The notes beneath the pieces are model-generated. The model had not been told where the DNA came from, searched no databases, and was given only the letters and a program-made list of their open reading frames with translations. This document shows positions 1-64,000 of a stretch of 64,000 nt of DNA, piece by piece (within the stretch, counting starts at the first letter, position 1; each line of letters opens with the position of its first letter). The position numbers were made by a program, and so were the translations under genes. The stretch lies in NCBI RefSeq assembly GCF_000482245.1, contig NZ_AWNH01000115.1, positions 186,001 to 250,000 on the forward strand, in the 5' to 3' direction. Source of the DNA: Leptolyngbya sp. Heron Island J (GTDB lineage Bacteria > Cyanobacteriota > Cyanobacteriia > Phormidesmidales > Phormidesmidaceae).

Positions 1-1251
1 GGCCACTCAGTTCATCTAGAAGTATCTGGTCTAGAGCCCGATCGAGTTTACTGGTATCGCTTTGAAGCAGGTGGTGAGGAGAGTCCGGTGGGCCGGACGC
101 GCACTGCACCCGCACCAGGAGCACCCCTCAATCAGTTTCGGTTTGCCTTTGCCTCCTGTCAGGAATACCAAAATGGCTTCTACACGGCCTACCAAAATAT
201 GGCCAGAGAAGACCTCGATTTAGTGATCCATCTGGGCGATTACATCTACGAAGGTGGGATTAGCTCGAATGCAGTGCGTCAGCACAACAGCGACGAGGTG
301 ATTACCCTGGAAGAGTATCGTAATCGCTATGCCCTTTATCGCCTAGATCCAAATCTACAGGCTACCCATGCGGCCTTTCCATGGACCTTTACCTGGGATG
401 ATCACGAAATCGACAACAACTACGCCAACTTTGTCCCTGAGGATGAACAGAGCGCCAGAGATTTTGCCATTCGGCGTGCTGTTGCTTACCAGGTTTACTA
501 TGAGCATATGCCGCTGCGGCGACTGTCTGCCTCGCGCGGTGCTTTTCTCCAGTTATATCGCCGATTAAGCTTTGGTAACCTGGTGACCTTTAACATTCTC
601 GATACCCGGCAGTACCGCACCGACCAGCCCTGCGGCGACCAGTTTGGTCCCCGCTGTGTAGAAGCCTTTAACGAGACCGCTACGATGACCGGCCAACGTC
701 AAGAAGACTGGCTATTTTCCGGGTTAAATCGCTCAAACACCCGCTGGAATGTGCTAGCCCAGCAAACTATCTTCTCTCAATTTAACTTTGGTAATACCCA
801 GGTTTTACCAGGTGATTTCTTTAACCCGGATCAGTGGGATGGATATGTAGCCCAGCGCGATCGCGTTATCCAATTTTTGCAGGCTCGCAGACCGTCCAAC
901 CCCATCGTGATTACAGGTGATATCCACTCGAGCTGGGTCCACGACATTAAAGCCGATTTTGACAATCCGGCCTCTGCAACTATTGGGACCGAATTTGTGG
1001 GTACGTCAATTTCGTCGAGCTTTGGCGATGGGGCAGAAACAAACGCGGTTGTGTCGCTGGCAGTACCTGGCAACCCACACACCAAGTTTTTTGATGGCCT
1101 GAATCGAGGATATGTGCGCTGTACTGTTACACCAAACACCTGGCAAACGGACTATCGCACGGTAGACACTATTGAGTCACCAACATCTGCGGTACAAACG
1201 CTAGCTTCCTTTGTGGTTGAAAATGGACGACCTGGAGTTCAGCCTGCATAG
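1..1251 (+). CDS. phoD: PhoD-like alkaline phosphatase (5' partial)
   Basis: The frame is open from base 1, so the start lies outside the window. The visible part is 416 residues and begins in the N-terminal beta domain typical of PhoD (HLEVSGLEPDRVYWYRF near residue 5). The metallophosphatase core follows: FAFASCQ (about 48), HLGDYIYEGG (about 77), WDDHEIDNNYAN (about 132), LDTRQYR and a late GDIHSSW (about 305) that supplies metal-binding Asp and His. PhoD enzymes are exported phosphomonoesterases or diesterases that release phosphate from organic esters and need metal ions. The Tat signal expected in this family would lie upstream and cannot be checked. The family assignment is firm; substrate preference is not visible. 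Confidence 0.93.
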   Translation, partial: GHSVHLEVSGLEPDRVYWYRFEAGGEESPVGRTRTAPAPGAPLNQFRFAFASCQEYQNGFYTAYQNMAREDLDLVIHLGDYIYEGGISSNAVRQHNSDEVITLEEYRNRYALYRLDPNLQATHAAFPWTFTWDDHEIDNNYANFVPEDEQSARDFAIRRAVAYQVYYEHMPLRRLSASRGAFLQLYRRLSFGNLVTFNILDTRQYRTDQPCGDQFGPRCVEAFNETATMTGQRQEDWLFSGLNRSNTRWNVLAQQTIFSQFNFGNTQVLPGDFFNPDQWDGYVAQRDRVIQFLQARRPSNPIVITGDIHSSWVHDIKADFDNPASATIGTEFVGTSISSSFGDGAETNAVVSLAVPGNPHTKFFDGLNRGYVRCTVTPNTWQTDYRTVDTIESPTSAVQTLASFVVENGRPGVQPA

Positions 1252-1315
1252 AGGGGTGGTGCTCATACCCTATGACTGAATTTTTCTAGAGCAACGACAG
1301 CGTACTTAAGGTTGC

Positions 1316-1720
1316 TCAATAGCGCCCGTTGAATTCGCGGAATACGTACATGTTAATAGCGGCCACTACGAAGCAGATGATGAAGATCAATAGGCGAATG
1401 CCGTAGATGGGCTCATTCATCAGCTGCCCGTCAGCAAAGATGGGGGTAAATGACGGTTCTATTTTGGCCAAAATGAACCCGGCGACAAAGGCAGTAATGG
1501 TAGATGTGGCCTGGGAGAGATTTTTGAGTTCATGACTGGTATTAGGAGCCACTAAGAACCCGACCAGCCAACCGCCTGCCCAACCGGCAACGGCAATTAG
1601 TATTGTCTGAGCAAAACCCGGATCGTTTAACTCACCATGGACTCGGTTCGCCAACCAAATCACCATGCCAAAGATAATAAACCCGACCAGTAGACCGCTG
1701 TAAGACCTAAACGGCTGCAT
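1316..1720 (-). CDS. Small four-helix membrane protein, unknown function
   Basis: A 134-residue protein with about four hydrophobic segments (roughly residues 8-25, 38-60, 72-90 and 107-128) and short loops. It has no catalytic motif that I recognise. Its start codon lies 3 bases beyond the stop of the ABC permease upstream on the same strand, so the two are very likely co-transcribed. The second segment contains AGWAGGWLVGFLVAP, a glycine-rich helix that suggests packing inside the membrane. It may be an accessory membrane protein, but nothing in the sequence links it mechanistically to the transporter. I do not recognise the family. Confidence 0.75.
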   Translation of the reverse strand: MQPFRSYSGLLVGFIIFGMVIWLANRVHGELNDPGFAQTILIAVAGWAGGWLVGFLVAPNTSHELKNLSQATSTITAFVAGFILAKIEPSFTPIFADGQLMNEPIYGIRLLIFIICFVVAAINMYVFREFNGRY

Positions 1721-1723
1721 GGT

Positions 1724-2776
1724 CTAATTCATCTTTGAGAGTTTGATGCGCGGGTCCACAAAGGATAGCGCCAGGTCGGCTAGCAGGTTACCAATGATCA
1801 GCATAGTGGCTCCCATCATTAGACTGGCCATAATTAAATACAGGTCCTGGGACTGCACAGCCTGTAGGGTTAATCGGCCTAACCCTGGCCAACCAAAGAA
1901 ATATTCGGTGATAAAGGCACCGCTCAGTAAGCTGGCAAACTCAAATCCTAGCAGGGTAATCAATGGGTTAACGGCATTGCGCAGAGCATGGGTATAAATC
2001 ACCCGATCTTCTGGCAAGCCCTTAGCGCGGGCAGTGCGAATATAGTCCTGACGTAGCACATCTAGCATTTGTCCCCGCATCAGACGTTGTAGTCCGGCAA
2101 AGCTAGTGATGCTCAGAGCTAAGGTCGGCAAAATCATATGCCAGCCTACATCCAGCACTTTACCCAGCCAGTTGAGGTCGTCATGGTTGATACTGGTACG
2201 GCCACCCACAGGAAATAGCGGAGTAGTCAGCTGAGCAAAAAATAACAGTAATAAACCGGTAATCAGGGCAGGAAACCCCTGGCCGATGTAGCTCAGCACG
2301 CGCAAAATGCGATCGGTGAGCTGGTTGTGATTAACGGCACCAATAATGCCTAAGGGGATGGCAATGGCCCAGGTGACAACAATCGATGCGATGGATAGTA
2401 ATAGGGTATTGGGGATACGCTCTGCTAAAATTTCTACCGCTGGCCGCTGATAAGCAAAACTTTCGCCAAAATTGAGTTTGGTCACTACCTGGTAAAGCCA
2501 CTGAAAGTATTGCTGCCAAATTGGTTTGTTGAGCCCAAACTGTTCTTCAAATTGCTGGATGGTTTCTGGAGAAACCTGGGGATTTTGGCGGGCGGCGTCT
2601 AAAAAGTCTCCAGGGGCCAGCTGGATAATAAAAAAGCTAAAGGCTGACGCTAAAAGTAGGGTCAACAATGCCTGCAAAATGCGCTTGAGGACATATAGAG
2701 TCGTCTCACTGGTGAATACCATCTGCAGTGTTTGCAGCGGAGAACGGGATGGGGTGGAGGTGGGCTCTGCAGTCAT
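1724..2776 (-). CDS. ABC transporter permease, DppB/OppB family
   Basis: An inner-membrane permease of the peptide/nickel class. After a Pro/Ser-rich N-terminal extension of about 27 residues comes the family signature LKRILQALLTLLLASAFSFF, then IQLAPGDFLDAARQNP. The EAA-like cytoplasmic loop is RTARAKGLPEDRVIYTHALR (about residues 245-265), followed by the usual NAVNPLITLLGFEF helix and a DPRIKL tail. Six transmembrane segments are plausible. A TTG six bases upstream at 2782 is also in frame, but the ATG at 2776 is preferred; no clear ribosome binding site supports either. No partner ATPase, second permease or binding protein is encoded nearby, which is common in cyanobacteria, so the substrate is unknown. 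Confidence 0.92.
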   Translation of the reverse strand: MTAEPTSTPSRSPLQTLQMVFTSETTLYVLKRILQALLTLLLASAFSFFIIQLAPGDFLDAARQNPQVSPETIQQFEEQFGLNKPIWQQYFQWLYQVVTKLNFGESFAYQRPAVEILAERIPNTLLLSIASIVVTWAIAIPLGIIGAVNHNQLTDRILRVLSYIGQGFPALITGLLLLFFAQLTTPLFPVGGRTSINHDDLNWLGKVLDVGWHMILPTLALSITSFAGLQRLMRGQMLDVLRQDYIRTARAKGLPEDRVIYTHALRNAVNPLITLLGFEFASLLSGAFITEYFFGWPGLGRLTLQAVQSQDLYLIMASLMMGATMLIIGNLLADLALSFVDPRIKLSKMN

Positions 2777-2951
2777 TGGCAACGCAATTAAAGTAGGCTC
2801 TGATATGGATTAAGGACGTAACGTTGAGCTTTTGATATTACAAGGGTAAGTAAAGGCTGAGGGATAAGATTAGTGCAGTTTTCACTGGTTTTTATGGCCA
2901 GAACCTGACTGGGGGTTACTCCCGATCAAATACTTAAAATTTAGCGTAATG

Positions 2952-3479
2952 TCAATATGACAGGAGCGTATTAACCGGTATGCCATCGGGCAGCTTTTGG
3001 CGACCGTTTAATTCCTTGAGTTCAATGACAAAGCTAAAGCCTGCAATCGTTGCGCCGGTTTGCTGAATCAATTGTGCGGTCGCAGCGGCTGTGCCGCCGG
3101 TGGCTAACAGGTCGTCCACAATTAGGGGGCGATGGCTTTTGTGTAAAGCGTCTTGATGTACCTCCAGGCTATCTTGACCATACTCCAAGTCGTAGGATAT
3201 CTGATGAACGGCAGCGGGGAGTTTGCCGGGTTTGCGTACGGGGATAAAACTCAGACCGAGTTGGTAGGCCAGGGGCATACCAAAGATAAAGCCCCTAGAT
3301 TCAATGCCAACAATACAGTCTGGCTGATAGCTGCTGACCTGTTCTGCCATCAGATCAATGGTTGCTCGGAGACCATCGGCATTTTGGAGCAGAGTTGTAA
3401 TGTCTCTAAAGAGGATGCCTGGTTTGGGAAAGTCGGGTATCTCACGGATTAATGTCCGGATATCTGCGGTGGACTTCAC
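2952..3479 (-). CDS. apt: Adenine phosphoribosyltransferase
   Basis: Purine salvage enzyme converting adenine and PRPP to AMP and pyrophosphate in the cytoplasm. The 175-residue length is standard. Visible motifs: [20 protein letters not shown] (about 11-30), [10 protein letters not shown] (about 58-67), RKPGKLP (about 82-88) and the PRPP-binding loop [14 protein letters not shown] (about 119-132). The start codon is GTG at 3479. The gene is divergent from the M23-like gene, with about 150 bases between them that probably hold both promoters. Nothing unusual in the catalytic residues. Confidence 0.97.
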
Positions 3480-3627
3480 GGCTGGCTCTGATGCAGGACG
3501 GCCTTATTCTATACTGTGCGGGCCTGTTGTTGCGGGGCTTAGCATGTTGTGTGCTGGTTTTGCCTTGTCTTCCGGCAGGATTCCAGTAGGATAGGGTGCA
3601 GAAAATGTCTTTAACGCCTGACCCATC

Positions 3628-4581
3628 GTGAATGACGTTACTCCGTCTGCAACTCCTACTAAGCGTCGATGTACTGTAACTGTTTCTGCCAGGGCCTGGC
3701 ATGGCTCAAAAGCAGCGGCACAGTCTGTGGGCTGTGGCAGCATCTCTGAGCTGCTGGAGAAGTTGGGTAACGGTGAGCTAGCGGTGGTGCTGGCTGATGA
3801 AGTGGGGCCACCCGTGGACGGTCAGCAGGACGTTGTGCCTACGGCAAGTGCTACTAAGGGCGCGTCAGCGTCGGCTCAGGTGGTAACGGCCTGGCCCCTG
3901 GATGCGGCTGATGGCTACAGTGGTCCCGCTCAATCTCCTGTTCAATCTAAGGCCTGGTTGCCTCAAACGGTCCGCTCTCGTTTTTCCCTGGGGAAACTAC
4001 CTAAACTGGTGCTGACGGCCACCTGTGCTTCTTTGATTGTGTTGCCGATTCTCTATGTTCTAGACCTGCGTTTATCGGGTTCGCCTAAAGCCACGGTTGA
4101 TCTTGAGGGGGCGCTCACATTAAAAACTGGGGATACGATCGCAGGGTATGACGTGACCGATCACATGCGTATTCGTCCAGTGCATCCGGTAACAGGAGCC
4201 GCGAATGTGCCTCACGATGGTGTCGACCTGGCCACACCCTCGGGCACCCCGGTGTATGCGGTGGGGGTGACGGGCGATCAGGTGACTGTGGAGTGCTGGT
4301 GGGATGTGGACGGTGGTGGCTGGGTGGCAGAACAAACCACAGAGTCTTATCCGCAGTTGGTCTTTCAATCGCTGCATTTACTGGAAAATGAATGCCGCTC
4401 CGGTAAATTCACCAGTGGTGAGGTGATCGCTTTAACGGGCAATAGCGGCCTGGGTTCAGGTGAGCATTATGACTTTAGGGTCAAGCTCGATGGCCGCTAT
4501 ATTGACCCACCTAAACAATTTGTGGAAGCTGCCCTGACGGGTAAGACTTTAGCCCGTGATGGTAAGCTATCCGAATTTTAA
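3628..4581 (+). CDS. Membrane-anchored M23/LytM-like peptidase domain protein
   Basis: A 317-residue protein. A basic N-terminal stretch is followed by a low-complexity linker, one transmembrane helix at about residues 127-147 (LPKLVLTATCASLIVLPILY) and a C-terminal domain resembling M23 (LytM/lysostaphin) endopeptidases. The first metal motif HxxxD is present as PHDGVDLATPSGTPVYAVG (about 193-211), and a FQSLHL motif fits the internal conserved His. The final family motif, normally HxH in a GxHLHFE context, reads GSGEHYDFRV, so one His is replaced by Asp. It may be a non-catalytic peptidoglycan-binding or regulatory LytM domain like the EnvC/NlpD type. The domain call is fairly good; activity is doubtful. 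Confidence 0.75.
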   Translation: MNDVTPSATPTKRRCTVTVSARAWHGSKAAAQSVGCGSISELLEKLGNGELAVVLADEVGPPVDGQQDVVPTASATKGASASAQVVTAWPLDAADGYSGPAQSPVQSKAWLPQTVRSRFSLGKLPKLVLTATCASLIVLPILYVLDLRLSGSPKATVDLEGALTLKTGDTIAGYDVTDHMRIRPVHPVTGAANVPHDGVDLATPSGTPVYAVGVTGDQVTVECWWDVDGGGWVAEQTTESYPQLVFQSLHLLENECRSGKFTSGEVIALTGNSGLGSGEHYDFRVKLDGRYIDPPKQFVEAALTGKTLARDGKLSEF

Positions 4582-4622
4582 GCTGTTCTTGGGGGTGGGC
4601 TTGATACTCGGCTGGAAGTGCT

Positions 4623-5117
4623 TTATCGCAGAGGACTATCAGGACTGCACACTGTGGACCAGGAGTCGATGTCTGTGCGGGAGTCGAGGACGCCGGTTAG
4701 CTGACTCCGGTAGCCGGTGAGGCGTTCTCTTTCTAGGCCTTCGGCATAGGGAATGAGTTCATCGACGGTCGCCATCACACAAACCCAGTCTTTGGCTTGA
4801 GCTGCCAGGTTTAAGCGGGCCTGCAGGGTATTAACTTCAGCCTGCAGGGCAAGAACACGATTGCGTTTGATGTAAAACTCCATGTTTGCGATCGCATTGG
4901 TCGCATAGACATCATCAGGTCGTTCTTCTAATGCCCGACGAAAATTAATCAGCGCCGTTTGATAATCAAACTGATTGGCATAGGAGTAGCCTAAATTCAT
5001 CGCCCTGGTATAGGCATCTTCCAACGCAGGCTGAGCTTCAGTCTGGGCCAGGGCAATTGTCCCAGGCAAAACCATCGTTAATCCTAAAAGTGAGCCCCAC
5101 AACCACTGCTTAACCAT
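4623..5117 (-). CDS. Exported TPR-repeat protein
   Basis: A 164-residue protein starting with a signal peptide (MVKQWLWGSLLGLTMVLPG..ALAQ, cleavage near residue 25). The TPR-like pair follows: YTRAMNLGYSYANQFDYQTA then LINFRRALEERPDDVYATNA (about 36-76). After it comes a helical region that could form a third repeat (VNTLQARLNLAAQAKDW). TPR modules mediate protein-protein contacts, here in the periplasm. No enzymatic motif is visible. It is transcribed away from the pentapeptide gene, and the two share an intergenic region of about 360 bases. Function is unknown. Confidence 0.8.
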   Translation of the reverse strand: MVKQWLWGSLLGLTMVLPGTIALAQTEAQPALEDAYTRAMNLGYSYANQFDYQTALINFRRALEERPDDVYATNAIANMEFYIKRNRVLALQAEVNTLQARLNLAAQAKDWVCVMATVDELIPYAEGLERERLTGYRSQLTGVLDSRTDIDSWSTVCSPDSPLR

Positions 5118-5475
5118 GGACTATTTCGGTGACCTCTAATCTTTTCGCTATTGTTACCACGGATTGCTACAAACCCTCCCACCTGACCCCTGAGATTTCT
5201 TACAGGATATTGAGGTTGGAGTAGAGCACTGCTGATAAAAACTGCAAACCCAGGCTACCCGGCTGCTATATCGATATTTCATGATTTACCTGGAAAAATC
5301 CCGGCGGCCATCAAAGCTTGCAGAACACCCCATAAGTTGTTACATTAGTTCACATTAATATAAGTTTACAAATCCTAGATTCTTATCAACTAGCATCCCA
5401 GTGTGCTGGTGGATAGAGCTATCGGCGGTCGATGCAATCCTGTCTGACCCTGTACTAGTGATTAGGGAGTTATTT
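5118..5475. other. Divergent promoter region, 358 bases without a gene
   Basis: The region lies between the exported TPR gene (leftward) and the pentapeptide gene (rightward). No ORF with coding character and no RNA gene was seen. It becomes AT-rich toward the right, where a promoter-like element with an HLR1-like motif is annotated separately. Confidence 0.6.
5337..5364 (+). promoter_or_regulatory. Candidate promoter overlapping an HLR1-like (RpaB) site
   Basis: GTTACATTAGTTCACATT at 5339-5356 matches the HLR1 consensus of two (G/T)TTACA(T/A)(T/A) units spaced by two bases, with one mismatch in the second unit. It lies between a -35-like TTGTTA (5337-5342) and a -10-like TATAAG (5359-5364) with a 16-base spacer. 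RpaB binding within the core promoter would repress, which suggests light or redox control of the pentapeptide gene downstream. Sequence match only. Confidence 0.4.
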
Positions 5476-5991
5476 GTGGAAGCATCTCATTTAATCAAAC
5501 GCTATAGCATCGGTCAGCGGCAGTTTGAACGGGCCGATCTGCGAGAAGCTCAGCTGCCTGAAGTCAACCTGAATAGTATTTGTTTGAACTGTGCTGACTT
5601 GACGTGGGCGAACTTGAGTCAGGCTAATTTAGAGCAGGCTACGCTGGTGGGCGCAATGGTCTGGCGGGCTCATTTGAGCTGGATCAATTTGCATCAGGCC
5701 GATCTGTGTCGAGCATTGGTATTGCGTAGTTGTTTGACCTTTGCCAACTTGACTGAAGCGTGCTTCCAGCAGGCTGATTTACGGTTGAGTGATTTTAGAC
5801 AGGCTAATTTACAAGGGGCAAACCTGCAGGGGGCAAAACTTTGCTTTGCAGACTTGAGTGGTGCGGATCTATCCCATGCGGATTTGAGTGGTGCGGATCT
5901 GACTGGGGCCATTTTGCACGGTGTTAACTGGCATGGCGTCTGCCTTGAAGGCACTATTCCCCAATCAACTGTGCCTTCAGTCCTGGTGTAG
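5476..5991 (+). CDS. Pentapeptide-repeat protein
   Basis: About 171 residues built almost entirely of A(D/N)LxX pentapeptide repeats: RADLREAQLPEVNLNSICLN early, and ADLSGADLSHADLSGADLTG late. These form a right-handed quadrilateral beta helix. The frame is open upstream to a GTG at 5401, but the GTG at 5476 is preceded by GGGAG at 5465-5469 with correct spacing and begins a protein that reaches the repeats quickly. No signal peptide or membrane helix is visible, so it should be cytoplasmic. Such proteins are abundant in cyanobacteria and most have no known biochemical role. The promoter region carries an HLR1-like motif. Confidence 0.88.
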   Translation: MEASHLIKRYSIGQRQFERADLREAQLPEVNLNSICLNCADLTWANLSQANLEQATLVGAMVWRAHLSWINLHQADLCRALVLRSCLTFANLTEACFQQADLRLSDFRQANLQGANLQGAKLCFADLSGADLSHADLSGADLTGAILHGVNWHGVCLEGTIPQSTVPSVLV

Positions 5992-5995
5992 AGAA

Positions 5996-6037
5996 GGACG
6001 GAGGCATGAGGACGGAGGCATGAGAACGGAGGCTGGA
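5996..6037. repeat. 14-base tandem repeat, three copies
   Basis: GGACGGAGGCATGA occurs twice exactly (5996-6009 and 6010-6023), and a third diverged copy, GAACGGAGGCTGGA, follows (6024-6037). It begins four bases after the pentapeptide stop codon. It is probably a replication-slippage repeat in non-coding DNA. Confidence 0.8.
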
Positions 6038-6122
6038 AAAAGAGGCTGGAAGAAAAGCTTTGCAAGGCTCTAAAGTGTTCTGACTAGCCCCTGGTCTGCT
6101 ACCTAAATTTAGCCAATATCGG

Positions 6123-6881
6123 CTACAGCGACGTTTTATAGGTCCAAAGTCGTGTGTGGGTGATTCCTGTTGGGACCACCGTGGCGGCTGTGTAGCCTTT
6201 ACAAGGAGTGAATACCTGCAGCTGCCAGGGTTGTTGCGGTCCTTTCAATCGTGGTTGGGGCTCTAGCTCCACTTCGATAGCTGTTAAGGATTCACTGATA
6301 CCTTGCCCAGTGGCCTTGAGATAGGCTTCTTTGCAAGTCCAATATCTTAAAAATCCTGCACTTTGTTGGACTGATGGGACACTGGCGAGTGCCTGCTGTT
6401 CAGTGGGGGCTAAGCATCGTTTAATCAAGCCATCCAAACGCTCCATCGAACGTAGTTGCTCAATATCCACACCGACCACCTGTGTGGCCACCCCACACAG
6501 AGCATATTCACCGGAATGGGAGAGGTTGAACTGTAGCGAGTTCTCGTTGTGTAGTGAGGGTTTGCCATAGGGGCCGTAGTCAAAAATCAGGTCGGCAGGA
6601 TTTGTTTGCATATACCTGGCTAGAATCTGGCGCAGACTACTGCGAGCTACCGCAAATTTGCGTCGATCCGCCGCAAAACGATAGCGATTGAGACGATCTA
6701 GTTCATCCTCTGACAGGATATCTATCTGGGCTGGTTGCTCTAGGGAGATGCGCCAGAGGTCTAAGGTGCTTGGAGCAAGGGTTTGGTAGCAATCAGCGGT
6801 GGCTGGTACCCATGGGCCACGGTCAAGATAGTTTTTGGGATGCTGTGTCATCGCTGTTGTGGGACCGCCAGATACCTCCAT
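6123..6881 (-). CDS. 4'-phosphopantetheinyl transferase, Sfp/HetI type
   Basis: Transfers the phosphopantetheine arm from CoA to a serine on carrier proteins; in cyanobacteria one Sfp-type enzyme serves fatty-acid, polyketide and peptide carrier proteins. Length 252 residues. Motifs: FDYGPYGKPSL then FNLSHSGEYALCGV (about 98-130), the metal-binding VGVDIEQLR (about 135-143) and RYWTCKEAYLKATGQGI (about 179-195), which holds the W-x-x-KEA signature. The ATG at 6881 is supported by GAGGAG seven bases upstream; an internal ATG at 6851 is less likely. Whether it is the glycolipid-linked HetI or the general enzyme cannot be told from sequence alone. Confidence 0.93.
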   Translation of the reverse strand: MEVSGGPTTAMTQHPKNYLDRGPWVPATADCYQTLAPSTLDLWRISLEQPAQIDILSEDELDRLNRYRFAADRRKFAVARSSLRQILARYMQTNPADLIFDYGPYGKPSLHNENSLQFNLSHSGEYALCGVATQVVGVDIEQLRSMERLDGLIKRCLAPTEQQALASVPSVQQSAGFLRYWTCKEAYLKATGQGISESLTAIEVELEPQPRLKGPQQPWQLQVFTPCKGYTAATVVPTGITHTRLWTYKTSL

Positions 6882-7136
6882 GGGGCTCTCCTCATCTTAA
6901 TCGTGTGTGTCCCATAAGCCGTTTTGTTGAATCAAATTTTGTTGTTGAATCCGGCTTTTCTGTCAGCCGTCTGTAGGACTCCATCAATAGTTTGCGGTGG
7001 TCGCTGGCAAACATAATTTTGCTTCTGGGTGGGCGACACTTTTGCAGTGGGGTTGTCACAATGGACAAAACAGGGTGTTTGGGGGTGGCCACTCAAAATA
7101 ATTGCTATCGGCGATTGCTATTGGTAAATAGTTAAT

Positions 7137-8342
7137 ATGACCCAATCTCCTACGCAGACTTTTTCTCTAGAGCGTCCAGCCGCCTATCGCCCGCGCATTG
7201 TGATTGTTGGTGGTGGATTTGGCGGTTTGTATACGGCGTTATATTTGCAAAAATATCGTCATCTTAAACAGTGTTCCATCAGGCTGATTGAACCTCGCGA
7301 TCGCTTTCTATTTACTCCGTTACTATACGAAGTGCTGACCGAGGAGTTACTGCTGTGGGAAGTGGCACCCACCTATCAGAATCTACTGATGGGGACTAAC
7401 ATTCAGTGGCAGCAAGATCGGGCCGACCATATTGACTTAGAACGACAGCGAGTTACCCTGTGTCAGGGCGATAGTTTTCACTATGATTATTTAGTGGTGG
7501 CGACCGGTGCTCAAACCCGACAGCTGCCGATACCCGGCATCAATCAGCATGGGATGACGTTCCGTAGCCTGGAGGATGTGATTACGGTTAAAGCGCGGCT
7601 CGACCATCTGGCTCAAACGTCACAACCGGTGGCCGTTACTGTGATTGGTGCTGGGGCCAGCGGAGTTGAGCTAGCGACTAAGGTAGCCGATCGCCTGGGG
7701 GGGCAAGCACAGGTGCGGTTAGTGGATCGGGGTAATCAAATTCTTAAACCTTTTCCGCCAGGGTTGCAGCGTCAGGCAATGATTGCTCTCAAGCAACGTA
7801 ATGTAGAGCTTTACTTACAAACTCAGGTGAACCAAGTAGGTCCCCAGACGGTGCAGTTAGATCATGTGGAGCTCCCCAGTCATCTAACGTTATGGGCTAC
7901 AGGTGCTGAGCCGGTGCCATGGTTGGGCACACCAGTGAGTACTAATGACCGTGGGCAAGTTTTGGTGCGTTCTACGCTACAGCTAGAAGACTACTTCAAT
8001 GTTTTTGTGGTCGGTGATGTGGCAGCTCCCCAGCAGTTGATTCCCAATACGGCCCAGGCCGCTTATCAAGCCGCTGCTACGGTTGCTAGTAATTTGGCGA
8101 ATATGACTCGACAGCGGCAGCCTCAGCCGTTTCGATACCTCCATCTGGGCGACATGCTGGCCCTGGGAAAAGGAACTGGAGGGGTATGGAGTTTTGGCAT
8201 TAGCCTGGGAGGTAAACTGGGCGGCTTCATCCGTCGGGCTGTATATATTCATCGCTTACCGACTAATCATCATCGACTTAAGGTGGCTCGTCGGGCTCTG
8301 CGGCAGCTGGGTCGCGCGATTTGGCCGTTTCGGAGAAAATAA
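7137..8342 (+). CDS. Type II NAD(P)H dehydrogenase (NDH-2/NdbB-like)
   Basis: A single-subunit FAD enzyme that passes electrons from NAD(P)H to a quinone without pumping protons. The FAD Rossmann motif VIVGGGFGGLYTALYL lies at about residues 22-37 and the NAD(P)H motif VTVIGAGASGVELATKV at about 167-183. FLFTPLLYEVL and the late FVVGDVAA signature are also present. At 401 residues it has the length of the NdbB/NDC1 branch, whose plant and cyanobacterial members reduce demethylphylloquinone. The C-terminus is basic (KVARRALRQLGRAIW) and may bind the membrane surface. The adjacent downstream gene has a vitamin-K-carboxylase-like fold, consistent with quinone-related chemistry, though that link is inferred. 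Confidence 0.9.
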   Translation: MTQSPTQTFSLERPAAYRPRIVIVGGGFGGLYTALYLQKYRHLKQCSIRLIEPRDRFLFTPLLYEVLTEELLLWEVAPTYQNLLMGTNIQWQQDRADHIDLERQRVTLCQGDSFHYDYLVVATGAQTRQLPIPGINQHGMTFRSLEDVITVKARLDHLAQTSQPVAVTVIGAGASGVELATKVADRLGGQAQVRLVDRGNQILKPFPPGLQRQAMIALKQRNVELYLQTQVNQVGPQTVQLDHVELPSHLTLWATGAEPVPWLGTPVSTNDRGQVLVRSTLQLEDYFNVFVVGDVAAPQQLIPNTAQAAYQAAATVASNLANMTRQRQPQPFRYLHLGDMLALGKGTGGVWSFGISLGGKLGGFIRRAVYIHRLPTNHHRLKVARRALRQLGRAIWPFRRK

Positions 8343-8381
8343 CTTAACTGCTCCATAGAGACCTTCTTCATTTTTGGTGTC

Positions 8382-9773
8382 ATGTTTGCTTCCTGGCTAA
8401 AATCACTTGAACCTCGTTATGGCCTTGATCTGCGCTCTTTGGCGCTGTTGCGTGTGGGATTGGCAGGGGTGATGCTGGTCGATTTGGGATGGCGTCTAGG
8501 GACTTTGACGCTCAACTATAGCGATCAGGGGGGGCTGCCCCGGAGTGCTTTGGGAGAACTATGGTTGCCAGGCTATTGGTCAATTCATGCCTGGAGTGGG
8601 GCCGTTGGCTGGCAGGTGGTATGTTTTGCGATCGCAGCCTTGAGCGCTTTCCTAATGCTGATCGGTTACCGCACCCGCTGGGCCACGCTGATCAGCTGGC
8701 TAATGCTGATCTCGTTACACAACCGTAACCCCCTGGTCATAGGAGCCGCCGATGACGTCCTGCGGGCCATGGTTTTCTGGGGGATATTTTTACCCTTAGG
8801 CAGCTGCTACTCAGTGGATCAGGCATTAAATATATCCCCACAGCCCCAGCCAAAACGTATCCTCACCGGGGCCACCCTCGGATTAATGGCCCAGCAATGC
8901 TACATCTACATAGCTTCCGCCCTATCGCCAACCCTCAGCAGTGGGGCAGTCATAGCCACGGTGCTGGCATGGGTGGGACCGTTGTTGCTATGGAGCCCAA
9001 TTAAGACAGACCTCTGTCGGCTGCTGGTAGTGGTGCTGTTTATGCTTTTTCATATCCTGGGGGCATTCACCTTAAATCTGGGGCTGCTACCGATTATCAG
9101 TTGTTTTACCTGGTTAGCGTTTATCCCCTCATCGGTGTGGGATGGTTGGGCGGAGCGAGCATTTACCCCCAAACAGCTAGGGCTAAAAATCTACTACGAT
9201 GCCGAGTGCGGTTTTTGCAAAAAAGTCGTGCATCTGCTCCGTACCTTTTTGGTATTACCGCAGCGAGTCCCCTTGCAAATTGCCCAGAGCGATCCGGTAA
9301 TTCAGACAGCCATGGAAACCCAGAACTCTTGGGTGATTGTCGATTGGCAAGGTAAACACCATTACAAGTGGCGTGGCATTGCCTATGTCGTTAGTCTCTC
9401 ACCGATATTTTATCCGTTAGCTAACGTATTACGTGTACCGCCCCTGATGGCCCTGGGCACCCGCCTTTACGAAACCATTGCCAACAATCGTCGCTTTGCC
9501 GGTAACTTTACCAAACCCTTCAAATATCAGTCCTTTACTGTCCGTTCTCCGCGTCTTCTCAATGGGGCGGCACTGCTAGCGCTGCTGCTGGTCACCCTTT
9601 TGAACCTGCGGAGCATCGCTGATTACAACGTCATTGCCCAAAGTCAGCAGCCAGCCATAGGTCTGTTACGTCAAATAGCCACCAGCACTACCGTGCAAAC
9701 GGTAGCACCTTTAGGACAAATTACCCGTCTGGATCAGTCCTGGCATATTTTCTCCCGGTCAGCGCCCGACTGA
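8382..9773 (+). CDS. HTTM domain fused to DCC-family thiol oxidoreductase domain
   Basis: A 463-residue membrane protein. Residues about 10-265 resemble the HTTM (vitamin-K-dependent carboxylase-like) domain: LDLRSLALLRVGLAGVMLVD, then YRTRWATLISWLMLISLHNR and DDVLRAMVFWGIFLPLG, with several transmembrane helices. Residues about 270-380 are a DUF393/DCC domain: IYYDAECGFCKKVVHLLRTF carries the CxxC-type motif that follows a beta strand, as in thioredoxin-like enzymes. A last hydrophobic helix lies near residue 400. The gene begins 40 bases after the type II NADH dehydrogenase and is probably in the same operon. Substrate is unknown; a membrane thiol/quinone redox role is plausible. Confidence 0.85.
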   Translation: MFASWLKSLEPRYGLDLRSLALLRVGLAGVMLVDLGWRLGTLTLNYSDQGGLPRSALGELWLPGYWSIHAWSGAVGWQVVCFAIAALSAFLMLIGYRTRWATLISWLMLISLHNRNPLVIGAADDVLRAMVFWGIFLPLGSCYSVDQALNISPQPQPKRILTGATLGLMAQQCYIYIASALSPTLSSGAVIATVLAWVGPLLLWSPIKTDLCRLLVVVLFMLFHILGAFTLNLGLLPIISCFTWLAFIPSSVWDGWAERAFTPKQLGLKIYYDAECGFCKKVVHLLRTFLVLPQRVPLQIAQSDPVIQTAMETQNSWVIVDWQGKHHYKWRGIAYVVSLSPIFYPLANVLRVPPLMALGTRLYETIANNRRFAGNFTKPFKYQSFTVRSPRLLNGAALLALLLVTLLNLRSIADYNVIAQSQQPAIGLLRQIATSTTVQTVAPLGQITRLDQSWHIFSRSAPD

Positions 9774-9846
9774 TGGCCGACGACCCATCCCCACTCGTCT
9801 GGACTTGATACTATAGTTCTGGCATTCCAGCGCACTATGTATATCC

Positions 9847-11139
9847 ATGCAGCTTCGGGCATTTTTTCGCAACCCAGGGCAATGGCTCTTTAACTCCCCT
9901 GACCAATCACTTGAGCAGGCATACGAAGCTGCTTTAGCCATTAAAAAATTAGAAGACGACTATTTTGATGGTCAATCGATTTGTCCAGAGAATAGTGAGT
10001 ATGGGGATAGTGCTTACCGCTATATTCAGGGAGAGGTTGAACGTAACATTGTTGTGATCAGACAGCGAATGGAGGTGTTTGAAGCGTCCCGCTCCAGTCT
10101 GTCACCAGGGCGGCAAATGGAAGTGCAGTCCTACGACGATCAGCAAGATGAATATACCCTCGATCTGATTGATCAGTCCGCGATCATATTCAAAAAACTA
10201 CGGTTTATTGATGAGATTCTAGAACGCTACAACAATTTATCCAGTGCGCCTGCCGCCATCAACACTCCTGGTCAGCTCAATGCCCCTCAAACCAATACCA
10301 AGAATGGCAACGGCAAATCCGCTAAAAATCGAGCCGGTTTAGCGGCCCGCAGCAGTGTGTTACCCCGCTCGATTTTGCGTACGGTTGATCGAGTGAAACA
10401 AGATCTCGATCCCAAGGCGGAAGCAGATGTTATGCGCAGCTTCCGCAAATCCCAGGGGAAGACCAAACTTGCCTTGAGATTTGTACTGCTGCTGGTGATT
10501 GTGCCTTTATTGACCCAGCAGTTGACCAAGCATTTTATCGTCGGGCCGGTAGTGGACTATGCGCGTGAAACCACCGAAGCCGAAGTATTTCTCAACGATG
10601 AAATGGAGGAAGAAGCCCTACATGAGCTGCAGCAGTTTGAAGAACGGCTGCGGTTTGAGGTGATTTTGGGTAAAGTCGCGGCTTTAAGTGAAACCCAGTT
10701 AGAAGAACGGGTACTAGACAAAGCCCTGGACATTGAAGAAGAGTATCGTGAACGCAGTGCTGATTCAGTCAAAAATGTCTTTGCTGATATTTTTGCTGTG
10801 CTGGCATTTTCCATACTCCTGAGCACCTGTAAACGTCAGGTAGCCACACTCAAGGCCTTTATTGATGAAATTGTTTATGGCCTCAGCGACAGTGCCAAGG
10901 CCTTTATCATCATTCTTTTTACCGATATATTTGTAGGATTTCACTCCCCCCACGGCTGGGAAGTTTTGTTAGAAGGGATGTCACGTCACCTGGGATTCCC
11001 TGCCAATCGTGACTTTATTTTCCTATTCATTGCTACATTTCCCGTGATTTTGGACACGGTGTTTAAATATTGGATTTTCCGCTACCTCAATCGGATCTCG
11101 CCCTCCGCTGTGGCAACCTACAAAAATATGAATGAATAG
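9847..11139 (+). CDS. pxcA: Proton extrusion protein PxcA (CemA family)
   Basis: A homologue of chloroplast CemA, required for light-induced proton extrusion and indirectly for CO2 uptake. At 430 residues it has the usual cyanobacterial length. The soluble N-terminal half includes QSLEQAYEAALAIKKLEDDY, and a linker rich in Asn, Pro and Ala follows. The C-terminal CemA-like membrane region starts with FVLLLVIVPLLTQQL (about 218) and continues through FADIFAVLAFSILLSTCKRQ and FIIILFTDIFVGFHSPHGWE to KYWIFRYLNRISPSAVATYK at the C-terminus. The HSPHGWE motif and the final ISPSAVATY are typical. It is in the plasma membrane. No unusual features. Confidence 0.95.
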   Translation: MQLRAFFRNPGQWLFNSPDQSLEQAYEAALAIKKLEDDYFDGQSICPENSEYGDSAYRYIQGEVERNIVVIRQRMEVFEASRSSLSPGRQMEVQSYDDQQDEYTLDLIDQSAIIFKKLRFIDEILERYNNLSSAPAAINTPGQLNAPQTNTKNGNGKSAKNRAGLAARSSVLPRSILRTVDRVKQDLDPKAEADVMRSFRKSQGKTKLALRFVLLLVIVPLLTQQLTKHFIVGPVVDYARETTEAEVFLNDEMEEEALHELQQFEERLRFEVILGKVAALSETQLEERVLDKALDIEEEYRERSADSVKNVFADIFAVLAFSILLSTCKRQVATLKAFIDEIVYGLSDSAKAFIIILFTDIFVGFHSPHGWEVLLEGMSRHLGFPANRDFIFLFIATFPVILDTVFKYWIFRYLNRISPSAVATYKNMNE

Positions 11140-11284
11140 AGGGTCTATTAAAAAAAATTGACAGGAGTGGTTGCATCCGTAGAAAAACCCACTACACTGA
11201 CCAATTAGTCCCGATAAGTCGAGGGATACTTTCCCCGATAAACTGTTTAGTGGGGCGCACACTCACCTGTGAAGGAGCCTATCA

Positions 11285-13447
11285 ATGAGCACATCCTGGG
11301 AACCTGGCACCCGGTTGGGCGCACGCTACAACATACTGCGAGAACTGGGAGAAGGGGGGTTTGGTCGCACCTATTTAGCCGAAGACCTGCATCGGTTTCA
11401 GGAACTCTGTGTGCTCAAGGAATTTGTGCCACAAATTGATGAACCGAGCCTGCTGGCAAAAGCCCAGGAACTGTTTGAACGGGAGGCTAAGGTGCTCTAT
11501 CAGCTGGAGCATCCCCAGATTCCAAAATTTCGTGAGTTGATGCGCGAAGGGGGCCAGCTCTTTCTGGTCCAAGATTATGTGGAAGGGTCCACGTATCGGC
11601 ACCTGTTACAAAATCGCCAGGACTACGGGGGCCATTTTAGTGAAACCGAGATCACTCAGCTGTTATATCAGTTGCTGCCGGTGTTGGACTACATCCATGG
11701 CCTGGATATTATCCACCGTGATATTTCACCTGAGAATCTGATTTTGCGGACGCAGGATGGTCGGCCCGTGCTGATTGACTTTGGCAGTGTCAAACAAATT
11801 GCGGCAACTGTAGAGCGGGAACTGGCCGCTGAAGCCAATAAAACCCGCATTGGTAAAGCCGGGTATGTGCCTCCAGAACAGTTTCAGTCAGGGACGGTGG
11901 ATGCCACTAGCGATCTGTATGGCTTAGCAGCAACGCTGGTGGTGCTGGCCACAGGCAAAGAGCCTATGGAACTTTACGATGCCTATGAAGGCGTCTGGCG
12001 TTGGGAAACCTTAATTACCCTGGGGGCACCCCTCAATGGAGTGCTCAAAAAAATGCTGGCTCCCTCTCCAGTTCAGCGCTATGCATCGGCAGCTGAAGTC
12101 ATCCAGGCACTGCAGGGACAAATGCCGACAGAGGATGAACCTTCTGCGAGTGTGGCCCCCGTTTATGCTGATGATAATGGCGGTCCTGGTCCCATGCATG
12201 ATGCGGAGGTATATCCGACGGAAGCGACTCAGGTGGTTTCGCCCTCCTCGACCACAGCTGCATTAGAAACCCCTACGGCGGTTAGCCCCAGCAAACAAGC
12301 GGGTGACAGGGACGGTTTTATTCAGGCGGCCATTGGTTTACTGGCGCTATTAGGGGTCAGTAGTTTGCTGCTGACACTTTTATTTGGGTTGGGCCTACGC
12401 CCCCGTTTGCCCTTTGGCCAACGGGCTCCGGAACCAGAACAGCCAGAGAATGTCCCAGATGCGCTGACTGCTGATGAAGTTGCCCGTCGGGAAGAGTTAC
12501 TACAGCGACGTGAGTCGCTGGGGGTCAACGAAGGATGGCTGAATCGTTGGGTAAATCAGCGTTTTTATCAGCAGTATCCAAACCTGCAAGGGCGGCCTTT
12601 GACGGCGGCGGTGGAGGATGCTCCCCTACGGCTGCGGTGGGATAATTTGGCGATGGATGCGCTAGATATCTTAGAGCTACATCTGAGTATGCCAGCGCGT
12701 CGGGGGTTGGGGGCCTATGGGGCCGATGACCGGGAAAGCTGGGGCAGAACTGTCAACCAGATGAATGTTAGTAGTCGGGCGCTGGATGATCTGGCGGATG
12801 CTAAGTTTGCGGCTATTTTTCCCCAGCAACAGCGCGATGAGATTTTAGATCAGCCGATTGGTCAGATCTGGTATGCCCTGGCGCAGGATAGTTTAGAGGC
12901 TTTGGATGCGGGTGACACGCTGACCCGAGTTGAGTTTGAACCAGGAGCCTTTAGACAGCGCCTGTCGGGTCAGTTGGCAGCAGGTGAGGGGCAGGTGTTT
13001 GTTTTAGATTTGCAGGCTGGTCAGAATTTACGGATCAACTTGCAGGCTCCGCCGGAGAGTACTCACATGTCTCTCTATTTGCCGGAACCATCCCAGGAGC
13101 TGCCATTCTTGCTATCTGATGCGTCGGAGACCACCTGGTCGGGGCGATTACCGCAATCAGGATTTTATGAAATTGCGATCGCATCCAAATCCCCTAATCC
13201 GTTTAACTACGCCCTGAGTGTGGCCGTCGAGAATGTACGCACCACCCCGCCTGAAGAAGAGCCTGCCGAGGAGGATACCTCTGAACAGCCCATCGACGAT
13301 GGGACAACGCCCGATGACGATGGAGCAACCGACAGTCCAGCTGAAACAGAGTCACCTGAAACCGATACACCGTCTGAGGATGAAACCAATGGCCAGGACA
13401 CCGATGAAGATGATTCAGGAGGTCTGCTTGAATTTATCACCCCATAG
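11285..13447 (+). CDS. Membrane Ser/Thr protein kinase with extracytoplasmic PPC-like domain
   Basis: A 720-residue Hanks-type kinase. Kinase motifs: LGEGGFGRTYLAED (about 21-34), VLKEF with the ATP-anchoring Lys, IHRDISPENLILR (about 142-154) and VLIDFGSVKQ (about 159-168). A transmembrane helix lies near 345-370 (AAIGLLALLGVSSLLLTLLF). Beyond it is an alpha-helical region (EGWLNRWVNQRFYQQYP), then a beta-rich segment like bacterial pre-peptidase C-terminal domains (GQVFVLDLQAGQNLRINLQA, FYEIAIAS, FNYALSV), and a final tail of about 60 residues dominated by Asp, Glu, Thr and Pro. The protein therefore looks like a receptor kinase with an external sensor. GAAGGAG supplies a good ribosome binding site. 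Substrates are unknown. Confidence 0.9.
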   Translation: MSTSWEPGTRLGARYNILRELGEGGFGRTYLAEDLHRFQELCVLKEFVPQIDEPSLLAKAQELFEREAKVLYQLEHPQIPKFRELMREGGQLFLVQDYVEGSTYRHLLQNRQDYGGHFSETEITQLLYQLLPVLDYIHGLDIIHRDISPENLILRTQDGRPVLIDFGSVKQIAATVERELAAEANKTRIGKAGYVPPEQFQSGTVDATSDLYGLAATLVVLATGKEPMELYDAYEGVWRWETLITLGAPLNGVLKKMLAPSPVQRYASAAEVIQALQGQMPTEDEPSASVAPVYADDNGGPGPMHDAEVYPTEATQVVSPSSTTAALETPTAVSPSKQAGDRDGFIQAAIGLLALLGVSSLLLTLLFGLGLRPRLPFGQRAPEPEQPENVPDALTADEVARREELLQRRESLGVNEGWLNRWVNQRFYQQYPNLQGRPLTAAVEDAPLRLRWDNLAMDALDILELHLSMPARRGLGAYGADDRESWGRTVNQMNVSSRALDDLADAKFAAIFPQQQRDEILDQPIGQIWYALAQDSLEALDAGDTLTRVEFEPGAFRQRLSGQLAAGEGQVFVLDLQAGQNLRINLQAPPESTHMSLYLPEPSQELPFLLSDASETTWSGRLPQSGFYEIAIASKSPNPFNYALSVAVENVRTTPPEEEPAEEDTSEQPIDDGTTPDDDGATDSPAETESPETDTPSEDETNGQDTDEDDSGGLLEFITP

Positions 13448-13475
13448 TTTGGGATAGTTTAAGGCTGCAGCTGGC

Positions 13476-14348
13476 TTAAAGGCTATTGATAAAGGGCGTT
13501 AGTGCCTGAATAAATTCAGCGGTTGACTCGTAGGGTAAAACGTTGCGCCCTGGAATAAACACCCCACGGGCATTGGCAAAGTGGTGGGTATAATCATCAA
13601 GCCGCTGCTGGGCACTGGTGTCTTGAGCAGTACGGTCGATGGTGGAGGCGGTTTTGCCCATAATCACCAGGATAGGCTGTTGAATCGATGCGATCGCAGC
13701 CCGATAATCCTGTCGCCAAAATCCAGCCAAAAACGAAAACACCCCATAGCGTGTGGCCATATCCCGCGAGCCCTCTTTGAGCATCGTTAGCCACTCCTGG
13801 GTAACATCGTCAGCTTGGTCAAACAGCTGCCGTTCAGAAAATGATTTCAGAAATTTCTGAGTTCTTGCATATTGATAAAACCCCCAGCCCAGGGGTGATG
13901 CAAACAACGACCAGTTCAGCTGCTGCCGCCAGGGCAGTGTCGGTTCGGTAATCAAGCGCCAGGCCGGTGGTCCTGACAGAGCGGCTCCGACCACCCACCG
14001 GGTCATGGTCTGATCGGCCATCAATTCTAGCGCCACCGGCAGCAGTGCCCCCTGCACCACTACAATGACCGGACGCTGAATAATTTCGGCAATCAAGTAA
14101 TGCAGCTGTTCAGCCCAGTCGCGAGGACTGTAGGGTCGCCTGGGCAGATCGCCTTCACCACAGCCCAGCAAATCCGGCACATACAGCGGCGGCCCTTGCC
14201 ACTGGCCAATAAATGGCTGCCAAAACTTTTTAGACAGCCCCACCCCGATAGGGTGAATCAACAATACCGGTGTCGCGTCACTCTCTGTATGATGCGCCTC
14301 GTAGGTGCAGGTGTAATCCTGCCAGCGATAGACCGCCATAGTCCCCAT
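13476..14348 (-). CDS. Alpha/beta-hydrolase-fold protein lacking the catalytic Ser and His
   Basis: A 290-residue protein with the alpha/beta hydrolase pattern: VLLIHPIGVGLSKKFWQPFI forms the oxyanion strand and loop, and PDLLGCGEGDLPRRPYSPRD is the following segment. At the nucleophile elbow, where GxSxG is expected, the sequence is VVVQGALLPVALEL, so no serine is in place. The usual C-terminal GH is GRNVLPYESTAEF, without histidine. It may be a non-hydrolytic member of a cyanobacterial subfamily rather than a damaged gene, since the rest is well preserved. The stop faces the kinase gene stop, 28 bases away. An alternative start is the ATG at 14339. Confidence 0.8.
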   Translation of the reverse strand: MGTMAVYRWQDYTCTYEAHHTESDATPVLLIHPIGVGLSKKFWQPFIGQWQGPPLYVPDLLGCGEGDLPRRPYSPRDWAEQLHYLIAEIIQRPVIVVVQGALLPVALELMADQTMTRWVVGAALSGPPAWRLITEPTLPWRQQLNWSLFASPLGWGFYQYARTQKFLKSFSERQLFDQADDVTQEWLTMLKEGSRDMATRYGVFSFLAGFWRQDYRAAIASIQQPILVIMGKTASTIDRTAQDTSAQQRLDDYTHHFANARGVFIPGRNVLPYESTAEFIQALTPFINSL

Positions 14349-14402
14349 TGATAATACAGTCGGTGCTCATTTTAGCCCTGTCGGTAGGGGCAGGTATAGC
14401 CA

Positions 14403-15242
14403 TCAATAGTTCATCACTAAAATCTCATCCACCTTGCCACGTTTGGTCGCATTTGAATTAATCGCCCGATTGGCACTGACGCGCACACACCGATAGTCCC
14501 GATACAGGTCCTGAATAAAATCCGTATAGGCATTGCTCAGCAGCACTTGGCAACCGCACTGTGTCAGCTCATCCACCACCGCCTTTAAACGCTGCTGTTC
14601 AGTTCGATCAAAGCCATTTCTGTAATAGCCAGTAAACGAGGCGGTGGTGGAAACAGGGTCATAGGGAGGATCAAAATAGACAAAATCACCCCTACCGGCA
14701 GCGGCCATGGTTGTGGCAAAGTCCGCCTGACGGATAGTGACGTTTGCTTGATTGAGATAAGCACTCACCTTTCTTAAAACGGTTTCATTGGCAATGGTGG
14801 GGTTTTTGTAACGGCCAAAGGGGGCATTAAATTGGCCCTTGGAATTTACTCGAAACAGCCCGTTGTAGCAGGTTTTATTGAGAAAAATGACACGAGCCGC
14901 CCGCTGGACAGCGGTTTTAGTCGCAAAATCGCTGTGTCGATCCCAGCTGCGCACTTCGTAGAAATAGGCTGCTTCATTCCGATGCTGCTGCAGGGTTTGA
15001 ATTAAGTCTTCGACAGCGTCTTTGACTACCTGGTAGCAGTTAATCAGTTCGGCGTTGCGATCGCTAATCGTTGCCCGTTCCGGCTGTAAGGTCAGCAACA
15101 ATGCACCACCACCAATAAACGGTTCATAATATTGACCGCCAAACTCAGGCACATACTTGAGCAATTCAGGGATTAACTGCCGTTTACCCCCAGCCCATTT
15201 CAAAAATGGACGTAGTGCGGATGGGGAAGACAGGTGAACCAT
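14403..15242 (-). CDS. dam: DNA adenine methyltransferase, Dam/D12 class
   Basis: An N6-adenine DNA methyltransferase of class D12 (Dam/DpnM type). The SAM-binding motif is FLKWAGGKRQLIPELLKYVP (about 13-32), followed by YYEPFIGGGALLL (about 38-50), and the catalytic motif is VYFDPPYDPVSTTASFTGYY (about 194-213) with DPPY intact. At 279 residues the length is standard. It is likely a solitary GATC methylase; cyanobacterial genomes are rich in HIP1 octamers that contain GATC, and several are visible in this window. No restriction enzyme gene is adjacent. Confidence 0.93.
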   Translation of the reverse strand: MVHLSSPSALRPFLKWAGGKRQLIPELLKYVPEFGGQYYEPFIGGGALLLTLQPERATISDRNAELINCYQVVKDAVEDLIQTLQQHRNEAAYFYEVRSWDRHSDFATKTAVQRAARVIFLNKTCYNGLFRVNSKGQFNAPFGRYKNPTIANETVLRKVSAYLNQANVTIRQADFATTMAAAGRGDFVYFDPPYDPVSTTASFTGYYRNGFDRTEQQRLKAVVDELTQCGCQVLLSNAYTDFIQDLYRDYRCVRVSANRAINSNATKRGKVDEILVMNY

Positions 15243-15348
15243 AAACTCTTAAGATTTTTCCGCTCAGGAGCCCTGAGCACCTACGATAGGATAGACAGTA
15301 ATTGACGGATGCATTCGTTGATTGCGCGTGACGATGAAAGTTTAGACG

Positions 15349-15546
15349 ATGCAAGACTTTTTTTCCAATGTATTGCGCTATCCGCGATACTTGATTACAT
15401 TTACCCTGGGCGTCTTCTACAGTGCCATTAAGCCCCTGCTACCGCTGTTTGAAAATCGAGTAACTGCGATCGCGCTAATTGGAGCCGTTATTGCAGGTTT
15501 TATATTTCTAAGTTTTACCTTACGCGCCATGATGGGACTGGCCTAG
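15349..15546 (+). CDS. DUF751 (Ycf33-like) small membrane protein
   Basis: A 65-residue protein starting MQDFFSNVLRYPRYLITFTL, with two hydrophobic helices (about 14-32 and 38-60). This matches the short DUF751/Ycf33-like family of cyanobacteria and plastids, usually encoded just upstream of rbfA, as here. Function is unknown. No ribosome binding site better than a weak GATGA-type sequence is visible. Confidence 0.85.
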   Translation: MQDFFSNVLRYPRYLITFTLGVFYSAIKPLLPLFENRVTAIALIGAVIAGFIFLSFTLRAMMGLA

Positions 15547-15639
15547 GCCCATCCCTTGTAGTTTTACCCAATGGCTGCAAACCCCATAGGATTGCCCAAA
15601 AATCAAGCAAATCCATGGCATTTCCCAGCAACCCAGAAA

Positions 15640-15669
15640 GTGGGTAGTTCCCACCGTAAGGCTACCCAC
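15640..15669 (+). promoter_or_regulatory. Hairpin in the rbfA leader
   Basis: GTGGGTAG (15640-15647) pairs exactly with CTACCCAC (15662-15669) across a 14-base loop. It ends about 22 bases before the rbfA start and is not followed by a T tract, so it is not a standard terminator. The rbfA ribosome binding site (AGGAGA at about 15680) lies just downstream and stays free. It may influence translation or RNA stability. Confidence 0.4.
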
Positions 15670-15691
15670 ACCCTATAGATAGGAGAAACCG

Positions 15692-16114
15692 ATGGCAACA
15701 GGTCGTCGAGTAGCGCGAGTATCCGCATCGATTAAGCGCGAAATCAGTCAAATGCTCATGTCAGACATCAAAGATGATCGCGTGGGGGCCGGTATGGTTA
15801 GTGTCACCGCCGTTGACGTCTCCGGTGACCTGCAGCACGCTAAAGTCTTTGTCAGCATTTACGGTACCGCAGCAGCCAAAGCCGAAACCATGGCAGGGCT
15901 GGCAGCGGCTACACCCTATGTACGTGGAGCCTTGGGGCGACGACTGCGCCTGAGACGGACACCGGAGATCATTTTCAAAGAAGACGTCTCCTTTGAGCAG
16001 GGCACCCAGGTATTAAACCTACTGAGTCAACTGGAGCATGAGCGTAGCAACCTGGATGAAAACGGCATTCCTGCAGTAGTGCCGGGTGCTGTTGAGGATG
16101 AGGATGACGCCTAG
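15692..16114 (+). CDS. rbfA: Ribosome-binding factor A
   Basis: A 30S maturation factor of 140 residues. Motifs: [20 protein letters not shown] (about 4-23), [20 protein letters not shown] (about 36-55, the KH-type beta strands) and [20 protein letters not shown] (about 91-110). The C-terminal tail ends in acidic residues. A strong AGGAG precedes the ATG at 15692. The order DUF751-rbfA-glycoside hydrolase suggests an operon. It acts in the cytoplasm at the 5' end of 16S rRNA and matters most in the cold. Confidence 0.97.
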
Positions 16115-16169
16115 GTTGTTGTCAGTACGCCGCTGACGGGGACCCTTCCATTTTTACGCAGCTCCCCCA

Positions 16170-17810
16170 ATGCTCAAGCCAATTTTGCCCGACCCAGATA
16201 GTCTTTCCCTATCTCAGCTCGTGGCCCAAATGATCGTTGTTCGCACCACCGGTCACCTATTCGATCACGAAATTGAATATCCCGCTTGGGAAGCGACCCA
16301 GGCCCAGATGGAACACTACATCACCGATTTGGGGGTGGGCGGCGTCATCCTGCTAGGGGGGAGTGCTGCCGAAGTTGCTTTGCGCTGTCAGTCACTGCAA
16401 GCTCTGGCAGATATTCCCCTGCTGCTAGCCGCTGATATTGAAGAAGGTGTGGGTCAGCGGTTTAGTGGAGCCACCTGGTTTCCACCCCCCATGGCCCTGG
16501 CAGAAATTGCCCGCACAGATTTAGACCAGGCAAAAACCGCTGCCCATCAGTTTGGTCAGAGTACCGCTGGTGAAGCCCTGGCCGTTGGGTTGAACTGGAT
16601 ACTCGCTCCGGTGGTGGATGTGAATAACAATCCAGCCAATCCAGTGATTAATGTGCGAGCCTTTGGAGAAACCCCCGAGATTGTTACGCAGCTCACCCAA
16701 GCCTTTATTCAAGGGGCACAGGCGTATCCAATCCTCACAACAGCCAAGCATTTTCCCGGCCATGGCGATACGTCCATCGACTCACATCTGAGTTTGCCAG
16801 TGATTGACCACGACCTAGGCAGACTGGATCGAGTGGAGTTAGGACCGTTTAAGGGAGCGATTTCCCCTGAGATAGCAAAATCAGTGGACAGTGTGATGAC
16901 GGCTCACATTTGTCTGAGTGCTCTAGATCAGCAGCATCCCGCCACCCTATCCAAGCCGATTCTGACCGGATTATTGCGCCAGGAACTAGGCTTTGATGGT
17001 CTGATTGTCACCGATGCGTTGGTGATGGGGGCGATTACAGAAACCTATGGCCCTTATGAGGCCGCTGTCTTAGCCGTAGAAGCCGGTGCCGATGTCGTGC
17101 TCATGCCTGCCGATGTGGAAGGCTGCATTCAGGCAATTTGCGAAGCGGTGCGAGTGGGTCGTTTGGATCAGGCTCAGATTCGAGCATCAGTGGAGCGGAT
17201 CTGGCGGGCCAAGCATAAGGTGTCAGGTCCCCTCAGTGCTGGGCCATCCTGTCACAATTGGGAGCCTGCAGAGCCAGTAACTCAGGTGCGGCAGCTGGCA
17301 CAGCCAGAAACCTTAGGATTAGCACAGGATATTTTGCAGGCATCGAGCCGTCGAGGAGAGGCTAATTTTAGACCGACGGGACCGGGGCAGAATGTGATCC
17401 TGATAGATAATGTTTTGCACTGTCGATATTTACCCCGAACGGCTCCGGCAATTACGGTACCCATGGAGTGGGGCTATGAACTGACGCTGTTGGACAGTCG
17501 GTCGTCACAGGTACCCAAAACAGGGTTACCCACACTGGTGCAGTTGTTTATTCGAGGTAATCCGTTTCGCAGCGGTCAGAATCTGGTGCAGTTGGCCCGT
17601 CAGTATTTGGATACGCTGATGGCTGACAAAGAGTTGCAAGCAGTTGTTTTTTATGGCAGTCCCTATGTATTAGAACAACTGTCGTTGCCAGATACTATGC
17701 CGTGGGTGTTTAGCTATGGGCAAATGCCCATGGCGCAAACAATAGCGCTAGAAAGTTTGGTCGGTGAAGCCGTTGCCGTTGGAACGGTAGATCAAAGTTT
17801 TACAGATTAA
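16170..17810 (+). CDS. Glycoside hydrolase family 3, beta-N-acetylhexosaminidase-like
   Basis: A 546-residue GH3 enzyme. The N-terminal barrel shows GVGGVILLGGSAAEVALRCQ, LLLAADIEEGVGQRFSGAT, the NagZ-type loop TTAKHFPGHGDTSIDSHLSL (about 190-210, with the His/Asp used as acid-base) and LGFDGLIVTDALVMGAI, which holds the catalytic Asp. About 200 extra C-terminal residues form a second domain absent from short NagZ proteins. The enzyme releases N-acetylglucosamine from peptidoglycan fragments or chitin oligomers. No signal peptide is visible, so it is likely cytoplasmic and used for cell wall recycling. Confidence 0.92.
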   Translation: MLKPILPDPDSLSLSQLVAQMIVVRTTGHLFDHEIEYPAWEATQAQMEHYITDLGVGGVILLGGSAAEVALRCQSLQALADIPLLLAADIEEGVGQRFSGATWFPPPMALAEIARTDLDQAKTAAHQFGQSTAGEALAVGLNWILAPVVDVNNNPANPVINVRAFGETPEIVTQLTQAFIQGAQAYPILTTAKHFPGHGDTSIDSHLSLPVIDHDLGRLDRVELGPFKGAISPEIAKSVDSVMTAHICLSALDQQHPATLSKPILTGLLRQELGFDGLIVTDALVMGAITETYGPYEAAVLAVEAGADVVLMPADVEGCIQAICEAVRVGRLDQAQIRASVERIWRAKHKVSGPLSAGPSCHNWEPAEPVTQVRQLAQPETLGLAQDILQASSRRGEANFRPTGPGQNVILIDNVLHCRYLPRTAPAITVPMEWGYELTLLDSRSSQVPKTGLPTLVQLFIRGNPFRSGQNLVQLARQYLDTLMADKELQAVVFYGSPYVLEQLSLPDTMPWVFSYGQMPMAQTIALESLVGEAVAVGTVDQSFTD

Positions 17811-17835
17811 CCTGCAGTTGCAACAATCCAGCAAG

Positions 17836-18624
17836 TCATGCAGATTTAATCAATGCAGCAATCCAATCTTTGTCAGGGTCAGAAAAACTTGGTGGCGGCA
17901 GCGGCTGCGAATAGTCAATGCGTAAATCATAACTAGCCCGTTCATAGACTCCTGCAAGAATAGCTTGCAAGTTGACCAGGACTGACTCGGTATCAGCTTT
18001 TAGCGGTACTGGAAACTCAGGTAATGGCTCACGAATAGTGGCTGCATACAGCTTGGCCTGGGGACGTTGTTCAGCCCTACTCACCAAGATACGATAGTGG
18101 GCAGGTTGTACAGCTCCCTGCATTGGCATTGGAGATTCACCGCGCAGCAAATCAATTTCAATTAGGTGAGAAGCACTGCTTAGAATGGTTTGTCGCTTTT
18201 CTTCGTAAACTCTCCGACCCTTGCCTTTTCGTTTGTTCTTTGGAGACAGCACTTCTATCACTGCAATTACGGCATTACTACCCACTTCACGCACCTCTAG
18301 ATAGCGTTCTTTGATTTCAACCGGCATGGGTAGCGTCACGATTTGAGGCTGAAACTGTCCTGCTGTCGTAGGTGTTGAAGTTGAATCAGTTGTCTTTGAA
18401 TGACTTGGAGCAATACCCGCTAAAACGACTGCATCCGGAATACCCACCAGTAATTCACCGTCAGAAGTGTCATTGTAAGTGCGGGTTTCAACCTCAATAA
18501 AGTAATGAGGACGAAGTTGAGGCGCTAGAGTATCAGCAAGGGCAACAATCAGTCGGCTATGAAAAGACGACCAGAATGTAGGCTGTTCTAGATACGGGTC
18601 CATCCCTGGAAATGGTGAGGGCAT
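17836..18624 (-). CDS. DUF4058 family protein
   Basis: A 262-residue protein with the typical start MPSPFPGMDPYLEQPTFWSS followed by FHSRLIVALADTLAPQLRPH. Other conserved stretches are YFIEVETRTY, VIEVLSPKNKRKGKGRRVYE (a PD-(D/E)xK-like strand with ExK spacing) and IEIDLLRGE. DUF4058 proteins are common in cyanobacteria, often in many copies, and have no established role; the VIEVLSPxNK stretch resembles the core of restriction-like endonuclease folds (Uma2-like), but activity is unproven. The stop is 26 bases from the convergent GH3 gene. Confidence 0.88.
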   Translation of the reverse strand: MPSPFPGMDPYLEQPTFWSSFHSRLIVALADTLAPQLRPHYFIEVETRTYNDTSDGELLVGIPDAVVLAGIAPSHSKTTDSTSTPTTAGQFQPQIVTLPMPVEIKERYLEVREVGSNAVIAVIEVLSPKNKRKGKGRRVYEEKRQTILSSASHLIEIDLLRGESPMPMQGAVQPAHYRILVSRAEQRPQAKLYAATIREPLPEFPVPLKADTESVLVNLQAILAGVYERASYDLRIDYSQPLPPPSFSDPDKDWIAALIKSA

Positions 18625-18737
18625 GGTGGCGGTGAAAAATGGAACTTATCCTATTGTAAGCCTGGAGAAACTGAGCGTTGTATCCCATGCAAATAGACCC
18701 AGCTTTCTTATACCTGCACTAGGCGTACGGAAAGAAT

Positions 18738-18959
18738 TTAGTTGGGCTGAAGTGGTTCGACCGCAGACTTAGGTACTGTCAAGACATCAATGGATTCGCT
18801 TAGGGCATTAAAAACTTCAAGGATATAACCTTCTTCGAGGCCCTCAGGATCGGGGATAGTATCAATAAACGTGGCGATGTCACCTTGTTTGAGGTTGTAT
18901 TCGGGAAAATCTCGATTGAGCGAGATGCGATCGTAAAGTTTGACTGTAGAATTCTTCAT
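18738..18959 (-). CDS. DUF4926 domain small protein
   Basis: A 73-residue protein with the pattern VKLYDRISLNRDFPEYNLKQ, then GDIATFIDTIPDPEGLEEGY, then ILEVFNA. This is typical of DUF4926, a small beta-barrel family often found beside toxin-antitoxin-like or DUF6883 genes. No obvious partner lies beside it here; the DUF4058 gene is 113 bases downstream on the same strand. Function is unknown. Confidence 0.8.
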   Translation of the reverse strand: MKNSTVKLYDRISLNRDFPEYNLKQGDIATFIDTIPDPEGLEEGYILEVFNALSESIDVLTVPKSAVEPLQPN

Positions 18960-18999
18960 CGTTGTGGTTTAAGAGTAACAATCTAATAAGCCAGAATTA

Positions 19000-20442
19000 T
19001 TATGCCTGTAGCAAACTGGGATAGTAATGTTGCAACTCAGCTACAGCTTCCTCACGCATTCTCTGGCGCAATTCCAGCGGCATAATCACCTCCCCCATCG
19101 GTCGCCAGTCTCGCAGCCGCATCACACTATTGATATCCCCCAAGCGTATCCAGGCTCGATAGTAAGCATCCTGCGGATTGCGCTGGGCCAAAATCTCTAA
19201 TGCAGTGGCTTGCTCATTGACATCATCAATTTCCTGTTTAATTAACTTTGGCAATGCATCATAATCAACAGTCTCAAAGGTTTTATGCCGTTTAGTTTGG
19301 GCCACATACCGGCGAGCAAACTCAGGAGGAAACCGCATAATTAACAAACGCCGAGGTAGATAAAAATTAAACCCCCAAGCCTGATCTAAAGCAGCACTCA
19401 CATCCTCGGAAGTTGGCAGTTGTCCTCTGCGTCGTAGCTGCCGTAACGCTTCAGGCACTTGCGGATCACCCCAGGCAAATACCGTTAGCCGCGATGACAT
19501 AATTCGATCTAAACGATAGTTATGCCAGCCAAATATACCCGATGGATCATTGCCGTAGGCACTCAGGTATTTGGCTCGTCGAGAATAGTGTAAACACACT
19601 GGATAAACCGTAATAGTTGTTGTCACATCATCTGTACTATGCCAATAGTCAAACTGAATTACACCGCCGCCGCTGCGCCATAGCTGTTCGATTTGTTCTT
19701 GCAGCGTATCGACTTGTTCTTGCATTTCTTCCGACAAAATGTAATCCAGATGGATAAAGATTTGCCGATCTGGCTCTGGTGAAGCAATTGGTTGTTGATG
19801 GGTCAGCTGCTCCCATAGGGATTGCACAATTACATTTAGATTAGGTTGCACAAAGGCAATTGACTCTAGCGATCGCAACACCTCCCACGTCTGCGCCACC
19901 GACAAATTACCCAATGGCATCGGGGCATACCGTTCACTCAACGGCCAGTTTTGGGGCTCTACCTTACGAAATCGTCCCTTGCCCTCCCCAGCCAGCCAGC
20001 CCAGTTCTACCAAATGGGATAGATCATCTCGAATCGAGCGATGCACGGTGGCAAATGGACAGGTGGCCAAAGCCGTGTCTATGGCTGCTTTTGGCAGATT
20101 GCTCAGACTCATGATTTTGTGCTGCCAATCTATTAACGAAAAGGCAGGATTACTGTCCATTAACCAGGTTGATAGGGAACGCTGGCAACAACAATCAAGG
20201 TCGCAATGTGCCGTTAGCTCTGTCACCTTCGCTGTTTCACTACGGCCATGGCTGGATGCAAATAGAAGATTGCGTAAATCACCATAGCGAAATGGCTGCG
20301 GTAGCTGCTGTGCCCAAGCATCAGGTCCATAAAGCTGATGCAGCAATACCCACAGACGTACTGCCCGTAACAGTCGATCTGCTAATCGACCCTTGGCTAA
20401 GCTATGTAACAGTTCAGGTGTAGGCAGGTGGTTAAAGACCAT
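19000..20442 (-). CDS. CRISPR-associated WYL-domain regulator, TIGR03985 family
   Basis: About 480 residues from the preferred ATG at 20442, which has TAAGG five to nine bases upstream; an in-frame TTG at 20547 would add 35 residues without a binding site. The N-terminal part (LPTPELLHSLAKGRLADRLL, later DLSHLVELGWLAGEGKGRFR) looks like a winged-helix DNA-binding region. The middle part (GGGVIQFDYWHSTDDVTTTI, then YPVCLHYSRRAKYLSAYG) fits a WYL ligand-binding domain. The family occurs in cyanobacterial CRISPR loci, and WYL proteins there can repress cas or crRNA genes. It is divergent from the csx3 gene and has a palindrome 26 bases upstream. It is probably a local regulator of this island. 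Confidence 0.85.
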   Translation of the reverse strand: MVFNHLPTPELLHSLAKGRLADRLLRAVRLWVLLHQLYGPDAWAQQLPQPFRYGDLRNLLFASSHGRSETAKVTELTAHCDLDCCCQRSLSTWLMDSNPAFSLIDWQHKIMSLSNLPKAAIDTALATCPFATVHRSIRDDLSHLVELGWLAGEGKGRFRKVEPQNWPLSERYAPMPLGNLSVAQTWEVLRSLESIAFVQPNLNVIVQSLWEQLTHQQPIASPEPDRQIFIHLDYILSEEMQEQVDTLQEQIEQLWRSGGGVIQFDYWHSTDDVTTTITVYPVCLHYSRRAKYLSAYGNDPSGIFGWHNYRLDRIMSSRLTVFAWGDPQVPEALRQLRRRGQLPTSEDVSAALDQAWGFNFYLPRRLLIMRFPPEFARRYVAQTKRHKTFETVDYDALPKLIKQEIDDVNEQATALEILAQRNPQDAYYRAWIRLGDINSVMRLRDWRPMGEVIMPLELRQRMREEAVAELQHYYPSLLQA

Positions 20443-20467
20443 TGAAACCTTAACGAAAGCTTGTTTT

Positions 20468-20481
20468 GAAGACCCCTCTTC
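20468..20481. promoter_or_regulatory. Palindrome GAAGA-CCCC-TCTTC upstream of the WYL regulator
   Basis: A 5-base arm inverted repeat around CCCC, partly extended by flanking T and A runs (TTTTGAAGACCCCTCTTCTAAA). The identical 14-base core recurs at 32345-32358, upstream of the membrane CARF gene. It lies 26 bases before the regulator start and between divergent genes, which is a plausible operator position. Confidence 0.4.
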
Positions 20482-20620
20482 TAAAGTGTATGCATAATTG
20501 GCAAGAGGAAACCATATACCGGGATTAGTGGTGAAAAGATTCCACAATGCATCTGCTACATCTCAATGACATTAAAGTGTTGTGTTTATATATCTAATGT
20601 TTGCTTTTGGAGAGTGATCT

Positions 20621-21550
20621 GTGGCCGATGCTTCGATTCAACTGACGCTGAGCCATCATCAAACGACTCAAGGATTGGCGTATCAGTTGGTAACAATTGA
20701 GTTGGTGAGTCGCGATCGCATTATTGAACCGCAAGAGTTAGCAACATTGCGTTTACCGGCGGGTCTAGATCCACGCTTGGGTGTGGTGCTCTCTGGACGG
20801 GCTCCGGTCTGGCTCTATGCGTATCTGGTGCATGAATGTCATCCGACGGTGTGGGTTGCTTGTTTTGACCCACGCTTGGGGGCGGTTGTGACGACAACTC
20901 ATTCTAAACTTGTCAGTGTTGGGCAGGTGCTCCCGCTTGAGGATTTAAATTTGGGAGTACCGTCTATTCAACCTGATAAGCTGGGGCCTGCTCTATTGGT
21001 GGTGGGGCCGCCGGACAGTGGCAAGAGTGTTTTGTCTCACCAGTTGTTTGTAACTTTGGTTAAAGATTATCCGGATGTGTATTTACAACGCGCTCAATGG
21101 GATGGTGAGGGTAATTGGACATTAGATCTGCCGGAAAATGCATCCGAGCGAGAGGCATTTAAGTTGGCTAACAAAGGCACTCTGACAGAGCGATTTTTTC
21201 CGTATCAGGGGCAGGTGATTCGTAACCTGCGGCAACAAAAGTCGTTAGTGATTGTCGATGCTGGGGGAATGGTGCAACCGGAAAAGCAATCGATTCTGGA
21301 TGCTTGTACTCATTATTTGATTATTAGCTCAAAGCCTGAAGAGATTGAGCCCTGGCATGAGTTTTGTGGAAGTCAGGGGGGGGTACAGCCGATTGCAGTG
21401 ATTCACAGCACGTTAGAGACCATGATCGAAGTGTTGCAGCGTGAGCCGTTTTTGGAAGTGCGTTGTGGACCATGGGTACAGGGGGAGACCGATGGAGTGC
21501 CTGAGGTGTTAGAAGGGCAGGTGCGATCTCTAATAACAAGCGTGACGTAA
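20621..21550 (+). CDS. csx3: Csx3 ring nuclease fused to a P-loop (AAA-like) domain
   Basis: A 309-residue protein. Residues 1-110 are Csx3: LRLPAGLDPRLGVVLSGRAP (about 43-62), WLYAYLVHECHPTVWVACFD (64-83) and DPRLGAVVTTTHS. Csx3 (Crn3) degrades cyclic tetra-adenylate and so switches type III signalling off. From residue 122 there is an ATPase-like domain with P-loop GPPDSGKS (129-136) and SLVIVDAGGMVQP as a likely Walker B strand. This Csx3-AAA fusion is known mainly from cyanobacteria; the second domain has no clear role. The GTG start at 20621 has GGAGAG seven bases upstream. It is less AT-rich than the cas genes that follow and may have its own history. Confidence 0.92.
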   Translation: MADASIQLTLSHHQTTQGLAYQLVTIELVSRDRIIEPQELATLRLPAGLDPRLGVVLSGRAPVWLYAYLVHECHPTVWVACFDPRLGAVVTTTHSKLVSVGQVLPLEDLNLGVPSIQPDKLGPALLVVGPPDSGKSVLSHQLFVTLVKDYPDVYLQRAQWDGEGNWTLDLPENASEREAFKLANKGTLTERFFPYQGQVIRNLRQQKSLVIVDAGGMVQPEKQSILDACTHYLIISSKPEEIEPWHEFCGSQGGVQPIAVIHSTLETMIEVLQREPFLEVRCGPWVQGETDGVPEVLEGQVRSLITSVT

Positions 21551-21624
21551 TTCCTTATTTCTTTAAGAGAAGTCATGAATGAATGAGATAAAAATAGTTC
21601 CTGGTTACTCACTTAAGACTTAAG

Positions 21625-22857
21625 ATGCCTACACTCAATGATTTTAGAAGGCGACATATCATTCTTCTAATAGGAGAAAACCCTCTTCCCAACTATGTCT
21701 CTGCAAAGCTGTTGCTACTCCCCGGTGGTACAGCACATCTCATGTGCTCAACAGCAACGCATGAAACTGCCAAGCGCTTAGGTAAAATGCTGGAATCTGA
21801 AGGATTTCAATATCAGCGCATTCAGATTTTGGATGAGGAATCTGATGGATTTAAGATTTCTAGTGAGCTTGGAAAGCATCTTGAAACTATTGGTGATCTA
21901 TCCATAGGTCTCAACTACATAGGGGGTACCAAAGTAATGGCTATCCATGCGTACCAAACGTTACTTCAAAGCAAACCTGCAGCAGTCTTCAGCTATCTAA
22001 ACCCTAGGCGTTTAGAACTTTGTATCGAGATTCAAGAAAACCGCCATGTAATCTCTTTGCCTGCATTAGATGTTGAATCGATTACGCTAGAGAAAATTCT
22101 GAAGCTGCATAATTTAAAGATACTTGATAAGCAGATAGAGCCTCATAATGCAGCAATTGCCACTGAATTTACGCAATTCTACACTGATCAAGAACTCATC
22201 AAAAAGTGGAGAAAATGGTGTGACAATACTTTGAAACAAGGAGACTGGAAAAAAGAAAAATTTCTTCAGAAAAGAGGAACACTATACATTGCTGATCTAC
22301 CCACCTCAATTCGCGATGTTCTGAATACTCATTTAGGAAGTAATAATGAGCAGATTGACTTAGAAAATGCTAAAACTCAATGTGGCTTCTCATCTCTTAA
22401 ACTACTTGCAAAATGGTTGGATGGGTTATGGCTTGAGGATTATGTTTTATCTCATGTCCAAAAAACATCATCTCAATATGGTCTACAAGAAATTGGTAGT
22501 TCCCTGAAACCTCAGGATCCTAATAAAAGAAATAAGAGCCCCAAAGAGGAACGCTTTGAGCTTGATGTTTGCTTTTTACGTGGGTATCAGCTTTTTGGAA
22601 TTGCTTGTACGACAGATTACTCACGTTCTCTCTGTAAACATAAGCTGATTGAAGCTTGTCTTAGGGCAAGACAATTGGGTGGGGATGAAGCTCGAATTGC
22701 TCTAGTCTGTGGATACCGAGATGCTGATGATTTGCGAGAAGAAGTCAGTCTGATGGGGGATGATCGGAAAATTGAAATCTTCTGTAGTTATGATTTGGAG
22801 CCAGAAGATTTTTCAGAAAAATTAGCAGCGTGGATTGAACGCAACATTGAGAATTAA
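21625..22857 (+). CDS. CARF-nuclease effector, Card1/Can2 (DUF1887) family
   Basis: A 410-residue two-domain effector. The N-terminal CARF domain shows HIILLIGENPLPNYVSAKLL (11-30) and the ligand-binding signature GLNYIGGTKVMAIHAYQTLL (95-114). The C-terminal restriction-like domain carries ELDVCFLRGYQLFGIACTT (312-330) and RARQLGGDEARIALVCGYRD (348-367); E312, D314 and K338 or K340 fit an ExD...K nuclease core. Family members bind cyclic tetra-adenylate made by Cas10 and then cut DNA and/or RNA without sequence specificity. It is separated by only one base from cas10 and is therefore the first gene of the effector operon, or the second after csx3. Confidence 0.92.
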   Translation: MPTLNDFRRRHIILLIGENPLPNYVSAKLLLLPGGTAHLMCSTATHETAKRLGKMLESEGFQYQRIQILDEESDGFKISSELGKHLETIGDLSIGLNYIGGTKVMAIHAYQTLLQSKPAAVFSYLNPRRLELCIEIQENRHVISLPALDVESITLEKILKLHNLKILDKQIEPHNAAIATEFTQFYTDQELIKKWRKWCDNTLKQGDWKKEKFLQKRGTLYIADLPTSIRDVLNTHLGSNNEQIDLENAKTQCGFSSLKLLAKWLDGLWLEDYVLSHVQKTSSQYGLQEIGSSLKPQDPNKRNKSPKEERFELDVCFLRGYQLFGIACTTDYSRSLCKHKLIEACLRARQLGGDEARIALVCGYRDADDLREEVSLMGDDRKIEIFCSYDLEPEDFSEKLAAWIERNIEN

Positions 22858-22858
22858 T

Positions 22859-24553
22859 ATGAGAGAAGTTACCTTGACTTTTATCGACACAACGGGTATT
22901 CAGCCTTATATTTTCAACAGTAATCGTCTGCGCGAAAATATAGGAGCTTCCTTTCTAGTTGAAGAATTTAGCACCACTTGGGTGGAAGCAGAGCTTAAAT
23001 CCCTGGGAGGCAAAATCCCTGATCCAGAGGTAGAGGTCAAAACGATTGAATCTGGTGCTAATGTAGAAGTCATTTATTCCGCAGGTGGGAACAGTGCCAT
23101 TCTGTTCAAAGAACGGGAGCAGGCAATTGCATTTGTTAAGAGACTCAGTTTTAAGCTTTTGCAAAAGGCTCCCGGTATCAATATAATCGTGGTACATAAA
23201 ACCTTTGATTGGGATCAAAAAACACCCACGCTCAAAGATATTTTAGATAACCTGAGAAAGACTGAGGTAGAAGCCAAGAAGAATGAGCGTCGTCCCTCAG
23301 TTCCCCAATTGGGATTAGGTGTTACTGCTGATTGTATTTCCACGCGTTTACCCGCAGTGGCGATGAGTGATTCAGACGTTGGTCAGCGTGATAGCTATAG
23401 GGTTTCTCGGGAAGTTAAGTGTAAAATCAACGCGAATAACAAGGCTAATAAAAAACTCCAGGCAGTATTTAAGCAACTTAAAAATCCCAATCAAGTTAGT
23501 TTTGACTTTCCACTAAGGCTAGACGATGTGGGTCGCACCCATAACGAATCAAGCTATGTTGCTATTGTTCATGCCGATGGTAACTCAATGGGGGAACGGT
23601 TTAAACAATGTGGTCAAGGTAAGAATAACCGTAAATTTATTACGGACATTCGTGCGTTATCCCAAAGCATCCAAGCAGCAAACATAAAAGCTCTCCAATC
23701 AGTGGTGGAGTGCTTACTGGCTTCAATTGTTCAGGGAAAATTATGGCTTGCTGATGGCGGTGAGATTCAACTGCAAAATGTCAAAGAAGGCTCAGAACAA
23801 ATTTTTCTGCCATTTCGTCCGATTGTTTTTGGTGGCGATGATACGACATTTATCTGCGATGGTCGATTAGGCATTATTTTGGCTAAAGTCTACCTTGAAA
23901 CGTTCGAGCAAGAGATGTTAGCTCAGGGTGAAAATCTTACAGCCTGCGCTGGGATCAGTATTGCTAAAGCGCACTATCCTTTTGCTCGTTCTTATGAAAT
24001 GAGTGAACGACTGTGTAAATCTGCTAAAAAGCTCAATCAGAACCAACAGGACAACACTCCATCCGGATCAGCCCTTGATTGGCATATTGCCTCTACCGGT
24101 TTATTAGGAACTTTAGATGAAATTCGCGATCGCGAATACACTGTTCCGTTAGACAGATCCAAGCCAGGCAGGCTTTATATGCGCCCAGTTTGGGTTACAG
24201 AAGATAAGCATCCGTGGCGCAACTGGCAGCAGTTTGAGCAGGTGGTTCAAGCATTTAGCTCTAAGGCTAATAGCGCAGATAGTGATTCCAGTGAACAGTG
24301 GAATCGCAATAAGGTCATTGCACTGCGAGAAGAATTGCGAGCAGGACCAGAGGCCACTGAAAATTTTCTAAAACTGTATCGTCTTGGTCAATTGCCAGGG
24401 CTTGATTCTAAATCATCTCAACTCGTTCAGGGCGGTTGGGATAGCGATGAGGGAAACCCTATTTGTGGCTACTTTGATGCAATCGAAGCCATAGATTTTT
24501 ACGTACAGCTTAAAACAGAGAACGCTTCGCCAGGGGAGGATATGCATGAGTAA
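22859..24553 (+). CDS. cas10: Cas10, HD-less, with GGDD cyclase motif (type III-D)
   Basis: The large-subunit signature protein of type III systems, 564 residues. It starts directly in a first palm-like region (TLTFIDTTGIQPYIFNSNRL) with no N-terminal HD nuclease domain. VAIVHADGNSMGERFKQCG marks the palm fold, and FGGDDTTF (GGDD at 325-328) is the intact second palm motif that makes cyclic oligoadenylates from ATP. The start is the ATG at 22859, one base after the stop of the CARF nuclease; an in-frame TTG at 22835 would overlap it. The 3' end overlaps the next gene by eight bases. DNA cleavage is not expected without HD, so the output should be signalling plus target RNA cutting by the Cas7 subunits. 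Confidence 0.93.
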   Translation: MREVTLTFIDTTGIQPYIFNSNRLRENIGASFLVEEFSTTWVEAELKSLGGKIPDPEVEVKTIESGANVEVIYSAGGNSAILFKEREQAIAFVKRLSFKLLQKAPGINIIVVHKTFDWDQKTPTLKDILDNLRKTEVEAKKNERRPSVPQLGLGVTADCISTRLPAVAMSDSDVGQRDSYRVSREVKCKINANNKANKKLQAVFKQLKNPNQVSFDFPLRLDDVGRTHNESSYVAIVHADGNSMGERFKQCGQGKNNRKFITDIRALSQSIQAANIKALQSVVECLLASIVQGKLWLADGGEIQLQNVKEGSEQIFLPFRPIVFGGDDTTFICDGRLGIILAKVYLETFEQEMLAQGENLTACAGISIAKAHYPFARSYEMSERLCKSAKKLNQNQQDNTPSGSALDWHIASTGLLGTLDEIRDREYTVPLDRSKPGRLYMRPVWVTEDKHPWRNWQQFEQVVQAFSSKANSADSDSSEQWNRNKVIALREELRAGPEATENFLKLYRLGQLPGLDSKSSQLVQGGWDSDEGNPICGYFDAIEAIDFYVQLKTENASPGEDMHE

Positions 24554-25217
24554 CTATAGCTTTTATCTTAAATTACTCAGTGACAGCACCTTTGGTCGAG
24601 GAGATGGGATTGCAGGTATTATCGATCAAGAAGTCGAGCATGATAGCGATGGTTTTCCTTTTTTACGGGGACGCACGCTAAAAGGATTGCTCAGAGAAGA
24701 ATGCGATAATTTAGTCGATGTTTTACCCCAAAGTCAAAAGGACTTTTGGCAAGACTCATTGAAGTTGCTGTTTGGTGTCCCTGGTAGTGATCTAAAAGTC
24801 ATAGGAAAAATGCAGGTGGGTGACGCCCAGTTACCAGTTGACTTACGTCGAGCTGTAGCGATTCAAATTCAGAAGAAGGAATTGACTACCTCAGAGGTTC
24901 TGAACTCTCTGACAACGCTGCGTCGGCAGACAGCCATTGACATTGAAACGGGTGTAGCTTCTGATAATAGCCTTCGTACCAACCGTGTGATTTTACGAGA
25001 ATTGGTGTTTGCAGCGTCCCTCGATTTAGATGTCGATCAAGATTGTCTGGAGGATAGTCTTTCACTACTATCAGCAGGTGCTCAAGCACTACGCCGAGTT
25101 GGCAGCGGACGTAACCGAGGGAAAGGTCATGTAAAATGCTGGATTCAGACTGAGGCTGAGACTCTGAACTATAGCGATCTCTTCTTTGACAGAATTCGGG
25201 AGATAGGTGCAGCATGA
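24546..25217 (+). CDS. cas7: Single-domain Cas7 RAMP subunit (Csm3-like)
   Basis: A 223-residue RAMP protein. The N-terminal strand SFYLKLLSDSTFGRGDGIAG is followed by FPFLRGRTLKGLLREECDNL (about 38-57), which matches the RGRTLKGLLR loop of Cas7-like subunits. The glycine-rich loop LRRVGSGRNRGKGHVKCWI lies near the C-terminus. Asp residues between 18 and 35 (GDGIAGIIDQEVEHDSDG) could supply target-RNA cleavage. It overlaps cas10 by eight bases and csx10 by four (ATGA), so translation is coupled. In the III-Dv complex of Synechocystis the equivalent Cas7 is fused to Cas5 and Cas11; here it is a free-standing gene. Confidence 0.88.
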   Translation: MSNYSFYLKLLSDSTFGRGDGIAGIIDQEVEHDSDGFPFLRGRTLKGLLREECDNLVDVLPQSQKDFWQDSLKLLFGVPGSDLKVIGKMQVGDAQLPVDLRRAVAIQIQKKELTTSEVLNSLTTLRRQTAIDIETGVASDNSLRTNRVILRELVFAASLDLDVDQDCLEDSLSLLSAGAQALRRVGSGRNRGKGHVKCWIQTEAETLNYSDLFFDRIREIGAA

Positions 25218-26818
25218 AAGTGATTAAATTTCAGATTACCAATGAGGAACCCGTTTTAGTTACATCTTTTCAAGGCGACCCTAATAGCGATGTTTCTTAT
25301 GACTACATTCCAGGTAGCACTATTCGAGGCTTCCTGATTAGTCGGTATTTGAGAGCCCATCCTGAGCTAACGGAAGACATTTTAGTTGATAAGACGGTGC
25401 GATCTCTCTTTTTTGAAACAGAGACACGGTTTTTGAATGCTTACCTAAGCACAGGAGATAAGAAACATCTACGCAGTTTACCTGCGCCGCTCACTTGGCG
25501 GCATGAAAAGGGATATGAGGATTACATTTTAGATAAAAGCTATTCCTCAATAAACGAGGATGAAGATACTGAAAATGAAAGATCACAGGATACAAAGAAG
25601 CTAGTCAGAATCGGTCAGAAATTTTGTCAGATAGTCAGACCGTCTAGCGAACACCCTAAAGTTATTCTTTATCGTCCCCAGCGTCGGATTAATATTCACA
25701 ACCGGCGTAGTCGAAAACGGGGGCGAGCGACTAAGGAAGAGGGGCAAGTTTATCGATATGAATCTTTGGAGGCGGGTCAAAGTTTTGAGGCTATTATTTT
25801 ATGCAATCAAGGGGCTGATGCCACAGTACTTGAGCAACTATTGAAGCGATCTCAAACAGCTCGCATTGGCGGATCTAGAACAGCCGGGTATGGCAAAGTA
25901 ACAATCAGCGACACAATATGCACAGATGCGGACAACTGGACTGAAGTGGGTAAACCTTTTCAATCCCGCATCAGAAAAAATGTTGCCATCACATTGCTCA
26001 GCGATGCAATTATCTGTAACGACTATGGTCAATATGTGGTTGAAGCCCCGATTCAGGCAATTGCTAATGCAATGGGAGTTGAGCAGATCAGCCAAACGCC
26101 TAAGATCTACATGGGCAGTACCTTTGTTGGTGGCTTTAATCGTAAATGGGGCTTGCCGCTGCCTCAGGTTCAAGCCGTTGCAGCTGGTAGCGTATTTATT
26201 TTTCCAGATTTAGACATTACTCCAGAACAAGCTCGTCAGCTAGAGTGGCAGGGGATTGGCGAGCGACGCAATGAAGGATTTGGCCGGGTGGCAGTAAATT
26301 GGCTGCCTGAAATGTCTGAATTTAGGGTAGAAAAACCAACCCAAACGTTAAGGGAAAAGCCCTTAGAAAAACTATCGTCAACTAGTGAAACATTAGCTCA
26401 AAAGATGGCCAGTCGATTACTCCGCCAAAAACTGGATTTGGCGTTGGAAAAAAAGTTAACAGAATGGCCCCTGAGTGGAGAGATAACTAATAGCCAACTC
26501 TCTCGACTAATGTTGGTGGCTAATCAAGCCTTAGTGGAAAAACAGCCAGATCTGATCAATCAGTTTTTTGCAAATCTCCGTTCTAATGCCAAGACTAAAT
26601 TTGAATCTCCTAAATTAGGTTCTCAACCACTTCAAAAACGTTGTCAGACTTGGCTTGAAAAGCCTAAAGATACCCTCTGGATTGATCAAAGGCTGACCAT
26701 CACAATCGCAGGTACAACAGCAGACGTGACTCAGGCCTTGGGGCAAGAATATGCGTTGCGACTAATTATTGCGATCGCACGCAAAGGCATCAAGCAAGCA
26801 GCCAAACAGGAGGGATAG
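25214..26818 (+). CDS. csx10: Csx10: Cas5-like RAMP with helical Cas11-like C-terminal domain (type III-D)
   Basis: A 534-residue signature protein of subtype III-D. The start shows the Csx10 pattern EPVLVTSFQGDPNSDVSYDY, IPGSTIRGFLISRYL and LFFETETRFLNAYLS. Two glycine-rich loops follow: GGSRTAGYGKVTI (about 216) and GERRNEGFGRVAVNW (about 347). From about residue 370 the sequence becomes strongly helical and charged (ETLAQKMASRLLRQKLDLAL, LRLIIAIARKGIKQAAK), as expected for a fused small subunit (Cas11). Its start overlaps the stop of the single Cas7 in ATGA. Cas5-like subunits cap the crRNA 5' handle. The 4-base gap to the next gene confirms operon structure. The Cas11 assignment rests on position and helicity only. 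Confidence 0.9.
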   Translation: MKVIKFQITNEEPVLVTSFQGDPNSDVSYDYIPGSTIRGFLISRYLRAHPELTEDILVDKTVRSLFFETETRFLNAYLSTGDKKHLRSLPAPLTWRHEKGYEDYILDKSYSSINEDEDTENERSQDTKKLVRIGQKFCQIVRPSSEHPKVILYRPQRRINIHNRRSRKRGRATKEEGQVYRYESLEAGQSFEAIILCNQGADATVLEQLLKRSQTARIGGSRTAGYGKVTISDTICTDADNWTEVGKPFQSRIRKNVAITLLSDAIICNDYGQYVVEAPIQAIANAMGVEQISQTPKIYMGSTFVGGFNRKWGLPLPQVQAVAAGSVFIFPDLDITPEQARQLEWQGIGERRNEGFGRVAVNWLPEMSEFRVEKPTQTLREKPLEKLSSTSETLAQKMASRLLRQKLDLALEKKLTEWPLSGEITNSQLSRLMLVANQALVEKQPDLINQFFANLRSNAKTKFESPKLGSQPLQKRCQTWLEKPKDTLWIDQRLTITIAGTTADVTQALGQEYALRLIIAIARKGIKQAAKQEG

Positions 26819-26822
26819 CCCT

Positions 26823-28298
26823 ATGGTGATTCGAGACGACCATCGAAAGATTATTAAGCGTCTGATTATTCGTGGCAACTTACATTTGATCACCCCTACC
26901 TGTTTAGGCAGTGGCGATCAAGATAGCCTAACCGATATGGCGCTACTGCGGGATAGCATTACCGAGCGGGCTTTATTACCAGGCACATCTCTAGGCGGTG
27001 CCCTACGCAACTACCTTCAAGAACGTCTCTCTGGTTATGGTCAAGAACAGAAAGTGAAGCTGTTGACTCAACTCTTCGGTGGTAAACGAGGTGACGAAGA
27101 TGGAGAACAAAGTGCGTTAGTAATCCATGACTCTATCAGCCACGAACCTCCAAAAATAGAATTTCGTGATGGCGTCAAAATTGATAGCCGTACAGGTACC
27201 GCTGTTGATGGAGCAAAATACGACCTAGAGTTGGTTGCTGCTGGGACCATTTTCCCATTGATGATAGAGCTACTCGTCGAAGACGATGCCAATTTAGCTG
27301 AGCTTAAACAAGGGCTGGCGATCTCTTTACAAGGATTAGAAAACAGCGAAATTTCCCTTGGCATCAAAAAAACACGTGGCTTTGGCCAATGCAAAGTTAC
27401 CACTTGGCAAGTCGATGAATTTAACCTAACCAATCTTGATCATTTAAAGGATTGGCTCAACTACAACAATGAAGTCTCCATTATTCCAGATGTAAATCAA
27501 CCGCCCGATATTGCTACACAATTAGACGTAAGCAATTTAACTGACGAACGCAGTCAGTTTACCCTTAGCGCCACATTTGAACTACAAGGAGGGGGCCTAA
27601 TTCGGTCTGGACAAGATGCGATGGGTATTGTCCCTGACGTAGTGCATTTGACTGCCAAACAAGATAATGGGGAAGTGAAACCCATCATCTCTGGCACTAG
27701 CTGGACAGGGGTGTTGCGACATCGAGCTGAGCGGATCTTAAATACTTTGGAGAAAGGTCAGAACGGGACAGAACTCTTAGAGTGTATTTTTGGACAGGTA
27801 CCCGAAAAGCGTATTGATACAGCTCAAGAGAAACAAGCCAGAGCCAGCCGTTTGGTTGTCCATGAAAGTCCGATTCATGATTCAGCGTCTATGGTACAAA
27901 ATCGTATCGCCATTGATCGGTTTACAGGAGGTGCATTCGATGGGGCCTTGTTTGATGAACAGCCTGTATTTGGAGGTGAAGTCACGTTGAACTTGGAGTT
28001 ACGTAATCCTTATGATCGAGACAAGGATTTACAAAAGCAAGAGATAGGCTTACTCCTATTGTTACTAAAAGATCTTTGGACTGGCGATTTACCTATAGGT
28101 GGAACTAGCAGTATTGGTCGAGGAAGGCTACGAGGAAAGGATGCAACTATTACTCAGAAAGGTAGTGAGCTAAAGCAGTGGAAAATCATACAAGAATCTG
28201 GTCAACTTCAAGTCAGTAACCTACAAGATCCATCTCAAGAACAAGAAACAACCAGGCAAGAATTAGAAGACTTTGTCAGTGCCCTGAACGCTGCCTAG
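26823..28298 (+). CDS. Double Cas7 RAMP protein (Cas7-2x)
   Basis: About 491 residues from the ATG at 26823; the frame is open further upstream inside csx10, but AGGAG at about 26809 and the 4-base gap support this start. Two Cas7 modules are visible. The first has NLHLITPTCLGSGDQDSLTD, LLPGTSLGGALRNYL and KKTRGFGQCKVTTW. The second has SATFELQGGGLIRSGQDAMG, ISGTSWTGVLRHRAERIL and GGTSSIGRGRLRGKD. Each half carries VIHDSIS or VVHESPIHDS, followed by the RTGTAVDGAKYDLE or RFTGGAFDGALFDE segment, showing an internal duplication. Fused double Cas7 subunits are typical of the III-Dv/III-D2 group and provide backbone positions with RNA-cleaving Asp residues. Confidence 0.9.
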   Translation: MVIRDDHRKIIKRLIIRGNLHLITPTCLGSGDQDSLTDMALLRDSITERALLPGTSLGGALRNYLQERLSGYGQEQKVKLLTQLFGGKRGDEDGEQSALVIHDSISHEPPKIEFRDGVKIDSRTGTAVDGAKYDLELVAAGTIFPLMIELLVEDDANLAELKQGLAISLQGLENSEISLGIKKTRGFGQCKVTTWQVDEFNLTNLDHLKDWLNYNNEVSIIPDVNQPPDIATQLDVSNLTDERSQFTLSATFELQGGGLIRSGQDAMGIVPDVVHLTAKQDNGEVKPIISGTSWTGVLRHRAERILNTLEKGQNGTELLECIFGQVPEKRIDTAQEKQARASRLVVHESPIHDSASMVQNRIAIDRFTGGAFDGALFDEQPVFGGEVTLNLELRNPYDRDKDLQKQEIGLLLLLLKDLWTGDLPIGGTSSIGRGRLRGKDATITQKGSELKQWKIIQESGQLQVSNLQDPSQEQETTRQELEDFVSALNAA

Positions 28299-28348
28299 AG
28301 AAAACACGATCAGTGAGTGTACTTATGAAATAAGTGAGAGGCATATTA

Positions 28349-28918
28349 ATGAATCAACCAGACTGTAAAATAGCTTCAATCAAAGATCTGGAGAATCTAC
28401 CACAATGGCTCGTAGCTAAGGCTAAACACTACAAGCTCAAGTATCTGCTAGCCCATGCAGAAGATGGCGTAATCTGGGGAAGATTTGATGAGGAAAGTCT
28501 GATTACTGCCGATCAGGTCTTTACAGATCTATCTCAAAAATTACCCACATTAAGATTGTCTACGCTTCAGCGCTGTCGAGCGTTTAGTCAAGCAGGCGAA
28601 TTACTTTTATGGAAATCTCGTAGTGACTGGAAATATTGTTTTACCGGCAATCTAGATGGTGATTATATTTCGGAAAAACAGATGCTTTGGGGTACTCAAA
28701 AAGTTGAAGAAGTTGAAGAAAAAGACGGTTTCACCTTGGTGAAAGACGGCTCGGAAGGATTACGTCATGCAGTGCCTTGTGTAGACATTCCTTTTTCAAA
28801 CGATCGTAAAAAGCTTAAACGGCCCCTAAGGCTAGAAGTTCATCACTACATTGACTATGACGAAGATGGTTTAGCTCGAATTAATCGTAGCCGTCTTGTT
28901 GATTTGACAACTGTTTAA
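28349..28918 (+). CDS. csx19: Csx19, TIGR03984 family CRISPR-associated protein
   Basis: A 189-residue protein from the ATG at 28349, which has GAGAGG seven bases upstream; a GTG at 28334 is also in frame. Family features: WLVAKAKHYKLKYLLAHAED (about 18-37), VIWGRFDEESLITADQVF (about 39), QRCRAFSQAGELLLWKSRSD (about 73-92) and the late RLEVHHYIDYDEDGLARINR SRL block. Csx19 is a non-RAMP subunit found in type III-D loci of the cyanobacterial kind and is part of the III-Dv complex. It has no known catalytic activity. It sits between the two large Cas7 genes, as in related loci. Confidence 0.9.
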   Translation: MNQPDCKIASIKDLENLPQWLVAKAKHYKLKYLLAHAEDGVIWGRFDEESLITADQVFTDLSQKLPTLRLSTLQRCRAFSQAGELLLWKSRSDWKYCFTGNLDGDYISEKQMLWGTQKVEEVEEKDGFTLVKDGSEGLRHAVPCVDIPFSNDRKKLKRPLRLEVHHYIDYDEDGLARINRSRLVDLTTV

Positions 28919-28931
28919 CGAGAATTAATAA

Positions 28932-31244
28932 ATGTATCCAAAACATATCTCTAAAGTCTCTGAAACTGCTCAAATACAAAGAGAAAAAGTTGGTGAAATT
29001 TCTATTTCACGAAAAGCTGTTGCAGCATATAACTTTGTGGAGCTTCCAGACAAAGTCGTTAGTGCTGAAGCCGATGTCATCTCAAAGCCTCAGAATCAAT
29101 ATCATTCTGACCTTCACTCAGGCTGTATCGACTGTACCTTGACTACAGCTTCGCCTTTATACATTCGCACTGGTTTAAATTTAGAAGAGTTTCAGCAAGA
29201 GAAAGAGGCTAAAGATTTACCTGGCTTCTATTACACCGATCCTGACACTCAAAAACCTGTACTACCAGGCAGCAGTCTAAGAGGCATAATGAGATCGCTG
29301 ATAGAAATCGTTAGTTTTTCCAAATTTTCCAAGGTTTCCGAGCAGCAGCGCTTCTTTTTTCGAGCTGTAGCAGCATTCAATGACGATCCTACGAGTAGTC
29401 TCTACAAAAATAAATTAAGTTCTAAGAATGTAAAAGCTGGATATCTAAGACATGAGAATGGGCAATGGTTTATTCAACCAGCTAGACTCATTGGAGATCA
29501 GACATTTGTTCGTATTGAGGATAAAAATATCAACTTACCTGGCTTCATCTCAATGAATGATCCTGCATACAAGCCACAATATTTTTCTAACATTAGTTTT
29601 TCTGTAGACGAAGGCAAAAAAAAGGCTACCGAGTTGAGTGCGAATCCTAATGAATTAGATTATGTAGGGACTTTGGTTACCAGCGGTAACATGAAAGAAA
29701 CAGGCGATCAGTCCTCTGGTAAGACTGATCGCAAGTATCACTACTTAATCCAGCAACCAGATTCAAAACCTCAACGCTTGAAAATTAGTGATATTGCCAT
29801 TAGAGATTACAGAAATTCACTCACTACTTTTCAGAAGTATGGCAGTAATCAAAAGGATGAAAATACAGATTCTCCGTTTAGTGAAAAAGATGGCTTTCTA
29901 AAGAAAGGACGTTGTGTTTTTTACTGTGAACCATTGGAGGGAGAGGATGTAACCTTATTTGGGCAAAGCCCTAATTTTAGAATTGCTTACTCCTTTAAAG
30001 AGTCTGGAGAATCTGCTTCTGCCGCTGATTTCGTTCCGGAAAAGCTTAAAAGTTCAGATGTCGTTGAAGTAGATATTGCTGAATCAATCTTTGGTTATGT
30101 TCGAAACAAGAAAACAAGCTGTTCTGATGAACAACAGGCACGTGCAGGCAAAGTTTTCTTCTCAGATGGCATTTGTCAAGAAGAGAATATAGAAGATATT
30201 TTCATGGTAAATAAAGCTGGAGAAGTTCCAAGAATCCTTGCCAGCCCAAAACCAACTACTTTTCAGCATTATCTTGTACAAACTAGTTCTGAAAAGAAAA
30301 AACTAAAACACTATGCCAGTATGCCTGAAAAAGATACTGTAATTCGGGGGCACAAACTATATTGGCACAAAGGTGAAGCTCCTGATATATGGCATCCAGA
30401 TTCAAAGAATGCGTCAGAAACCCAAATTACGCGCATTCGACCTATAAAACCCAACAAGGTCTTCACATTCAAGATCGACTTTGAAAATCTAAGTTCTGTA
30501 GAGTTGGGAGCATTGTTATGGATTTTAGATGTTGCTCAGCAAGACCAATATCGTCTATCCCTTGGCATGGGAAAACCCTTGGGGATGGGAGCAGTTAAAC
30601 TTACTCATGAAGTATATCTTTGCGATCGCGCCAAAATCGAAAAATCTCAATCTCGATATACATCATTATTTGAAGATAACGGTGGATGGTTCTCCGGCTA
30701 TAGTAACGTTCTTGGTCAATCAGATTTAGATGAACATACTCAAGCCTTTGAGAAACATGTGCTAAGAGCGCTTGAACAATCTGATAAATGGCAAAAGTTG
30801 AGTCAACTACGTCGCATCAAAATGCTTCTAACCATGTTGGAGTGGAAAGAAACTTTATCTGAGGATGAAGAGAATCAAAAACGGTATATGGAAATTGAGC
30901 GTGATAGTAAAGAGAGTCATATTATCGTTAATTCTCCAAAACCAAATGATGCAAAAATCAACGAGTATAGTGAACGCCCGATACTGCCAAATCCACTCCA
31001 AGTGGCTGGAGAAGTAACAAGACCTAAAACTTTTACAGAGGGAATGAAACTGGAAGCTAGAGTGTTAGAAAAAAAGAAAAAGGGAAGTAAGGTTAAATAC
31101 GAAATTTTCAATGAACATTATAATGAGGGAGAGAAAAAGTCTTTTAGCAAAATTCCAGATGAAGGGATGGTAATAGTTGAAATCAGGTCCTTGAAAGAAG
31201 ATGGCAGCATTAATCACGTTAAGTTTGTCAGGACTATTGAATAG
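28932..31244 (+). CDS. Large Cas7-insertion RAMP protein, TIGR03986 family
   Basis: A 770-residue RAMP protein. The Cas7 motifs are spread out: HSGCIDCTLTTASPLYIRTG (about 57-76), LPGSSLRGIMRSLIEIVSFS (about 113-132), a segment with AESIFGYVRNKKTS and ARAGKVFFSDG (about 380-415), and LGMGKPLGMGAVKLTHEVYL (about 545-564), the glycine-rich loop. Long insertions between them explain the size, as in the Cas7-insertion subunit of III-Dv. The last 70 residues (LEARVLEKKKKGSKVKYEIF) look like a small beta-barrel, possibly RNA-binding. Base composition is clearly AT-rich compared with chromosomal neighbours. It is the last gene of the effector operon. Confidence 0.9.
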   Translation: MYPKHISKVSETAQIQREKVGEISISRKAVAAYNFVELPDKVVSAEADVISKPQNQYHSDLHSGCIDCTLTTASPLYIRTGLNLEEFQQEKEAKDLPGFYYTDPDTQKPVLPGSSLRGIMRSLIEIVSFSKFSKVSEQQRFFFRAVAAFNDDPTSSLYKNKLSSKNVKAGYLRHENGQWFIQPARLIGDQTFVRIEDKNINLPGFISMNDPAYKPQYFSNISFSVDEGKKKATELSANPNELDYVGTLVTSGNMKETGDQSSGKTDRKYHYLIQQPDSKPQRLKISDIAIRDYRNSLTTFQKYGSNQKDENTDSPFSEKDGFLKKGRCVFYCEPLEGEDVTLFGQSPNFRIAYSFKESGESASAADFVPEKLKSSDVVEVDIAESIFGYVRNKKTSCSDEQQARAGKVFFSDGICQEENIEDIFMVNKAGEVPRILASPKPTTFQHYLVQTSSEKKKLKHYASMPEKDTVIRGHKLYWHKGEAPDIWHPDSKNASETQITRIRPIKPNKVFTFKIDFENLSSVELGALLWILDVAQQDQYRLSLGMGKPLGMGAVKLTHEVYLCDRAKIEKSQSRYTSLFEDNGGWFSGYSNVLGQSDLDEHTQAFEKHVLRALEQSDKWQKLSQLRRIKMLLTMLEWKETLSEDEENQKRYMEIERDSKESHIIVNSPKPNDAKINEYSERPILPNPLQVAGEVTRPKTFTEGMKLEARVLEKKKKGSKVKYEIFNEHYNEGEKKSFSKIPDEGMVIVEIRSLKEDGSINHVKFVRTIE

Positions 31245-31312
31245 CTACTTATCCTAGTGCCTGCGTTTGTGAGAGCAATATTGCTTAATAGCCTTAAACT
31301 CACTATAACGAT

Positions 31313-31571
31313 ATGAAAGGTAGTCGTTTTTTAGAAAAAGCTAATGATCCTGGCCAAAACTGGGTGATGTATTTCCTGGTCGGTATTTTGGGCTTGGGCA
31401 TCCTAGGCGATGGTATCCAGCTTGATTCTAGAAGACCTGGCTAGCTGGTTAGCGCAACAAATCGGTTTGCCAAAGTTGTTGGTGCAATGGGTAATGGTGG
31501 TCGCGATCGCAATCGAAACACTAGCAAAACAAGTATCCTGGCTCGAACACCAACCTCTGCCGCTGCAGTAA
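31313..31571 (+). pseudogene. Frameshifted small membrane protein gene
   Basis: From the ATG at 31313 the first frame reads MKGSRFLEKANDPGQ, then NWVMYFLVGILGLGILGDG, then hits TAG after 43 residues. Shifting by one base near 31410 gives a good continuation: VSSLILEDLASWLAQQIGLP, KLLVQWVMVVAIAIETLA, ending at TAA 31569-31571. The joined product would be about 86 residues with two membrane helices. It lies between the large Cas7 gene and the membrane CARF gene. I do not recognise the family. It is most likely a decayed CRISPR accessory gene, but a sequencing indel or programmed frameshift cannot be excluded. Confidence 0.5.
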
Positions 31572-31586
31572 TGCTTAGGAAGCCCT

Positions 31587-32300
31587 TTAGCGCTTCGCTG
31601 ATTTCACACTGGATCTAAGAGCAATCTCGATGGGTGTCATGGACTCGTTCGAACAATTGGGATTGACTGGCGTATATTGCAAAGGAGCCTTCGGTGAGAG
31701 GCTAGCCAGCACCATACCGACCGAACCATGAGCCGTCATGCCAGTATAGTCAGCCATAACCTGCTGTGGCGTCCAGCCAGTGGGTAGCTGGCCATAAATA
31801 CGGCGAATATGTTGAAAAAACTCCATCGGGTCATAGATATCATTCACATGAATCAGTTTGAAACTAATGCGATTACCAGAATACGTATCAGCAATTGCAA
31901 CTGCCATGGCTTTAGTTTGGTCTGAATGCAGCAGCCAACAACGCTCTAAGCGATCAGCATGATGCTGGATAGCAACGCGACAAGGTTCTTCGCGACTAAC
32001 CAGCAAAATCAAACCACGATGCTTGATAGGGGTGCGAGCATCAGCCAGCGTCTCAGGCTCTAGTTGTTTTAGACCTCTAGCAAATAACAGCACCGACAAG
32101 AGAAATATTAACAGGGAACCGATCGCCAACTGGATGGCGGCGGCTAACGCATTCTTATCGTTAAGGTCAGTAACCAGGGAAAACAAAACCTCCCAAACAG
32201 CACTTCCCAACACCGCTAGAAAAATAGACCCAATTAGAAAGGGTAACAAGGTTTCAGGATTAAAGAAAATAGACGCAGCTTTGGAAAAGGGCGATCGCAT
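31587..32300 (-). CDS. Two-TM CARF-domain membrane protein (candidate Cam1-like effector)
   Basis: A 237-residue protein. Two hydrophobic helices (about 18-43 and 51-75) are followed by a short basic loop and a Rossmann-like domain (94-215). HRGLILLVSREEP is the first strand, CWLLHSDQT the second, and ADYTGMTAHGSVGMVLAS (183-200) matches the position of the CARF D-x-TGGTK ligand loop, with changed residues. Cam1, a known effector of this type, has a membrane helix and a CARF domain and depolarises the membrane on binding cyclic tetra-adenylate. A two-helix version may form a different pore. It is transcribed against the effector operon, with a perfect palindrome 39-64 bases upstream. The CARF call is by pattern only. 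Confidence 0.7.
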   Translation of the reverse strand: MRSPFSKAASIFFNPETLLPFLIGSIFLAVLGSAVWEVLFSLVTDLNDKNALAAAIQLAIGSLLIFLLSVLLFARGLKQLEPETLADARTPIKHRGLILLVSREEPCRVAIQHHADRLERCWLLHSDQTKAMAVAIADTYSGNRISFKLIHVNDIYDPMEFFQHIRRIYGQLPTGWTPQQVMADYTGMTAHGSVGMVLASLSPKAPLQYTPVNPNCSNESMTPIEIALRSSVKSAKR

Positions 32301-32338
32301 AGAATTTTCTGATCAAACGATATACCCAGTCTACTCTT

Positions 32339-32364
32339 AGCTTGGAAGACCCCTCTTCCAAGCT
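32339..32364. promoter_or_regulatory. Perfect 11-base inverted repeat, candidate operator
   Basis: AGCTTGGAAGA (32339-32349) and TCTTCCAAGCT (32354-32364) pair perfectly around CCCC. The inner 14 bases equal the palindrome upstream of the WYL regulator at 20468-20481. It sits upstream of the membrane CARF gene and before the reverse transcriptase remnant. No T tract follows, so an operator is more likely than a terminator. Confidence 0.45.
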
Positions 32365-32417
32365 GATGGCTTAATAGAGGAGAGTAGATAAAACGATGCC
32401 ATGGTAGATCGGCTGTG

Positions 32418-32660
32418 TATCTGGATGATTTTGATGAGACGCTATAGGAAACTCGGTTTAAGCTGGTGCGGTTTGCCGATGATTTTGTGGTGATGGGGCG
32501 TTCTCAGCGGCAGGTGGAGCAGGCTCAAGGGCAGGTGGCTAAACTACTGGATGCGATCGGGTTACAGCTCCATCCAGAGAAAACCAAAATCACGAATTTT
32601 GATCGAGGCTTTCGCTTTTTAGGTCATACCTTTGTCAAAAACCTTAGACAAAAACGGTAG
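32418..32660 (+). pseudogene. Reverse transcriptase remnant of an RT-Cas1 fusion
   Basis: Frame reading from 32418 gives YLDDFDETL, an in-frame TAG at 32445-32447, then ETRFKLVRFADDFVVMGRSQ with the RT catalytic FADD motif, then LLDAIGLQLHPEKTKITNFD and RGFRFLGHTFVKNLRQK, and a stop at 32658-32660. This corresponds to the last part of the RT palm and the start of the thumb. The fingers and first palm motifs are missing upstream. The cas1 frame opens immediately after (TVEVPIREVERILVF) with a shift of one position. RT-Cas1 fusions acquire spacers from RNA in type III systems; this one cannot make a functional RT. Confidence 0.85.
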
Positions 32661-32692
32661 AAGTACCCATTCGGGAGGTAGAACGGATTTTA

Positions 32693-33574
32693 GTGTTTGG
32701 TAATTGTCAGCTGACTACCCAGGTAATTTCGGTGTGTTTGGAACAGCGGATTACGGTGGTCTACTTGACCCAGATGGGGGATTATAAGGGCCATTTGTGG
32801 AGTGCTGAGGCGGCAGGGATGCAGGCGGTGATGGCGCAGTTTGAGCGGCAGCAAGATCCGGTATTTTGTCTGGAGACGGCCCGTGCCATTGTCACTGGCA
32901 AGGTACAAAATTCCAGACAATTGTTGTTACGGTTGAATCGCAAGCGAAAAATAGACATCGTTGCGGAGATAATTCAAGGGCTAAATAATGACCTGGAAGC
33001 GGTGGCCATCGCAAATGAAATCAATGGGTTGCGCGGGCATGAAGGTGCAGCTGCCGCGCGATATTTTAAGGCATTGGGCCAGCTGATTGTGAATCCAGGG
33101 TTTGGGTTTAAGGGGCGTCATCGTCGGCCACCGATAGATCCGACGAATTCGTTGTTAAGCTTTGGCTATACGCTGCTGCATAATTATATTTTGAGTTTGA
33201 TTTTGGCGGAAGGGTTAACTCCGTATTTGGGGAATTTGCACGGGTCTGAACGCAAGCAAACGTTTTTGGCATTTGATTTGATCGAGGAGTTTCGGTCTGT
33301 CATTGTAGATGCCCTTGTCATTCGGTTAATTAATCGAAAATCGATTAGCCCGACGGACTTTACTTGGCCCAATCAGCAAGGGGGCGTTTACTTACAGGGA
33401 ACAGCTCGAAAGTTATTTTTACAGCGTTTTGAGGATCGACTGAGTCAGCCTGTCTTGCATGAAGATGTTGTAGATATGGTGTCTTATCGGCGGGTGATAC
33501 AGCTTCAGGTGAGGCGATATAAACAAGCTGTTTTGAATAATACAAGCTATGGCGTTTATCGTAGGCCAAATTGA
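32693..33574 (+). CDS. cas1: Cas1, N-terminally truncated (from a former RT-Cas1)
   Basis: The catalytic domain of the Cas1 integrase is complete: GLRGHEGAAAARYFKAL (catalytic Glu 117), LLHNYILSLILAEGLTPYLG, NLHG (His 183) and FDLIEEFRSVIVDALVIRLI (Asp 195). The N-terminal beta domain is shortened. The Cas1 frame opens at 32648 after a stop and begins VEVPIREVERILVFGNCQLT, so about 25 usual leading residues are gone. The first possible start is the GTG at 32693; GGGAGG at 32673-32678 is 14 bases away, longer than ideal. Whether a stable Cas1 is made is uncertain. The stop overlaps the cas2 start (TGATG). Confidence 0.7.
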   Translation: MFGNCQLTTQVISVCLEQRITVVYLTQMGDYKGHLWSAEAAGMQAVMAQFERQQDPVFCLETARAIVTGKVQNSRQLLLRLNRKRKIDIVAEIIQGLNNDLEAVAIANEINGLRGHEGAAAARYFKALGQLIVNPGFGFKGRHRRPPIDPTNSLLSFGYTLLHNYILSLILAEGLTPYLGNLHGSERKQTFLAFDLIEEFRSVIVDALVIRLINRKSISPTDFTWPNQQGGVYLQGTARKLFLQRFEDRLSQPVLHEDVVDMVSYRRVIQLQVRRYKQAVLNNTSYGVYRRPN

Positions 33575-33849
33575 TGTTAGTGCTGGTGGTATATGACATT
33601 CCTGATGATAAGCGGCGAACTAAGCTGGCTGCGTTTTTGGAGGGCTATGGTCGTAGGGTGCAGTACAGTGTATTTGAATGTTTTTTGACGCTTCGAGAAA
33701 TGGAGGGATTACATCAGGCGATAGAATGGCGGGTCAATGCAGATGAGGATGATGTTAGGTTGTATTGGATTGCTAAGGATGCGTTACCTAGGACGTTGAC
33801 TATTGGGAGTTCACCGCCTGAGCCACTGCCCAGTGCGTATATTATCTAA
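33574..33849 (+). CDS. cas2: Cas2
   Basis: The Cas1 partner in spacer integration, 91 residues from the ATG at 33574. Motifs: MLVLVVYDIPDDKRRTKLAA (beta 1 with the conserved Asp), FLEGYGRRVQYSVFECFLTL, and VRLYWIAKDALPRT. It is intact and of standard length. The ATG overlaps the cas1 TGA, so translation depends on cas1 translation. It lies directly before the leader and array. Confidence 0.95.
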   Translation: MLVLVVYDIPDDKRRTKLAAFLEGYGRRVQYSVFECFLTLREMEGLHQAIEWRVNADEDDVRLYWIAKDALPRTLTIGSSPPEPLPSAYII

Positions 33850-34097
33850 ATGTTAAATTTCGGCTAGTGGCTTTTTTGTACGTTATTATGTTGCCTATAT
33901 GGGCCACGGGCCACTTCAGGTTGGACCTTGAAAACCTTATAGTTTCGTTGTGAAGTGGCGGGACCTTATTTCGTCAGGGTTTCGCTAGGCAATAATTGGG
34001 CTTCATGCTTTTTTTGAGTGTGGTTTAAGCTGTAGATTTCTGAAGTGGCGTTTTGCTATATTGGAATGACCGGCTGGCAAAGGCTCTGAAAAAGTGC
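33850..34097 (+). promoter_or_regulatory. CRISPR leader with repeated TGAAGTGGCG motif
   Basis: The region between cas2 and the first repeat is about 248 bases, AT-rich and without an ORF. TGAAGTGGCG occurs at 33951-33960 and 34041-34050, exactly 90 bases apart, and GCCACTTCA, the inverse of its first nine bases, at 33910-33918. The leader is placed here because the opposite end of the array holds the degenerate repeats. It should contain the array promoter and sites for integration. Confidence 0.6.
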
Positions 34098-35326
34098 CTT
34101 TCATTTCCAAAACCCCGCAAGGGGACGGAAACAATGGTAACTCAACAGTTTGATTAGTTCCTCTTTCATAACTTTCATTTCCAAAACCCCGCAAGGGGAC
34201 GGAAACGCAAGTTATTGAACACATCAACCCATAGTAAAACAGCACTTTCATTTCCAAAACCCCGCAAGGGGACGGAAACACAGTAATAACAGCAATACCC
34301 ACTAGACCTTTTGTCAACCTTTCATTTCAAAAACCCCGCAAGGGGACGGAAACAAAGAATGCATCACTCAAGTATAGGTCTAGGTCTAGGTCCTCTTTCA
34401 TTTCCAAAACCCCGCAAGGGGACGGAAACCTGCAAGCGTATTGGTCCGGTCCTCTAAGGCTGCATTGACCTTTCATTTCCAAAACCCCGCAAGGGGACGG
34501 AAACCATCAACAACCATGGTTGCCCCGCGCAGGTAGGAATTATTCTTTCATTTCCAAAACCCCGCAAGGGGACGGAAACGCGATCGCGAAGCCGACAAGA
34601 AAAGTGGCAACGAACTTAAGTCTTTCATTTCCAAAACCCCGCAAGGAGACGGAAACATAATCGTCGGCAGGTACATCAAAAAACTGTGCCAAGGTTCTTT
34701 CATTTCCAAAACCCCGCAAGGGGACGGAAACTATAGATTCCTGTGATGGGGATCTCAGAAGGAAGTGCCCACTTTCATTTCCAAAACCCCGCAAGGGGAC
34801 GGAAACTCGGAACACCATCAACTAGGCCAACTGTGAGTGTCTCGCCTTTCATTTTCAAAACCCCGCAAGGGGACGGAAACCAACATATTGCTGTTGTATA
34901 GCGGCTTCAAGGCATCTTTCATTTCCAAAATCTCGCTAGGGAACGGAAACGAGAATTAAATTGCCATAGGCAGCATTAGTTGCATTAGTCTTTCATTTTC
35001 AAAACCCCGCAAGGGGACGGAAACTCAAAACTCAACCCCCAAGGGGTTAGGAAAAGGGCTGCTACTTTCATTTCCAAAACCCCGCAAGGGGACGGAAATG
35101 CTAGAAGTTCCAGTTTGACCAGGGTCTTGAGAAAGTACTTCTTTCATTTCCAAAACCCCACAAGGGGACGGAAACCCAGAGCTATTACCCACAATGGGAA
35201 ACTCTCCCGAAACGTCTTTCATTTTAAAAACCCCGCAAGGGGATGGAACTGGTTGGGAAGCCCATGGTCGAAGGGTTTAGAGATAGTCAGTCTTTTATTT
35301 CTAAAACCTCGCAAGGGGGCAAAATG
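34098..35326 (+). CRISPR. CRISPR array, 17 repeats and 16 spacers
   Basis: The 35-base repeat begins CTTTCATTTCCAAAA, continues CCCCGCAAGGGG and ends ACGGAAAC. The centre forms a CCCC/GGGG stem with a GCAA (GNRA) loop, and the 3' end gives an ACGGAAAC-type 5' handle for crRNAs. Repeats start at 34098, 34172, 34245, 34319, 34395, 34470, 34545, 34622, 34697, 34772, 34846, 34916, 34990, 35065, 35141, 35216 and 35292. Spacers are 35-42 bases, mostly 39-41. Single changes occur in the repeats at 34319, 34622, 34846, 34990, 35065 and 35141; those at 34916, 35216 and 35292 are clearly degenerate. Transcription is rightward from the cas2 side. Confidence 0.98.
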
Positions 35327-35481
35327 CGTAGAACTGGTTGCATCAAAAATAGGGCATACGCACTGCGTACACCCCTATCAAGCAACTCCAATACTCACTC
35401 ACCTACGAGACACCACCAATACAACAGCGTTCCGATCGCGTCATTATTACGAAAGATTTGACTATGGGCAATGATTGATAG

Positions 35482-36237
35482 TTATGCCTGAGTCTTGTGC
35501 TTAAGAGAGTTGCCGCCAAGGATAGAGATTCCTACTAAGGCAAAGATGGAGAGCATGGGCTCTGGCACATCAGCTGATTCAGATGGGGCAATCTCAATCA
35601 AGTCAATGGTAGCATCGATTTCTTCAGGGCCGGCAATCGCTAGCTCAATGGCACCCACATTGGTGAAGTCGGCATTGCCAACAAAGTCAGAAAAGAGAAA
35701 TCCTGCGGTTAAGGGAGAGGAGTTAGCAACAGGAGTATCAAAGATTTGGGCAAGGCTTGAGGTGTTGTTATTGGTATCATAGACTGTAAACGCAAGCTCT
35801 AAGCCAGCAAGGTCAGCAGAGAGAATATCTAGAAAAATCCCGTCTAGGTCCGTACCCCCACTTTGGGTAATGTCAATCCCACCTAAGCCTATTGAATCAA
35901 CTGTAGTCGGATCGTCATTGCCGTCCCAAACAATTGACCCAGCTCCAAGAGTGTCTACATTATTACTAAAACTGAGTACACCATTATCTACTCTTAAGCG
36001 GGTTTCCAGAAAATTGTCTGCATTTCCCAATGCTTCTAGATCCCGAAATCCACCTAAAATACTGCTATTAGGACCAGTCTGACTACTAGAGGGTATAAAA
36101 CCAGAAATATCTAGAAGCCCAACATCTTGTGTGGCTGAAAAGTCATCCAGTATAATCGTTCCCGCCTGAGCACTACCTGTTCCGAGTAGTATTGCAATGA
36201 TTGGGCTGCCCAAAAGCAGCCTAAAGCTGTTACGCAT
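35482..36237 (-). CDS. Exported PEP-CTERM-like protein
   Basis: A 251-residue secreted protein. It starts with a signal peptide (SFRLLLGSPIIAILLGTGSA, cleavage after AQA). The mature part is rich in Asp, Gly, Thr and Ser, resembling surface beta-sandwich proteins (GTIILDDFSATQDVG, FTVYDTNNNTSSL). It ends VPEPMLSIFALVGISILGGN followed by a short basic tail, which matches a PEP-CTERM sorting signal: a PEP motif, a membrane helix and positive charges. GGAGG at 36247-36251 is a strong ribosome binding site. Such proteins are processed by exosortase and displayed in cells that make exopolysaccharide. The function of this one is unknown. Confidence 0.82.
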   Translation of the reverse strand: MRNSFRLLLGSPIIAILLGTGSAQAGTIILDDFSATQDVGLLDISGFIPSSSQTGPNSSILGGFRDLEALGNADNFLETRLRVDNGVLSFSNNVDTLGAGSIVWDGNDDPTTVDSIGLGGIDITQSGGTDLDGIFLDILSADLAGLELAFTVYDTNNNTSSLAQIFDTPVANSSPLTAGFLFSDFVGNADFTNVGAIELAIAGPEEIDATIDLIEIAPSESADVPEPMLSIFALVGISILGGNSLKHKTQA

Positions 36238-36752
36238 ATTATAAAACCTCCAAGTAAAGACGTTACTTACTCAAGGGATGAAATAGATGTGGGAGCATAT
36301 CTACATTCATCCCTGCCTTAAGCGGGGATATTTTGATTCACGATATTTCTACTAATCGTAGAGTGATCTTCTTACTGTAGACATCAGAAGATTCACGATT
36401 TCTCTAGAGGGTTTTGTCGTTTAATCTTCACCAAAAATTGATGTTGGAGGCTAGGCTGGCAATTTTAGGAAGCAAACACTACACATCAGGACTTATTATC
36501 CGGTAGCCACTCAGTGAGATCTCGCTCCTCAACCAACCTTTACGGTTCACCCTAATCCTTTGGGGATATGCGGAGCACTGCGATGGTGTTAGATAAGACG
36601 TCATTACAAAACCACCTACTGTTCCACGGGAGCTTGGATTCGTAAACGGTACAGCACACGCTATTTTCTGCAACAAGAATGTGGCATTCAGGGATGGGCG
36701 GCTTGTTATTTGGGCAAGACTAACTGCTCCTGCCTTACCTCATCTTGATTGT
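36238..36752. other. Intergenic region of 515 bases with inverted and direct repeats
   Basis: GTGATCTTCT (36363-36372) pairs with AGAAGATTCAC (36386-36396) with one bulged T. GATTCACGAT occurs twice near 36334 and 36391. These lie in the probable leader or promoter of the PEP-CTERM gene. A 65-codon leftward frame at 36479-36676 has no ribosome binding site or recognisable domain. The rest, 36480-36740, has no recognised element. Confidence 0.4.
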
Positions 36753-38573
36753 TTACTCAATCTCGGTAGTAAAGGGCAGTCGCATATAAACACCCTGGGG
36801 ATCGTTGAGAGTCTTTAACAACGTGAGATCTTCCCGGAGCTGTATCAATTCTTGAGAAATGGGGTCTTGCGCCCAGGGTAGCTTGGCCACTATCCCTGCT
36901 CCAAAGATGCTTTCAAATAGTTGTTCTTCAAAGCTGGGGGGCTTGGGCAGTTCTTCTACCTGCCAGTCGTCTAATTCGGCTGCTTCGGCAGCGGCTGCGA
37001 TCGCATCCTGCAATCCTCCTATCTGATCTACCAAATTCGCCGCTTGGGCATCGGTGCCTGACCATACCCGACCCTGGGCGACCTGGTCAATTTCTGCTTT
37101 AGGTAGTTCACGCCCGTCGGCAACTAATTCTAAAAAGCGATCGTACAGAGTGTTGACAAAGCCCTGCTGCAGCTTCAGTTCATCTTCACTCTGGGGGCGA
37201 CTAATGGTGTTGATATCTGCCAGTTTGGCTGTTTTGATCACATCCCAGGTTACCCCGTTACGGTTGGCGATCTCTTTAAAGTTGAGCCGTAGACCATAAA
37301 CACCAATTGAACCCGTAATGGTACCGGGGGTGGCAAAAATCTGATCGCCAGGGGCGGCAATCATATAGCCTCCTGAGGCGGCGAAGTTGCCCATAGAAAC
37401 AATGACGGGTTTTTCGGCAGCTAAAAGCTCTACCTCACGGGCAATGATCTCGGATGCGATCGCGCTGCCCCCAGGGCTATTGATCCGCAGTACCACCGCT
37501 TGAATATCATCATCGTGGCGCACCTGACGCAGCGTGTCGGAGAGACCGCCTGAGGTAATCAGCCCCGGTGCAGAACTATCACTATCCACAATCTCGCCAC
37601 TGGCATAGACCACCGCTACCGTGTCTTTGCCGGTCTCCGGACGGAGAATCTGACTGTAGCGATAAAGACTGATTTGGGTAAAATCGTCTTCGTCTTCTAC
37701 CCAGTCTGCATTGGTTTGCTTAGTCAGTTCCCTCAGTTCGGATACAACATCATCATAAAAGGCCACATCATCAATTAACCCAGCGGTCTCGGCCTCGGCA
37801 GCAGGCAACAACCCTTGATTTTCAGCAATGGCCTGCATGGTCTCAGGAGTGGTTTCTCGGGCCTCACTGGAGGTGGCTAAAAACTCTTGCCACAGATCCG
37901 TCAGCAAGGCCTGGGTTTGTTGTTTCTCTTCTGGGCTGCTGGTGGAGCGGGTAAAGGGTTCAATGGCTGACTTATAGCGACCGGCCCGCAACACCTGCAC
38001 ACCCACACCATATTTACTTAGGGCTCCGGCGAGAAACTGAATCTCGGCGCTGAATCCGTTTAATTCAATCAGGCCCGCTGGATTTAGATATAACGAGTCT
38101 GCCACCGAAACTAAATAATAGTCGCGTTCACCCCAGACGGTGTTGTTGGCTAATACCGGTTTGCCGGAATCGGCTTTAAATTTTTCCAAGGCTGCCCGGA
38201 TTTCTTTGAGGGTGGCAAAACCAGCATTGGTATTGCCGGTGAGGTAAATGCCGGTAATATTACTATCCTTGGCGGCAATCTCAATTGCTTTTAAGGCACT
38301 GTTGAGAGAAATGGCTCGATAGGTGCTGCCGTAAAGGGTTTCCTCTAGAACAACACCGGGGCCTGAGAAAGGTACCGCGTCAACAATGTCGGTGGATAGG
38401 TCAAAGACCAATATCGAATTTTTCTCAACCTCAGGTTCAGCCTCAGTGGTGGCGGAGTTGATGAAAAAGCTTGCCAGTCCAAATGCCCCCACTCCTAGCA
38501 GCGCTACTAGGCTGAACAAACCAACTAGGGTGCCAAGGGCACTAGCTGCTGCATATTTGAAGAAGTCTCGCAT
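36753..38573 (-). CDS. sppA: Signal peptide peptidase SppA, 67 kDa type
   Basis: A 606-residue membrane serine protease that degrades signal peptides and membrane fragments. One N-terminal transmembrane helix (ALGTLVGLFSLVALLGVGAF) is followed by two tandem SppA domains. The first has NTVWGERDYYLVSVADSLYL, LNPAGLIELNGFSAE and GAGRYKSA-like VLRAGRYKSAIEPFTR. The second has VVLRINSPGGSAIASEII, then MGNFAASGGYMIAAPGDQIF with the catalytic Ser in SGGY, and GTITGSIGVYGLRLN. The long type with two domains is common in cyanobacteria and chloroplasts, where it has been linked to light acclimation. The gene ends 48 bases after the fni stop on the same strand, so the two may be co-transcribed. Confidence 0.95.
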   Translation of the reverse strand: MRDFFKYAAASALGTLVGLFSLVALLGVGAFGLASFFINSATTEAEPEVEKNSILVFDLSTDIVDAVPFSGPGVVLEETLYGSTYRAISLNSALKAIEIAAKDSNITGIYLTGNTNAGFATLKEIRAALEKFKADSGKPVLANNTVWGERDYYLVSVADSLYLNPAGLIELNGFSAEIQFLAGALSKYGVGVQVLRAGRYKSAIEPFTRSTSSPEEKQQTQALLTDLWQEFLATSSEARETTPETMQAIAENQGLLPAAEAETAGLIDDVAFYDDVVSELRELTKQTNADWVEDEDDFTQISLYRYSQILRPETGKDTVAVVYASGEIVDSDSSAPGLITSGGLSDTLRQVRHDDDIQAVVLRINSPGGSAIASEIIAREVELLAAEKPVIVSMGNFAASGGYMIAAPGDQIFATPGTITGSIGVYGLRLNFKEIANRNGVTWDVIKTAKLADINTISRPQSEDELKLQQGFVNTLYDRFLELVADGRELPKAEIDQVAQGRVWSGTDAQAANLVDQIGGLQDAIAAAAEAAELDDWQVEELPKPPSFEEQLFESIFGAGIVAKLPWAQDPISQELIQLREDLTLLKTLNDPQGVYMRLPFTTEIE

Positions 38574-38621
38574 GGTGGGATGTGGGCAATGGTTAGGAAG
38601 TCTGGCTTAAGCCTGACTATT

Positions 38622-39683
38622 CTATGGTAAGCGCTGTAGAACCTGACTGTGCTTAAGGGCTTTAAGATTTCCTTGTCCGGTACAAAAAAGCGCTGTTTTG
38701 AGTTCGGCAATCAGGATATCGGCCAGGGTGTCCAGGGCGGCTTCGGAATGGTCGGCGGCTTTGAGGAATGGTAGGGCCATACCGGCGATGTCTGCACCCA
38801 GGGCCAGGGTTTTGGCCACATCCAAACCGTTGCGAAGTCCACCGGAGGCAATCAGGGGGATGTCGGGTGCGATCGCCCGGACGCCTAGAATACAGTCAGC
38901 TGTGGGTATGCCCCAATCGGCAAAGGTTTGCCCCAAGCGACGCTGCTTGACGTCCTCGGCCCGCTCGCTTTCTACCCTGGCCCAGGAGGTTCCCCCCGCT
39001 CCAGCGGTGTCGATGGCTGAGATGCCAATATTAATGAGTTTTTGGGCCAGACTGCCGGAAATGCCATTACCGACTTCTTTGGCGATCACCGGCACCGGCA
39101 ATTGGGCGCAGAGGGTTTCAATTTTGGTCATCAGCCCGCTAAAGTCGGTATCACCTCGGGTCTGGACACATTCTTGCAACGGATTGAGGTGCAAAATCAG
39201 TGCGTCCGCTTTGAGCCAATCTACCACTCGCTGACAATGGTCTAACCCATAGCTATAGTTGAGCTGCACTGCGCCCAAATTAGCCAGCAGTAGCGCATCT
39301 GGTGCGTAGCGACGGATATCAAAGGTGGAGGCTAATTCTGGCTTTTCCACCGCCACTCGCTGAGAGCCCACCCCCATGGCCAAGCCAAATTTTTGAGCCG
39401 TAACGGCCAGACGCTGGTTAATCAAACGGGCCTGTTCCGTACCACCGGTCATGGAGGAAATCAATAGCGGTGTGGCCAAAGGTTTGCCTAGAAATGTCGT
39501 ACTAATGTCCACCTGGTCATAGTGCAGTTCAGGCAGTCCACAGTGGAGAAAGCGATATTTTTCGAGACCAGTGGTGATCTGATGACATTGCACATTGTCC
39601 TCCAGACAAATGCGCAGATGGTCCGCTTTGCGATCCTGAATGGTTCCAGGGTTCGTCTTGTCCACGCTGATAGTTTGGCCCAC
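38622..39683 (-). CDS. fni: Isopentenyl-diphosphate delta-isomerase, type 2
   Basis: An FMN- and NADPH-dependent enzyme that interconverts IPP and DMAPP for the non-mevalonate isoprenoid pathway, used for carotenoids, phytol and quinones. It is 353 residues long. Motifs: [19 protein letters not shown] (about 15-33), [20 protein letters not shown] (about 72-91), [32 protein letters not shown] (about 153-170), [11 protein letters not shown] and [20 protein letters not shown] for FMN phosphate binding. All expected residues appear intact. It is cytoplasmic. Confidence 0.97.
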
Positions 39684-40176
39684 GGCGTATGCTTACTTTT
39701 TGCTTATCTTTCCTTATCTAAAGTAATCCCTCGGTTGAATCAATAATCGTTAGTCAACGATTATTCATGCTATATGCCAGGGTATTTTGGCTACATCTAC
39801 AGGCGGCCCCCACGTTTCTTACTCAGAATTCAACAATTGTTGTGTAAAGCACAGATGAAGCCTAAATGTCTTTACATAAGAACAATACAGCTCAAAGCAA
39901 GAGTTTATGCCTGCTTTGGAACAAGATGGTGAATTAAGCATCTTGTTATTCCAGGGTAAGGCTAGTGATTTAACCCGATGGGCCAACTATGGGATGAATA
40001 CCGATGGTGACCCGATGTGTAGATGCTTATCCATCATCGATATCAGGGTTACAAAAACTATCTAGAAAGGCGGTTGTTGATTGTTTGGAATGGTTTGACC
40101 AGTGCTTAAGGTCAAGCGGTTTCACGATGTGGCGATGCCAAAAATTATTAGACACGAACAATTATTGGAAAGGACT
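39684..40176. other. Intergenic region of about 490 bases with two palindromes
   Basis: AATAATCGTT (39742-39751) pairs perfectly with AACGATTATT (39756-39765) around a 4-base loop, and CAACAATTGTTG is a perfect palindrome at 39831-39842. Both could be operators between fni (leftward) and the porin-like gene (rightward). A short ORF is annotated separately at 39907-40065. Confidence 0.45.
39907..40065 (+). CDS. Possible small ORF of 52 residues
   Basis: An ATG at 39907 opens a 52-codon frame starting MPALEQDGELSILLFQGKAS and containing DLTRWANYGMNTDGDPM, ending at TAG 40063-40065. It precedes the porin-like gene on the same strand. A weak AAGAG lies five bases upstream. The composition is not obviously random, but no family is recognised and the frame could be a chance ORF. 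Confidence 0.25.
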   Translation: MPALEQDGELSILLFQGKASDLTRWANYGMNTDGDPMCRCLSIIDIRVTKTI

Positions 40177-41610
40177 ATGAGGGATATCGCTAGGAACTTT
40201 CAGGCACTACCGCTGGTGTCCTGGATGATATGGATGGCCGTAGCGGTAATTGCAGCTCCAGTGATGGCCTTACCTGTAGAAGGGACTCCAGAATCGGCAG
40301 AGTCCGAAAATCTTACTTTATTATCCCAATTGTTGGCGGGTATCAAAGACCAAGCGCCCGCTGATGCAGAGTCTGATGAGACCGTACCTGATGAGACAGC
40401 GCCTGATCAGGGCGAGGCTGCAACGGTGCAGGGCGGGGTGGTTGAAAATGCGGCGGCGCAGACTGCTACCGATGTATTCTTTTTGGCCCAGGAAGATACC
40501 AGTGAACTGGCTGCACCGTCAGCTCCTTTTTTCTTTGATGACAGCTCCGTCGGAGAGCAGGAACCTGGGGTGCTGGCTCCGCTCTCGGGTTCAGAATCAC
40601 CAACGGATGGCATGACAGAGGGGGAATTGGTGGAGCTTGAGGGGCCTTTAACGCCTCCCTCTCTAAAGTTACAAACTGCGGCCATTCAAGAGGGGGATGA
40701 TTTTTCGGCCCGAGCGCGGGTATATGGTCACTATTTTTTTGAGTCCAATGTGGCGGTGGTTGGGGCTGTTGATCTGTCCACAGGAAATGCCTTTTCGGAT
40801 ACTGACTCCACAGGGTTTAATGTCAGCGAACTTTATGTCGTTGCTTCGCCTCCTAATTTGCCCAGTCTGCGCGGGGCCGTGGGTCTGATCGAGCTGACGT
40901 CCTTTTTTGATCGTAATAGTTTTGCTAAAGATAGTCTGACCCACTTTATTAATCCGGTTTTTCAGACGAATCCTGCCCTGGCGGCAACCCAACTAGAGTC
41001 CCAGCCCGCTGCCCTCTTGCACTGGCGACCCATTGATGAGGTCATTCTCAAGGCGACTACTTTTTCATCAGGCGGTTTTGATGATTTAAACTTTGATGCC
41101 TTTGCCGGTGAACTGGGTATTAACGTTGGCAATTTGATTGTGCGTGGCACCTATGTGACGGCCACTGATGATGGTGACCGTGATGGCATCCCCGAGAGTT
41201 TTCAGCTGGGCCGTAATGGTGTTTTTGGTCCCCAGGAAGGGGATCGTGAAGAGTCTTATGGCATTAATGCTGAGTGGTTTATCCCCGAACTGAATGCGGG
41301 ATTATTTGGTCGCTATGGTCATCACCGCAATACGGATTTAGATATTTCTGGAGATACCTATAGTTTTGGGGTTAATTTCCTGGATTTGTTTATAGACGAT
41401 GATCGCTTTGGCATCGGCTATGGTCGTCAGCTCAGCGATGATGATCGGCGACAGGGAGATCGGCCTGATGTGTTGGAAACGTTCTACGACATTCGGCTGG
41501 CTCCCAATGCCAGGGCTGCTGTGAGTTTACAACTGCGGGATGAGTTTTCTGAGGCGATTCTGGGCGTCCGCATTCGGGCTGATTGGGATTTATTAGAGCT
41601 TTTTGATTGA
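40177..41610 (+). CDS. Porin-like outer-membrane beta-barrel protein
   Basis: About 477 residues from the ATG at 40177, chosen because GGAAAGGA precedes it and the signal peptide follows closely (WMIWMAVAVIAAPVMALP, cleavage after about residue 32); the frame opens earlier at 40102. A linker of about 150 residues rich in Asp, Glu, Ala and Pro follows. The C-terminal 300 residues show alternating strands (FSARARVYGHYFFESNVAVV, NVSELYVVASPPNLPSLRGA, YSFGVNFLDLFIDDDRFGIG), ending VRIRADWDLLELFD. This resembles OprB-like cyanobacterial porins, without the usual SLH domain. It leads a group with TPR and GH8 genes, suggesting a role in envelope polysaccharide export. Confidence 0.7.
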   Translation: MRDIARNFQALPLVSWMIWMAVAVIAAPVMALPVEGTPESAESENLTLLSQLLAGIKDQAPADAESDETVPDETAPDQGEAATVQGGVVENAAAQTATDVFFLAQEDTSELAAPSAPFFFDDSSVGEQEPGVLAPLSGSESPTDGMTEGELVELEGPLTPPSLKLQTAAIQEGDDFSARARVYGHYFFESNVAVVGAVDLSTGNAFSDTDSTGFNVSELYVVASPPNLPSLRGAVGLIELTSFFDRNSFAKDSLTHFINPVFQTNPALAATQLESQPAALLHWRPIDEVILKATTFSSGGFDDLNFDAFAGELGINVGNLIVRGTYVTATDDGDRDGIPESFQLGRNGVFGPQEGDREESYGINAEWFIPELNAGLFGRYGHHRNTDLDISGDTYSFGVNFLDLFIDDDRFGIGYGRQLSDDDRRQGDRPDVLETFYDIRLAPNARAAVSLQLRDEFSEAILGVRIRADWDLLELFD

Positions 41611-41640
41611 TCTTGTGGGTTTTGGCTCCCTGTCCTACTG

Positions 41641-41726
41641 CTTAAGGATGCGGTGGGCTTAAGGATTTAGTGGGCTATGCCCACCCTACCTCTCTCAACG
41701 TACGGACGTTGCTTGCAACGTCTCTC
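41641..41726. repeat. Two REP-like palindromes
   Basis: GTGGGC TAT GCCCAC (41670-41684), with flanking CCTAC, and GACGTTGC TT GCAACGTC (41705-41722) lie next to each other. Both resemble dispersed palindromes seen between cyanobacterial genes, related to GTGGGC..GCCCACCCTAC and AGACGTTGCATGCAACGTCT. They fall within the first codons of a longer reading of the TPR gene, which argues that its true start is downstream. Confidence 0.6.
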
Positions 41727-41744
41727 CGCCAAAATATAGGAAGC

Positions 41745-44015
41745 ATGATTGTTATGAACTGGTATCGTCGCACGCTAGGGTTATGCCTGGGCTTGAATTT
41801 ATTGACTGCTACGCCGCTGATGTTGGCTCAACCTGCATTGGCTCAGCTGCCTAATTTGGAAAATCAGCCTGCTTTAGTGCAAGAAGGCTATGTGCTGTTT
41901 GAGCGGGGCTGGATTGCTCCGGCTCTGGAGACGTTTCGTCAGGCGGTTCAGCAGTATCCTAATTCTGTGCCGGCGCAGCTGGGGTTAGCTCGGTCCTATT
42001 TGAAACTGGGCCAGGATGCGAATGCGTTTGAGGCATTTCGACGGTTGCTGGTGTTGGAGCCTACTAATATTGAAGCCCTGGAGACTTTGGGAGTATTGGG
42101 CACCTATCGACCAGAGTGGCGCAGTGTGGGGATTGAGTCGCTGACGACATTGCTGGCCCAGCCGGGCTACGAGCAAAATGGGGAAGTGCGATCGCAACGT
42201 GCCCTGCTGTTGTTCTATGAGGGTCGCCTAGTTGAGGCCGTCGCTGACTATGACATTGCCCTGGAGCAAAATCCGACCTGGGCGACTCAGGTGGGTGCCG
42301 CCCAGGTATTTGCCTATGGTGGCCGCTCTGCCCAATCGGTTGAGTTGTTTGAAAGTTATATCAATGCGGGCCAACGTCTGACGGTTTTTGAGGCCCAGGC
42401 CTATAGTTTTGCCCTGCGGCGGCAGGATAATCCTGGCCAGGCCATCGCAGTGCTCACAGCATTTCTAGATGCCAATGGTGATCCAACTGAGCAGGCCCAG
42501 ATTAAAGCAGACTTGGCGACTTCCTATGCGGCTAATCGCGAATATGAGCAAGGGCTAGCCTTGCTGGATACGATCCAAGGACAGCCGTTAGTGGTGGCGC
42601 GGGCGCTGCGGGGGATGACGTTTTATACTGATACGCCAGTTGTGCAGCAGCGGGCGATCGCGGCTTATAAAGCGGTCCTCTCCAGTTCTAGTCTGACGGT
42701 GGGAACGGCCCGTGAGGCAGCAGCGGCCCTGGGTAGCTATCCCAGCAGCCAGCCGACTACCTTGGCCACCTATCGACAGCTGGCAGCCCAGTACCCCGAC
42801 GACGTGAGTCTCTATGTACAGACCAGTATTTGGGAGAGGCAGCTGGCTCAAATTTCGGCTCAGGAACTGCGACAGCGGTTGTTGGCTGTCAACTTACCTG
42901 AGAACCCTATCCAGCTGCGGTACGTTGCCAGTAGCTTAGCCCGTCTTGATCCCCCTGATGCAGAGCTGATCACGTTTTATCAGGAGGTGCTGGCCGTGAC
43001 TGCAGCCGAGCCCTTTCTGCACTATCGTCTGGGGCAGATTTACCTGCAGCAAAATCAGCTAGACCTGGCCCAGGAGCAGCTGCAGCTGTATGCCGGGGAT
43101 GATCCAGCTGTGCTGCTATTCCAGGCTGAACAGGCTCGCCGCCAGGATGATATCGACACCAGCATTGCGATCTATCAGCAGCTGATTAATGACCCTACCA
43201 GTAACAATGAGGTGGTGACGGGTGCCCTACAAGGCCTGGCGGGCATTTATCAGGGACAGGGACGTTATGCCGAGGCGCTAGCCCTGTATGAAGAGATTAT
43301 TGCCCTCAATCCTGGCAATGATGCCAAAATTCTGGGGCAAACCAGTTTGGCCTACCAGGGTAAATTTATTGCGGTGGAGACGGCGGAATCGGTTCTAAAC
43401 CAGTGGTTAGCCAGTCACTCTGCCAATGATACTCCCCCTGAACTCTACAGCTTGGTGGGTTCCCTGCCAGCTGATCCGGCCCGTAGTCAGCTGTATGACA
43501 CCTTACTGGCTATCAACCCCAGATCGATTGCGGTTCGTCAGCGGCAAATCCAAGTTCTGGCCATGACCGATCCAGATGCGGCGAATCAGGCGGCAGCGCA
43601 ACTGGTGGCTGATAATCCTGATGCTCCAGAGGCTTATTTGCTCCAGGGGCAGATTGCTCAAGATACTGACGATCTCTCAACGGCAGCTGCGGCATACAAT
43701 ACTCTGCTGGAGCGTAACCCGGAGCAGTTTGATGCCATCGTGGGCTTGGCTGGGGTGCGATTCCGTCAGCTGCGCTATCAAGAAGCCCGGCGCTTGTATG
43801 ATCAGGCGATTGAGCTGGCTCCGGATGATATCAATCTACGTCAGGCCTCCATTAGCTTAACGGTGGCGCAAGATCGGCCATTGCAGGCTCTAGAAGAGAT
43901 TAGTGCATTGCAGAGTCGGGTGCCCAACAGTATTGGTTTAGAACGCCAGGAGCTATTGATTCAGGAGAGGCTGTTGCTGCATCGAGGGTTCCAGCCTGTG
44001 TGGGAGCGTTATTAA
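41745..44015 (+). CDS. Large exported TPR protein (BcsC-like scaffold)
   Basis: About 756 residues from the ATG at 41745 (AGGA just upstream); the frame extends back to 41670 but would then translate intergenic palindromes. A signal peptide (RTLGLCLGLNLLTATPLML, cleavage after ALA) leads into at least ten TPR motifs, e.g. GLARSYLKLGQDANAFEAFR, YEGRLVEAVADYDIALEQNP, IYQGQGRYAEALALYEEIIA, RFRQLRYQEARRLYDQAIEL. It ends soon after the repeats without a beta-barrel. The layout resembles the TPR part of cellulose-export protein BcsC; the porin-like gene before it and the GH8 enzyme after it support a polysaccharide export role. No synthase gene lies in this window. Confidence 0.85.
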   Translation: MIVMNWYRRTLGLCLGLNLLTATPLMLAQPALAQLPNLENQPALVQEGYVLFERGWIAPALETFRQAVQQYPNSVPAQLGLARSYLKLGQDANAFEAFRRLLVLEPTNIEALETLGVLGTYRPEWRSVGIESLTTLLAQPGYEQNGEVRSQRALLLFYEGRLVEAVADYDIALEQNPTWATQVGAAQVFAYGGRSAQSVELFESYINAGQRLTVFEAQAYSFALRRQDNPGQAIAVLTAFLDANGDPTEQAQIKADLATSYAANREYEQGLALLDTIQGQPLVVARALRGMTFYTDTPVVQQRAIAAYKAVLSSSSLTVGTAREAAAALGSYPSSQPTTLATYRQLAAQYPDDVSLYVQTSIWERQLAQISAQELRQRLLAVNLPENPIQLRYVASSLARLDPPDAELITFYQEVLAVTAAEPFLHYRLGQIYLQQNQLDLAQEQLQLYAGDDPAVLLFQAEQARRQDDIDTSIAIYQQLINDPTSNNEVVTGALQGLAGIYQGQGRYAEALALYEEIIALNPGNDAKILGQTSLAYQGKFIAVETAESVLNQWLASHSANDTPPELYSLVGSLPADPARSQLYDTLLAINPRSIAVRQRQIQVLAMTDPDAANQAAAQLVADNPDAPEAYLLQGQIAQDTDDLSTAAAAYNTLLERNPEQFDAIVGLAGVRFRQLRYQEARRLYDQAIELAPDDINLRQASISLTVAQDRPLQALEEISALQSRVPNSIGLERQELLIQERLLLHRGFQPVWERY

Positions 44016-44178
44016 TGGTGGGGGGCACCCAGGCGGCAGTTGAGCTTGAGGCCAGTGTGCGAGCACGAGGACGTTGTCCTAGGGTCTGACACTGGGCTAA
44101 GTGGCAACTAATGACGCTGAGAACCATTTTTATTTGTTAAGACAGTAACACCAGGCCAGACCAAAGGATGGGACGAAA

Positions 44179-45471
44179 ATGTTGTCTAGAGCGGTTTTGA
44201 GATGGATAAAGCGCTGGGGCTGTCTGGCGCTTGTGGGGTTTATTGTTAGTATTTTGATTTCTAGCTGTGTGATTCCGGTGCGATCGCAAGCTGCCTATGA
44301 GCTGCCCACCCAGATGCCCACCACAATTAAGGTTGCGACGGCGGCCTTAGGGGTTGACCGTCCTTTTTTTGAAACAACCTGGCAGCGATATCGCGATCGC
44401 TTTATTCAAGCCGATGGTCGCGTCATTGACTGGGAAAATGACGATCAGCGTACAACCTCCGAAGGTCAGGCCTATGCCATGCTCCGAGCATTGTTGATTG
44501 ATGATCCAGAGACCTTCGATCAGGTACTGCGATGGGGCGAAGAAAACCTGGCCAGATATGATGCTGACGGAGCCTTGATCGATCATCTTTGGGCCTGGAA
44601 GTGGGGACCGGATGGAGCCCCTGGTGAGGCGGAAACCTGGGGGATTTTAGATCCCAACTTTGCCACTGATGCCGATATCGATGCGGTAACTGCCTTGATC
44701 ATGGCTGCCCGCCGTTGGCAAAAGCCTGACTATTTGGATCTGGCTCAAATAAAACTCAACGATATTTGGGAGTTTTCGACTGCTGATATCTCTTTGCAGG
44801 ATGAATTATCAGGGCGCTATCTGTTACCTGGTCCGCTGGAGGCGTTCCATCCATCTCCCGAAGTTTGGTACCTGAACCCGTCCTACATCGCTCCCTATGC
44901 CTTTCGTCTCTTTGCTCAAATAGACGACCAACGAGACTGGTTAGAACTCGTACACACCGGCTACCGCATGCTGGAAGAGAGTGCCAAAATCTCGGAGCTA
45001 GGATTACCCAGCGATTGGGTTTTACTCCACAGTGAAGCTCCCCACTACCGAGAGTTACCCGACACCGCCTTGATCAAAAGTATCTATGGCTTTGATGCCT
45101 ATCGTGTTTGGTGGCGGGTGGCCCTAGATTTAGCCTGGTTTCAAGCGGCACCAGCCGGTCACTATTTGAGCGATCATTTACCGTCCTTGTTAGACATGTG
45201 GCGACAGTCTCAACAGCTACCGGCTCAAATTGATCTAGCCGGTCAGGCCATGGTTGATTATGGAGCCACGTCCCAATATGCCATGGTTTATCAGGCTGCG
45301 CGTCATCTAGACACTGACGCCGCTGAGTCAATCCGCGCTAACACATTAGCCCTGGCAGATCCTAACGATTTTTGGGATGGAGATTCCGCGTACTATACCC
45401 AAAATCTGGCCTGGCTGGGTTTATATCCCCCAGAGTGGGTACCAACAGACTGGCTCAACTCGCCGACCTGA
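44179..45471 (+). CDS. Glycoside hydrolase family 8 glucanase (BcsZ-like)
   Basis: A 430-residue exported GH8 enzyme. It has an N-terminal membrane or signal segment (CLALVGFIVSILISSCVIPV), with a possible lipobox near SSC. Catalytic features: RTTSEGQAYAMLRALLIDDP, where Glu is the proton donor, and ATDADIDAVTALIMAARRW, which fits the ADADxD substrate region. YLNPSYIAPYAFRLFAQI and SIYGFDAYRVWWRVALD follow the family pattern. GH8 enzymes cut beta-1,4-glucan; BcsZ is the example in bacterial cellulose operons and a related glucanase acts with cyanobacterial cellulose synthase. Here it follows the porin-like and TPR genes. Confidence 0.9.
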   Translation: MLSRAVLRWIKRWGCLALVGFIVSILISSCVIPVRSQAAYELPTQMPTTIKVATAALGVDRPFFETTWQRYRDRFIQADGRVIDWENDDQRTTSEGQAYAMLRALLIDDPETFDQVLRWGEENLARYDADGALIDHLWAWKWGPDGAPGEAETWGILDPNFATDADIDAVTALIMAARRWQKPDYLDLAQIKLNDIWEFSTADISLQDELSGRYLLPGPLEAFHPSPEVWYLNPSYIAPYAFRLFAQIDDQRDWLELVHTGYRMLEESAKISELGLPSDWVLLHSEAPHYRELPDTALIKSIYGFDAYRVWWRVALDLAWFQAAPAGHYLSDHLPSLLDMWRQSQQLPAQIDLAGQAMVDYGATSQYAMVYQAARHLDTDAAESIRANTLALADPNDFWDGDSAYYTQNLAWLGLYPPEWVPTDWLNSPT

Positions 45472-45477
45472 ATCCCC

Positions 45478-46017
45478 CTATATTGGCTTTAACAGCTCTA
45501 CCGTATCCTTGGCATCCATTGGCATTAGCTGCACATTCACTAGTTCTTCTCGGGCGGTGGGTAACGATTTGCCAATAAAGTCAGGGTGAATGGGGAGCTG
45601 TCGATGGCCTCGATCAATCAACACGGCCAGGCGGATCAGATCAGGTCGACCATACTCCAGCACAGCATTGAGGGCGGCGCGGATGGTCCGCCCACTAAAA
45701 ATGACATCATCCACCAAGACAACCTTTTTCCCAGTCAAATCACAGGGCAGCTTGCTTTTGGCGGGTGTGCGGGTCCCGATTTTATCGAGATCATCGCGAT
45801 AGAAGGTAATATCGAGCGCTCCCACCGGTATTTGAATGCCCTCCAGCCGTTCCATTTGCTGGGCCATGGTGTGGGCTAAGGGCACTCCGCGGGTATGGAT
45901 ACCCACCAGTACTAGATCGGTTAAATGGTCTGTACGTTCAATGATTTCAGAGGCCAAACGGTTTAGGGTACGGCGAATCGCCTCTTCGGAAAGAATTTCA
46001 ACTACCTGATCGGCCAT
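45478..46017 (-). CDS. pyrR: PyrR bifunctional regulator/uracil phosphoribosyltransferase
   Basis: About 179 residues. Motifs: [52 protein letters not shown] and the PRPP loop [20 protein letters not shown] (about 94-113), then [20 protein letters not shown]. It catalyses UMP formation from uracil and PRPP, and in many bacteria binds pyr mRNA; no attenuator of that kind was identified here. The start is likely the ATG at 46017 (MADQVVEI); an ATG at 46029 would add four residues. The stop is 6 bases from the convergent GH8 stop. Confidence 0.95.
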
Positions 46018-46190
46018 GGTGTAAGGCACAAAGTGAAAGCGGTTTATACGGTTGCTATTTCAAAAAAATAACTAAAAATAGCCGTTACGGCTGGGATGAG
46101 GATAAATCAGCACCTCACGGATTCAGGCCTCAAGCGGCTAGGCAAAACCTAGTTTAATAACCATAGCTGAGACTCCACCCTTGGCAAGCC

Positions 46191-46622
46191 TCAAACCATA
46201 AAATTTGTGTCTTCACCTTGAGCTGCTTGCCAACTGCGAGCATCGTAATATAGCTCTTCAAGCGAAATCTTGTAGAGTGTTTCCCGTAGCTTTTCTTGGA
46301 GCCGCCGCCACAGGGTAAGTGTTACCCAATCCTCTGCTTTTTCAGGCGCTGCCAATTCTAATGGGGTAATTGGTTCGCCAACCGCATCTAGAATTTGACC
46401 GAGAGAAATTTGGCTGGGTGCCTTGGCCAGGCGATAACCTCCCCGTGACCCTCTCACCGATTCAACTAGGCCTGCTCGACGTAGCTGAATTAGTAATTTT
46501 TCTAAGTAGGGAGCGGGTAGATTTTGGCGCTGAGCAATTAGTTTGACCGGTGCTAAATGGGGTTGCAAACTCAAATCGAGCATGGCTTTTACACTGTAGT
46601 GTCCGCGGGTTGTAAGTTTCAT
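46191..46622 (-). CDS. Rrf2-family transcriptional regulator without cysteines
   Basis: A 143-residue winged-helix regulator. The start MKLTTRGHYSVKAMLDLSLQ, then LIAQRQNLPAPYLEKLLIQL, RRAGLVESVRGSRGGYRLAK and ISLGQILDAVGEPI are textbook Rrf2. IscR-type members bind an Fe-S cluster through three cysteines after that point; this protein contains no cysteine at all, so it must sense something else or act without a cluster. It is divergent from the cyAbrB gene, and about 270 bases separate them. Targets are unknown. Confidence 0.93.
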   Translation of the reverse strand: MKLTTRGHYSVKAMLDLSLQPHLAPVKLIAQRQNLPAPYLEKLLIQLRRAGLVESVRGSRGGYRLAKAPSQISLGQILDAVGEPITPLELAAPEKAEDWVTLTLWRRLQEKLRETLYKISLEELYYDARSWQAAQGEDTNFMV

Positions 46623-46810
46623 GGTTAGGGCGGAGACTCAGCCAAGTTTAAGGTTTAGAAACGTGTGAATCTGAACTGAGGTCAATAGGATAGGCCAGGG
46701 AGAATCAGAGAAAAGTTAACATAAGAAGCCTGCCTAATGATTCTCTTCTAAAGAAATTACTAGGTAAATCAACTCTTAATACAATTATCAAGAAATAAAT
46801 TCAAACAGTG

Positions 46811-46841
46811 TGCAAAAACGCATTTGAATCATGTATGATTC
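46811..46841 (+). promoter_or_regulatory. cyAbrB promoter with palindrome across the -10 box
   Basis: A -35-like TGCAAA (46811-46816), a 17-base spacer and TATGAT (46834-46839) fit a sigma-70-type promoter. GAATCAT GT ATGATTC (46826-46841) is a perfect palindrome that covers the -10 box and lies 49 bases before the ATG. A dimeric repressor, possibly the product itself or the neighbouring Rrf2 protein, could bind here. Confidence 0.5.
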
Positions 46842-46889
46842 TGCTCGTTATATGTTTTCTAAACGTGTTCGCGTTAGAGATGTGGGTGA

Positions 46890-47297
46890 ATGGCTAAACC
46901 GTCAAATTCGAATCCATTAACTGGTAAGATACTACTCAAGAAAGTTAAAGACTTAGAGCATCTCTCTAGAGAGGAGAAAGCCAAAGCCTGTGGCTATTAC
47001 ACGGTGACTAAGAATGATGTTGTCCGTGTGAATATGATGAAATTTATGAATGCGCTGATTGATGCTGAAGGTATTCAATTAGACAGTATTCAAACAGGTA
47101 ATGGTCGCGGCGGTCGTAGCGCCAGCTATCGAATTACTGTGCAATCGAACGGGAATTTATTGATTGGGGCTGCTTACACAAAGCAGATGGGTTTAAGGCC
47201 TGGGGATGAATTTGAAATTTCCCTAGGTCGTAAACATATTCGTTTGAAGCAGCTCAATGTCGATGACGATGATGATAATGACGATGATGATGAATAA
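46890..47297 (+). CDS. cyAbrB-family transcriptional regulator
   Basis: A 135-residue protein of the cyanobacteria-specific AbrB-like family. Family features: PLTGKILLKKVKDLEHLSRE (about 9-28), EKAKACGYYTVTKNDVVRVN (about 29-48), FMNALIDAEGI, and the C-terminal AbrB-type DNA-binding part SASYRITVQSNGNLLIGAAY followed by KQMGLRPGDEFEISLGRKHI. It ends in an acidic tail of about 13 Asp, Asn and Glu residues. cyAbrB proteins act as nucleoid-associated regulators of carbon and nitrogen metabolism. I do not decide between the two paralogue groups. A palindrome in its promoter suggests autoregulation. Confidence 0.92.
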   Translation: MAKPSNSNPLTGKILLKKVKDLEHLSREEKAKACGYYTVTKNDVVRVNMMKFMNALIDAEGIQLDSIQTGNGRGGRSASYRITVQSNGNLLIGAAYTKQMGLRPGDEFEISLGRKHIRLKQLNVDDDDDNDDDDE

Positions 47298-47357
47298 GTG
47301 ATGGTTAATCATGTCATCATTAGTAGGCTGAATTTCTAGCTTTAATTCAGAAATATT

Positions 47358-48836
47358 ATGGGGTTGCCAGTAGTTTTAGATGTGGCCCTGGGGTTGATAT
47401 TTGTTTATATGGCCCTGGGTTTGATTGCTAGTGAGGTACACGAGATTGTGAGTACTCTCTTGCAGTGGAGAGCCGAACATCTCAAGTATTCGATTGAACA
47501 GCTGTTGGCAGGGGGGCAGCTAGCCGATCGACGGGCGGCAAGAAAGCTAGCCGATCAGCTTTATAGCAGCCCTATGGTGCGTGACTTAAACTATGAGGCT
47601 CAAGGTGTCATTGCTCGTTCTGCCCGACGGTTAATCCATGCTGCGGGTCGTATTTATCGGCTTGTTAGCCGTACCCGTAATGTATTTGGGACCGAAACAT
47701 CTGGTCCCTCGTATATTCCGTCAGAGGCGTTTGCGACAACATTGATGGATACGCTGCAGTTGGAAGGGTTGCAGAAGTCAATTGTCGAGGCCCGTCTTAA
47801 ACGGTTGCTGCAGGAACGAATCATGCTGCCTTTGGGGGATACGCTTCACACGTTGCGGGCAGCTGTTGGCGATGGTGCTCTGTTGGATGTGGAGTTGCGT
47901 AACCTGGAGGCATCCCTGGAAAAAATATTTACCGACTATCGCACCGGGCGTACAGAGCTAACTCAAATTGCTGATCGAGTGCTAGCAGAGCTGGATCATT
48001 TTGCTGATCAGGGGGCTCAGGTGTTACCTGAGAGTTATGGGGCAACTCAGGCTTTTGTTCGTCGCCTGGGGTATTTGCGATCGCAGTTATCCGGCGGTAT
48101 GGATTTGGCTGAAGGGCTGGTCCGACAGCTGCAGCCTAATCTCAAAGAATTACTGTCCCTACTCACTTACCCTAACGATCCTCGTTCTAACGAGCTGGCT
48201 TACATCCGCAAAAACCTTGAAGGTAAATTGCCCCTCAAGCTACAGGAAAGTCTTGGCCTGTTAGCCGAACGGGTTAGCCGTCGTACCGATGCTGCAGAAG
48301 ATCAGCTCAAAATGTTTCAGACCGAAGTAGAGCAGTGGTACGACCGGGGTATGGATCGCGCTTCGGGGGTATACCGTCGCAACTCAAAAATTGTGGGTAT
48401 TTTGATTGGGGTTGCGATCGCGGCCATTGTCAATGCCGATACCTTCTACATCGCCAATCGACTAACCGTCGATGAAGCGGTCCGCACCAGTGTTATCCAA
48501 ACGGTTAATCAGGTATCCCTAGAGGCAATGGCATCGCCATCAGAGGATAGCGGTGCCCTCAGGGATGACCTCCAGTCCTTGGGTAATGCCGTACAAACCA
48601 CACTTTCAGACTATGCACTGCCCATTGGTCGTTCACCCAAGCTACTGGCCACCCAAGCGGTTCTAGAAGCTGACTGGCCTTTTCCGATTCCCCGACACTG
48701 GCTAGGCTGGGTGGTCACTGGAGTAGCCATTTCCATGGGATCTAATTTCTGGTTTGATGCGTTACGACGGGTGACATCAGTCCGGTCGTCAGGGGCTAAA
48801 CCGACTACCTCGACGACGACTGCTGATCGTCCATAA
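47358..48836 (+). CDS. Membrane protein of unknown function
   Basis: A 492-residue protein. A first hydrophobic helix (VALGLIFVYMALGLIASEVH, about 9-28) is followed by a long, mostly helical and charged region (about 30-340). A second membrane segment (IVGILIGVAIAAIVNADTFY, about 346-366) and a third near 450 (HWLGWVVTGVAISMGSNFWF) follow. The pattern VYMALGLIASEVHEIVSTLL at the start is shared by a group of bacterial hypothetical membrane proteins that I cannot name with certainty. It begins 60 bases after the cyAbrB gene. Its last 32 bases overlap the convergent histidine kinase gene. Confidence 0.85.
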   Translation: MGLPVVLDVALGLIFVYMALGLIASEVHEIVSTLLQWRAEHLKYSIEQLLAGGQLADRRAARKLADQLYSSPMVRDLNYEAQGVIARSARRLIHAAGRIYRLVSRTRNVFGTETSGPSYIPSEAFATTLMDTLQLEGLQKSIVEARLKRLLQERIMLPLGDTLHTLRAAVGDGALLDVELRNLEASLEKIFTDYRTGRTELTQIADRVLAELDHFADQGAQVLPESYGATQAFVRRLGYLRSQLSGGMDLAEGLVRQLQPNLKELLSLLTYPNDPRSNELAYIRKNLEGKLPLKLQESLGLLAERVSRRTDAAEDQLKMFQTEVEQWYDRGMDRASGVYRRNSKIVGILIGVAIAAIVNADTFYIANRLTVDEAVRTSVIQTVNQVSLEAMASPSEDSGALRDDLQSLGNAVQTTLSDYALPIGRSPKLLATQAVLEADWPFPIPRHWLGWVVTGVAISMGSNFWFDALRRVTSVRSSGAKPTTSTTTADRP

Positions 48837-50127
48837 CCGGTAACCACACCACAAAAACTGTCCCCCTCTCATCCATTGATAAACATTGATGTAAAGGGGG
48901 GGGGACCCATGGCAAAGGAGGGTCTTGACTGAAAATGGGGCTGACCAAATCTATTGCCCCCCCCATTTGAGTGACCAAATCCTTAGCAATTGCCAACCCC
49001 AGACCGGTACCAGAAATGGTGCCCTGGGACTGTATGCCCCGATAATGCCGAGAAAATAAGTGCTCTTGATCCTCAAGCGGTATGCCTGGGCCACCATCAC
49101 CAATAACAATTCCTAGATAACCTTCCTTTTCCACGCCGCCTAACAGCCAGACCCAGGCATTAGGAGGCGAATATTTGAACGCATTATCTAATAAGTTAGC
49201 AACGATTTCCTGCAGTGCCTGAGCATCAACCATTACTAACTGCTCAGAAAAGTTTTCGATAGGTGAATGCCAAAACTGCCGATTGCGCTCACTAGCGGCA
49301 GCCACAGTCACCATAATTAGGGGGTGCAGCACATCTCCCAAAAACTGGGGACCAGGTTCCAACGAACGGCCTAATGCCGGTAAAAGCGGCTTTGGAGTAG
49401 CTTCATTTCCGTCTGATAACAACGGAGGATTAGCCTCCTGAGCGATATCAGCATCTCCAATATCAACGGCTGCATCAAAATCGGTCACTAGTTCATTCAG
49501 GTGCTGACTTTCTCGGACTATGCCATCTGCGAGCCGATAGTTAGGATCATCTTGAGAAAGCCGCCGCCGCATTAATTTCCCGAACGTGCCAATAGCCGTC
49601 AAAGGATTGCGAAACTGATGCAACAGGTTGTGAAAAACTTCCGATTGTTCTCCCTGTAAGGTTTGCTTTGTCTCTAGTCGTTGACGTAGCCACTGATTTT
49701 GCCGATCCAAAAAGCAGCCAGCCGCCAAGCCGGTCGAAACCGTCTGTAAATACTGCTGTTCGCTGGCTTGCCAGGGGCGATCAGAACGCAGCATCACCAG
49801 GACGCCCATGACGATCTCTTGATGCATAAGAGGGACTACTAGTCGCTCTACACCCATATCTGGATCAGGGCGCTCAATTCCAGCTAACTCCCCTGGAGAT
49901 AAGGTATTGATTACCGATGGAGGCAGCGCAATCTGTTGGCTGGTTGGATCTAGTAAATCTTGAAAATCACTGGACTCTGGCACCTGAGCAATGGGAACCA
50001 ATATTGGCTCAGACTCCTGATTTACACCCAGGGTAAGATAAACAACAGACGACACCTCGCCAAACGTGCGGCGCAGTAATTCCAGGTGAGCCTGACATAA
50101 ATCTACTAATTCGGCACTGGCTGGCAT
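48805..50127 (-). CDS. GAF-domain sensor histidine kinase
   Basis: A 440-residue cytoplasmic kinase without membrane helices. Residues about 1-150 form a GAF-like sensor (LLRRTFGEVSSVVYLTLGVN, VERLVVPLMHQEIVMGVLVM). The H box is VFHNLLHQFRNPLTAIGTFG (about 164-183), with His in HQFRNP. The ATPase follows: LQEIVANLLDNAFKYSPPNA (N box, about 307-326), IVIGDGGPGIPLEDQEHLFS (G1) and GTGLGLAIAKDLVTQMGGAI (G2). All ATP-binding motifs are intact. There is a loop rich in Pro and Asp in the dimerisation part. No response regulator is adjacent, so the partner and signal are unknown. Confidence 0.93.
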   Translation of the reverse strand: MPASAELVDLCQAHLELLRRTFGEVSSVVYLTLGVNQESEPILVPIAQVPESSDFQDLLDPTSQQIALPPSVINTLSPGELAGIERPDPDMGVERLVVPLMHQEIVMGVLVMLRSDRPWQASEQQYLQTVSTGLAAGCFLDRQNQWLRQRLETKQTLQGEQSEVFHNLLHQFRNPLTAIGTFGKLMRRRLSQDDPNYRLADGIVRESQHLNELVTDFDAAVDIGDADIAQEANPPLLSDGNEATPKPLLPALGRSLEPGPQFLGDVLHPLIMVTVAAASERNRQFWHSPIENFSEQLVMVDAQALQEIVANLLDNAFKYSPPNAWVWLLGGVEKEGYLGIVIGDGGPGIPLEDQEHLFSRHYRGIQSQGTISGTGLGLAIAKDLVTQMGGAIDLVSPIFSQDPPLPWVPPPLHQCLSMDERGTVFVVWLPVMDDQQSSSR

Positions 50128-50312
50128 AGTCTAGCCTTGAATCGGTCAATGGAGCAGTCCTTAGGTTATTTTCCCCGTCCGGACAAATTTACATAAATTT
50201 TAATTTTTATCAAGATAATCAGAAACTTTATAGAGGGTCGTATTGCCCTTAACTTTGGAGGATGGTAGTGACCAGCACACTTTCAGAATACACACCACAA
50301 TTTTAAAAGAAG

Positions 50313-50341
50313 TTGAAAATCTAAGGCACAACCGATATACT
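50313..50341 (+). promoter_or_regulatory. Sigma-70-type promoter of the DUF3155 gene
   Basis: TTGAAA (50313-50318), a 17-base spacer and TATACT (50336-50341) are close to consensus. Transcription would start near 50348, giving a leader of about 70 bases before the TTG start at 50417. The rest of the interval back to the histidine kinase start (50128) shows nothing else recognisable. Confidence 0.6.
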
Positions 50342-50416
50342 TTGCTGGGTTAAGTGTTTTTGTAACTATCAATACACGAATCCACTACTCAAACTATCGA
50401 TGGGAGGTCAAGCAAC

Positions 50417-50722
50417 TTGGCACGGAGACGCAAGCGTAAAAGCCGTCGTCGCCTCGAAGGGCGTCGTATTTTAGAATCAGTTCCTCAGTACAGTATCGAG
50501 AGTGGAGAAGCTAAGCCGGTTACGGCGGCTCGTAATTTTATCCATTCTGAGGGTATTCAACCACCTGCTGTATTACTGGTTAAGCGTAACGAGCATACCA
50601 CCGACCGGTACTTCTGGGCAGAAAAGGGATTATTCGGTGCTCAGTATGTCGAAGAAAACCACTTCTTATTTCCTAGTCTTCGAGCCTTGATCGGCGAGGA
50701 AGAAGAAGTCGTTCTTGGCTAG
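50417..50722 (+). CDS. DUF3155 family protein
   Basis: A 101-residue cyanobacterial protein. The very basic N-terminus (ARRRKRKSRRRLEGRRILES) suggests nucleic acid or membrane-surface binding; NFIHSEGIQPPAVLLVKRNE then RYFWAEKGLFGAQYVEENHF is the conserved core, and the tail is acidic. The start codon is TTG at 50417, supported by GGGAGGT at 50402-50408 with eight bases between; no ATG or GTG occurs in the right place. The gene has a near-consensus promoter and a strong terminator and is thus monocistronic. Function is unknown. Confidence 0.9.
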   Translation: MARRRKRKSRRRLEGRRILESVPQYSIESGEAKPVTAARNFIHSEGIQPPAVLLVKRNEHTTDRYFWAEKGLFGAQYVEENHFLFPSLRALIGEEEEVVLG

Positions 50723-50729
50723 AAGGGAA

Positions 50730-50755
50730 GGTGAAGTACGAGATAGTACTTCACC
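50730..50755 (+). other. Perfect 10-base hairpin downstream of the DUF3155 gene
   Basis: GGTGAAGTAC (50730-50739) pairs with GTACTTCACC (50746-50755) around a 6-base loop. It has no T tract and precedes the true terminator by 30 bases. It may stabilise the 3' end of the mRNA or belong to a small RNA. Confidence 0.55.
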
Positions 50756-50785
50756 AGTTCAAACAAAACCTCTAAAAGATTACCA

Positions 50786-50815
50786 GGGAGGCGTAACATT
50801 TGTGCCTCCCTTTTT
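50786..50815 (+). terminator. Rho-independent terminator
   Basis: GGGAGGC (50786-50792) pairs with GCCTCCC (50804-50810), loop of 11 bases, followed directly by TTTTT (50811-50815). It terminates the DUF3155 transcript. Confidence 0.88.
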
Positions 50816-50881
50816 AGTGGAGATGTTGCTAATAGGTATTTTGCTCTGTTTTGCAGCAGGTCATTCAAATTTTAGTTGAAG

Positions 50882-51403
50882 TTATGGCTCAGATTTGAAG
50901 GGAGCTTGAGACCTCAGCTGAATCAATTCATCCCGATGACCACGGACAGTTAGTGTACATCCCTGTTCAGTATCATCAATGCGAAAAGCAATTTGTTCTT
51001 CCCGTTTAGCTTGTTTCCAATAGGCAATAGCGGCCACTGGGGCTAATAAGACCAGAATGAAAAACAGCGCGCCATAACCGCTAAATAGAGTGGTTAACAC
51101 CAGGGCAAAGCACATTAGTGCAACAGCGGCTAGAAAAGCTAGAAAAATTGCCAGAAAAACGCTGGGTCTGACTAAGCCTGTCAATGTTATCCAGTCATCT
51201 GAATCTGGAGTTGCTGAGGCTAATGTATAGGCGCGATTTTGAAAATAATTAAGTAGCTTTTGGTGCAAGACATCTGGTGATTGCTCCGTTAAAAATTCGG
51301 CTACTTCGGTTCGATCTTTAGTAGCTGCCTTAATAAAAAAGAACAACCCAACTCCTAACAGCATAGTTAGGAAAAAGGTTGATTGACTGACTGTACTTTC
51401 CAC
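50882..51403 (-). CDS. ccbB: Cofactor assembly of complex C subunit B (CCB-type)
   Basis: About 173 residues from the GTG at 51403, which is preceded by AAGGA with good spacing; a TTG at 51421 is also in frame but lies inside that binding site. An N-terminal membrane helix (TFFLTMLLGVGLFFFIKAA) is followed by RTEVAEFLTEQSPDVLHQKL, and a helical hairpin (VFLAIFLAFLAAVALMCFAL, then GALFFILVLLAPVAAIAYW). This matches the CCB2/CCB4-type family, which attaches heme ci to cytochrome b6 of the b6f complex. Its role in the thylakoid membrane is known from plants and algae; here it is by homology. Confidence 0.85.
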   Translation of the reverse strand: MESTVSQSTFFLTMLLGVGLFFFIKAATKDRTEVAEFLTEQSPDVLHQKLLNYFQNRAYTLASATPDSDDWITLTGLVRPSVFLAIFLAFLAAVALMCFALVLTTLFSGYGALFFILVLLAPVAAIAYWKQAKREEQIAFRIDDTEQGCTLTVRGHRDELIQLRSQAPFKSEP

Positions 51404-51519
51404 AACAGCTATCCTTAGCAAACAAAAAACAACTACTGAGCCACATTGACTATACCCCAGTAGCTGCTCAGTAGCTGTTGCTGATACGTTTCACCAGTAA
51501 AATACTGGTGCCGCTAAAA

Positions 51520-51897
51520 TTACGAACTCATAGCTCGACGCCTAGGCGTAGTGTTTCGCTGACCTAGAATGTAGCGCTGCCAAAGTTCAGCAAGTTCTCT
51601 TGCTTTTGTTTGCCAATCAGGACGCAAGCGATACATTCGGCGAGGACGACCGCGACCTTCAACCTTTTTCCAATAGCCCATGATGGCCCCCTGGTTTTCT
51701 AAGAATTTGAGGGCGCTGTAGAGTACTGTATCTGACAAACGATAGTCAGGATACTCATTCTCTATGGCATGGATAAGTTCAGTGCCGTAAGAATCGCGAC
51801 GTATGAGCACTGACAGCACATAACAAACCGCTAACTCTTTATTGAGATATAGAGGCGGGGGATCTTCAAAAAACTGATAAATGTCCTCAAACTTCAT
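51520..51897 (-). CDS. PadR-family transcriptional regulator
   Basis: A 125-residue winged-helix regulator starting at ATG 51897, with CCGGAG nine bases upstream. The N-terminal MKFEDIYQFFEDPPPLYLNK is specific to cyanobacterial members. The PadR core follows: LAVCYVLSVLIRRDSYGTEL, IHAIENEYPDYRLSDTVLYS, ALKFLENQGAIMGYWKKVEG and RGRPRRMYRL, with the typical GRGRPRRMY wing. It contains no visible cofactor motif. The CCB-type gene lies downstream on the same strand. Two TTAATTA motifs 30 bases apart upstream (51940 and 51970) might be operators. Confidence 0.92.
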   Translation of the reverse strand: MKFEDIYQFFEDPPPLYLNKELAVCYVLSVLIRRDSYGTELIHAIENEYPDYRLSDTVLYSALKFLENQGAIMGYWKKVEGRGRPRRMYRLRPDWQTKARELAELWQRYILGQRNTTPRRRAMSS

Positions 51898-52378
51898 GGT
51901 GTATTGCTCCGGCTGCAATAGGGATGGGTTTAAAACAGCTTAATTACCGATAATTTATTGGATGGAGCGTTAATTATGATTGGTCCCACCTGATGGAGGT
52001 ATAAATTGAACTTTTAAGGACTCTGCCCTTTTCAAGCTCAATGACTGACACTGATTCCTTGATTCAGAAGGGGGCAACAGAAATCTGACTTGAATATCAA
52101 ACTCAACATTAACACCCACTTTTGGGAATGTTCCTTGAAATTAAGTTAAAACCCGCAGTGCACTGTTCTCACTTTGGTATTTCGTTAAAGGATTTTATTA
52201 AAAAATCTAAGCTTTATTTTAGACGCTAAAAAATGCTTAGTGGAATCACCGCCTTATATAGTTACTATCCGCAAACAAAATATAGAATTGCTTGAGATTT
52301 GATCATAACTACCTGTTTGGAGCGGTTAACTAGGCTCAAAAGAGTCAGTTAGTTCTGATAAGTCTATTGAATCCGTGC
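51898..52378. other. Intergenic region of about 480 bases, nothing recognised
   Basis: The region is AT-rich with no coding frame of note and no strong hairpin with a T tract. Only two TTAATTA motifs at 51940-51946 and 51970-51976 stand out, upstream of the PadR gene. Confidence 0.5.
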
Positions 52379-53824
52379 TTATGGCTCTTCTCGTGGCGAG
52401 TTTGGTTCAGAGGCCTGAGTTTGAAATAGAGGTTGGCCGTTCAGGCTAGCCACGAGTTCGAGGGCTAAGGGGCCCGTAGTAAAAATTTGCCTGCCTGCAA
52501 CGGCTTCAATTTCCAAGGGGGCACCATAGTTTTGGACCTCGGTGAGAAAGTCGATGACGGATTCACTAAAACCGGCCAACCGAGGGTCACTAAAGCCACC
52601 GGCTAACCGGGGATTGTCTACGATGATGACGCCTTCTAAACTGGCTCTGATTTGGGCGCTAGTGACCACTGTCCGTAAGGCTTCTACCAAAGATGAGGTG
52701 CTGGGATAGGCAGTCTCAAGGGGAACACGAGCTAGAGTCTCTCCTTGTTCGAAAACAATGCGATTAACTCTGGCTTGCAGTGAAATTTCAACACAGGGGG
52801 GCTCTTCTTGTTGGACAACACAGGGTTCGCCAACTACATAGTTTCCAGAGACGCCAACGCGGATTACATATTGCTGACCATCCGTAATGGTTCTGGCAAT
52901 TCCTCTTACTGTTTGGGGATCGATGCGTAAGATCTGGATGGCTTTATTGGGGGCATCGGGCCAAATTGCGTTTAGAGCTAAGCGGTTCGCTTCGGCTAAA
53001 AGCCGGTCAAGTTCAGCGGTGGCGGCGGCGGTCGATTGCGATCGCGTAATTAACAATGCCAGAGTTTGGTTACGACTAATGGCGACATTGCCAGCTCGCA
53101 ATTTAAGAAATTCAGATTCTAGATTTTGGATTTCATCTTCCAAAAATGCCTGTTCTGTTTTAAGGCGCTCAAGGGCAACTTCCCGCTGAGCAATGGCTTC
53201 GTCCCGCTGAACAATGGCTTCGTCTCGCTGTCGTAACTCCTGATCCCGCTGGGCCAGGGACCGATCGCGCTGAGCAATTTGTCGTTTTACCTCGACTTGC
53301 TGGCGTTGTAACACTTGCCGATCTTGCTGTAAACGACTGATTTCCGTCTGCAGCTGTTCGGCCTGTTGGGAGACAACACTCAGCTGATTTTGTGTTTGTC
53401 CAAGACGAGTGCGAATCACCGTTTCACGCTCGGTTACCTCTTCCAAGGAGGTAATCACCTCAGTGAGTTCCCCTTCAGCTTCAATTTGTTGGCGGGTAAC
53501 GCGATCAAGAGCAGTTTCTACTTCAGCCTTGGCGGTCTGAGTCTCTTCTAGGGCAGCGCGTGCTTCTGATAAGTTGGCTTGGGTTTCTTCAAACTCAAAT
53601 AGCCCTTTACGCAGCTGCTCACTGGCAATTAGCAGCAAACCTAAGGTGGATGCTGAAATCACCCCCCCGGTCAAAATACTGACGAGAGTAGCGGTTTGCC
53701 GGGGGCGCAGATTGAACAGCGAGAGGCGAGCCTTACCCACACGCATGCCAATCCGATCGCCCAATGTGGCAATCAGGCCACCGAGGACGAGCACAGTCGC
53801 AATCAGTATTAGACCAACGTCCAT
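52379..53824 (-). CDS. DUF3084 coiled-coil membrane protein
   Basis: A 481-residue protein. Two membrane helices are visible near the N-terminus (LILIATVLVLGGLIATLGDR, then TLVSILTGGVISASTLGLLL) with GKARLSLFNLRPRQTATLVS between them. A long coiled coil runs from about 70 to 250, including QRDRSLAQRDQELRQRDEA and repeated Q-R-D-E-A-I-x-Q-R-E units. The C-terminal globular part contains YVIRVGVSGNYVVGEPCVVQ. This domain layout is DUF3084, widespread in cyanobacteria and other bacteria. The function is unknown; membrane-tethered scaffolding is an inference. Confidence 0.9.
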   Translation of the reverse strand: MDVGLILIATVLVLGGLIATLGDRIGMRVGKARLSLFNLRPRQTATLVSILTGGVISASTLGLLLIASEQLRKGLFEFEETQANLSEARAALEETQTAKAEVETALDRVTRQQIEAEGELTEVITSLEEVTERETVIRTRLGQTQNQLSVVSQQAEQLQTEISRLQQDRQVLQRQQVEVKRQIAQRDRSLAQRDQELRQRDEAIVQRDEAIAQREVALERLKTEQAFLEDEIQNLESEFLKLRAGNVAISRNQTLALLITRSQSTAAATAELDRLLAEANRLALNAIWPDAPNKAIQILRIDPQTVRGIARTITDGQQYVIRVGVSGNYVVGEPCVVQQEEPPCVEISLQARVNRIVFEQGETLARVPLETAYPSTSSLVEALRTVVTSAQIRASLEGVIIVDNPRLAGGFSDPRLAGFSESVIDFLTEVQNYGAPLEIEAVAGRQIFTTGPLALELVASLNGQPLFQTQASEPNSPREEP

Positions 53825-53918
53825 CTAACGTCCATCCAACGGAGCAGAAGCACCTGAGCGGGCTCTCGTATAGGTTACTTGATTGTTTGCCGCTATGGTG
53901 ACGACAAGGGTGATTGCC

Positions 53919-54608
53919 CTAAGCAAACTGCTGACTGAGAGCAACGGGATCGTGCACTGTGATCTTCTTTTTATGAATCGATATCATCGTGTCTTGGCGC
54001 AGGTCCCCTAGCAGGCGAGTGACCGTCACTCGGGTCGAGCCGATAGCTTCAGCAATGGCCTGGTGGGACAGCTTTAAATCAATAGTGATGCCGCTGGTAC
54101 TGGGCACCCCGAAGTCACGGCAAAGGATCAGCAGAAAGCTAACGAGGCGAGAACCCATATCACGATGGGCTAAGGTTTCGATCATCATTTCGGTCTGCAA
54201 AATTCGAGACGATAATCCCTGCAGCAGCATAATCGAAAGTTCTGGATGTTCTTCAAGTGCTTGTTTAACTTGCTCAATTGGCATGGACATCAGTTCCACC
54301 GGCGTAAAGGCGACGGCATGGTAGAAACGATCGGAACGATTGCCCGTGAGTAGAGAAAGAACGCCAAAGACGCTATTTTCCCGTAATAGAGCGACGGTAA
54401 TTTCCTCACCAGCTTCGTAAACCCTGGAAAGCTTGACGGCACCTTTGAGCAAAAAATAAACTCGCTCGGCTGGATCACCAGGGAAGAAAATTGTCTTACC
54501 GCGCTCGTAGGTTTCGGCAACAGGAGGAAATGAGCCTGTGGATAGCTGCCTTAGCAGGTTGGCAAGAGGTTTTTCTGTAGTCACGATAGTGGGTGTGTGC
54601 GATCGCAA
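53919..54608 (-). CDS. ntcA: Global nitrogen regulator NtcA
   Basis: A CRP-family activator of 229 residues that senses 2-oxoglutarate and controls nitrogen genes. The effector domain has [20 protein letters not shown] (about 34-53) and [39 protein letters not shown]. The DNA-recognition helix-turn-helix is [20 protein letters not shown] (about 184-203), which matches NtcA exactly in the parts I can recall. The end is [21 protein letters not shown] palindromic GTAN8TAC site lies 215 bases upstream of the start at 54823-54836, consistent with the known autoregulation of ntcA. Confidence 0.97.
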
Positions 54609-54822
54609 GGCTATGGTAAGGATGCTAATAAGATTAGCTGAAAACTATAAGAGTCAAATCAAGATTTCAGAGTTTAAACCAGTCAGTCAGTCAGGTTAAC
54701 CTATCGAAAACTGTCCAAAACAGGTTCAGCTGACCGGCACAGCGACGACATTCATCAGTAATCAGTAAGTAATAAGATTTCCTGACTTTAGATCAATAAA
54801 ACCTAACTTCGTCGGTTTTTTT

Positions 54823-54836
54823 GTATTTTTGTATAC
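54823..54836. promoter_or_regulatory. NtcA-binding site GTAN8TAC
   Basis: GTA TTTTTGTA TAC fits the NtcA consensus, and the outer bases are palindromic. On the minus strand TTTATT follows after 22 bases and could be a -10 element for ntcA. On the plus strand it is 163 bases before fabI. Confidence 0.6.
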
Positions 54837-54901
54837 AAAACTCTGCTTTGCTGATGGTTTAACGCGCTACCTGCTATTCAACGCAGCTGAGAGCAAAGCT
54901 A

Positions 54902-54936
54902 CCCATAGGGGTCATTTTTCAGTATGCTCCTATGGG
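54902..54936. promoter_or_regulatory. Inverted repeat upstream of fabI
   Basis: CCCATAGG (54902-54909) and CCTATGGG (54929-54936) are exact inverse copies separated by 19 bases, about 62 bases before the fabI start. They may be an operator or a structured mRNA leader. No known factor is assigned. Confidence 0.4.
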
Positions 54937-54998
54937 CCGTTCTAACGGTGTAACCCAACCTAAGCTAAGTAATTCTCGATACAGCCCATCCAACTATC

Positions 54999-55775
54999 AT
55001 GCTAGACCTGACCGGAAAAAACGCCCTAGTAACTGGTATTGCCAATAATCGTTCCATCGCCTGGGGCATTGCCCAGCAATTGAGCAAGGCGGGCGCGAAT
55101 ATCGGTGTGACCTATCTTCCCGATGAAAAAGGGCGGATGGAAAAGAAGGTTCGGGATCTGACAGAGCCCTTAAATCCCAGTTTATTTCTGCCTTGCAATG
55201 TTCAAAATGATGAACAAGTGCAGACAACCTTTGATGCTGTTAAGAATGACTGGGGAAAATTAGATATCCTGGTCCACTGTCTAGCATTTGCCAATCGTGA
55301 CGACCTGACAGGCAGTTTTAGCGATACATCGCGTCAGGGCTTTCAAACTGCCCTGGATATTAGCGCCTATTCGCTAGTGAAGCTGGCTCAAAAGGCCAAA
55401 GTATTGATGAGTGATGGCGGCAGCATTGTCACCCTGACCTATCTAGGCGGTGTCCGTGTGGTCCCCAACTATAATGTCATGGGCATTGCTAAGGCTGCCC
55501 TAGAGATGAATGTTCGCTATCTGGCAGCGGAGTTAGGACCTGATCAGATCCGCGTTAATGGAATTTCTGCGGGGCCAATTCGGACTCTGGCATCATCAGC
55601 AGTGGGCGGAATTCTCGATATGATTCACCATGTAGAAGAGGTTGCTCCCCTACGCCGTACAGTTACTCAGGCAGAAGTGGGGAATGCGGCAACATTTCTG
55701 TGTAGCGATTTAGCCTCGGGTGTAACCGGTCAAATTCTGTACGTTGACTCTGGTTACGAAATCATGGGAATGTAG
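54999..55775 (+). CDS. fabI: Enoyl-[acyl-carrier-protein] reductase
   Basis: The NADH-dependent last step of fatty-acid elongation. It has 258 residues, with the start LDLTGKNALVTGIANNRSIA (about 2-21) and the GxxxxxSIAWGIA cofactor pattern. The catalytic pair is in GVRVVPNYNVMGIAKAALEM, Tyr and Lys separated by six residues. GPIRTLASSAVGGILDMIHH then VEEVAPLRRTVTQAEVGNAA is the substrate-binding loop. It is soluble and essential in cyanobacteria. No strong ribosome binding site is visible. The SRPBCC gene follows after 43 bases. Confidence 0.97.
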   Translation: MLDLTGKNALVTGIANNRSIAWGIAQQLSKAGANIGVTYLPDEKGRMEKKVRDLTEPLNPSLFLPCNVQNDEQVQTTFDAVKNDWGKLDILVHCLAFANRDDLTGSFSDTSRQGFQTALDISAYSLVKLAQKAKVLMSDGGSIVTLTYLGGVRVVPNYNVMGIAKAALEMNVRYLAAELGPDQIRVNGISAGPIRTLASSAVGGILDMIHHVEEVAPLRRTVTQAEVGNAATFLCSDLASGVTGQILYVDSGYEIMGM

Positions 55776-55818
55776 CTGTCTGGCAAGCTCCTAGTTCTTT
55801 GTATCGCCCCTATCCCCC

Positions 55819-56271
55819 ATGTCAAATTGGCTTGAGCACAGCGTGTATGTTGATGTGGAAGCTCCCATAGAGTTAGTTTGGGCACTCTGGTCGGATCTAG
55901 AGCAGATGCCCCAGTGGATGAAGTGGATTGATTCAGTGGAGTTGTTGACAGATCAGCCAGATATATCTCGGTGGAAGTTGGCCTCCGGTGTGTGGGAATT
56001 TACCTGGCTATCACGCACGGTCAAGGTTGTGCCCCATCAGATTTTGCAATGGGAGTCAGTTGATGGGTTACCCAATCGTGGTGCCATTCGTTTTTATGGC
56101 CATCACGCTGGGAACAGTACTGTCAAAATGACGCTGGCTTACTCGGTCCCTAGTGTATTGGCTCGATTTATGGAGAATGGGTGGCTACGTCGGATTGTTA
56201 ACTCCACTCTGCAGGCTGATCTAGAGCGGTTTCGCCAAAAAGCTGAGCAGGAAGCTAGGGCCGCTGGATAA
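55819..56271 (+). CDS. SRPBCC-family (polyketide cyclase-like) protein
   Basis: A 150-residue START/SRPBCC-like protein. SVYVDVEAPIELVWALWSDL then EQMPQWMKWIDSVELL is the typical N-terminal strand and helix of ligand-binding cyclase/dehydrase proteins; VVPHQILQWESVDGLPNRGA, IRFYGHHAGNSTVKMTLAYS and LARFMENGWLRRIVNSTL complete the fold. Cyanobacteria often hold such a gene near carotenoid or lipid genes; here it follows fabI and may be co-transcribed. Ligand and function are unknown. Confidence 0.85.
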   Translation: MSNWLEHSVYVDVEAPIELVWALWSDLEQMPQWMKWIDSVELLTDQPDISRWKLASGVWEFTWLSRTVKVVPHQILQWESVDGLPNRGAIRFYGHHAGNSTVKMTLAYSVPSVLARFMENGWLRRIVNSTLQADLERFRQKAEQEARAAG

Positions 56272-56311
56272 TTTTGCTGGCTACATATTTCTGGTTTTTT
56301 AACCCCCGATC

Positions 56312-58690
56312 ATGAGCTTCGATATGCAGCAGGCGGAGACATGTCTGCACTCTCTAGACCTGGTTACGTTGTTTAGGGAGGTGCTGGGGTGGGCAGCTCC
56401 GTCAGAGGGACGTGCGATCGCAACTAGAGCATTCAACCAGCCCTATCGCGCTTATTGCATTGCTCAGCGAGACGATGCCAGAGTTTGGGAAATCAAGCTC
56501 AACACCCCCATCAATCTGAGCATCAAGCTAAAAACCAGGCTCTACCAAACCATCCACAAAAAACATCCGTGCCCCCTGCTGATTTTTACCGATCGCCAGC
56601 GATATCGCAGTCTTTGGCATTGGCAAAGCCCTGCTGATTGCTTGCAGTCACTGGTTTTTATTTCCCAGCAGCCCATAGCAGGTTGGCGTCCCCGTCTGCA
56701 CTATCTAGCCAATTACAGCCCCGCATCAGGAGCACTTAATTTACAACCACAATCGGTTGGGTATGGCGAATTTACCCAACAGCTTCAACAGCAAATAACT
56801 CAGCTCAGCGACAATATCAACGGTATTGACGACAGCCATGATCGACGCTGGTATACGACTGTTTTGCTTCTACGTTTAACCATCATCCACCTATTGCAAC
56901 GCAATGGATTCCTAAATAACGACATTTGGTATCTCCACAACCAGTTAGGGCGCAGTCAGCAACGCCAGCCCAATACCTTCTTTAAATCAGTACTACAGCC
57001 TTTATTTATTCAGGGATTTTCATTGCCAACCCTGGAACGTCCTCGCTCCATCAGCTGGGCAGGCCAGGTTCCATATTTGGGAGATGTATTTTACACCCAT
57101 CCCCTAGAAGCAAAATACTCCCGTGTCGATATTCCCGATGCTCCGTTTGAAGCCATCCTAGTCTGGTTTGAATCACCTTTATGGCAGCAAGTAAGCAATA
57201 GCTGGCAGGCCAACACAGTCAGCCTGGCCTTTGAACAGCTCATCACTGACCAATCTCCTAAAAATACTAAGGAAGCAGGAGATGCCTTAGGCGGTTGCTG
57301 TGAGCTGTTACTCAATCAATTTATGCTGCGTCAACTTGGCATTGAACCAACCGCGGCAGCCCCAGATTTCTGGAGTATCCTTTTTTGCGGCCACCCTGAA
57401 CACCTGCGTCAGCTCGTCCAAACCATCCTGCCGCAATTTTCCGTGCTTGATCCAGCTTGCGGTACAGGCACTTTCCTGGTAGCCCTCCAGCAGCGGATGG
57501 TTGACATTTACAGCGTACTGATTGGACAGTTAACCCATCATTCCGATAGTCAGCTAGATATTTGGGTTAAGGGGCTACGCACAGAGCATCCTTCTCTTTT
57601 GCAAACCATCTATCGCCGGATTTTTAGATATGGTCTTTATGGTGTAGACATCAACCCAGCAGTGGTTGATATTACACGTCTTCAGCTGCTGCTAAGTTTG
57701 GTAGCCATTGCTCAGCAGCCACAAGACATTGAACCATTGCCCAACCTTGATTTCAATATTGTTACCGGTGATAGCCTCATAGGCTTTATTCGAGTAGATG
57801 AGGCTGGGTTTGATCGATTGCGAGCCTCAGAGACCCTACTTCAGGGTAATCTGCTGCAGCCCCTAGCAGCCGAGAGCTATCGCACCATCCTCTCAGCAAA
57901 AAACATTGCCCTCGAACATTACCGCTCTCAATCCTATCTGTTAGAAGAACTCCGACAAGATATTCCCCACTACGCTCAGCTGGAATTTTTTCGAGAGCAG
58001 ATCAATCGTCTAGACGAAATGGCTCAAATCAAACTAAATGAGCTGTTGTTAGCTGAATTTAGTCAAACACTCGGTATCCAGTTTCGGGCGGCTCAATTGA
58101 CCGCTGCCCCCCAGCGACGACTATTACGGATAGAAGATATCAGGATTTTACGACCTTTTCATTGGGGATATCACTTTAGCCATGTGCTAGAACAGTCTGG
58201 TGGTTTTAACGTGATTCTATCGAGACTTCCTCAGGGCGTGTTTCGTCCCACCACCCAAGAATTTTTTCAGCGATTTTATGATTTGGCTAATCGTAAAAAT
58301 ATAAATGTCAATACGTTCAAAACGGCTAAGCAATCGTTACTAAACGCTGATACCGAAATAGCGAACGCCTGGCTCTCATATCAGAGTCAATATTCACTGA
58401 TGACTGACTACTTTTATCGGTCTCCCCAGTACGATCACCAAAGCCCTTTACTCAAAGGCAAACGTCAACGCACTCAGCTGCGTCGACACTGGCTCTTTAT
58501 TGAGCGATGTTTTAATCTCTTGGCTCCTCAAGGAATCTGTGGACTAGTGGTCTCCAATGACATTAAAGATAGTCCCAGGGGGGTAGCACTTCGGAGTCTC
58601 TTAGAGAACCAAACTAACAGTGACTTGATCGGTCTACCTGGCTTATTACCGTCGTCTGACCAATGTTTAGTTTGGTTTTGTAAAACCTGA
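56312..58690 (+). CDS. Eco57I-type DNA methylase-like protein lacking the NPPY motif
   Basis: A 792-residue protein. The N-terminal 350 residues (REVLGWAAPSEGRAI, PLLIFTDRQRYRSLWHWQSP, WYTTVLLLRLTIIHLLQRNG) resemble the start of type IIG restriction-methylation proteins. A SAM-binding motif FSVLDPACGTGTFLVALQQR (about 377-396) follows, with YGLYGVDINPAVVDITRLQL and FNIVTGDSLIGFI. Where the catalytic (N/D)PPY should be, the sequence is GGFNVILSRLPQGVFRPTTQ. The motif is absent, so methyl transfer is unlikely. The end of the protein is intact (GICGLVVSNDI). No endonuclease motif or restriction partner is visible. It may be a DNA-binding relic or serve another role. Confidence 0.75.
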   Translation: MSFDMQQAETCLHSLDLVTLFREVLGWAAPSEGRAIATRAFNQPYRAYCIAQRDDARVWEIKLNTPINLSIKLKTRLYQTIHKKHPCPLLIFTDRQRYRSLWHWQSPADCLQSLVFISQQPIAGWRPRLHYLANYSPASGALNLQPQSVGYGEFTQQLQQQITQLSDNINGIDDSHDRRWYTTVLLLRLTIIHLLQRNGFLNNDIWYLHNQLGRSQQRQPNTFFKSVLQPLFIQGFSLPTLERPRSISWAGQVPYLGDVFYTHPLEAKYSRVDIPDAPFEAILVWFESPLWQQVSNSWQANTVSLAFEQLITDQSPKNTKEAGDALGGCCELLLNQFMLRQLGIEPTAAAPDFWSILFCGHPEHLRQLVQTILPQFSVLDPACGTGTFLVALQQRMVDIYSVLIGQLTHHSDSQLDIWVKGLRTEHPSLLQTIYRRIFRYGLYGVDINPAVVDITRLQLLLSLVAIAQQPQDIEPLPNLDFNIVTGDSLIGFIRVDEAGFDRLRASETLLQGNLLQPLAAESYRTILSAKNIALEHYRSQSYLLEELRQDIPHYAQLEFFREQINRLDEMAQIKLNELLLAEFSQTLGIQFRAAQLTAAPQRRLLRIEDIRILRPFHWGYHFSHVLEQSGGFNVILSRLPQGVFRPTTQEFFQRFYDLANRKNINVNTFKTAKQSLLNADTEIANAWLSYQSQYSLMTDYFYRSPQYDHQSPLLKGKRQRTQLRRHWLFIERCFNLLAPQGICGLVVSNDIKDSPRGVALRSLLENQTNSDLIGLPGLLPSSDQCLVWFCKT

Positions 58691-58703
58691 GAGTAGGGGC
58701 ATC

Positions 58704-59147
58704 TTATTTGGAATAATCCAGCGTCAGGCTCAAGTCTTTTTCTAACGTTAGACAGTTACGACCGTCTCCTACCCTGAGTTGATAATCCACTCGATCCATC
58801 AACTGATGCAGAATTAACCAACCATAGCCACCTTCTTGGGGTGCATTGGGAGAAGGAGGATGGTAACTACGAATATCAAAACCATGCCCCTCATCCCACA
58901 CTTCTAGAGATAAAAACCTACCTTCAACACCAAGGCGTAAAACAACTGGAATATCTGGGCGATCTTGATGTGCATGGCGCACAATGTTTGAGTAGACTTC
59001 GACAATCACAAGCCGTAGTCGACTTTCGACTTTTTTCCAATCGATATCCAGATCGCCACCTATTTCAGCTTTTAGTGAATTGAGTAACCAATCTTCGACC
59101 ACGGCCAAAAACTTTAAGTCGCTCGGGATAGCAAGTTCAGTTTTCAT
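58704..59147 (-). CDS. Anti-sigma factor-type ATP-binding protein (RsbW-like)
   Basis: A 147-residue HATPase_c protein without a kinase dimerisation domain. LRLVIVEVYSNIVRHAHQDR (about 45-64) is the N box, LEVWDEGHGFDIRSYHPPSP the G1 box, and GGYGWLILHQLMDRVDYQL the G2-like box. RsbW-like proteins phosphorylate an anti-sigma antagonist and bind a sigma factor. The gene follows the PP2C response regulator with a 3-base gap on the same strand, which is the usual arrangement of a partner-switching module. Its antagonist (STAS protein) is not in the window. Confidence 0.9.
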   Translation of the reverse strand: MKTELAIPSDLKFLAVVEDWLLNSLKAEIGGDLDIDWKKVESRLRLVIVEVYSNIVRHAHQDRPDIPVVLRLGVEGRFLSLEVWDEGHGFDIRSYHPPSPNAPQEGGYGWLILHQLMDRVDYQLRVGDGRNCLTLEKDLSLTLDYSK

Positions 59148-59150
59148 CAG

Positions 59151-60818
59151 TTAAAACGCTACCTCCAAAGACAAGATAGTTTGGTCGTCATGCTGTTCGT
59201 TATTAACCGTATTGAGACGTGCTAATAGATTTTCAAGGACTAACCCGGTGGTTTGTTCCAGGAGCAACCGCCAGAGGCCAGTTTGGTTCAGCATGGTTTG
59301 TTGTCCATCAATGGTCACTAATGCCTCAGTAATCCCATCACTGGCTAGTAGCAGAGCATCGCCTTTGCTCAGACGCAAATGACCAGGCTTCGCTCGCCAT
59401 CTAGGTAATATCCCAAGCGGCACATTTTGGCCTTCAGTTAGATACGTAGGTTGAGGAGATTTGACATTGCCTTGTTGAAGATTTTGTTGTGACCACACTA
59501 CAGGATAGATGTGACCGGCATTGGCATAGGTCAGCTCTCGACTAGTTGGGTTATATCGCACCAGAACCATCGTAATCATGTGTTCATTGTTGACAAGATC
59601 AGCATTGAGCGCATGGTTGAGATTGGCTAAAACTGTTTCGGGACTGGGTGATTGGCTAGCTGATAATTCTCGCCGCAAAAGTGAAACGGCGCTTGCCATA
59701 AATAGAGCAGCCGGGACACCTTTGCCAGAGACATCGCCGACGGCTAACCAAATATCTCCCTGGGGATGGATAAAAACCTCATAAAAATCTCCACCGACTG
59801 CGCGAGCGGCCTGACACTTGGCCTGGATTTTTAGACCAGGAATTTCAGGCCAGACTTGATGGAGTAACTTATGCTGAATTTGCCGTGCCACTTCCAGCTC
59901 AGAACTCATCTGCTCGGTTTGTCGCTGGATGCGATGGTGTAATTTGGCCTGGGAGATGGCGATCGTAGCCTGCTCAGCAATGCTTTGGAACAATTTGATG
60001 GTGTTGCTGTCCCATGTGTGGTCAATTTGATAGAGAGCAATGGAGGCTAGGGGCTCAGCACGATACGTCAACTTTGCTGCTAGACGAGTTAAAGACACGT
60101 CACCGTAAGGAAATTTATCTAAAACTAGCTCCTGGCAAGGAGTTCCCATCGCTGCCAGGTCAGCTACTGATTCACCTGATTGGGAGTATGTGACGGGCTG
60201 TGGCGGTCTGCCTACATCAGCTGAGTCAACCGGATAGAGAACGGCATAATCAGCTTCAAAGGCTTCTCCTAGAGCCTTGACAACTGTTTGTAGGGTATTG
60301 GCGTAGTCTAATGAACTCCGAATGGTGGTAATGATTGAGTTATAGAGCGATTCTTTGCGCAGGGCTTGGGAGAGGTCGTAAATCCGCTTTTTGACGATGC
60401 GATAGGTTTTAGCGGCTTCATCAATGACCTGGCGTAGCTCATTGGGTTTCCAAGGTTTGGTGATGTATTGGAACACCTTGCCTGAGTTGATCGCATCGAC
60501 TAGATCTTCAACATCCGTATAACCGGTAAGGACGATGCGAATGGTGTCAGGGTACTTTTCTGTGGTCAAGCTTAAAAATTCCGTCCCATTCATTTTGGGC
60601 ATGCGTTGGTCGGAAATTATAATGGCCATCTCGCCATGTTTTTCCAGGCACTCTAGAGCCTCTTGGCCACTGCTGGCCCGATAGACACGATAATTACGTC
60701 TGAAGGTACGATGCAGTAACTCTAGGTTATCGAGTTCATCATCGACAACTAGAAGCTTAAGTTGTTCCTGAACGATGGAACTCATATCATCCTGTAGGAT
60801 ATCTGGTTCTTGGGGCAT
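59151..60818 (-). CDS. Response regulator with GAF-like and PP2C phosphatase domains
   Basis: A 555-residue signalling protein. An N-terminal receiver domain (about 17-135) has LKLLVVDDELDNLELLHRTF, IISDQRMPKMNG with the phosphorylated Asp, IVLTGYTDVEDLVDAINSGK and YITKPWKP. A GAF-like segment (about 170-300) contains LQTVVKALGEAFEADYAVLY. A short coiled coil (QMSSELEVARQIQHKLLHQV) leads to the SpoIIE/RsbU phosphatase: GGDFYEVFIHPQGDIWLAVG, DVSGKGVPAALFMA and LLASDGITEAL carry the metal-binding Asp residues. It would dephosphorylate an anti-sigma antagonist in response to a histidine kinase. The RsbW-like gene follows. Confidence 0.94.
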   Translation of the reverse strand: MPQEPDILQDDMSSIVQEQLKLLVVDDELDNLELLHRTFRRNYRVYRASSGQEALECLEKHGEMAIIISDQRMPKMNGTEFLSLTTEKYPDTIRIVLTGYTDVEDLVDAINSGKVFQYITKPWKPNELRQVIDEAAKTYRIVKKRIYDLSQALRKESLYNSIITTIRSSLDYANTLQTVVKALGEAFEADYAVLYPVDSADVGRPPQPVTYSQSGESVADLAAMGTPCQELVLDKFPYGDVSLTRLAAKLTYRAEPLASIALYQIDHTWDSNTIKLFQSIAEQATIAISQAKLHHRIQRQTEQMSSELEVARQIQHKLLHQVWPEIPGLKIQAKCQAARAVGGDFYEVFIHPQGDIWLAVGDVSGKGVPAALFMASAVSLLRRELSASQSPSPETVLANLNHALNADLVNNEHMITMVLVRYNPTSRELTYANAGHIYPVVWSQQNLQQGNVKSPQPTYLTEGQNVPLGILPRWRAKPGHLRLSKGDALLLASDGITEALVTIDGQQTMLNQTGLWRLLLEQTTGLVLENLLARLNTVNNEQHDDQTILSLEVAF

Positions 60819-61010
60819 ATTGGGACCAACCTGGGCAAGATAATCACCAATTCACCCATATTTACTCATCAATAGTAGTGTGCCCAGGGAGATACTTGGA
60901 CGATATCTCGATTTCAATCCAATTTGATGGGATTTTTAGGGGAATAATGGACGTTAGGGGAGCGTTGCACTATGGTCTATCTAAAGATTTCTGCTAGTCG
61001 TTAAGAAGCT

Positions 61011-61901
61011 ATGACGATACTCCGGTCTACTGGGCTAACTTTTGCAGTGGGGTTTTCGATGGCGCTTGCCTTATGGCGTGGGGGCCAGGCCTACGGTCAG
61101 TCAGTGCCTGCTCCTGTCTCTGAGGGATTGGCCAGATTAGATCGAGCCATTTGTTTACAGCAGTGGGAGCAAGCGATTGGGGTTACCAGTGAGCTGATGG
61201 CGACGGCAAATATCTCGCCCGCTTACCGCCAAGAATTACTGAGTTTTAGGCGTCAGTTGCAGACATGGAGCATACAGCCAACGCCTCCTTCGACTCAGGC
61301 TAGTTGCGATCGCACCCTGCCCCTGTTTTTAACCCTGGCTGAACCGGCAGCCCCTGAACCGCAGCCCCTAGATTGGAATCGCGCCCTGGCCACATTGCGC
61401 AACCCGCGCCCGATTATTCAGCTAGACAATGAATTTGAGCCCACCGATACTATCATTCCGCTGGAACTCATGGTCAGTAGTCCAGATGCTCTGACAAATT
61501 TTGCCAGCCCCATGGACACAAGGGATGGGTTTACGGTAGTTGGTGGGAGTTTAGACAGAAATCAACAGGTCTACAGCGTTTTAGCCCGCTTTGGCGATCG
61601 AGTATCCCTGGAGGCCAATGTGACTCGGGGAGATTTGAGCAGCACCCTCCAGGTGTTTATGTTTGATCAAAGTGGACGTCTGCTAACCCAGCAGGGCAAC
61701 GCTGCCTCACAGGTATACATGCAAGACATTGTCATTTCTAAAACAGATGTCTACTTTGTTGCTGTGAGTCCCCAGGGCACTACACCCATCTTAGATAGTC
61801 AAGGACAGCTGATAGATTGGCAAACTACTGGTGGCAATAATCGTTTTGACTACACCCTCACCCTGACTGGTGTTACCCCGTATCAGGCCTTACTCCCCTA
61901 G
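61011..61901 (+). CDS. Exported protein with PPC-like domain, unknown function
   Basis: A 296-residue protein with a signal peptide (TILRSTGLTFAVGFSMALAL, cleavage near AYG). The first 110 residues are helical (LARLDRAICLQQWEQAIGVT, then RQELLSFRRQLQTWSI) and resemble a TPR-like module found in cyanobacterial exported proteins. The rest is beta-rich (PIIQLDNEFEPTDT, QVYSVLARFGDRVSLEANVT, LSSTLQVFMFDQSGRLL, YFVAVSPQGTTPI, DYTLTLTGVTPY), typical of pre-peptidase C-terminal domains. It probably acts in the periplasm or outside. It converges on rsmH with six bases between the stops. Confidence 0.8.
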   Translation: MTILRSTGLTFAVGFSMALALWRGGQAYGQSVPAPVSEGLARLDRAICLQQWEQAIGVTSELMATANISPAYRQELLSFRRQLQTWSIQPTPPSTQASCDRTLPLFLTLAEPAAPEPQPLDWNRALATLRNPRPIIQLDNEFEPTDTIIPLELMVSSPDALTNFASPMDTRDGFTVVGGSLDRNQQVYSVLARFGDRVSLEANVTRGDLSSTLQVFMFDQSGRLLTQQGNAASQVYMQDIVISKTDVYFVAVSPQGTTPILDSQGQLIDWQTTGGNNRFDYTLTLTGVTPYQALLP

Positions 61902-61907
61902 GGGTAG

Positions 61908-62801
61908 CTAAATCCGTTCTGCCAGGCGTAATTTTGCCGAACGGGACCGGGGGTTGCGTCTGATTTCATCGGGGCTAGCCGTGATCGGCTTTTTGGTCAG
62001 CACCTTAAGCTGCTCATGATTTCGAAAGCCGTGTTTAACCCGCCGGTCCTCAAGGCTGTGAAAGCTAATGATAGCCAATCGTCCAGCCGGTGCTAGCCAC
62101 TCAGGTGCGACTTCGATCAGCCGCTCCAGTACATCCAATTCCCGGTTAACCGCAATTCGCAGTGCTTGAAAAACTCGCGTAGCTGGATGAATGCGACCAT
62201 GGCGATATTTACCCGGCACGCTGGCTGCGATCGCATCTGCCAGGGCCGTTGTGGTTTGGAATGGCCGCCGCTCTACAATCCGACGCGCAATCCGACGCGA
62301 AAGCCGCTCCTCACCATAGTGATAAAAAATATCCGCCAGTTCACGCTCCGATCGGTAATTAACCAGGTCAGCCGCCGTTAAGGACTGGCTAGGATTCATC
62401 CGCATATCCAACGCTCCCTGATGGCGAAAGCTAAACCCCCGTTCAGGACGATCTAACTGGGGAGAACTCACCCCCAAATCGGCAAGCACCCCATCAAAGC
62501 ATGGCTCGGTGGGAGAAAAGTCGGCAAAATTACCATGCCAAAACGTCACTCGGTCCCCAAATTCTTTCAGGTTCTGCCGGGCCGCCTCCAAGGCAATCGG
62601 GTCTTGATCTAGCGCCATCAGACAAATTGTAGGATCAGCCTCCAGCAGCAAGCGACTGTGACCGCCCCCGCCTACAGTGACATCCAGGTAATAGCCATGG
62701 GGTTTAGGAGCCAAACCCGTCAGAACATCCTCTGCCAGTACAGGCTGATGAGCAAAGATAGGTGCCGACTTTGACGTATCATCAGCACTGGCATTATTCA
62801 C
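61908..62801 (-). CDS. rsmH: 16S rRNA (cytosine1402-N4)-methyltransferase
   Basis: RsmH (MraW) methylates C1402 in the ribosomal P site. It is 297 residues long. Motifs: [36 protein letters not shown] (SAM-binding, about 40-55), [16 protein letters not shown] (about 105-120), [37 protein letters not shown] and [18 protein letters not shown]. All are intact. It is divergent from ndhH with about 120 bases between them. Confidence 0.97.
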
Positions 62802-62923
62802 AACACACCTCGTTGAAATCGAAATCGCATCATACCCTAGTTAGTTCTTTAGTTAGTTCTTTGGCCAGCTTTCAGCCAAGAATCTTGCTAAAGTAAATCA
62901 AAGAATAATACGGCATAGTTTCT

Positions 62924-64000
62924 ATGACACGGCTCGAAACCAGAACAGAGCCCATGGTAATCAACCTGGGTCCTCACCACCCCTCAATGCACGGTGTGTT
63001 ACGACTCATCGTCACCCTTGATGGTGAAGATGTAATCGATTGTGAGCCCGTGATTGGCTATCTGCATCGCGGCATGGAAAAAATTGCCGAGAACCGCACA
63101 AACGTCATGTTTGTTCCCTACGTCAGTCGTTGGGACTACGCAGCGGGTATGTTCAATGAAGCAATTACCGTCAACGCTCCAGAAAAGCTGGCCGATATTG
63201 AGGTACCCAGACGAGCTAGCTACATTCGAGTAATCATGCTCGAGTTAAACCGTATTGCCAATCACTTACTGTGGTTAGGCCCTTTCTTAGCTGATGTCGG
63301 TGCCCAGACCCCATTTTTCTACATTTTCCGTGAGCGGGAGATGATCTACGATCTGTGGGAAGCCGCTACAGGGGCTCGACTAATCAATAATAACTATTTT
63401 CGCATTGGGGGAGTAGCCGCCGATCTGCCCTATGGCTGGGTAGATAAGTGTGAAGACTTCTGTGATTACTTTTTACCCAAGGTTGATGAGTACGAAAAGC
63501 TGATCACCAACAACCCCATTTTCCGGCGTCGGGTTGAAGGTGTGGGTACCATTACCCGTGAAGATGCTATCAACTGGGGGCTTTCGGGGCCCATGCTACG
63601 AGGTTCTGGGGTGAAATGGGATCTGCGCAAAGTTGATCATTACGAGTGCTATGACGACTTTGATTGGGATGTACAGTGGGAAACTGCTGGCGATTGCTTT
63701 GCTCGCTACATTATTCGAGTACGAGAGATGCGGGAATCCGTAAAGATCATTCGCCAGGCTCTTAAGGGTTTACCAGGTGGCCCCTACGAGAATCTTGAAG
63801 CCAAGCGTATGGCCGAAGGTCCGAAATCTGAATGGAATGGTTTCGACTATCAGTTTATTGGCAAAAAAATTGCACCAACGTTCAAGATTCCAGCCGGTGA
63901 GCACTATGTGCGTTTAGAAAGTGGCAAAGGTGAATTAGGCGTATTTATCGTCGGTGATGACAGTATTTATCCCTGGCGCTGGAAGATTCGTGCACCTGAT
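62924..64000 (+). CDS. ndhH: NAD(P)H-quinone oxidoreductase subunit H (3' partial)
   Basis: A subunit of the cyanobacterial NDH-1 complex in the thylakoid membrane, used in respiration and cyclic electron flow. The first 359 residues are present; the ORF runs off the window end. It starts [20 protein letters not shown], and features such as [60 protein letters not shown] and [20 protein letters not shown] are characteristic. No frameshift is visible. The start ATG is placed by the conserved first residues. Confidence 0.97.

What the first reader, a model, noticed from the sequence alone, without database searches (positions are those of the whole stretch)
20621..21550. Csx3 fused to a P-loop ATPase-like domain
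The Csx3 part (residues 1-110) is complete, and a second domain with GPPDSGKS and a Walker-B-like strand follows. The purpose of an ATPase on a ring nuclease is not established; it might sense nucleotide state or gate ring cleavage.
Basis: partly seen in the sequence, partly recalled or inferred. Interest (0 to 1): 0.5.

Follow-up and report, generated by a model that had tools for sequence, protein, structure and literature searches.

The report
Ring nuclease fused to SIMIBI NTPase
A cyanobacterial CRISPR gene joins an enzyme that clears the cA4 alarm molecule to a second domain usually labelled "AAA"; here that domain looks like a different kind of nucleotide-binding switch, and in related loci it mostly travels with an intact copy of the clearing enzyme, which makes its unknown role testable.

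Summary
The 309-aa ORF 20621-21550(+) holds a complete Csx3/Crn3 domain with all five known functional residues (H71, H74, D83, R85, H94), then a P-loop domain (GPPDSGKS, DGEG, VIVDAGG), inside a type III-D CRISPR operon. [quoted passage not shown]

Two points go further. First, the domain is not AAA+ by motif; its predicted fold is that of SIMIBI NTPases (all 50 best structural rows: MinD/ParA, NifH-like, CobB, CTP synthase, DTBS and kin). Second, among relatives whose fused Csx3 lost its catalytic histidine, most have a separate intact Csx3 gene directly upstream (13 of 15 in a census, 24 of 28 in a larger set). Where the fused Csx3 is complete or nearly so this is rare (0 of 22; 1 of 45). 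The window's genome has one locus of each kind, and degenerate copies are under purifying selection.

Most likely the SIMIBI domain works with an intact ring nuclease, as an NTP-dependent assembly switch or partner enzyme. P-loop-first relatives without a complete Csx3 site keep a sensor-effector reading alive. No activity of the domain has been shown.

The parts
20621..21550 (+). csx3-SIMIBI fusion gene (Csx3', 'Csx3-AAA'), 309 aa, GTG start; GGAG 9-12 bases upstream reads as a ribosome-binding site (inference)
20636..20932 (+). Csx3/Crn3 ring nuclease domain (about residues 6-104)
   Evidence: Pfam 6.8e-31, NCBIfam 9.2e-30, structure match AfCsx3-cA4 6yud Z 16.4 over 103 residues
20831..20842 (+). 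H71 and H74 (= H57, H60 of AfCsx3, the H60 face)
20867..20875 (+). D83 and R85 (= D69, R71 of AfCsx3, the cA4-binding face)
20900..20902 (+). H94 (= H80 of AfCsx3)
20978..21547 (+). SIMIBI-type P-loop NTPase domain (residues 120-309)
21005..21028 (+). Walker A GPPDSGKS (residues 129-136)
21101..21112 (+). DGEG motif (residues 161-164); D161, G162 and G164 invariant in the 77 sequences of alignment A3 (rows were picked by this motif)
21248..21268 (+). Walker B strand VIVDAGG (residues 210-216); DxGG in 77 of 77 of A3
19000..20547 (-). divergent CRISPR-associated WYL regulator (TIGR03985)
   Evidence: NCBIfam 1.8e-98
21625..22857 (+). CARF-PD(D/E)XK effector, Card1-like
   Evidence: PADLOC 4.4e-122 and 2e-121; Pfam CARF_Card1 0.00017, below its cut-off
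22835..24553 (+). Cas10 (type III-D), 572 aa, GGDD cyclase motif at residue 333, no HD dipeptide
24546..31244 (+). type III-D effector genes: Cas7-like, Csx10, Cas7-Cas7, Csx19, TIGR03986
31587..32300 (-). CARF-transmembrane protein
   Evidence: PADLOC 2.1e-107
34098..35098 (.). CRISPR array, 12 exact copies of a 23-base repeat core found

Best explanation
The gene encodes a cA4 ring nuclease (Crn3/Csx3) with a C-terminal SIMIBI-type P-loop NTPase domain. Inferred mechanism: Csx3 dimers stack head-to-tail on cA4 and cut it at a site shared between two dimers (eLife 2020, passages). SIMIBI domains usually work as nucleotide-dependent dimers (recalled). The SIMIBI domain therefore acts together with an intact Csx3, most likely as an NTP-dependent switch that favours or blocks stacking of Csx3 dimers and so times cA4 clearance. 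In sister loci the job is split: a separate gene supplies the intact Csx3, and the Csx3 fused to the SIMIBI domain has become a conserved non-catalytic docking partner. Shown here: domain identity, intact Csx3 residues, predicted SIMIBI fold, the co-occurrence pattern, purifying selection on degenerate copies. Inferred: NTP binding, dimerisation, heteromer formation, any effect on cA4 cleavage.
For: Csx3 residues complete. Model of the domain alone has pLDDT 93.3; its 50 best VIA rows are all proteins of the SIMIBI class (class recalled), best MinD 1g3q Z 14.7, rmsd 3.3 over 171 residues. Census of the 49 strong places: of 15 single fusions whose Csx3 lacks H60, 13 have an intact stand-alone Csx3 directly upstream; of 22 with a complete or near-complete site, 0 (Fisher 2.9e-8, ignoring kinship). 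Larger set: 24 of 28 lost, 0 of 39 complete, 1 of 6 near. Of 32 stand-alone copies beside fusions or split domains, 13 have H-H-D-R-H, 1 has H-Y-D-R-H and 18 have the H-D-K-H variant. Five loci carry a Csx3 gene and a separate SIMIBI gene side by side: L009, L085, L100, L101, L153. Degenerate Csx3 evolves at dN/dS 0.115-0.247 in 9 of 10 pairs (no value for the tenth), intact Csx3 at 0.072-0.169 in 8 pairs. Cat1 and Csx15 are precedents for stacked dimers holding cA4 (passages).
Against: P-loop-first relatives (Chloroflexota, Patescibacteria, Clostridia) and the two Bacteroidales fusions have no complete Csx3 site, and a genome search with TIGR02579 found only the fusion itself in 7 of those 9 genomes and nothing in 2, so partnership with an intact Csx3 is not universal. 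With kinship allowed for there are only 6 independent pairs and the sign test gives median p 0.25. Two lost cyanobacterial fusions of one genus (L029, L137) and one with a doubled, degenerate Csx3 (L018) lack a neighbour Csx3. 3 of 17 fusions with the H-D-K-H variant also have a second Csx3. Deletion of the Synechocystis homologue slr7080 did not affect plasmid defence (Shah 2019 as cited in PMC9676260, passage). No biochemistry of the domain was found.
Confidence: 0.45

Rival explanations
1. The SIMIBI domain is an enzyme in its own right, a phosphotransferase or synthetase that processes the ring-nuclease product (linear A2-P) or another nucleotide; Csx3 feeds or activates it.
For: eLife 2020 already calls it 'kinase/transferase' (legend). 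D161-G-x-G, D213-x-G-G and W245 are invariant in A3, perhaps more than a bare switch needs. DTBS, CobB and CTP synthase, phosphoryl-transfer SIMIBI enzymes (recalled), are among the 50 best rows.
Against: No kinase or synthetase family is matched over a cut-off by the window protein or nine of its ten tested relatives' P-loop parts seen; such matches (APS_kinase, 3 of 77) are weak. No acceptor-site motif was recognised.
Confidence: 0.25
2. It is a self-limiting cA4 effector: Csx3 senses cA4 by stacking, this activates the NTPase domain, and Csx3 cleavage is the timer.
For: P-loop-first and Bacteroidales versions keep the SIMIBI motifs without a complete Csx3 site. 3 of 8 P-loop-first loci have Cas10 or RAMP genes in the flanks held. 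Cat1, whose cA4-binding domain resembles Csx3 (Z 11.7), is a filament-activated effector (passages).
Against: In cyanobacteria an intact Csx3 is mostly kept beside the domain, which fits a clearance module at least as well. The window locus already has two CARF proteins.
Confidence: 0.2
3. It is an AAA+ ATPase that remodels cA4-bound effectors or Csx3 filaments, as the label in PADLOC and papers implies.
For: PADLOC and papers use 'AAA'. Weak Pfam matches to AAA_18 and AAA_16 occur in 35 and 30 of 77 members.
Against: Walker B is DxGG in 77 of 77, with no Asp-Glu. For the window protein AAA_16 scores 12.9 bits against a cut-off of 32.6. No AAA+ chain is among the 50 best structural rows, which alone would not exclude it.
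Confidence: 0.03

Closest known systems
Csx3' / Csx3-AAA (PADLOC PDLC01045; slr7080 of Synechocystis PCC 6803)
   Same: Same architecture and order, type III CRISPR context; profile match 4.9e-94.
   Different: This is a further member. The label AAA does not fit motif or predicted fold; SIMIBI fits better.
Crn3/Csx3 of Archaeoglobus fulgidus (AF_1864; 6yud, 3wzi)
   Same: About 36% identity, same fold (Z 16.4), the catalytic residues.
   Different: AfCsx3 stands alone; here a 190-residue NTPase domain follows.
SIMIBI NTPases (MinD, ParF/ParA, CobB, DTBS, CTP synthase)
   Same: Predicted fold Z 11.8-14.7 over 149-175 residues; Walker A; DxxG-type Walker B.
   Different: 9-17% identity; lacks the ParA/MinD signature lysine (0 of 77); own DGEG motif; no family match by sequence.
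PADLOC AAA-Csx3 (PDLC01059)
   Same: Same NTPase domain, also linked to Csx3-like domains.
   Different: Reversed order, two Csx3-like domains, neither with a complete site.
Cat1 (CARF-TIR) and Csx15
   Same: cA4 held between stacked dimers; Cat1's domain matches the Csx3 part.
   Different: Cat1 carries a TIR effector, Csx15 stands alone; neither has a SIMIBI domain.

Membership tests
Crn3/Csx3 ring nuclease | Curated profile over cut-off | tested here: met
   TIGR02579 102.8 bits (cut-off 55.4), PF09620 106.4 (cut-off 21)
Crn3/Csx3 ring nuclease | H57, H60, D69, R71, H80 of AfCsx3 conserved | tested here: met
   H71, H74, D83, R85, H94
Crn3/Csx3 ring nuclease | Csx3 fold | tested here: met
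   predicted model: 6yud Z 16.4, rmsd 1.9, 103 residues
Crn3/Csx3 ring nuclease | Mn-dependent cleavage of cA4 | not testable with these tools
   needs an assay
[quoted passage not shown]
   Cas10 with GGDD, Csx10, Csx19, CARF proteins, array
Csx3-AAA (PADLOC PDLC01045) | Full-length profile match, Csx3 before P-loop domain | tested here: met
   4.9e-94 over 8-305
SIMIBI-class NTPase | Fold of the class | tested here: met
   predicted models only: 50 of 50 best VIA rows for the domain alone, Z 11.8-14.7; class of each row recalled. Foldseek alone is weaker and mixed.
SIMIBI-class NTPase | Walker A plus DxxG-type Walker B | tested here: met
   DxGG in 77 of 77 of A3, 100 of 101 rows. Rows were picked by Walker A and DGEG, so only DxGG is an independent count.
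SIMIBI-class NTPase | NTP binding or hydrolysis | not testable with these tools
   needs an assay
MinD/ParA subfamily (deviant Walker A) | Signature lysine five residues before the Walker A lysine | tested here: not met
   0 of 77 have Lys there (P 67, F 7, S 1, A 1, T 1)
AAA+ ATPase | Walker B with acidic pair (hhhhDE) | tested here: not met
   DxGG in 77 of 77
AAA+ ATPase | Pfam AAA profile over cut-off (window protein) | tested here: not met
   best AAA_16 12.9 bits whole protein, 13.8 domain alone, cut-off 32.6
AAA+ ATPase | AAA+ fold | tested here: inconclusive
   none among the 50 best rows, which does not exclude it
TRAFAC GTPase | NKxD base-specificity motif | tested here: not met
   [NT]KxD anywhere in only 6 of 77

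The most novel reading that the evidence does not exclude
Csx3-SIMIBI is one half of a two-part cA4-clearing machine. In many cyanobacteria Csx3 has doubled into a catalytic stand-alone subunit and a conserved pseudo-ring-nuclease that tethers a SIMIBI NTPase into mixed Csx3 stacks. In one lineage the pseudo-copy keeps R46 and D69 and has lost H57, H60 and H80, a natural half-site like the H60A mutant that D69A protein complements in vitro. NTP turnover by the SIMIBI domain would then assemble or take apart cA4 stacks: an energy-driven off-switch for type III CRISPR signalling.
Probability: 0.35. Interest if true: 0.7.

Novelty: new member of a known kind. Interest (0 to 1): 0.45.

Why it matters
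Csx3' is described as common in cyanobacteria, yet its second domain has stayed 'unknown function' since 2020, and the AAA label may point experiments the wrong way. A SIMIBI assignment predicts nucleotide-dependent dimers, not hexameric rings, and names residues to mutate. The intact/degenerate Csx3 pairs, one of them in the same genome as the window, are natural experiments that suggest which partner the domain needs.

Tried and rejected
AAA+ reading: set aside on motif and Pfam cut-offs; no AAA+ chain is among the 50 best rows, which alone would not exclude it.

GTPase Der and kin lead the sequence-profile hits for the domain (7.5e-05 and 1.6e-05, from P-loop and DTGG fragments each weak on its own). 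I read this as shared P-loop motifs.

First idea, that loss of Csx3 catalysis means the domain works without a ring nuclease: dropped for most cyanobacteria once the upstream intact Csx3 genes were found. It stays open for P-loop-first and Bacteroidales versions.

First idea, that the divergent Csx3-like fusions lie outside CRISPR: wrong. By local iterated profiles, 16 of 18 H-D-K-H loci and 11 of 24 lost loci have Cas10 or RAMP genes in the flanks held, and 18 of 18 and 21 of 24 have at least one of the type III-linked genes looked for. Many flanks are cut by contig ends.

Selection caveats. One search used a DGEG[NSA]W seed and kept 80 of 151 relatives, so it cannot find domains that lost this motif; the rule therefore rests first on the census. 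In that census of 49 places I set aside, before the 13-of-15 and 0-of-22 counts, 5 tandem double-Csx3 fusions (L018, L025, L143, L150, L151), 3 fusions with the H-D-K-H site (L012, L031, L139; none has a separate Csx3), 2 split loci (L009, L153) and 2 decayed ones (L149, whose neighbour Csx3 is truncated; L154, a fragment). Of the tandems, one domain of L150 has H-H-D-K-H, one each of L025 and L143 has H60-D-K-H with Ser at H57; L018 and L151 have no such domain. Outside the census the motifs are not absolute: L091 has EVGG, L150 GGNINRGKT, L151 DGES, and L149 has lost Walker A and DxGG. In the larger set, lost rows without a neighbour Csx3 are L018, L029, L086 and L098; L102 (masked stretch), L009 and L039 had no site call. 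The set holds near-duplicates (L004/L041, L010/L054, L012/L108, L031/L109, L093/L096). P-loop-first rows were put in the lost class by hand; L084 was among the 8 though its Csx3 part was not seen in the ORF. Their C-terminal Csx3 lacks the full set in each of the rows aligned; the middle Csx3-like domain was judged by eye only, and that of L087 keeps HELHP, so 'dead' is not proven for it. (PDLC01040) missed even the fused domain in G093 and G123, so its zero there shows little. In clade B H57 sits one residue off, and the aligner places it variably (H, K or R).

Makarova 2020 (NAR gkaa635) and Shah 2019 are not held, so an earlier mention of the pairs or the fold there cannot be excluded. Listings searched: Csx3 with AAA+ring nuclease, fused+ATPase, kinase, SIMIBI, MinD, pseudoenzyme, cyanobacteria+fusion, the term Csx3-AAA, and Crn3+AAA. 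Passages were read in seven papers only (PMC7371418, PMC9676260, PMC12409355, PMC11127173, PMC12162218, PMC13148439, PMC7159879); none of those passages mentions intact/degenerate Csx3 pairs or a SIMIBI fold for this domain. The one paper holding both Csx3 and SIMIBI (PMC7159879) uses them in separate passages.

Full report
What is there. The ORF 20621-21550(+) encodes 309 aa. Residues 6-104 are Csx3/Crn3 by Pfam, NCBIfam and predicted structure. By the PDB alignment and the residues named in passages of PMC7371418, H57, H60, D69, R71 and H80 of A. fulgidus Csx3 are H71, H74, D83, R85 and H94 here. Residues 120-309 carry GPPDSGKS, DGEG and VIVDAGG. The gene follows a divergent WYL regulator and precedes a CARF-PD(D/E)XK protein, a GGDD Cas10 without an HD dipeptide, type III-D Cas7/Csx10/Csx19 genes, a CARF-transmembrane protein and an array.

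Already known. PADLOC holds the architecture as Csx3-AAA and the reverse as AAA-Csx3. The legend of Fig. [quoted passage not shown] PMC12409355 and PMC9676260 call the domain AAA, function unknown or uncharacterised (passages only).

The second domain. AlphaFold models of the window protein (31 sequences, pLDDT 86.8) and of a stand-alone relative (77 sequences, pLDDT 93.3, pTM 0.87) were compared with the PDB. For the domain alone all 50 best VIA-align rows are proteins that I know as SIMIBI class: MinD (Z 14.7, rmsd 3.3, 171 residues), ParF, Soj, ApbC, BchL and NifH, CobB, CTP synthase, DTBS, HypB and others. Foldseek alone is weaker and mixed (best E 1.5e-4; GPN GTPases lead, shikimate and dephospho-CoA kinases also appear; query TM-score at most 0.64 in the 50 rows shown). 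By sequence no P-loop family reaches its cut-off in the window protein or in the ten relatives; the scan of the 77 members gives only weak matches to mixed P-loop families (best E 7.8e-5). Walker B is DxGG in 77 of 77; the ParA/MinD signature lysine is absent in 77 of 77; [NT]KxD occurs in 6 of 77. So: SIMIBI-type by predicted fold, in no named subfamily, and not AAA+ by motif. Invariant in A3, in window numbering: G129, G134, K135, D161, G162, G164, D213, G215, G216, W245. A3 holds 77 of the 87 sequences at hand (86 kept after removing near-copies, plus the window), all picked by Walker A and DGEG.

Relatives. A profile search of 386 cyanobacterial genomes gave 49 strong places in 47 genomes (E at most 1.3e-19), all of which were read. 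A scan of named genomes gave 151 relatives, of which 80 were kept. Among 101 rows with a site call, 39 keep H-H-D-R-H; 6 differ at one or two of these positions but keep H60 and R71; 20 have an H60-D-K variant (three of them split genes, called by hand); 28 Csx3-first fusions lack H60; 8 are P-loop-first and were classed by hand (7 when L084 is left out). On the SIMIBI-domain tree, functional and lost states need at least 9 changes.

The rule. Among Csx3-first fusions, 24 of 28 that lack H60 have a separate Csx3 gene directly upstream on the same strand, against 0 of 39 complete, 1 of 6 near and 3 of 17 H-D-K-H fusions (Fisher 4e-14 for lost versus complete plus near, ignoring kinship). In the census of the 49 places, after the rows named in Tried and rejected are set aside, it is 13 of 15 lost single fusions against 0 of 22 complete or near ones (Fisher 2.9e-8, same caveat). 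Of the 32 stand-alone copies, 13 have H-H-D-R-H, 1 H-Y-D-R-H and 18 the H-D-K-H variant; the two further ones beside lost fusions in the census (L148, L152) have H-H-D-R-H. Five loci (L009, L085, L100, L101, L153) carry Csx3 and the SIMIBI domain as two adjacent genes. L070, placed with the lost fusions on the tree, keeps its site and has no second gene. With kinship allowed for there are only 6 independent pairs, and the sign test is not significant (median p 0.25).

Own genome. The window's genome has a second locus, G000:C72 (L115): an intact stand-alone Csx3 at 8417-8875, then a degenerate Csx3-SIMIBI at 8844-9770 (ORFs from stop to stop). So both arrangements coexist in one genome.

Is the degenerate Csx3 just decaying? 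Its dN/dS is 0.115-0.247 in 9 of 10 pairs (the tenth has no value; three have dS above 1.7 and are rough), against 0.072-0.169 for 8 intact pairs, which speaks for a kept function. In lineage B2 (L005, L006, L007, L011, L013, L015, L016, L017, L018) all 9 keep R46 and D69, have Lys at R71 and lack H57, H60 and H80, like an H60-null half-site; 8 of the 9 have a stand-alone Csx3 upstream. The eLife work showed that H60A and D69A proteins complement each other (passage).

Against a universal rule. The P-loop-first proteins of Chloroflexota, Patescibacteria and Clostridia and the two Bacteroidales fusions have no complete Csx3 site (the middle domain of L087 keeps HELHP and is uncertain). TIGR02579 finds only the fusion itself in 7 of those 9 genomes and nothing in 2; the tenth genome searched, Verrucomicrobia L082, has a complete fusion. 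Two lost cyanobacterial fusions of one genus (L029, L137) also have no neighbour Csx3. These could be sensors or effectors.

Conclusion. A Crn3 ring nuclease with a SIMIBI-type NTPase domain: a known architecture whose second domain seems mislabelled. The best-supported role is a partner of an intact ring nuclease. The step from co-occurrence to gating is inference, held at 0.45.

Noticed in passing
L115 8417-9770 (own genome, contig C72): Second csx3 locus: intact stand-alone Csx3 plus degenerate Csx3-SIMIBI, near an array and a WYL gene; no Cas10 or RAMP found in the 20 kb read. The CARF-TM gene at 281-1131 appears as two overlapping frames.
   Followed up: partly
L143, L150, L151, L018, L025: Tandem Csx3-Csx3-SIMIBI fusions in one polypeptide, a third arrangement of two Csx3 domains per SIMIBI domain.
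   Followed up: partly
L153 1999-3062: Stand-alone Csx3 with the canonical H-H-D-R-H site and a stand-alone SIMIBI gene side by side: the split form of the window's own type.
   Followed up: no
L149 1774-3061 and L154 2469-2873: Decaying loci: truncated Csx3 with altered Walker A and DxGG, and a C-terminal fragment alone.
   Followed up: no
L097 9653-10330: In Leptolyngbya sp. PCC 7375 a degenerate fusion stops early after DVGG, beside a stand-alone Csx3.
   Followed up: no
PDB 9mud (Cat1 residues 145-258): Cat1's cA4-binding domain matches the window's Csx3 domain (Z 11.7, rmsd 2.1, 101 residues); the main text of the Cat1 paper holds neither 'Csx3' nor 'Crn3'.
   Followed up: partly

What the first reader, a model, noticed from the sequence alone, without database searches (positions are those of the whole stretch)
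32418..33574. Decayed RT-Cas1: RT fragment, stop, frameshift and truncated cas1
The RT piece keeps FADD and part of the thumb but lacks fingers and first palm motifs, has TAG at 32445 and ends out of frame with cas1. The Cas1 N-terminal strands are missing, yet all catalytic residues (E117, H183, D195) and cas2 are intact. The island has lost RNA spacer acquisition and possibly all acquisition.
Basis: partly seen in the sequence, partly recalled or inferred. Interest (0 to 1): 0.6.

Follow-up and report, generated by a model that had tools for sequence, protein, structure and literature searches.

The report
Recently broken RT-Cas1 adaptation gene
In this cyanobacterium, the gene that lets a CRISPR immune system record new invaders (including RNA ones) has recently been wrecked by two deletions, while the part that reads old memories looks intact; this is ordinary gene decay, although relatives show the same module being damaged again and again.

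Summary
Window 32414-33574 is the remnant of one RT-Cas1 fusion gene, collinear with the orthologue in Leptolyngbya sp. PCC 7375 (77% and 72% DNA identity, split by a deletion). Three lesions are visible: about the first 200-220 RT codons are gone; TAG at 32445; and a second deletion replaces 328 nt of the orthologue by 12 nt, removing the RT end, the linker and Cas1 residues 1-26 and shifting the frame. Predicted Cas1 strands beta1-3 are deleted, and beta4-5 also go if the first usable start (GTG 32693) is used. E117/H183/D195 and cas2 are intact. The only other Cas1 in the genome is a distant type I-D one. RNA spacer acquisition is lost, and probably all acquisition by this module.

The damage is recent: the cas1 remnant has no stop and keeps all 47 clade-invariant residues, and the first ten repeats carry two substitutions. 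The type III-D effector operon is open throughout, so the locus is best read as read-only CRISPR memory.

Two corrections: CRISPR RTs lack a canonical thumb, and RT loss alone need not stop DNA acquisition; the Cas1 truncation matters. In the five-member Cas1 clade holding the window, four RTs are damaged, each differently.

The parts
32414..32635 (+). RT remnant: collinear with PCC 7375 RT-Cas1; keeps the FADD block and what follows up to GFRFLGHTF; the RT N-terminal half is missing
   Evidence: blastn to L047 12815-13036, 77.5%; RVT_1 151-205/205; protein alignment
32445..32447 (+). In-frame TAG in the RT remnant (the orthologue has CAG, Q)
32636..32647 (+). Junction: 12 nt stand in place of 328 nt of the orthologue (L047 13037-13364); net -316 nt, frame lost; CAAAAAC occurs twice across the junction (32636, 32649)
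32648..33574 (+). cas1 remnant, open frame from Cas1 residue 27; first common start codon GTG 32693 (Cas1 residue 42); active-site E, H, D kept
33571..33849 (+). cas2, complete
   Evidence: Pfam CRISPR_Cas2; 76% identity to PCC 7375 Cas2
33850..34097 (+). Leader region between cas2 and the array
   Evidence: sequence
34098..35326 (+). CRISPR array, 17 repeats of 35 nt; the first ten carry 2 substitutions in total, the last two are degenerate
31587..32300 (-). Membrane CARF protein (CARF8, TM + CARF), divergent from the RT-Cas1 remnant; a membrane protein also adjoins RT-Cas1 in L049, L050 and L053
   Evidence: PADLOC CARF8--CARF_TM E=2e-107; ORFs
32339..32364 (.). Perfect 11-bp palindrome AGCTTGGAAGA-CCCC-TCTTCCAAGCT in the divergent promoter region; candidate operator
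19000..20547 (-). WYL regulator of CRISPR loci
   Evidence: PADLOC WYL E=7e-167
20621..21550 (+). Csx3-AAA
21625..22857 (+). CARF-PDDEXK nuclease (Card1/Can2-like)
22835..24553 (+). Cas10 with GGDD motif
24546..25217 (+). Cas7/Csm3-like (III-D)
25214..26818 (+). Csx10 (Cas5, III-D)
26769..28298 (+). Cas7-IIId
28334..28918 (+). Csx19
28932..31244 (+). Cas7-IIId, large

Best explanation
This is a recently inactivated RT-Cas1 adaptation gene of a type III-D CRISPR-Cas island. Shown: one deletion removed the RT N-terminal half; a second removed the RT end, the linker and the first 26 Cas1 residues and put cas1 out of frame; a TAG interrupts what is left of the RT. Inferred: no reverse transcriptase can be made, so RNA spacers can no longer be acquired. 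If cas1 is translated at all it starts at GTG 32693 and lacks five of the six predicted strands of the N-terminal beta-domain, so Cas1-Cas2 integrase is unlikely to assemble and acquisition has stopped. Effector genes, leader and array remain, so the locus probably still uses its stored spacers (crRNA processing by one of three Cas6 proteins encoded elsewhere) without adding new ones.
For: Collinear DNA alignment to the PCC 7375 orthologue with a 328-to-12 nt gap; protein alignment with three longer RT-Cas1 proteins; Cas1 model with strands 2-6, 12-16, 19-23, 30-33, 37-43, 62-66, of which residues 1-26 are deleted; only two Cas1 genes in the genome, the other type I-D-like at 32% identity; no other RT of this family; every III-D effector gene gives an open, well-scoring ORF; three Cas6 genes elsewhere. 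Recency: RT remnant pN/pS 0.12 and cas1 0.15 against PCC 7375; 0 of 47 invariant residues changed and no stop in cas1, limiting neutral evolution to about 0.02-0.03 substitutions per site; 2 substitutions in the first ten repeats.
Against: The strong conservation of the cas1 remnant would also fit a truncated protein that is still used. A GGGAGGT lies 13 nt upstream of GTG 32693. No reads, expression data or close strains were available. The structural claim rests on a seven-sequence AlphaFold model of the orthologue (pLDDT 85).
Confidence: 0.82

Rival explanations
1. The truncated Cas1, started at GTG 32693, still works with Cas2 as an RT-free, DNA-only integrase.
For: Cas1 remnant fully open, all invariant residues kept, no significant rate excess (Tajima chi2 at most 1.9 over eight outgroups); SD-like GGGAGGT upstream; RT-deleted Mm RT-Cas1 acquires DNA spacers (PMC11014452); RT-less Cas1 relatives exist.
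Against: Nearly all the RT-less relatives recovered with upstream sequence keep the complete Cas1 N-terminus (exception L112, where it lies in another frame of a draft MAG). Here three strands are deleted and two more lie upstream of the only common start codon. The conservation is explained equally well by a recent lesion.
Confidence: 0.1
2. Sequencing or assembly artefact.
For: Draft genome in 119 contigs; reads not available.
Against: The lesion is two separate structural losses plus a nonsense codon, not a homopolymer slip, inside a 346-kb contig of a 99% complete genome. No intact second copy is found anywhere in the genome.
Confidence: 0.04
3. The fragments are a group II intron RT scrap that lies by chance next to an ordinary solo cas1 that never had an RT.
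For: The genome holds twelve or more group II intron-type RTs; RT-less Cas1 genes occur in related cyanobacteria.
Against: The RT remnant is 78% identical to the RT of the PCC 7375 RT-Cas1 fusion but at most 44% to any group II intron-type RT in this genome, and it is collinear with the fusion gene. Window Cas1 is sister to the PCC 7375 RT-Cas1 (100% support).
Confidence: 0.01

Closest known systems
RT-Cas1 of Leptolyngbya sp. PCC 7375 (L047/L057)
   Same: Orthologue; 79% Cas1 identity over 293 aa; same cas1-cas2-leader-array order; similar 35-nt repeat
   Different: Open reading frame over 620 aa with the Cas1 N-terminus intact, but its own RT lacks about the first 84 residues; no III-D effector genes beside it and no close Csx10 in its genome
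Cyanobacterial RT-Cas1 fusions (Silas 2017 branch 5 or Toro 2017 cyanobacterial RT-CRISPR clades 3/5)
   Same: Domain order RT-Cas1 without Cas6, next to cas2, array and a type III module
   Different: Intact members have complete RT and Cas1 in one frame; which published clade number applies was not tested here
Marinomonas mediterranea RT-delta-Cas1 (engineered)
   Same: Cas1 without a working RT; a laboratory analogue of RT loss
   Different: There Cas1 is complete and still acquires DNA spacers; here Cas1 is truncated as well (PMC11014452)
Thiomicrospira Cas6-RT-Cas1 with Cas2 (7KFT/7KFU)
   Same: Solved relative of both halves
   Different: Carries Cas6; complete; distant in sequence

Membership tests
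RT-Cas1 fusion (functional) | RT domain with fingers and palm blocks in one frame with Cas1 | tested here: not met
   Only the FADD block onwards remains, with a TAG and out of frame with Cas1
RT-Cas1 fusion (functional) | Complete Cas1 including the N-terminal beta-domain | tested here: not met
   Residues 1-26 deleted; common start only at residue 42
RT-Cas1 fusion (functional) | Cas1 active-site Glu, His, Asp | tested here: met
   E117, H183, D195
RT-Cas1 fusion (descent) | Orthology with an RT-Cas1 gene | tested here: met
   Collinear with PCC 7375; sister in the Cas1 tree with 100% SH-aLRT
RT-Cas1 fusion (functional) | Acquisition of spacers from RNA | not testable with these tools
   Needs an acquisition assay
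Type III-D CRISPR-Cas | Cas10, Csx10 (Cas5), several Cas7/Csm3-like genes, Csx19 | tested here: met
   PADLOC best hits Cas10, Cas7_IIId, Cas5_IIId, Csx19
RT-less Cas1 of the same clade | Stand-alone complete Cas1 without an RT beside it | tested here: not met
   Cas1 truncated and an RT remnant present

The most novel reading that the evidence does not exclude
In this cyanobacterial lineage the RT half of RT-Cas1 is repeatedly and independently broken or lost while Cas1 is usually kept, i.e. RNA acquisition is a dispensable add-on that is shed faster than DNA acquisition. The window is one step further, with Cas1 now lost as well, leaving a read-only type III-D system.
Probability: 0.5. Interest if true: 0.45.

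Novelty: new member of a known kind. Interest (0 to 1): 0.3.

Why it matters
It catches a CRISPR system soon after it lost the ability to learn while its effector side remains, and it sits in a clade where four of five RT-Cas1 genes are damaged in different ways. That makes it possible to test from sequence alone whether RNA spacer acquisition is hard to maintain in nature. The individual locus is ordinary decay.

Tried and rejected
Search for a second copy of the RT or Cas1 in the genome: none of this family. The 32300-32420 palindromic stretch as a dispersed mobile repeat: it is single-copy in the genome, so it was not taken as a deletion-mediating element. Rfam over 31200-35600: nothing. 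Protospacers in phage records: no credible match (best E=0.4, 29 nt). pN/pS as a clock for the loss: synonymous sites are saturated, so a bound from invariant residues, stops and repeat mutations was used instead. Two loci first scored as RT-damaged (L089, L098) were re-read as intron-containing after Rfam hits.

Full report
Setting. The window lies in a 346-kb contig of an 8.06-Mb, 99% complete cyanobacterial genome. The nearest named relative with the same gene is Leptolyngbya sp. PCC 7375, placed in the same genus by the tool (G004/L047; named through L057, 100% identical).

Observation. Both halves of the finding are real. The RT remnant begins at about 32414, keeps FADD, has TAG at 32445-32447 and ends at TAG 32658-32660. 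The Cas1 frame is different, open from 32648, with its first ATG/GTG/TTG at GTG 32693. In that numbering E117, H183 and D195 are present. Cas2 is complete.

Mapping the lesions. Blastn to the orthologue gives two collinear blocks: 32414-32635 to L047 12815-13036 (77.5%) and 32648-33848 to L047 13365-14568 (72.2%). Between them 328 nt of the orthologue are represented by 12 nt, a net loss of 316 nt that breaks the frame; it takes the RT end, the linker and Cas1 residues 1-26. Upstream, homology stops at about 32414, so about the first 200-220 RT codons of full-length relatives are gone. The orthologue has a glutamine codon where the window has TAG.

Consequence for Cas1. An AlphaFold model of the orthologous Cas1 (pLDDT 85, pTM 0.72; closest folds are known Cas1 structures) puts N-terminal strands at 2-6, 12-16, 19-23, 30-33, 37-43 and 62-66. 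The first three are deleted in the DNA; the next two are lost if translation starts at GTG 32693, which corresponds to residue 42. A GGGAGGT lies 13 nt upstream of that GTG, so some translation cannot be excluded. That a protein without these strands cannot form the Cas1-Cas2 complex is inference.

No backup. The genome has two Cas1 genes; the other, at C93, sits in a type I-D-like operon and is 32% identical. The RT remnant's next best matches in the genome are group II intron-type RTs at no more than 44%. The exact repeat occurs only in this array.

What remains. The operon 20621-31244 matches type III-D: Csx3-AAA, a CARF-PDDEXK nuclease, Cas10 with GGDD, three Cas7/Csm3-like proteins, Csx10 and Csx19, with a WYL regulator and a membrane CARF protein at its flanks. 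Three Cas6 genes lie on other contigs. Interference is therefore plausible, but expression is untested.

Timing. Against PCC 7375, pN/pS is 0.12 in the RT remnant and 0.15 in cas1, with synonymous sites near saturation: both pieces were under purifying selection for nearly all of the divergence. Cas1 keeps all 47 residues that are invariant in its relatives, has no stop, and shows no significant excess of changes. Simulated neutral drift gives that outcome with probability 0.07 at 0.02 and 0.02 at 0.03 substitutions per site. The first ten repeats carry two substitutions in 350 nt. Both point to a recent loss, or, for cas1, to continuing constraint.

Wider pattern. Eighty Cas1 relatives were fetched and their RT state scored by tblastn and open frames. 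In the Cas1 tree the window groups with PCC 7375 (RT lacks its first ~84 residues), SIOISBB (RT frameshifted), C42_A2020_086 (RT only from residue 172) and Kaiparowitsia implicata (intact): four of five damaged, each differently, with Cas1 complete in all but the window. RT-less Cas1 genes also occur in this part of the tree. The label counts need at least six changes for 'damaged' on starred branches. Cautions: the tree is a quick one, several loci are draft MAGs in which frameshifts may be errors, and counts of changes do not by themselves separate gain from loss. Silas 2017 reports fissions, recombination and effector-less RT loci in this group (PMC5513706); I did not find this recurrent damage described in the papers searched, which is a limited search.

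Verdict. Decay confirmed and recent; RNA acquisition lost; all acquisition probably lost; interference probably kept. Known kind of event, moderate interest because of the recurrent pattern.

Noticed in passing
window 20467-20482 and 32344-32359: Palindrome GGAAGACCCCTCTTCC occurs at exactly two places in the window at up to 2 mismatches (0.02 expected): at the WYL/csx3 divergent promoter and between the membrane CARF gene and the RT-Cas1 remnant. Similar palindromes lie near RT-Cas1 5' ends in L053, L060, L066 and L069 (about 15-fold denser near RT starts, but only 3 against 6 hits). Candidate operator of the WYL regulator.
   Followed up: partly
L098 about 6240-8620; L089 about 7990-8631: Group II introns (Rfam RF00029 domain V) interrupt the RT of RT-Cas1 just after the YADD codons in Okeania sp. 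SIO2B3 (with an intron-type RT ORF) and Calothrix sp. PCC 7103 (no such ORF found).
   Followed up: partly
L158 (C38:44027-45051), L159 (C21 about 102040-103030), L160 (C12 about 27976-28310): Three further arrays in the same genome with related repeats ending GGGGACGGAAAC and no recognisable cas genes beside them; they may have depended on the same broken module.
   Followed up: partly
L047 16151-18397: PCC 7375 keeps a WYL gene and a Csx3 match split into pieces beside its RT-Cas1 island, without III-D effector genes: the opposite half of the island was lost there.
   Followed up: partly
L118 582-1544: Leptolyngbya sp. SIO4C5: RT residues 3-155 run in frame into Cas1 from residue 127, another internal deletion of RT-Cas1.
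   Followed up: no
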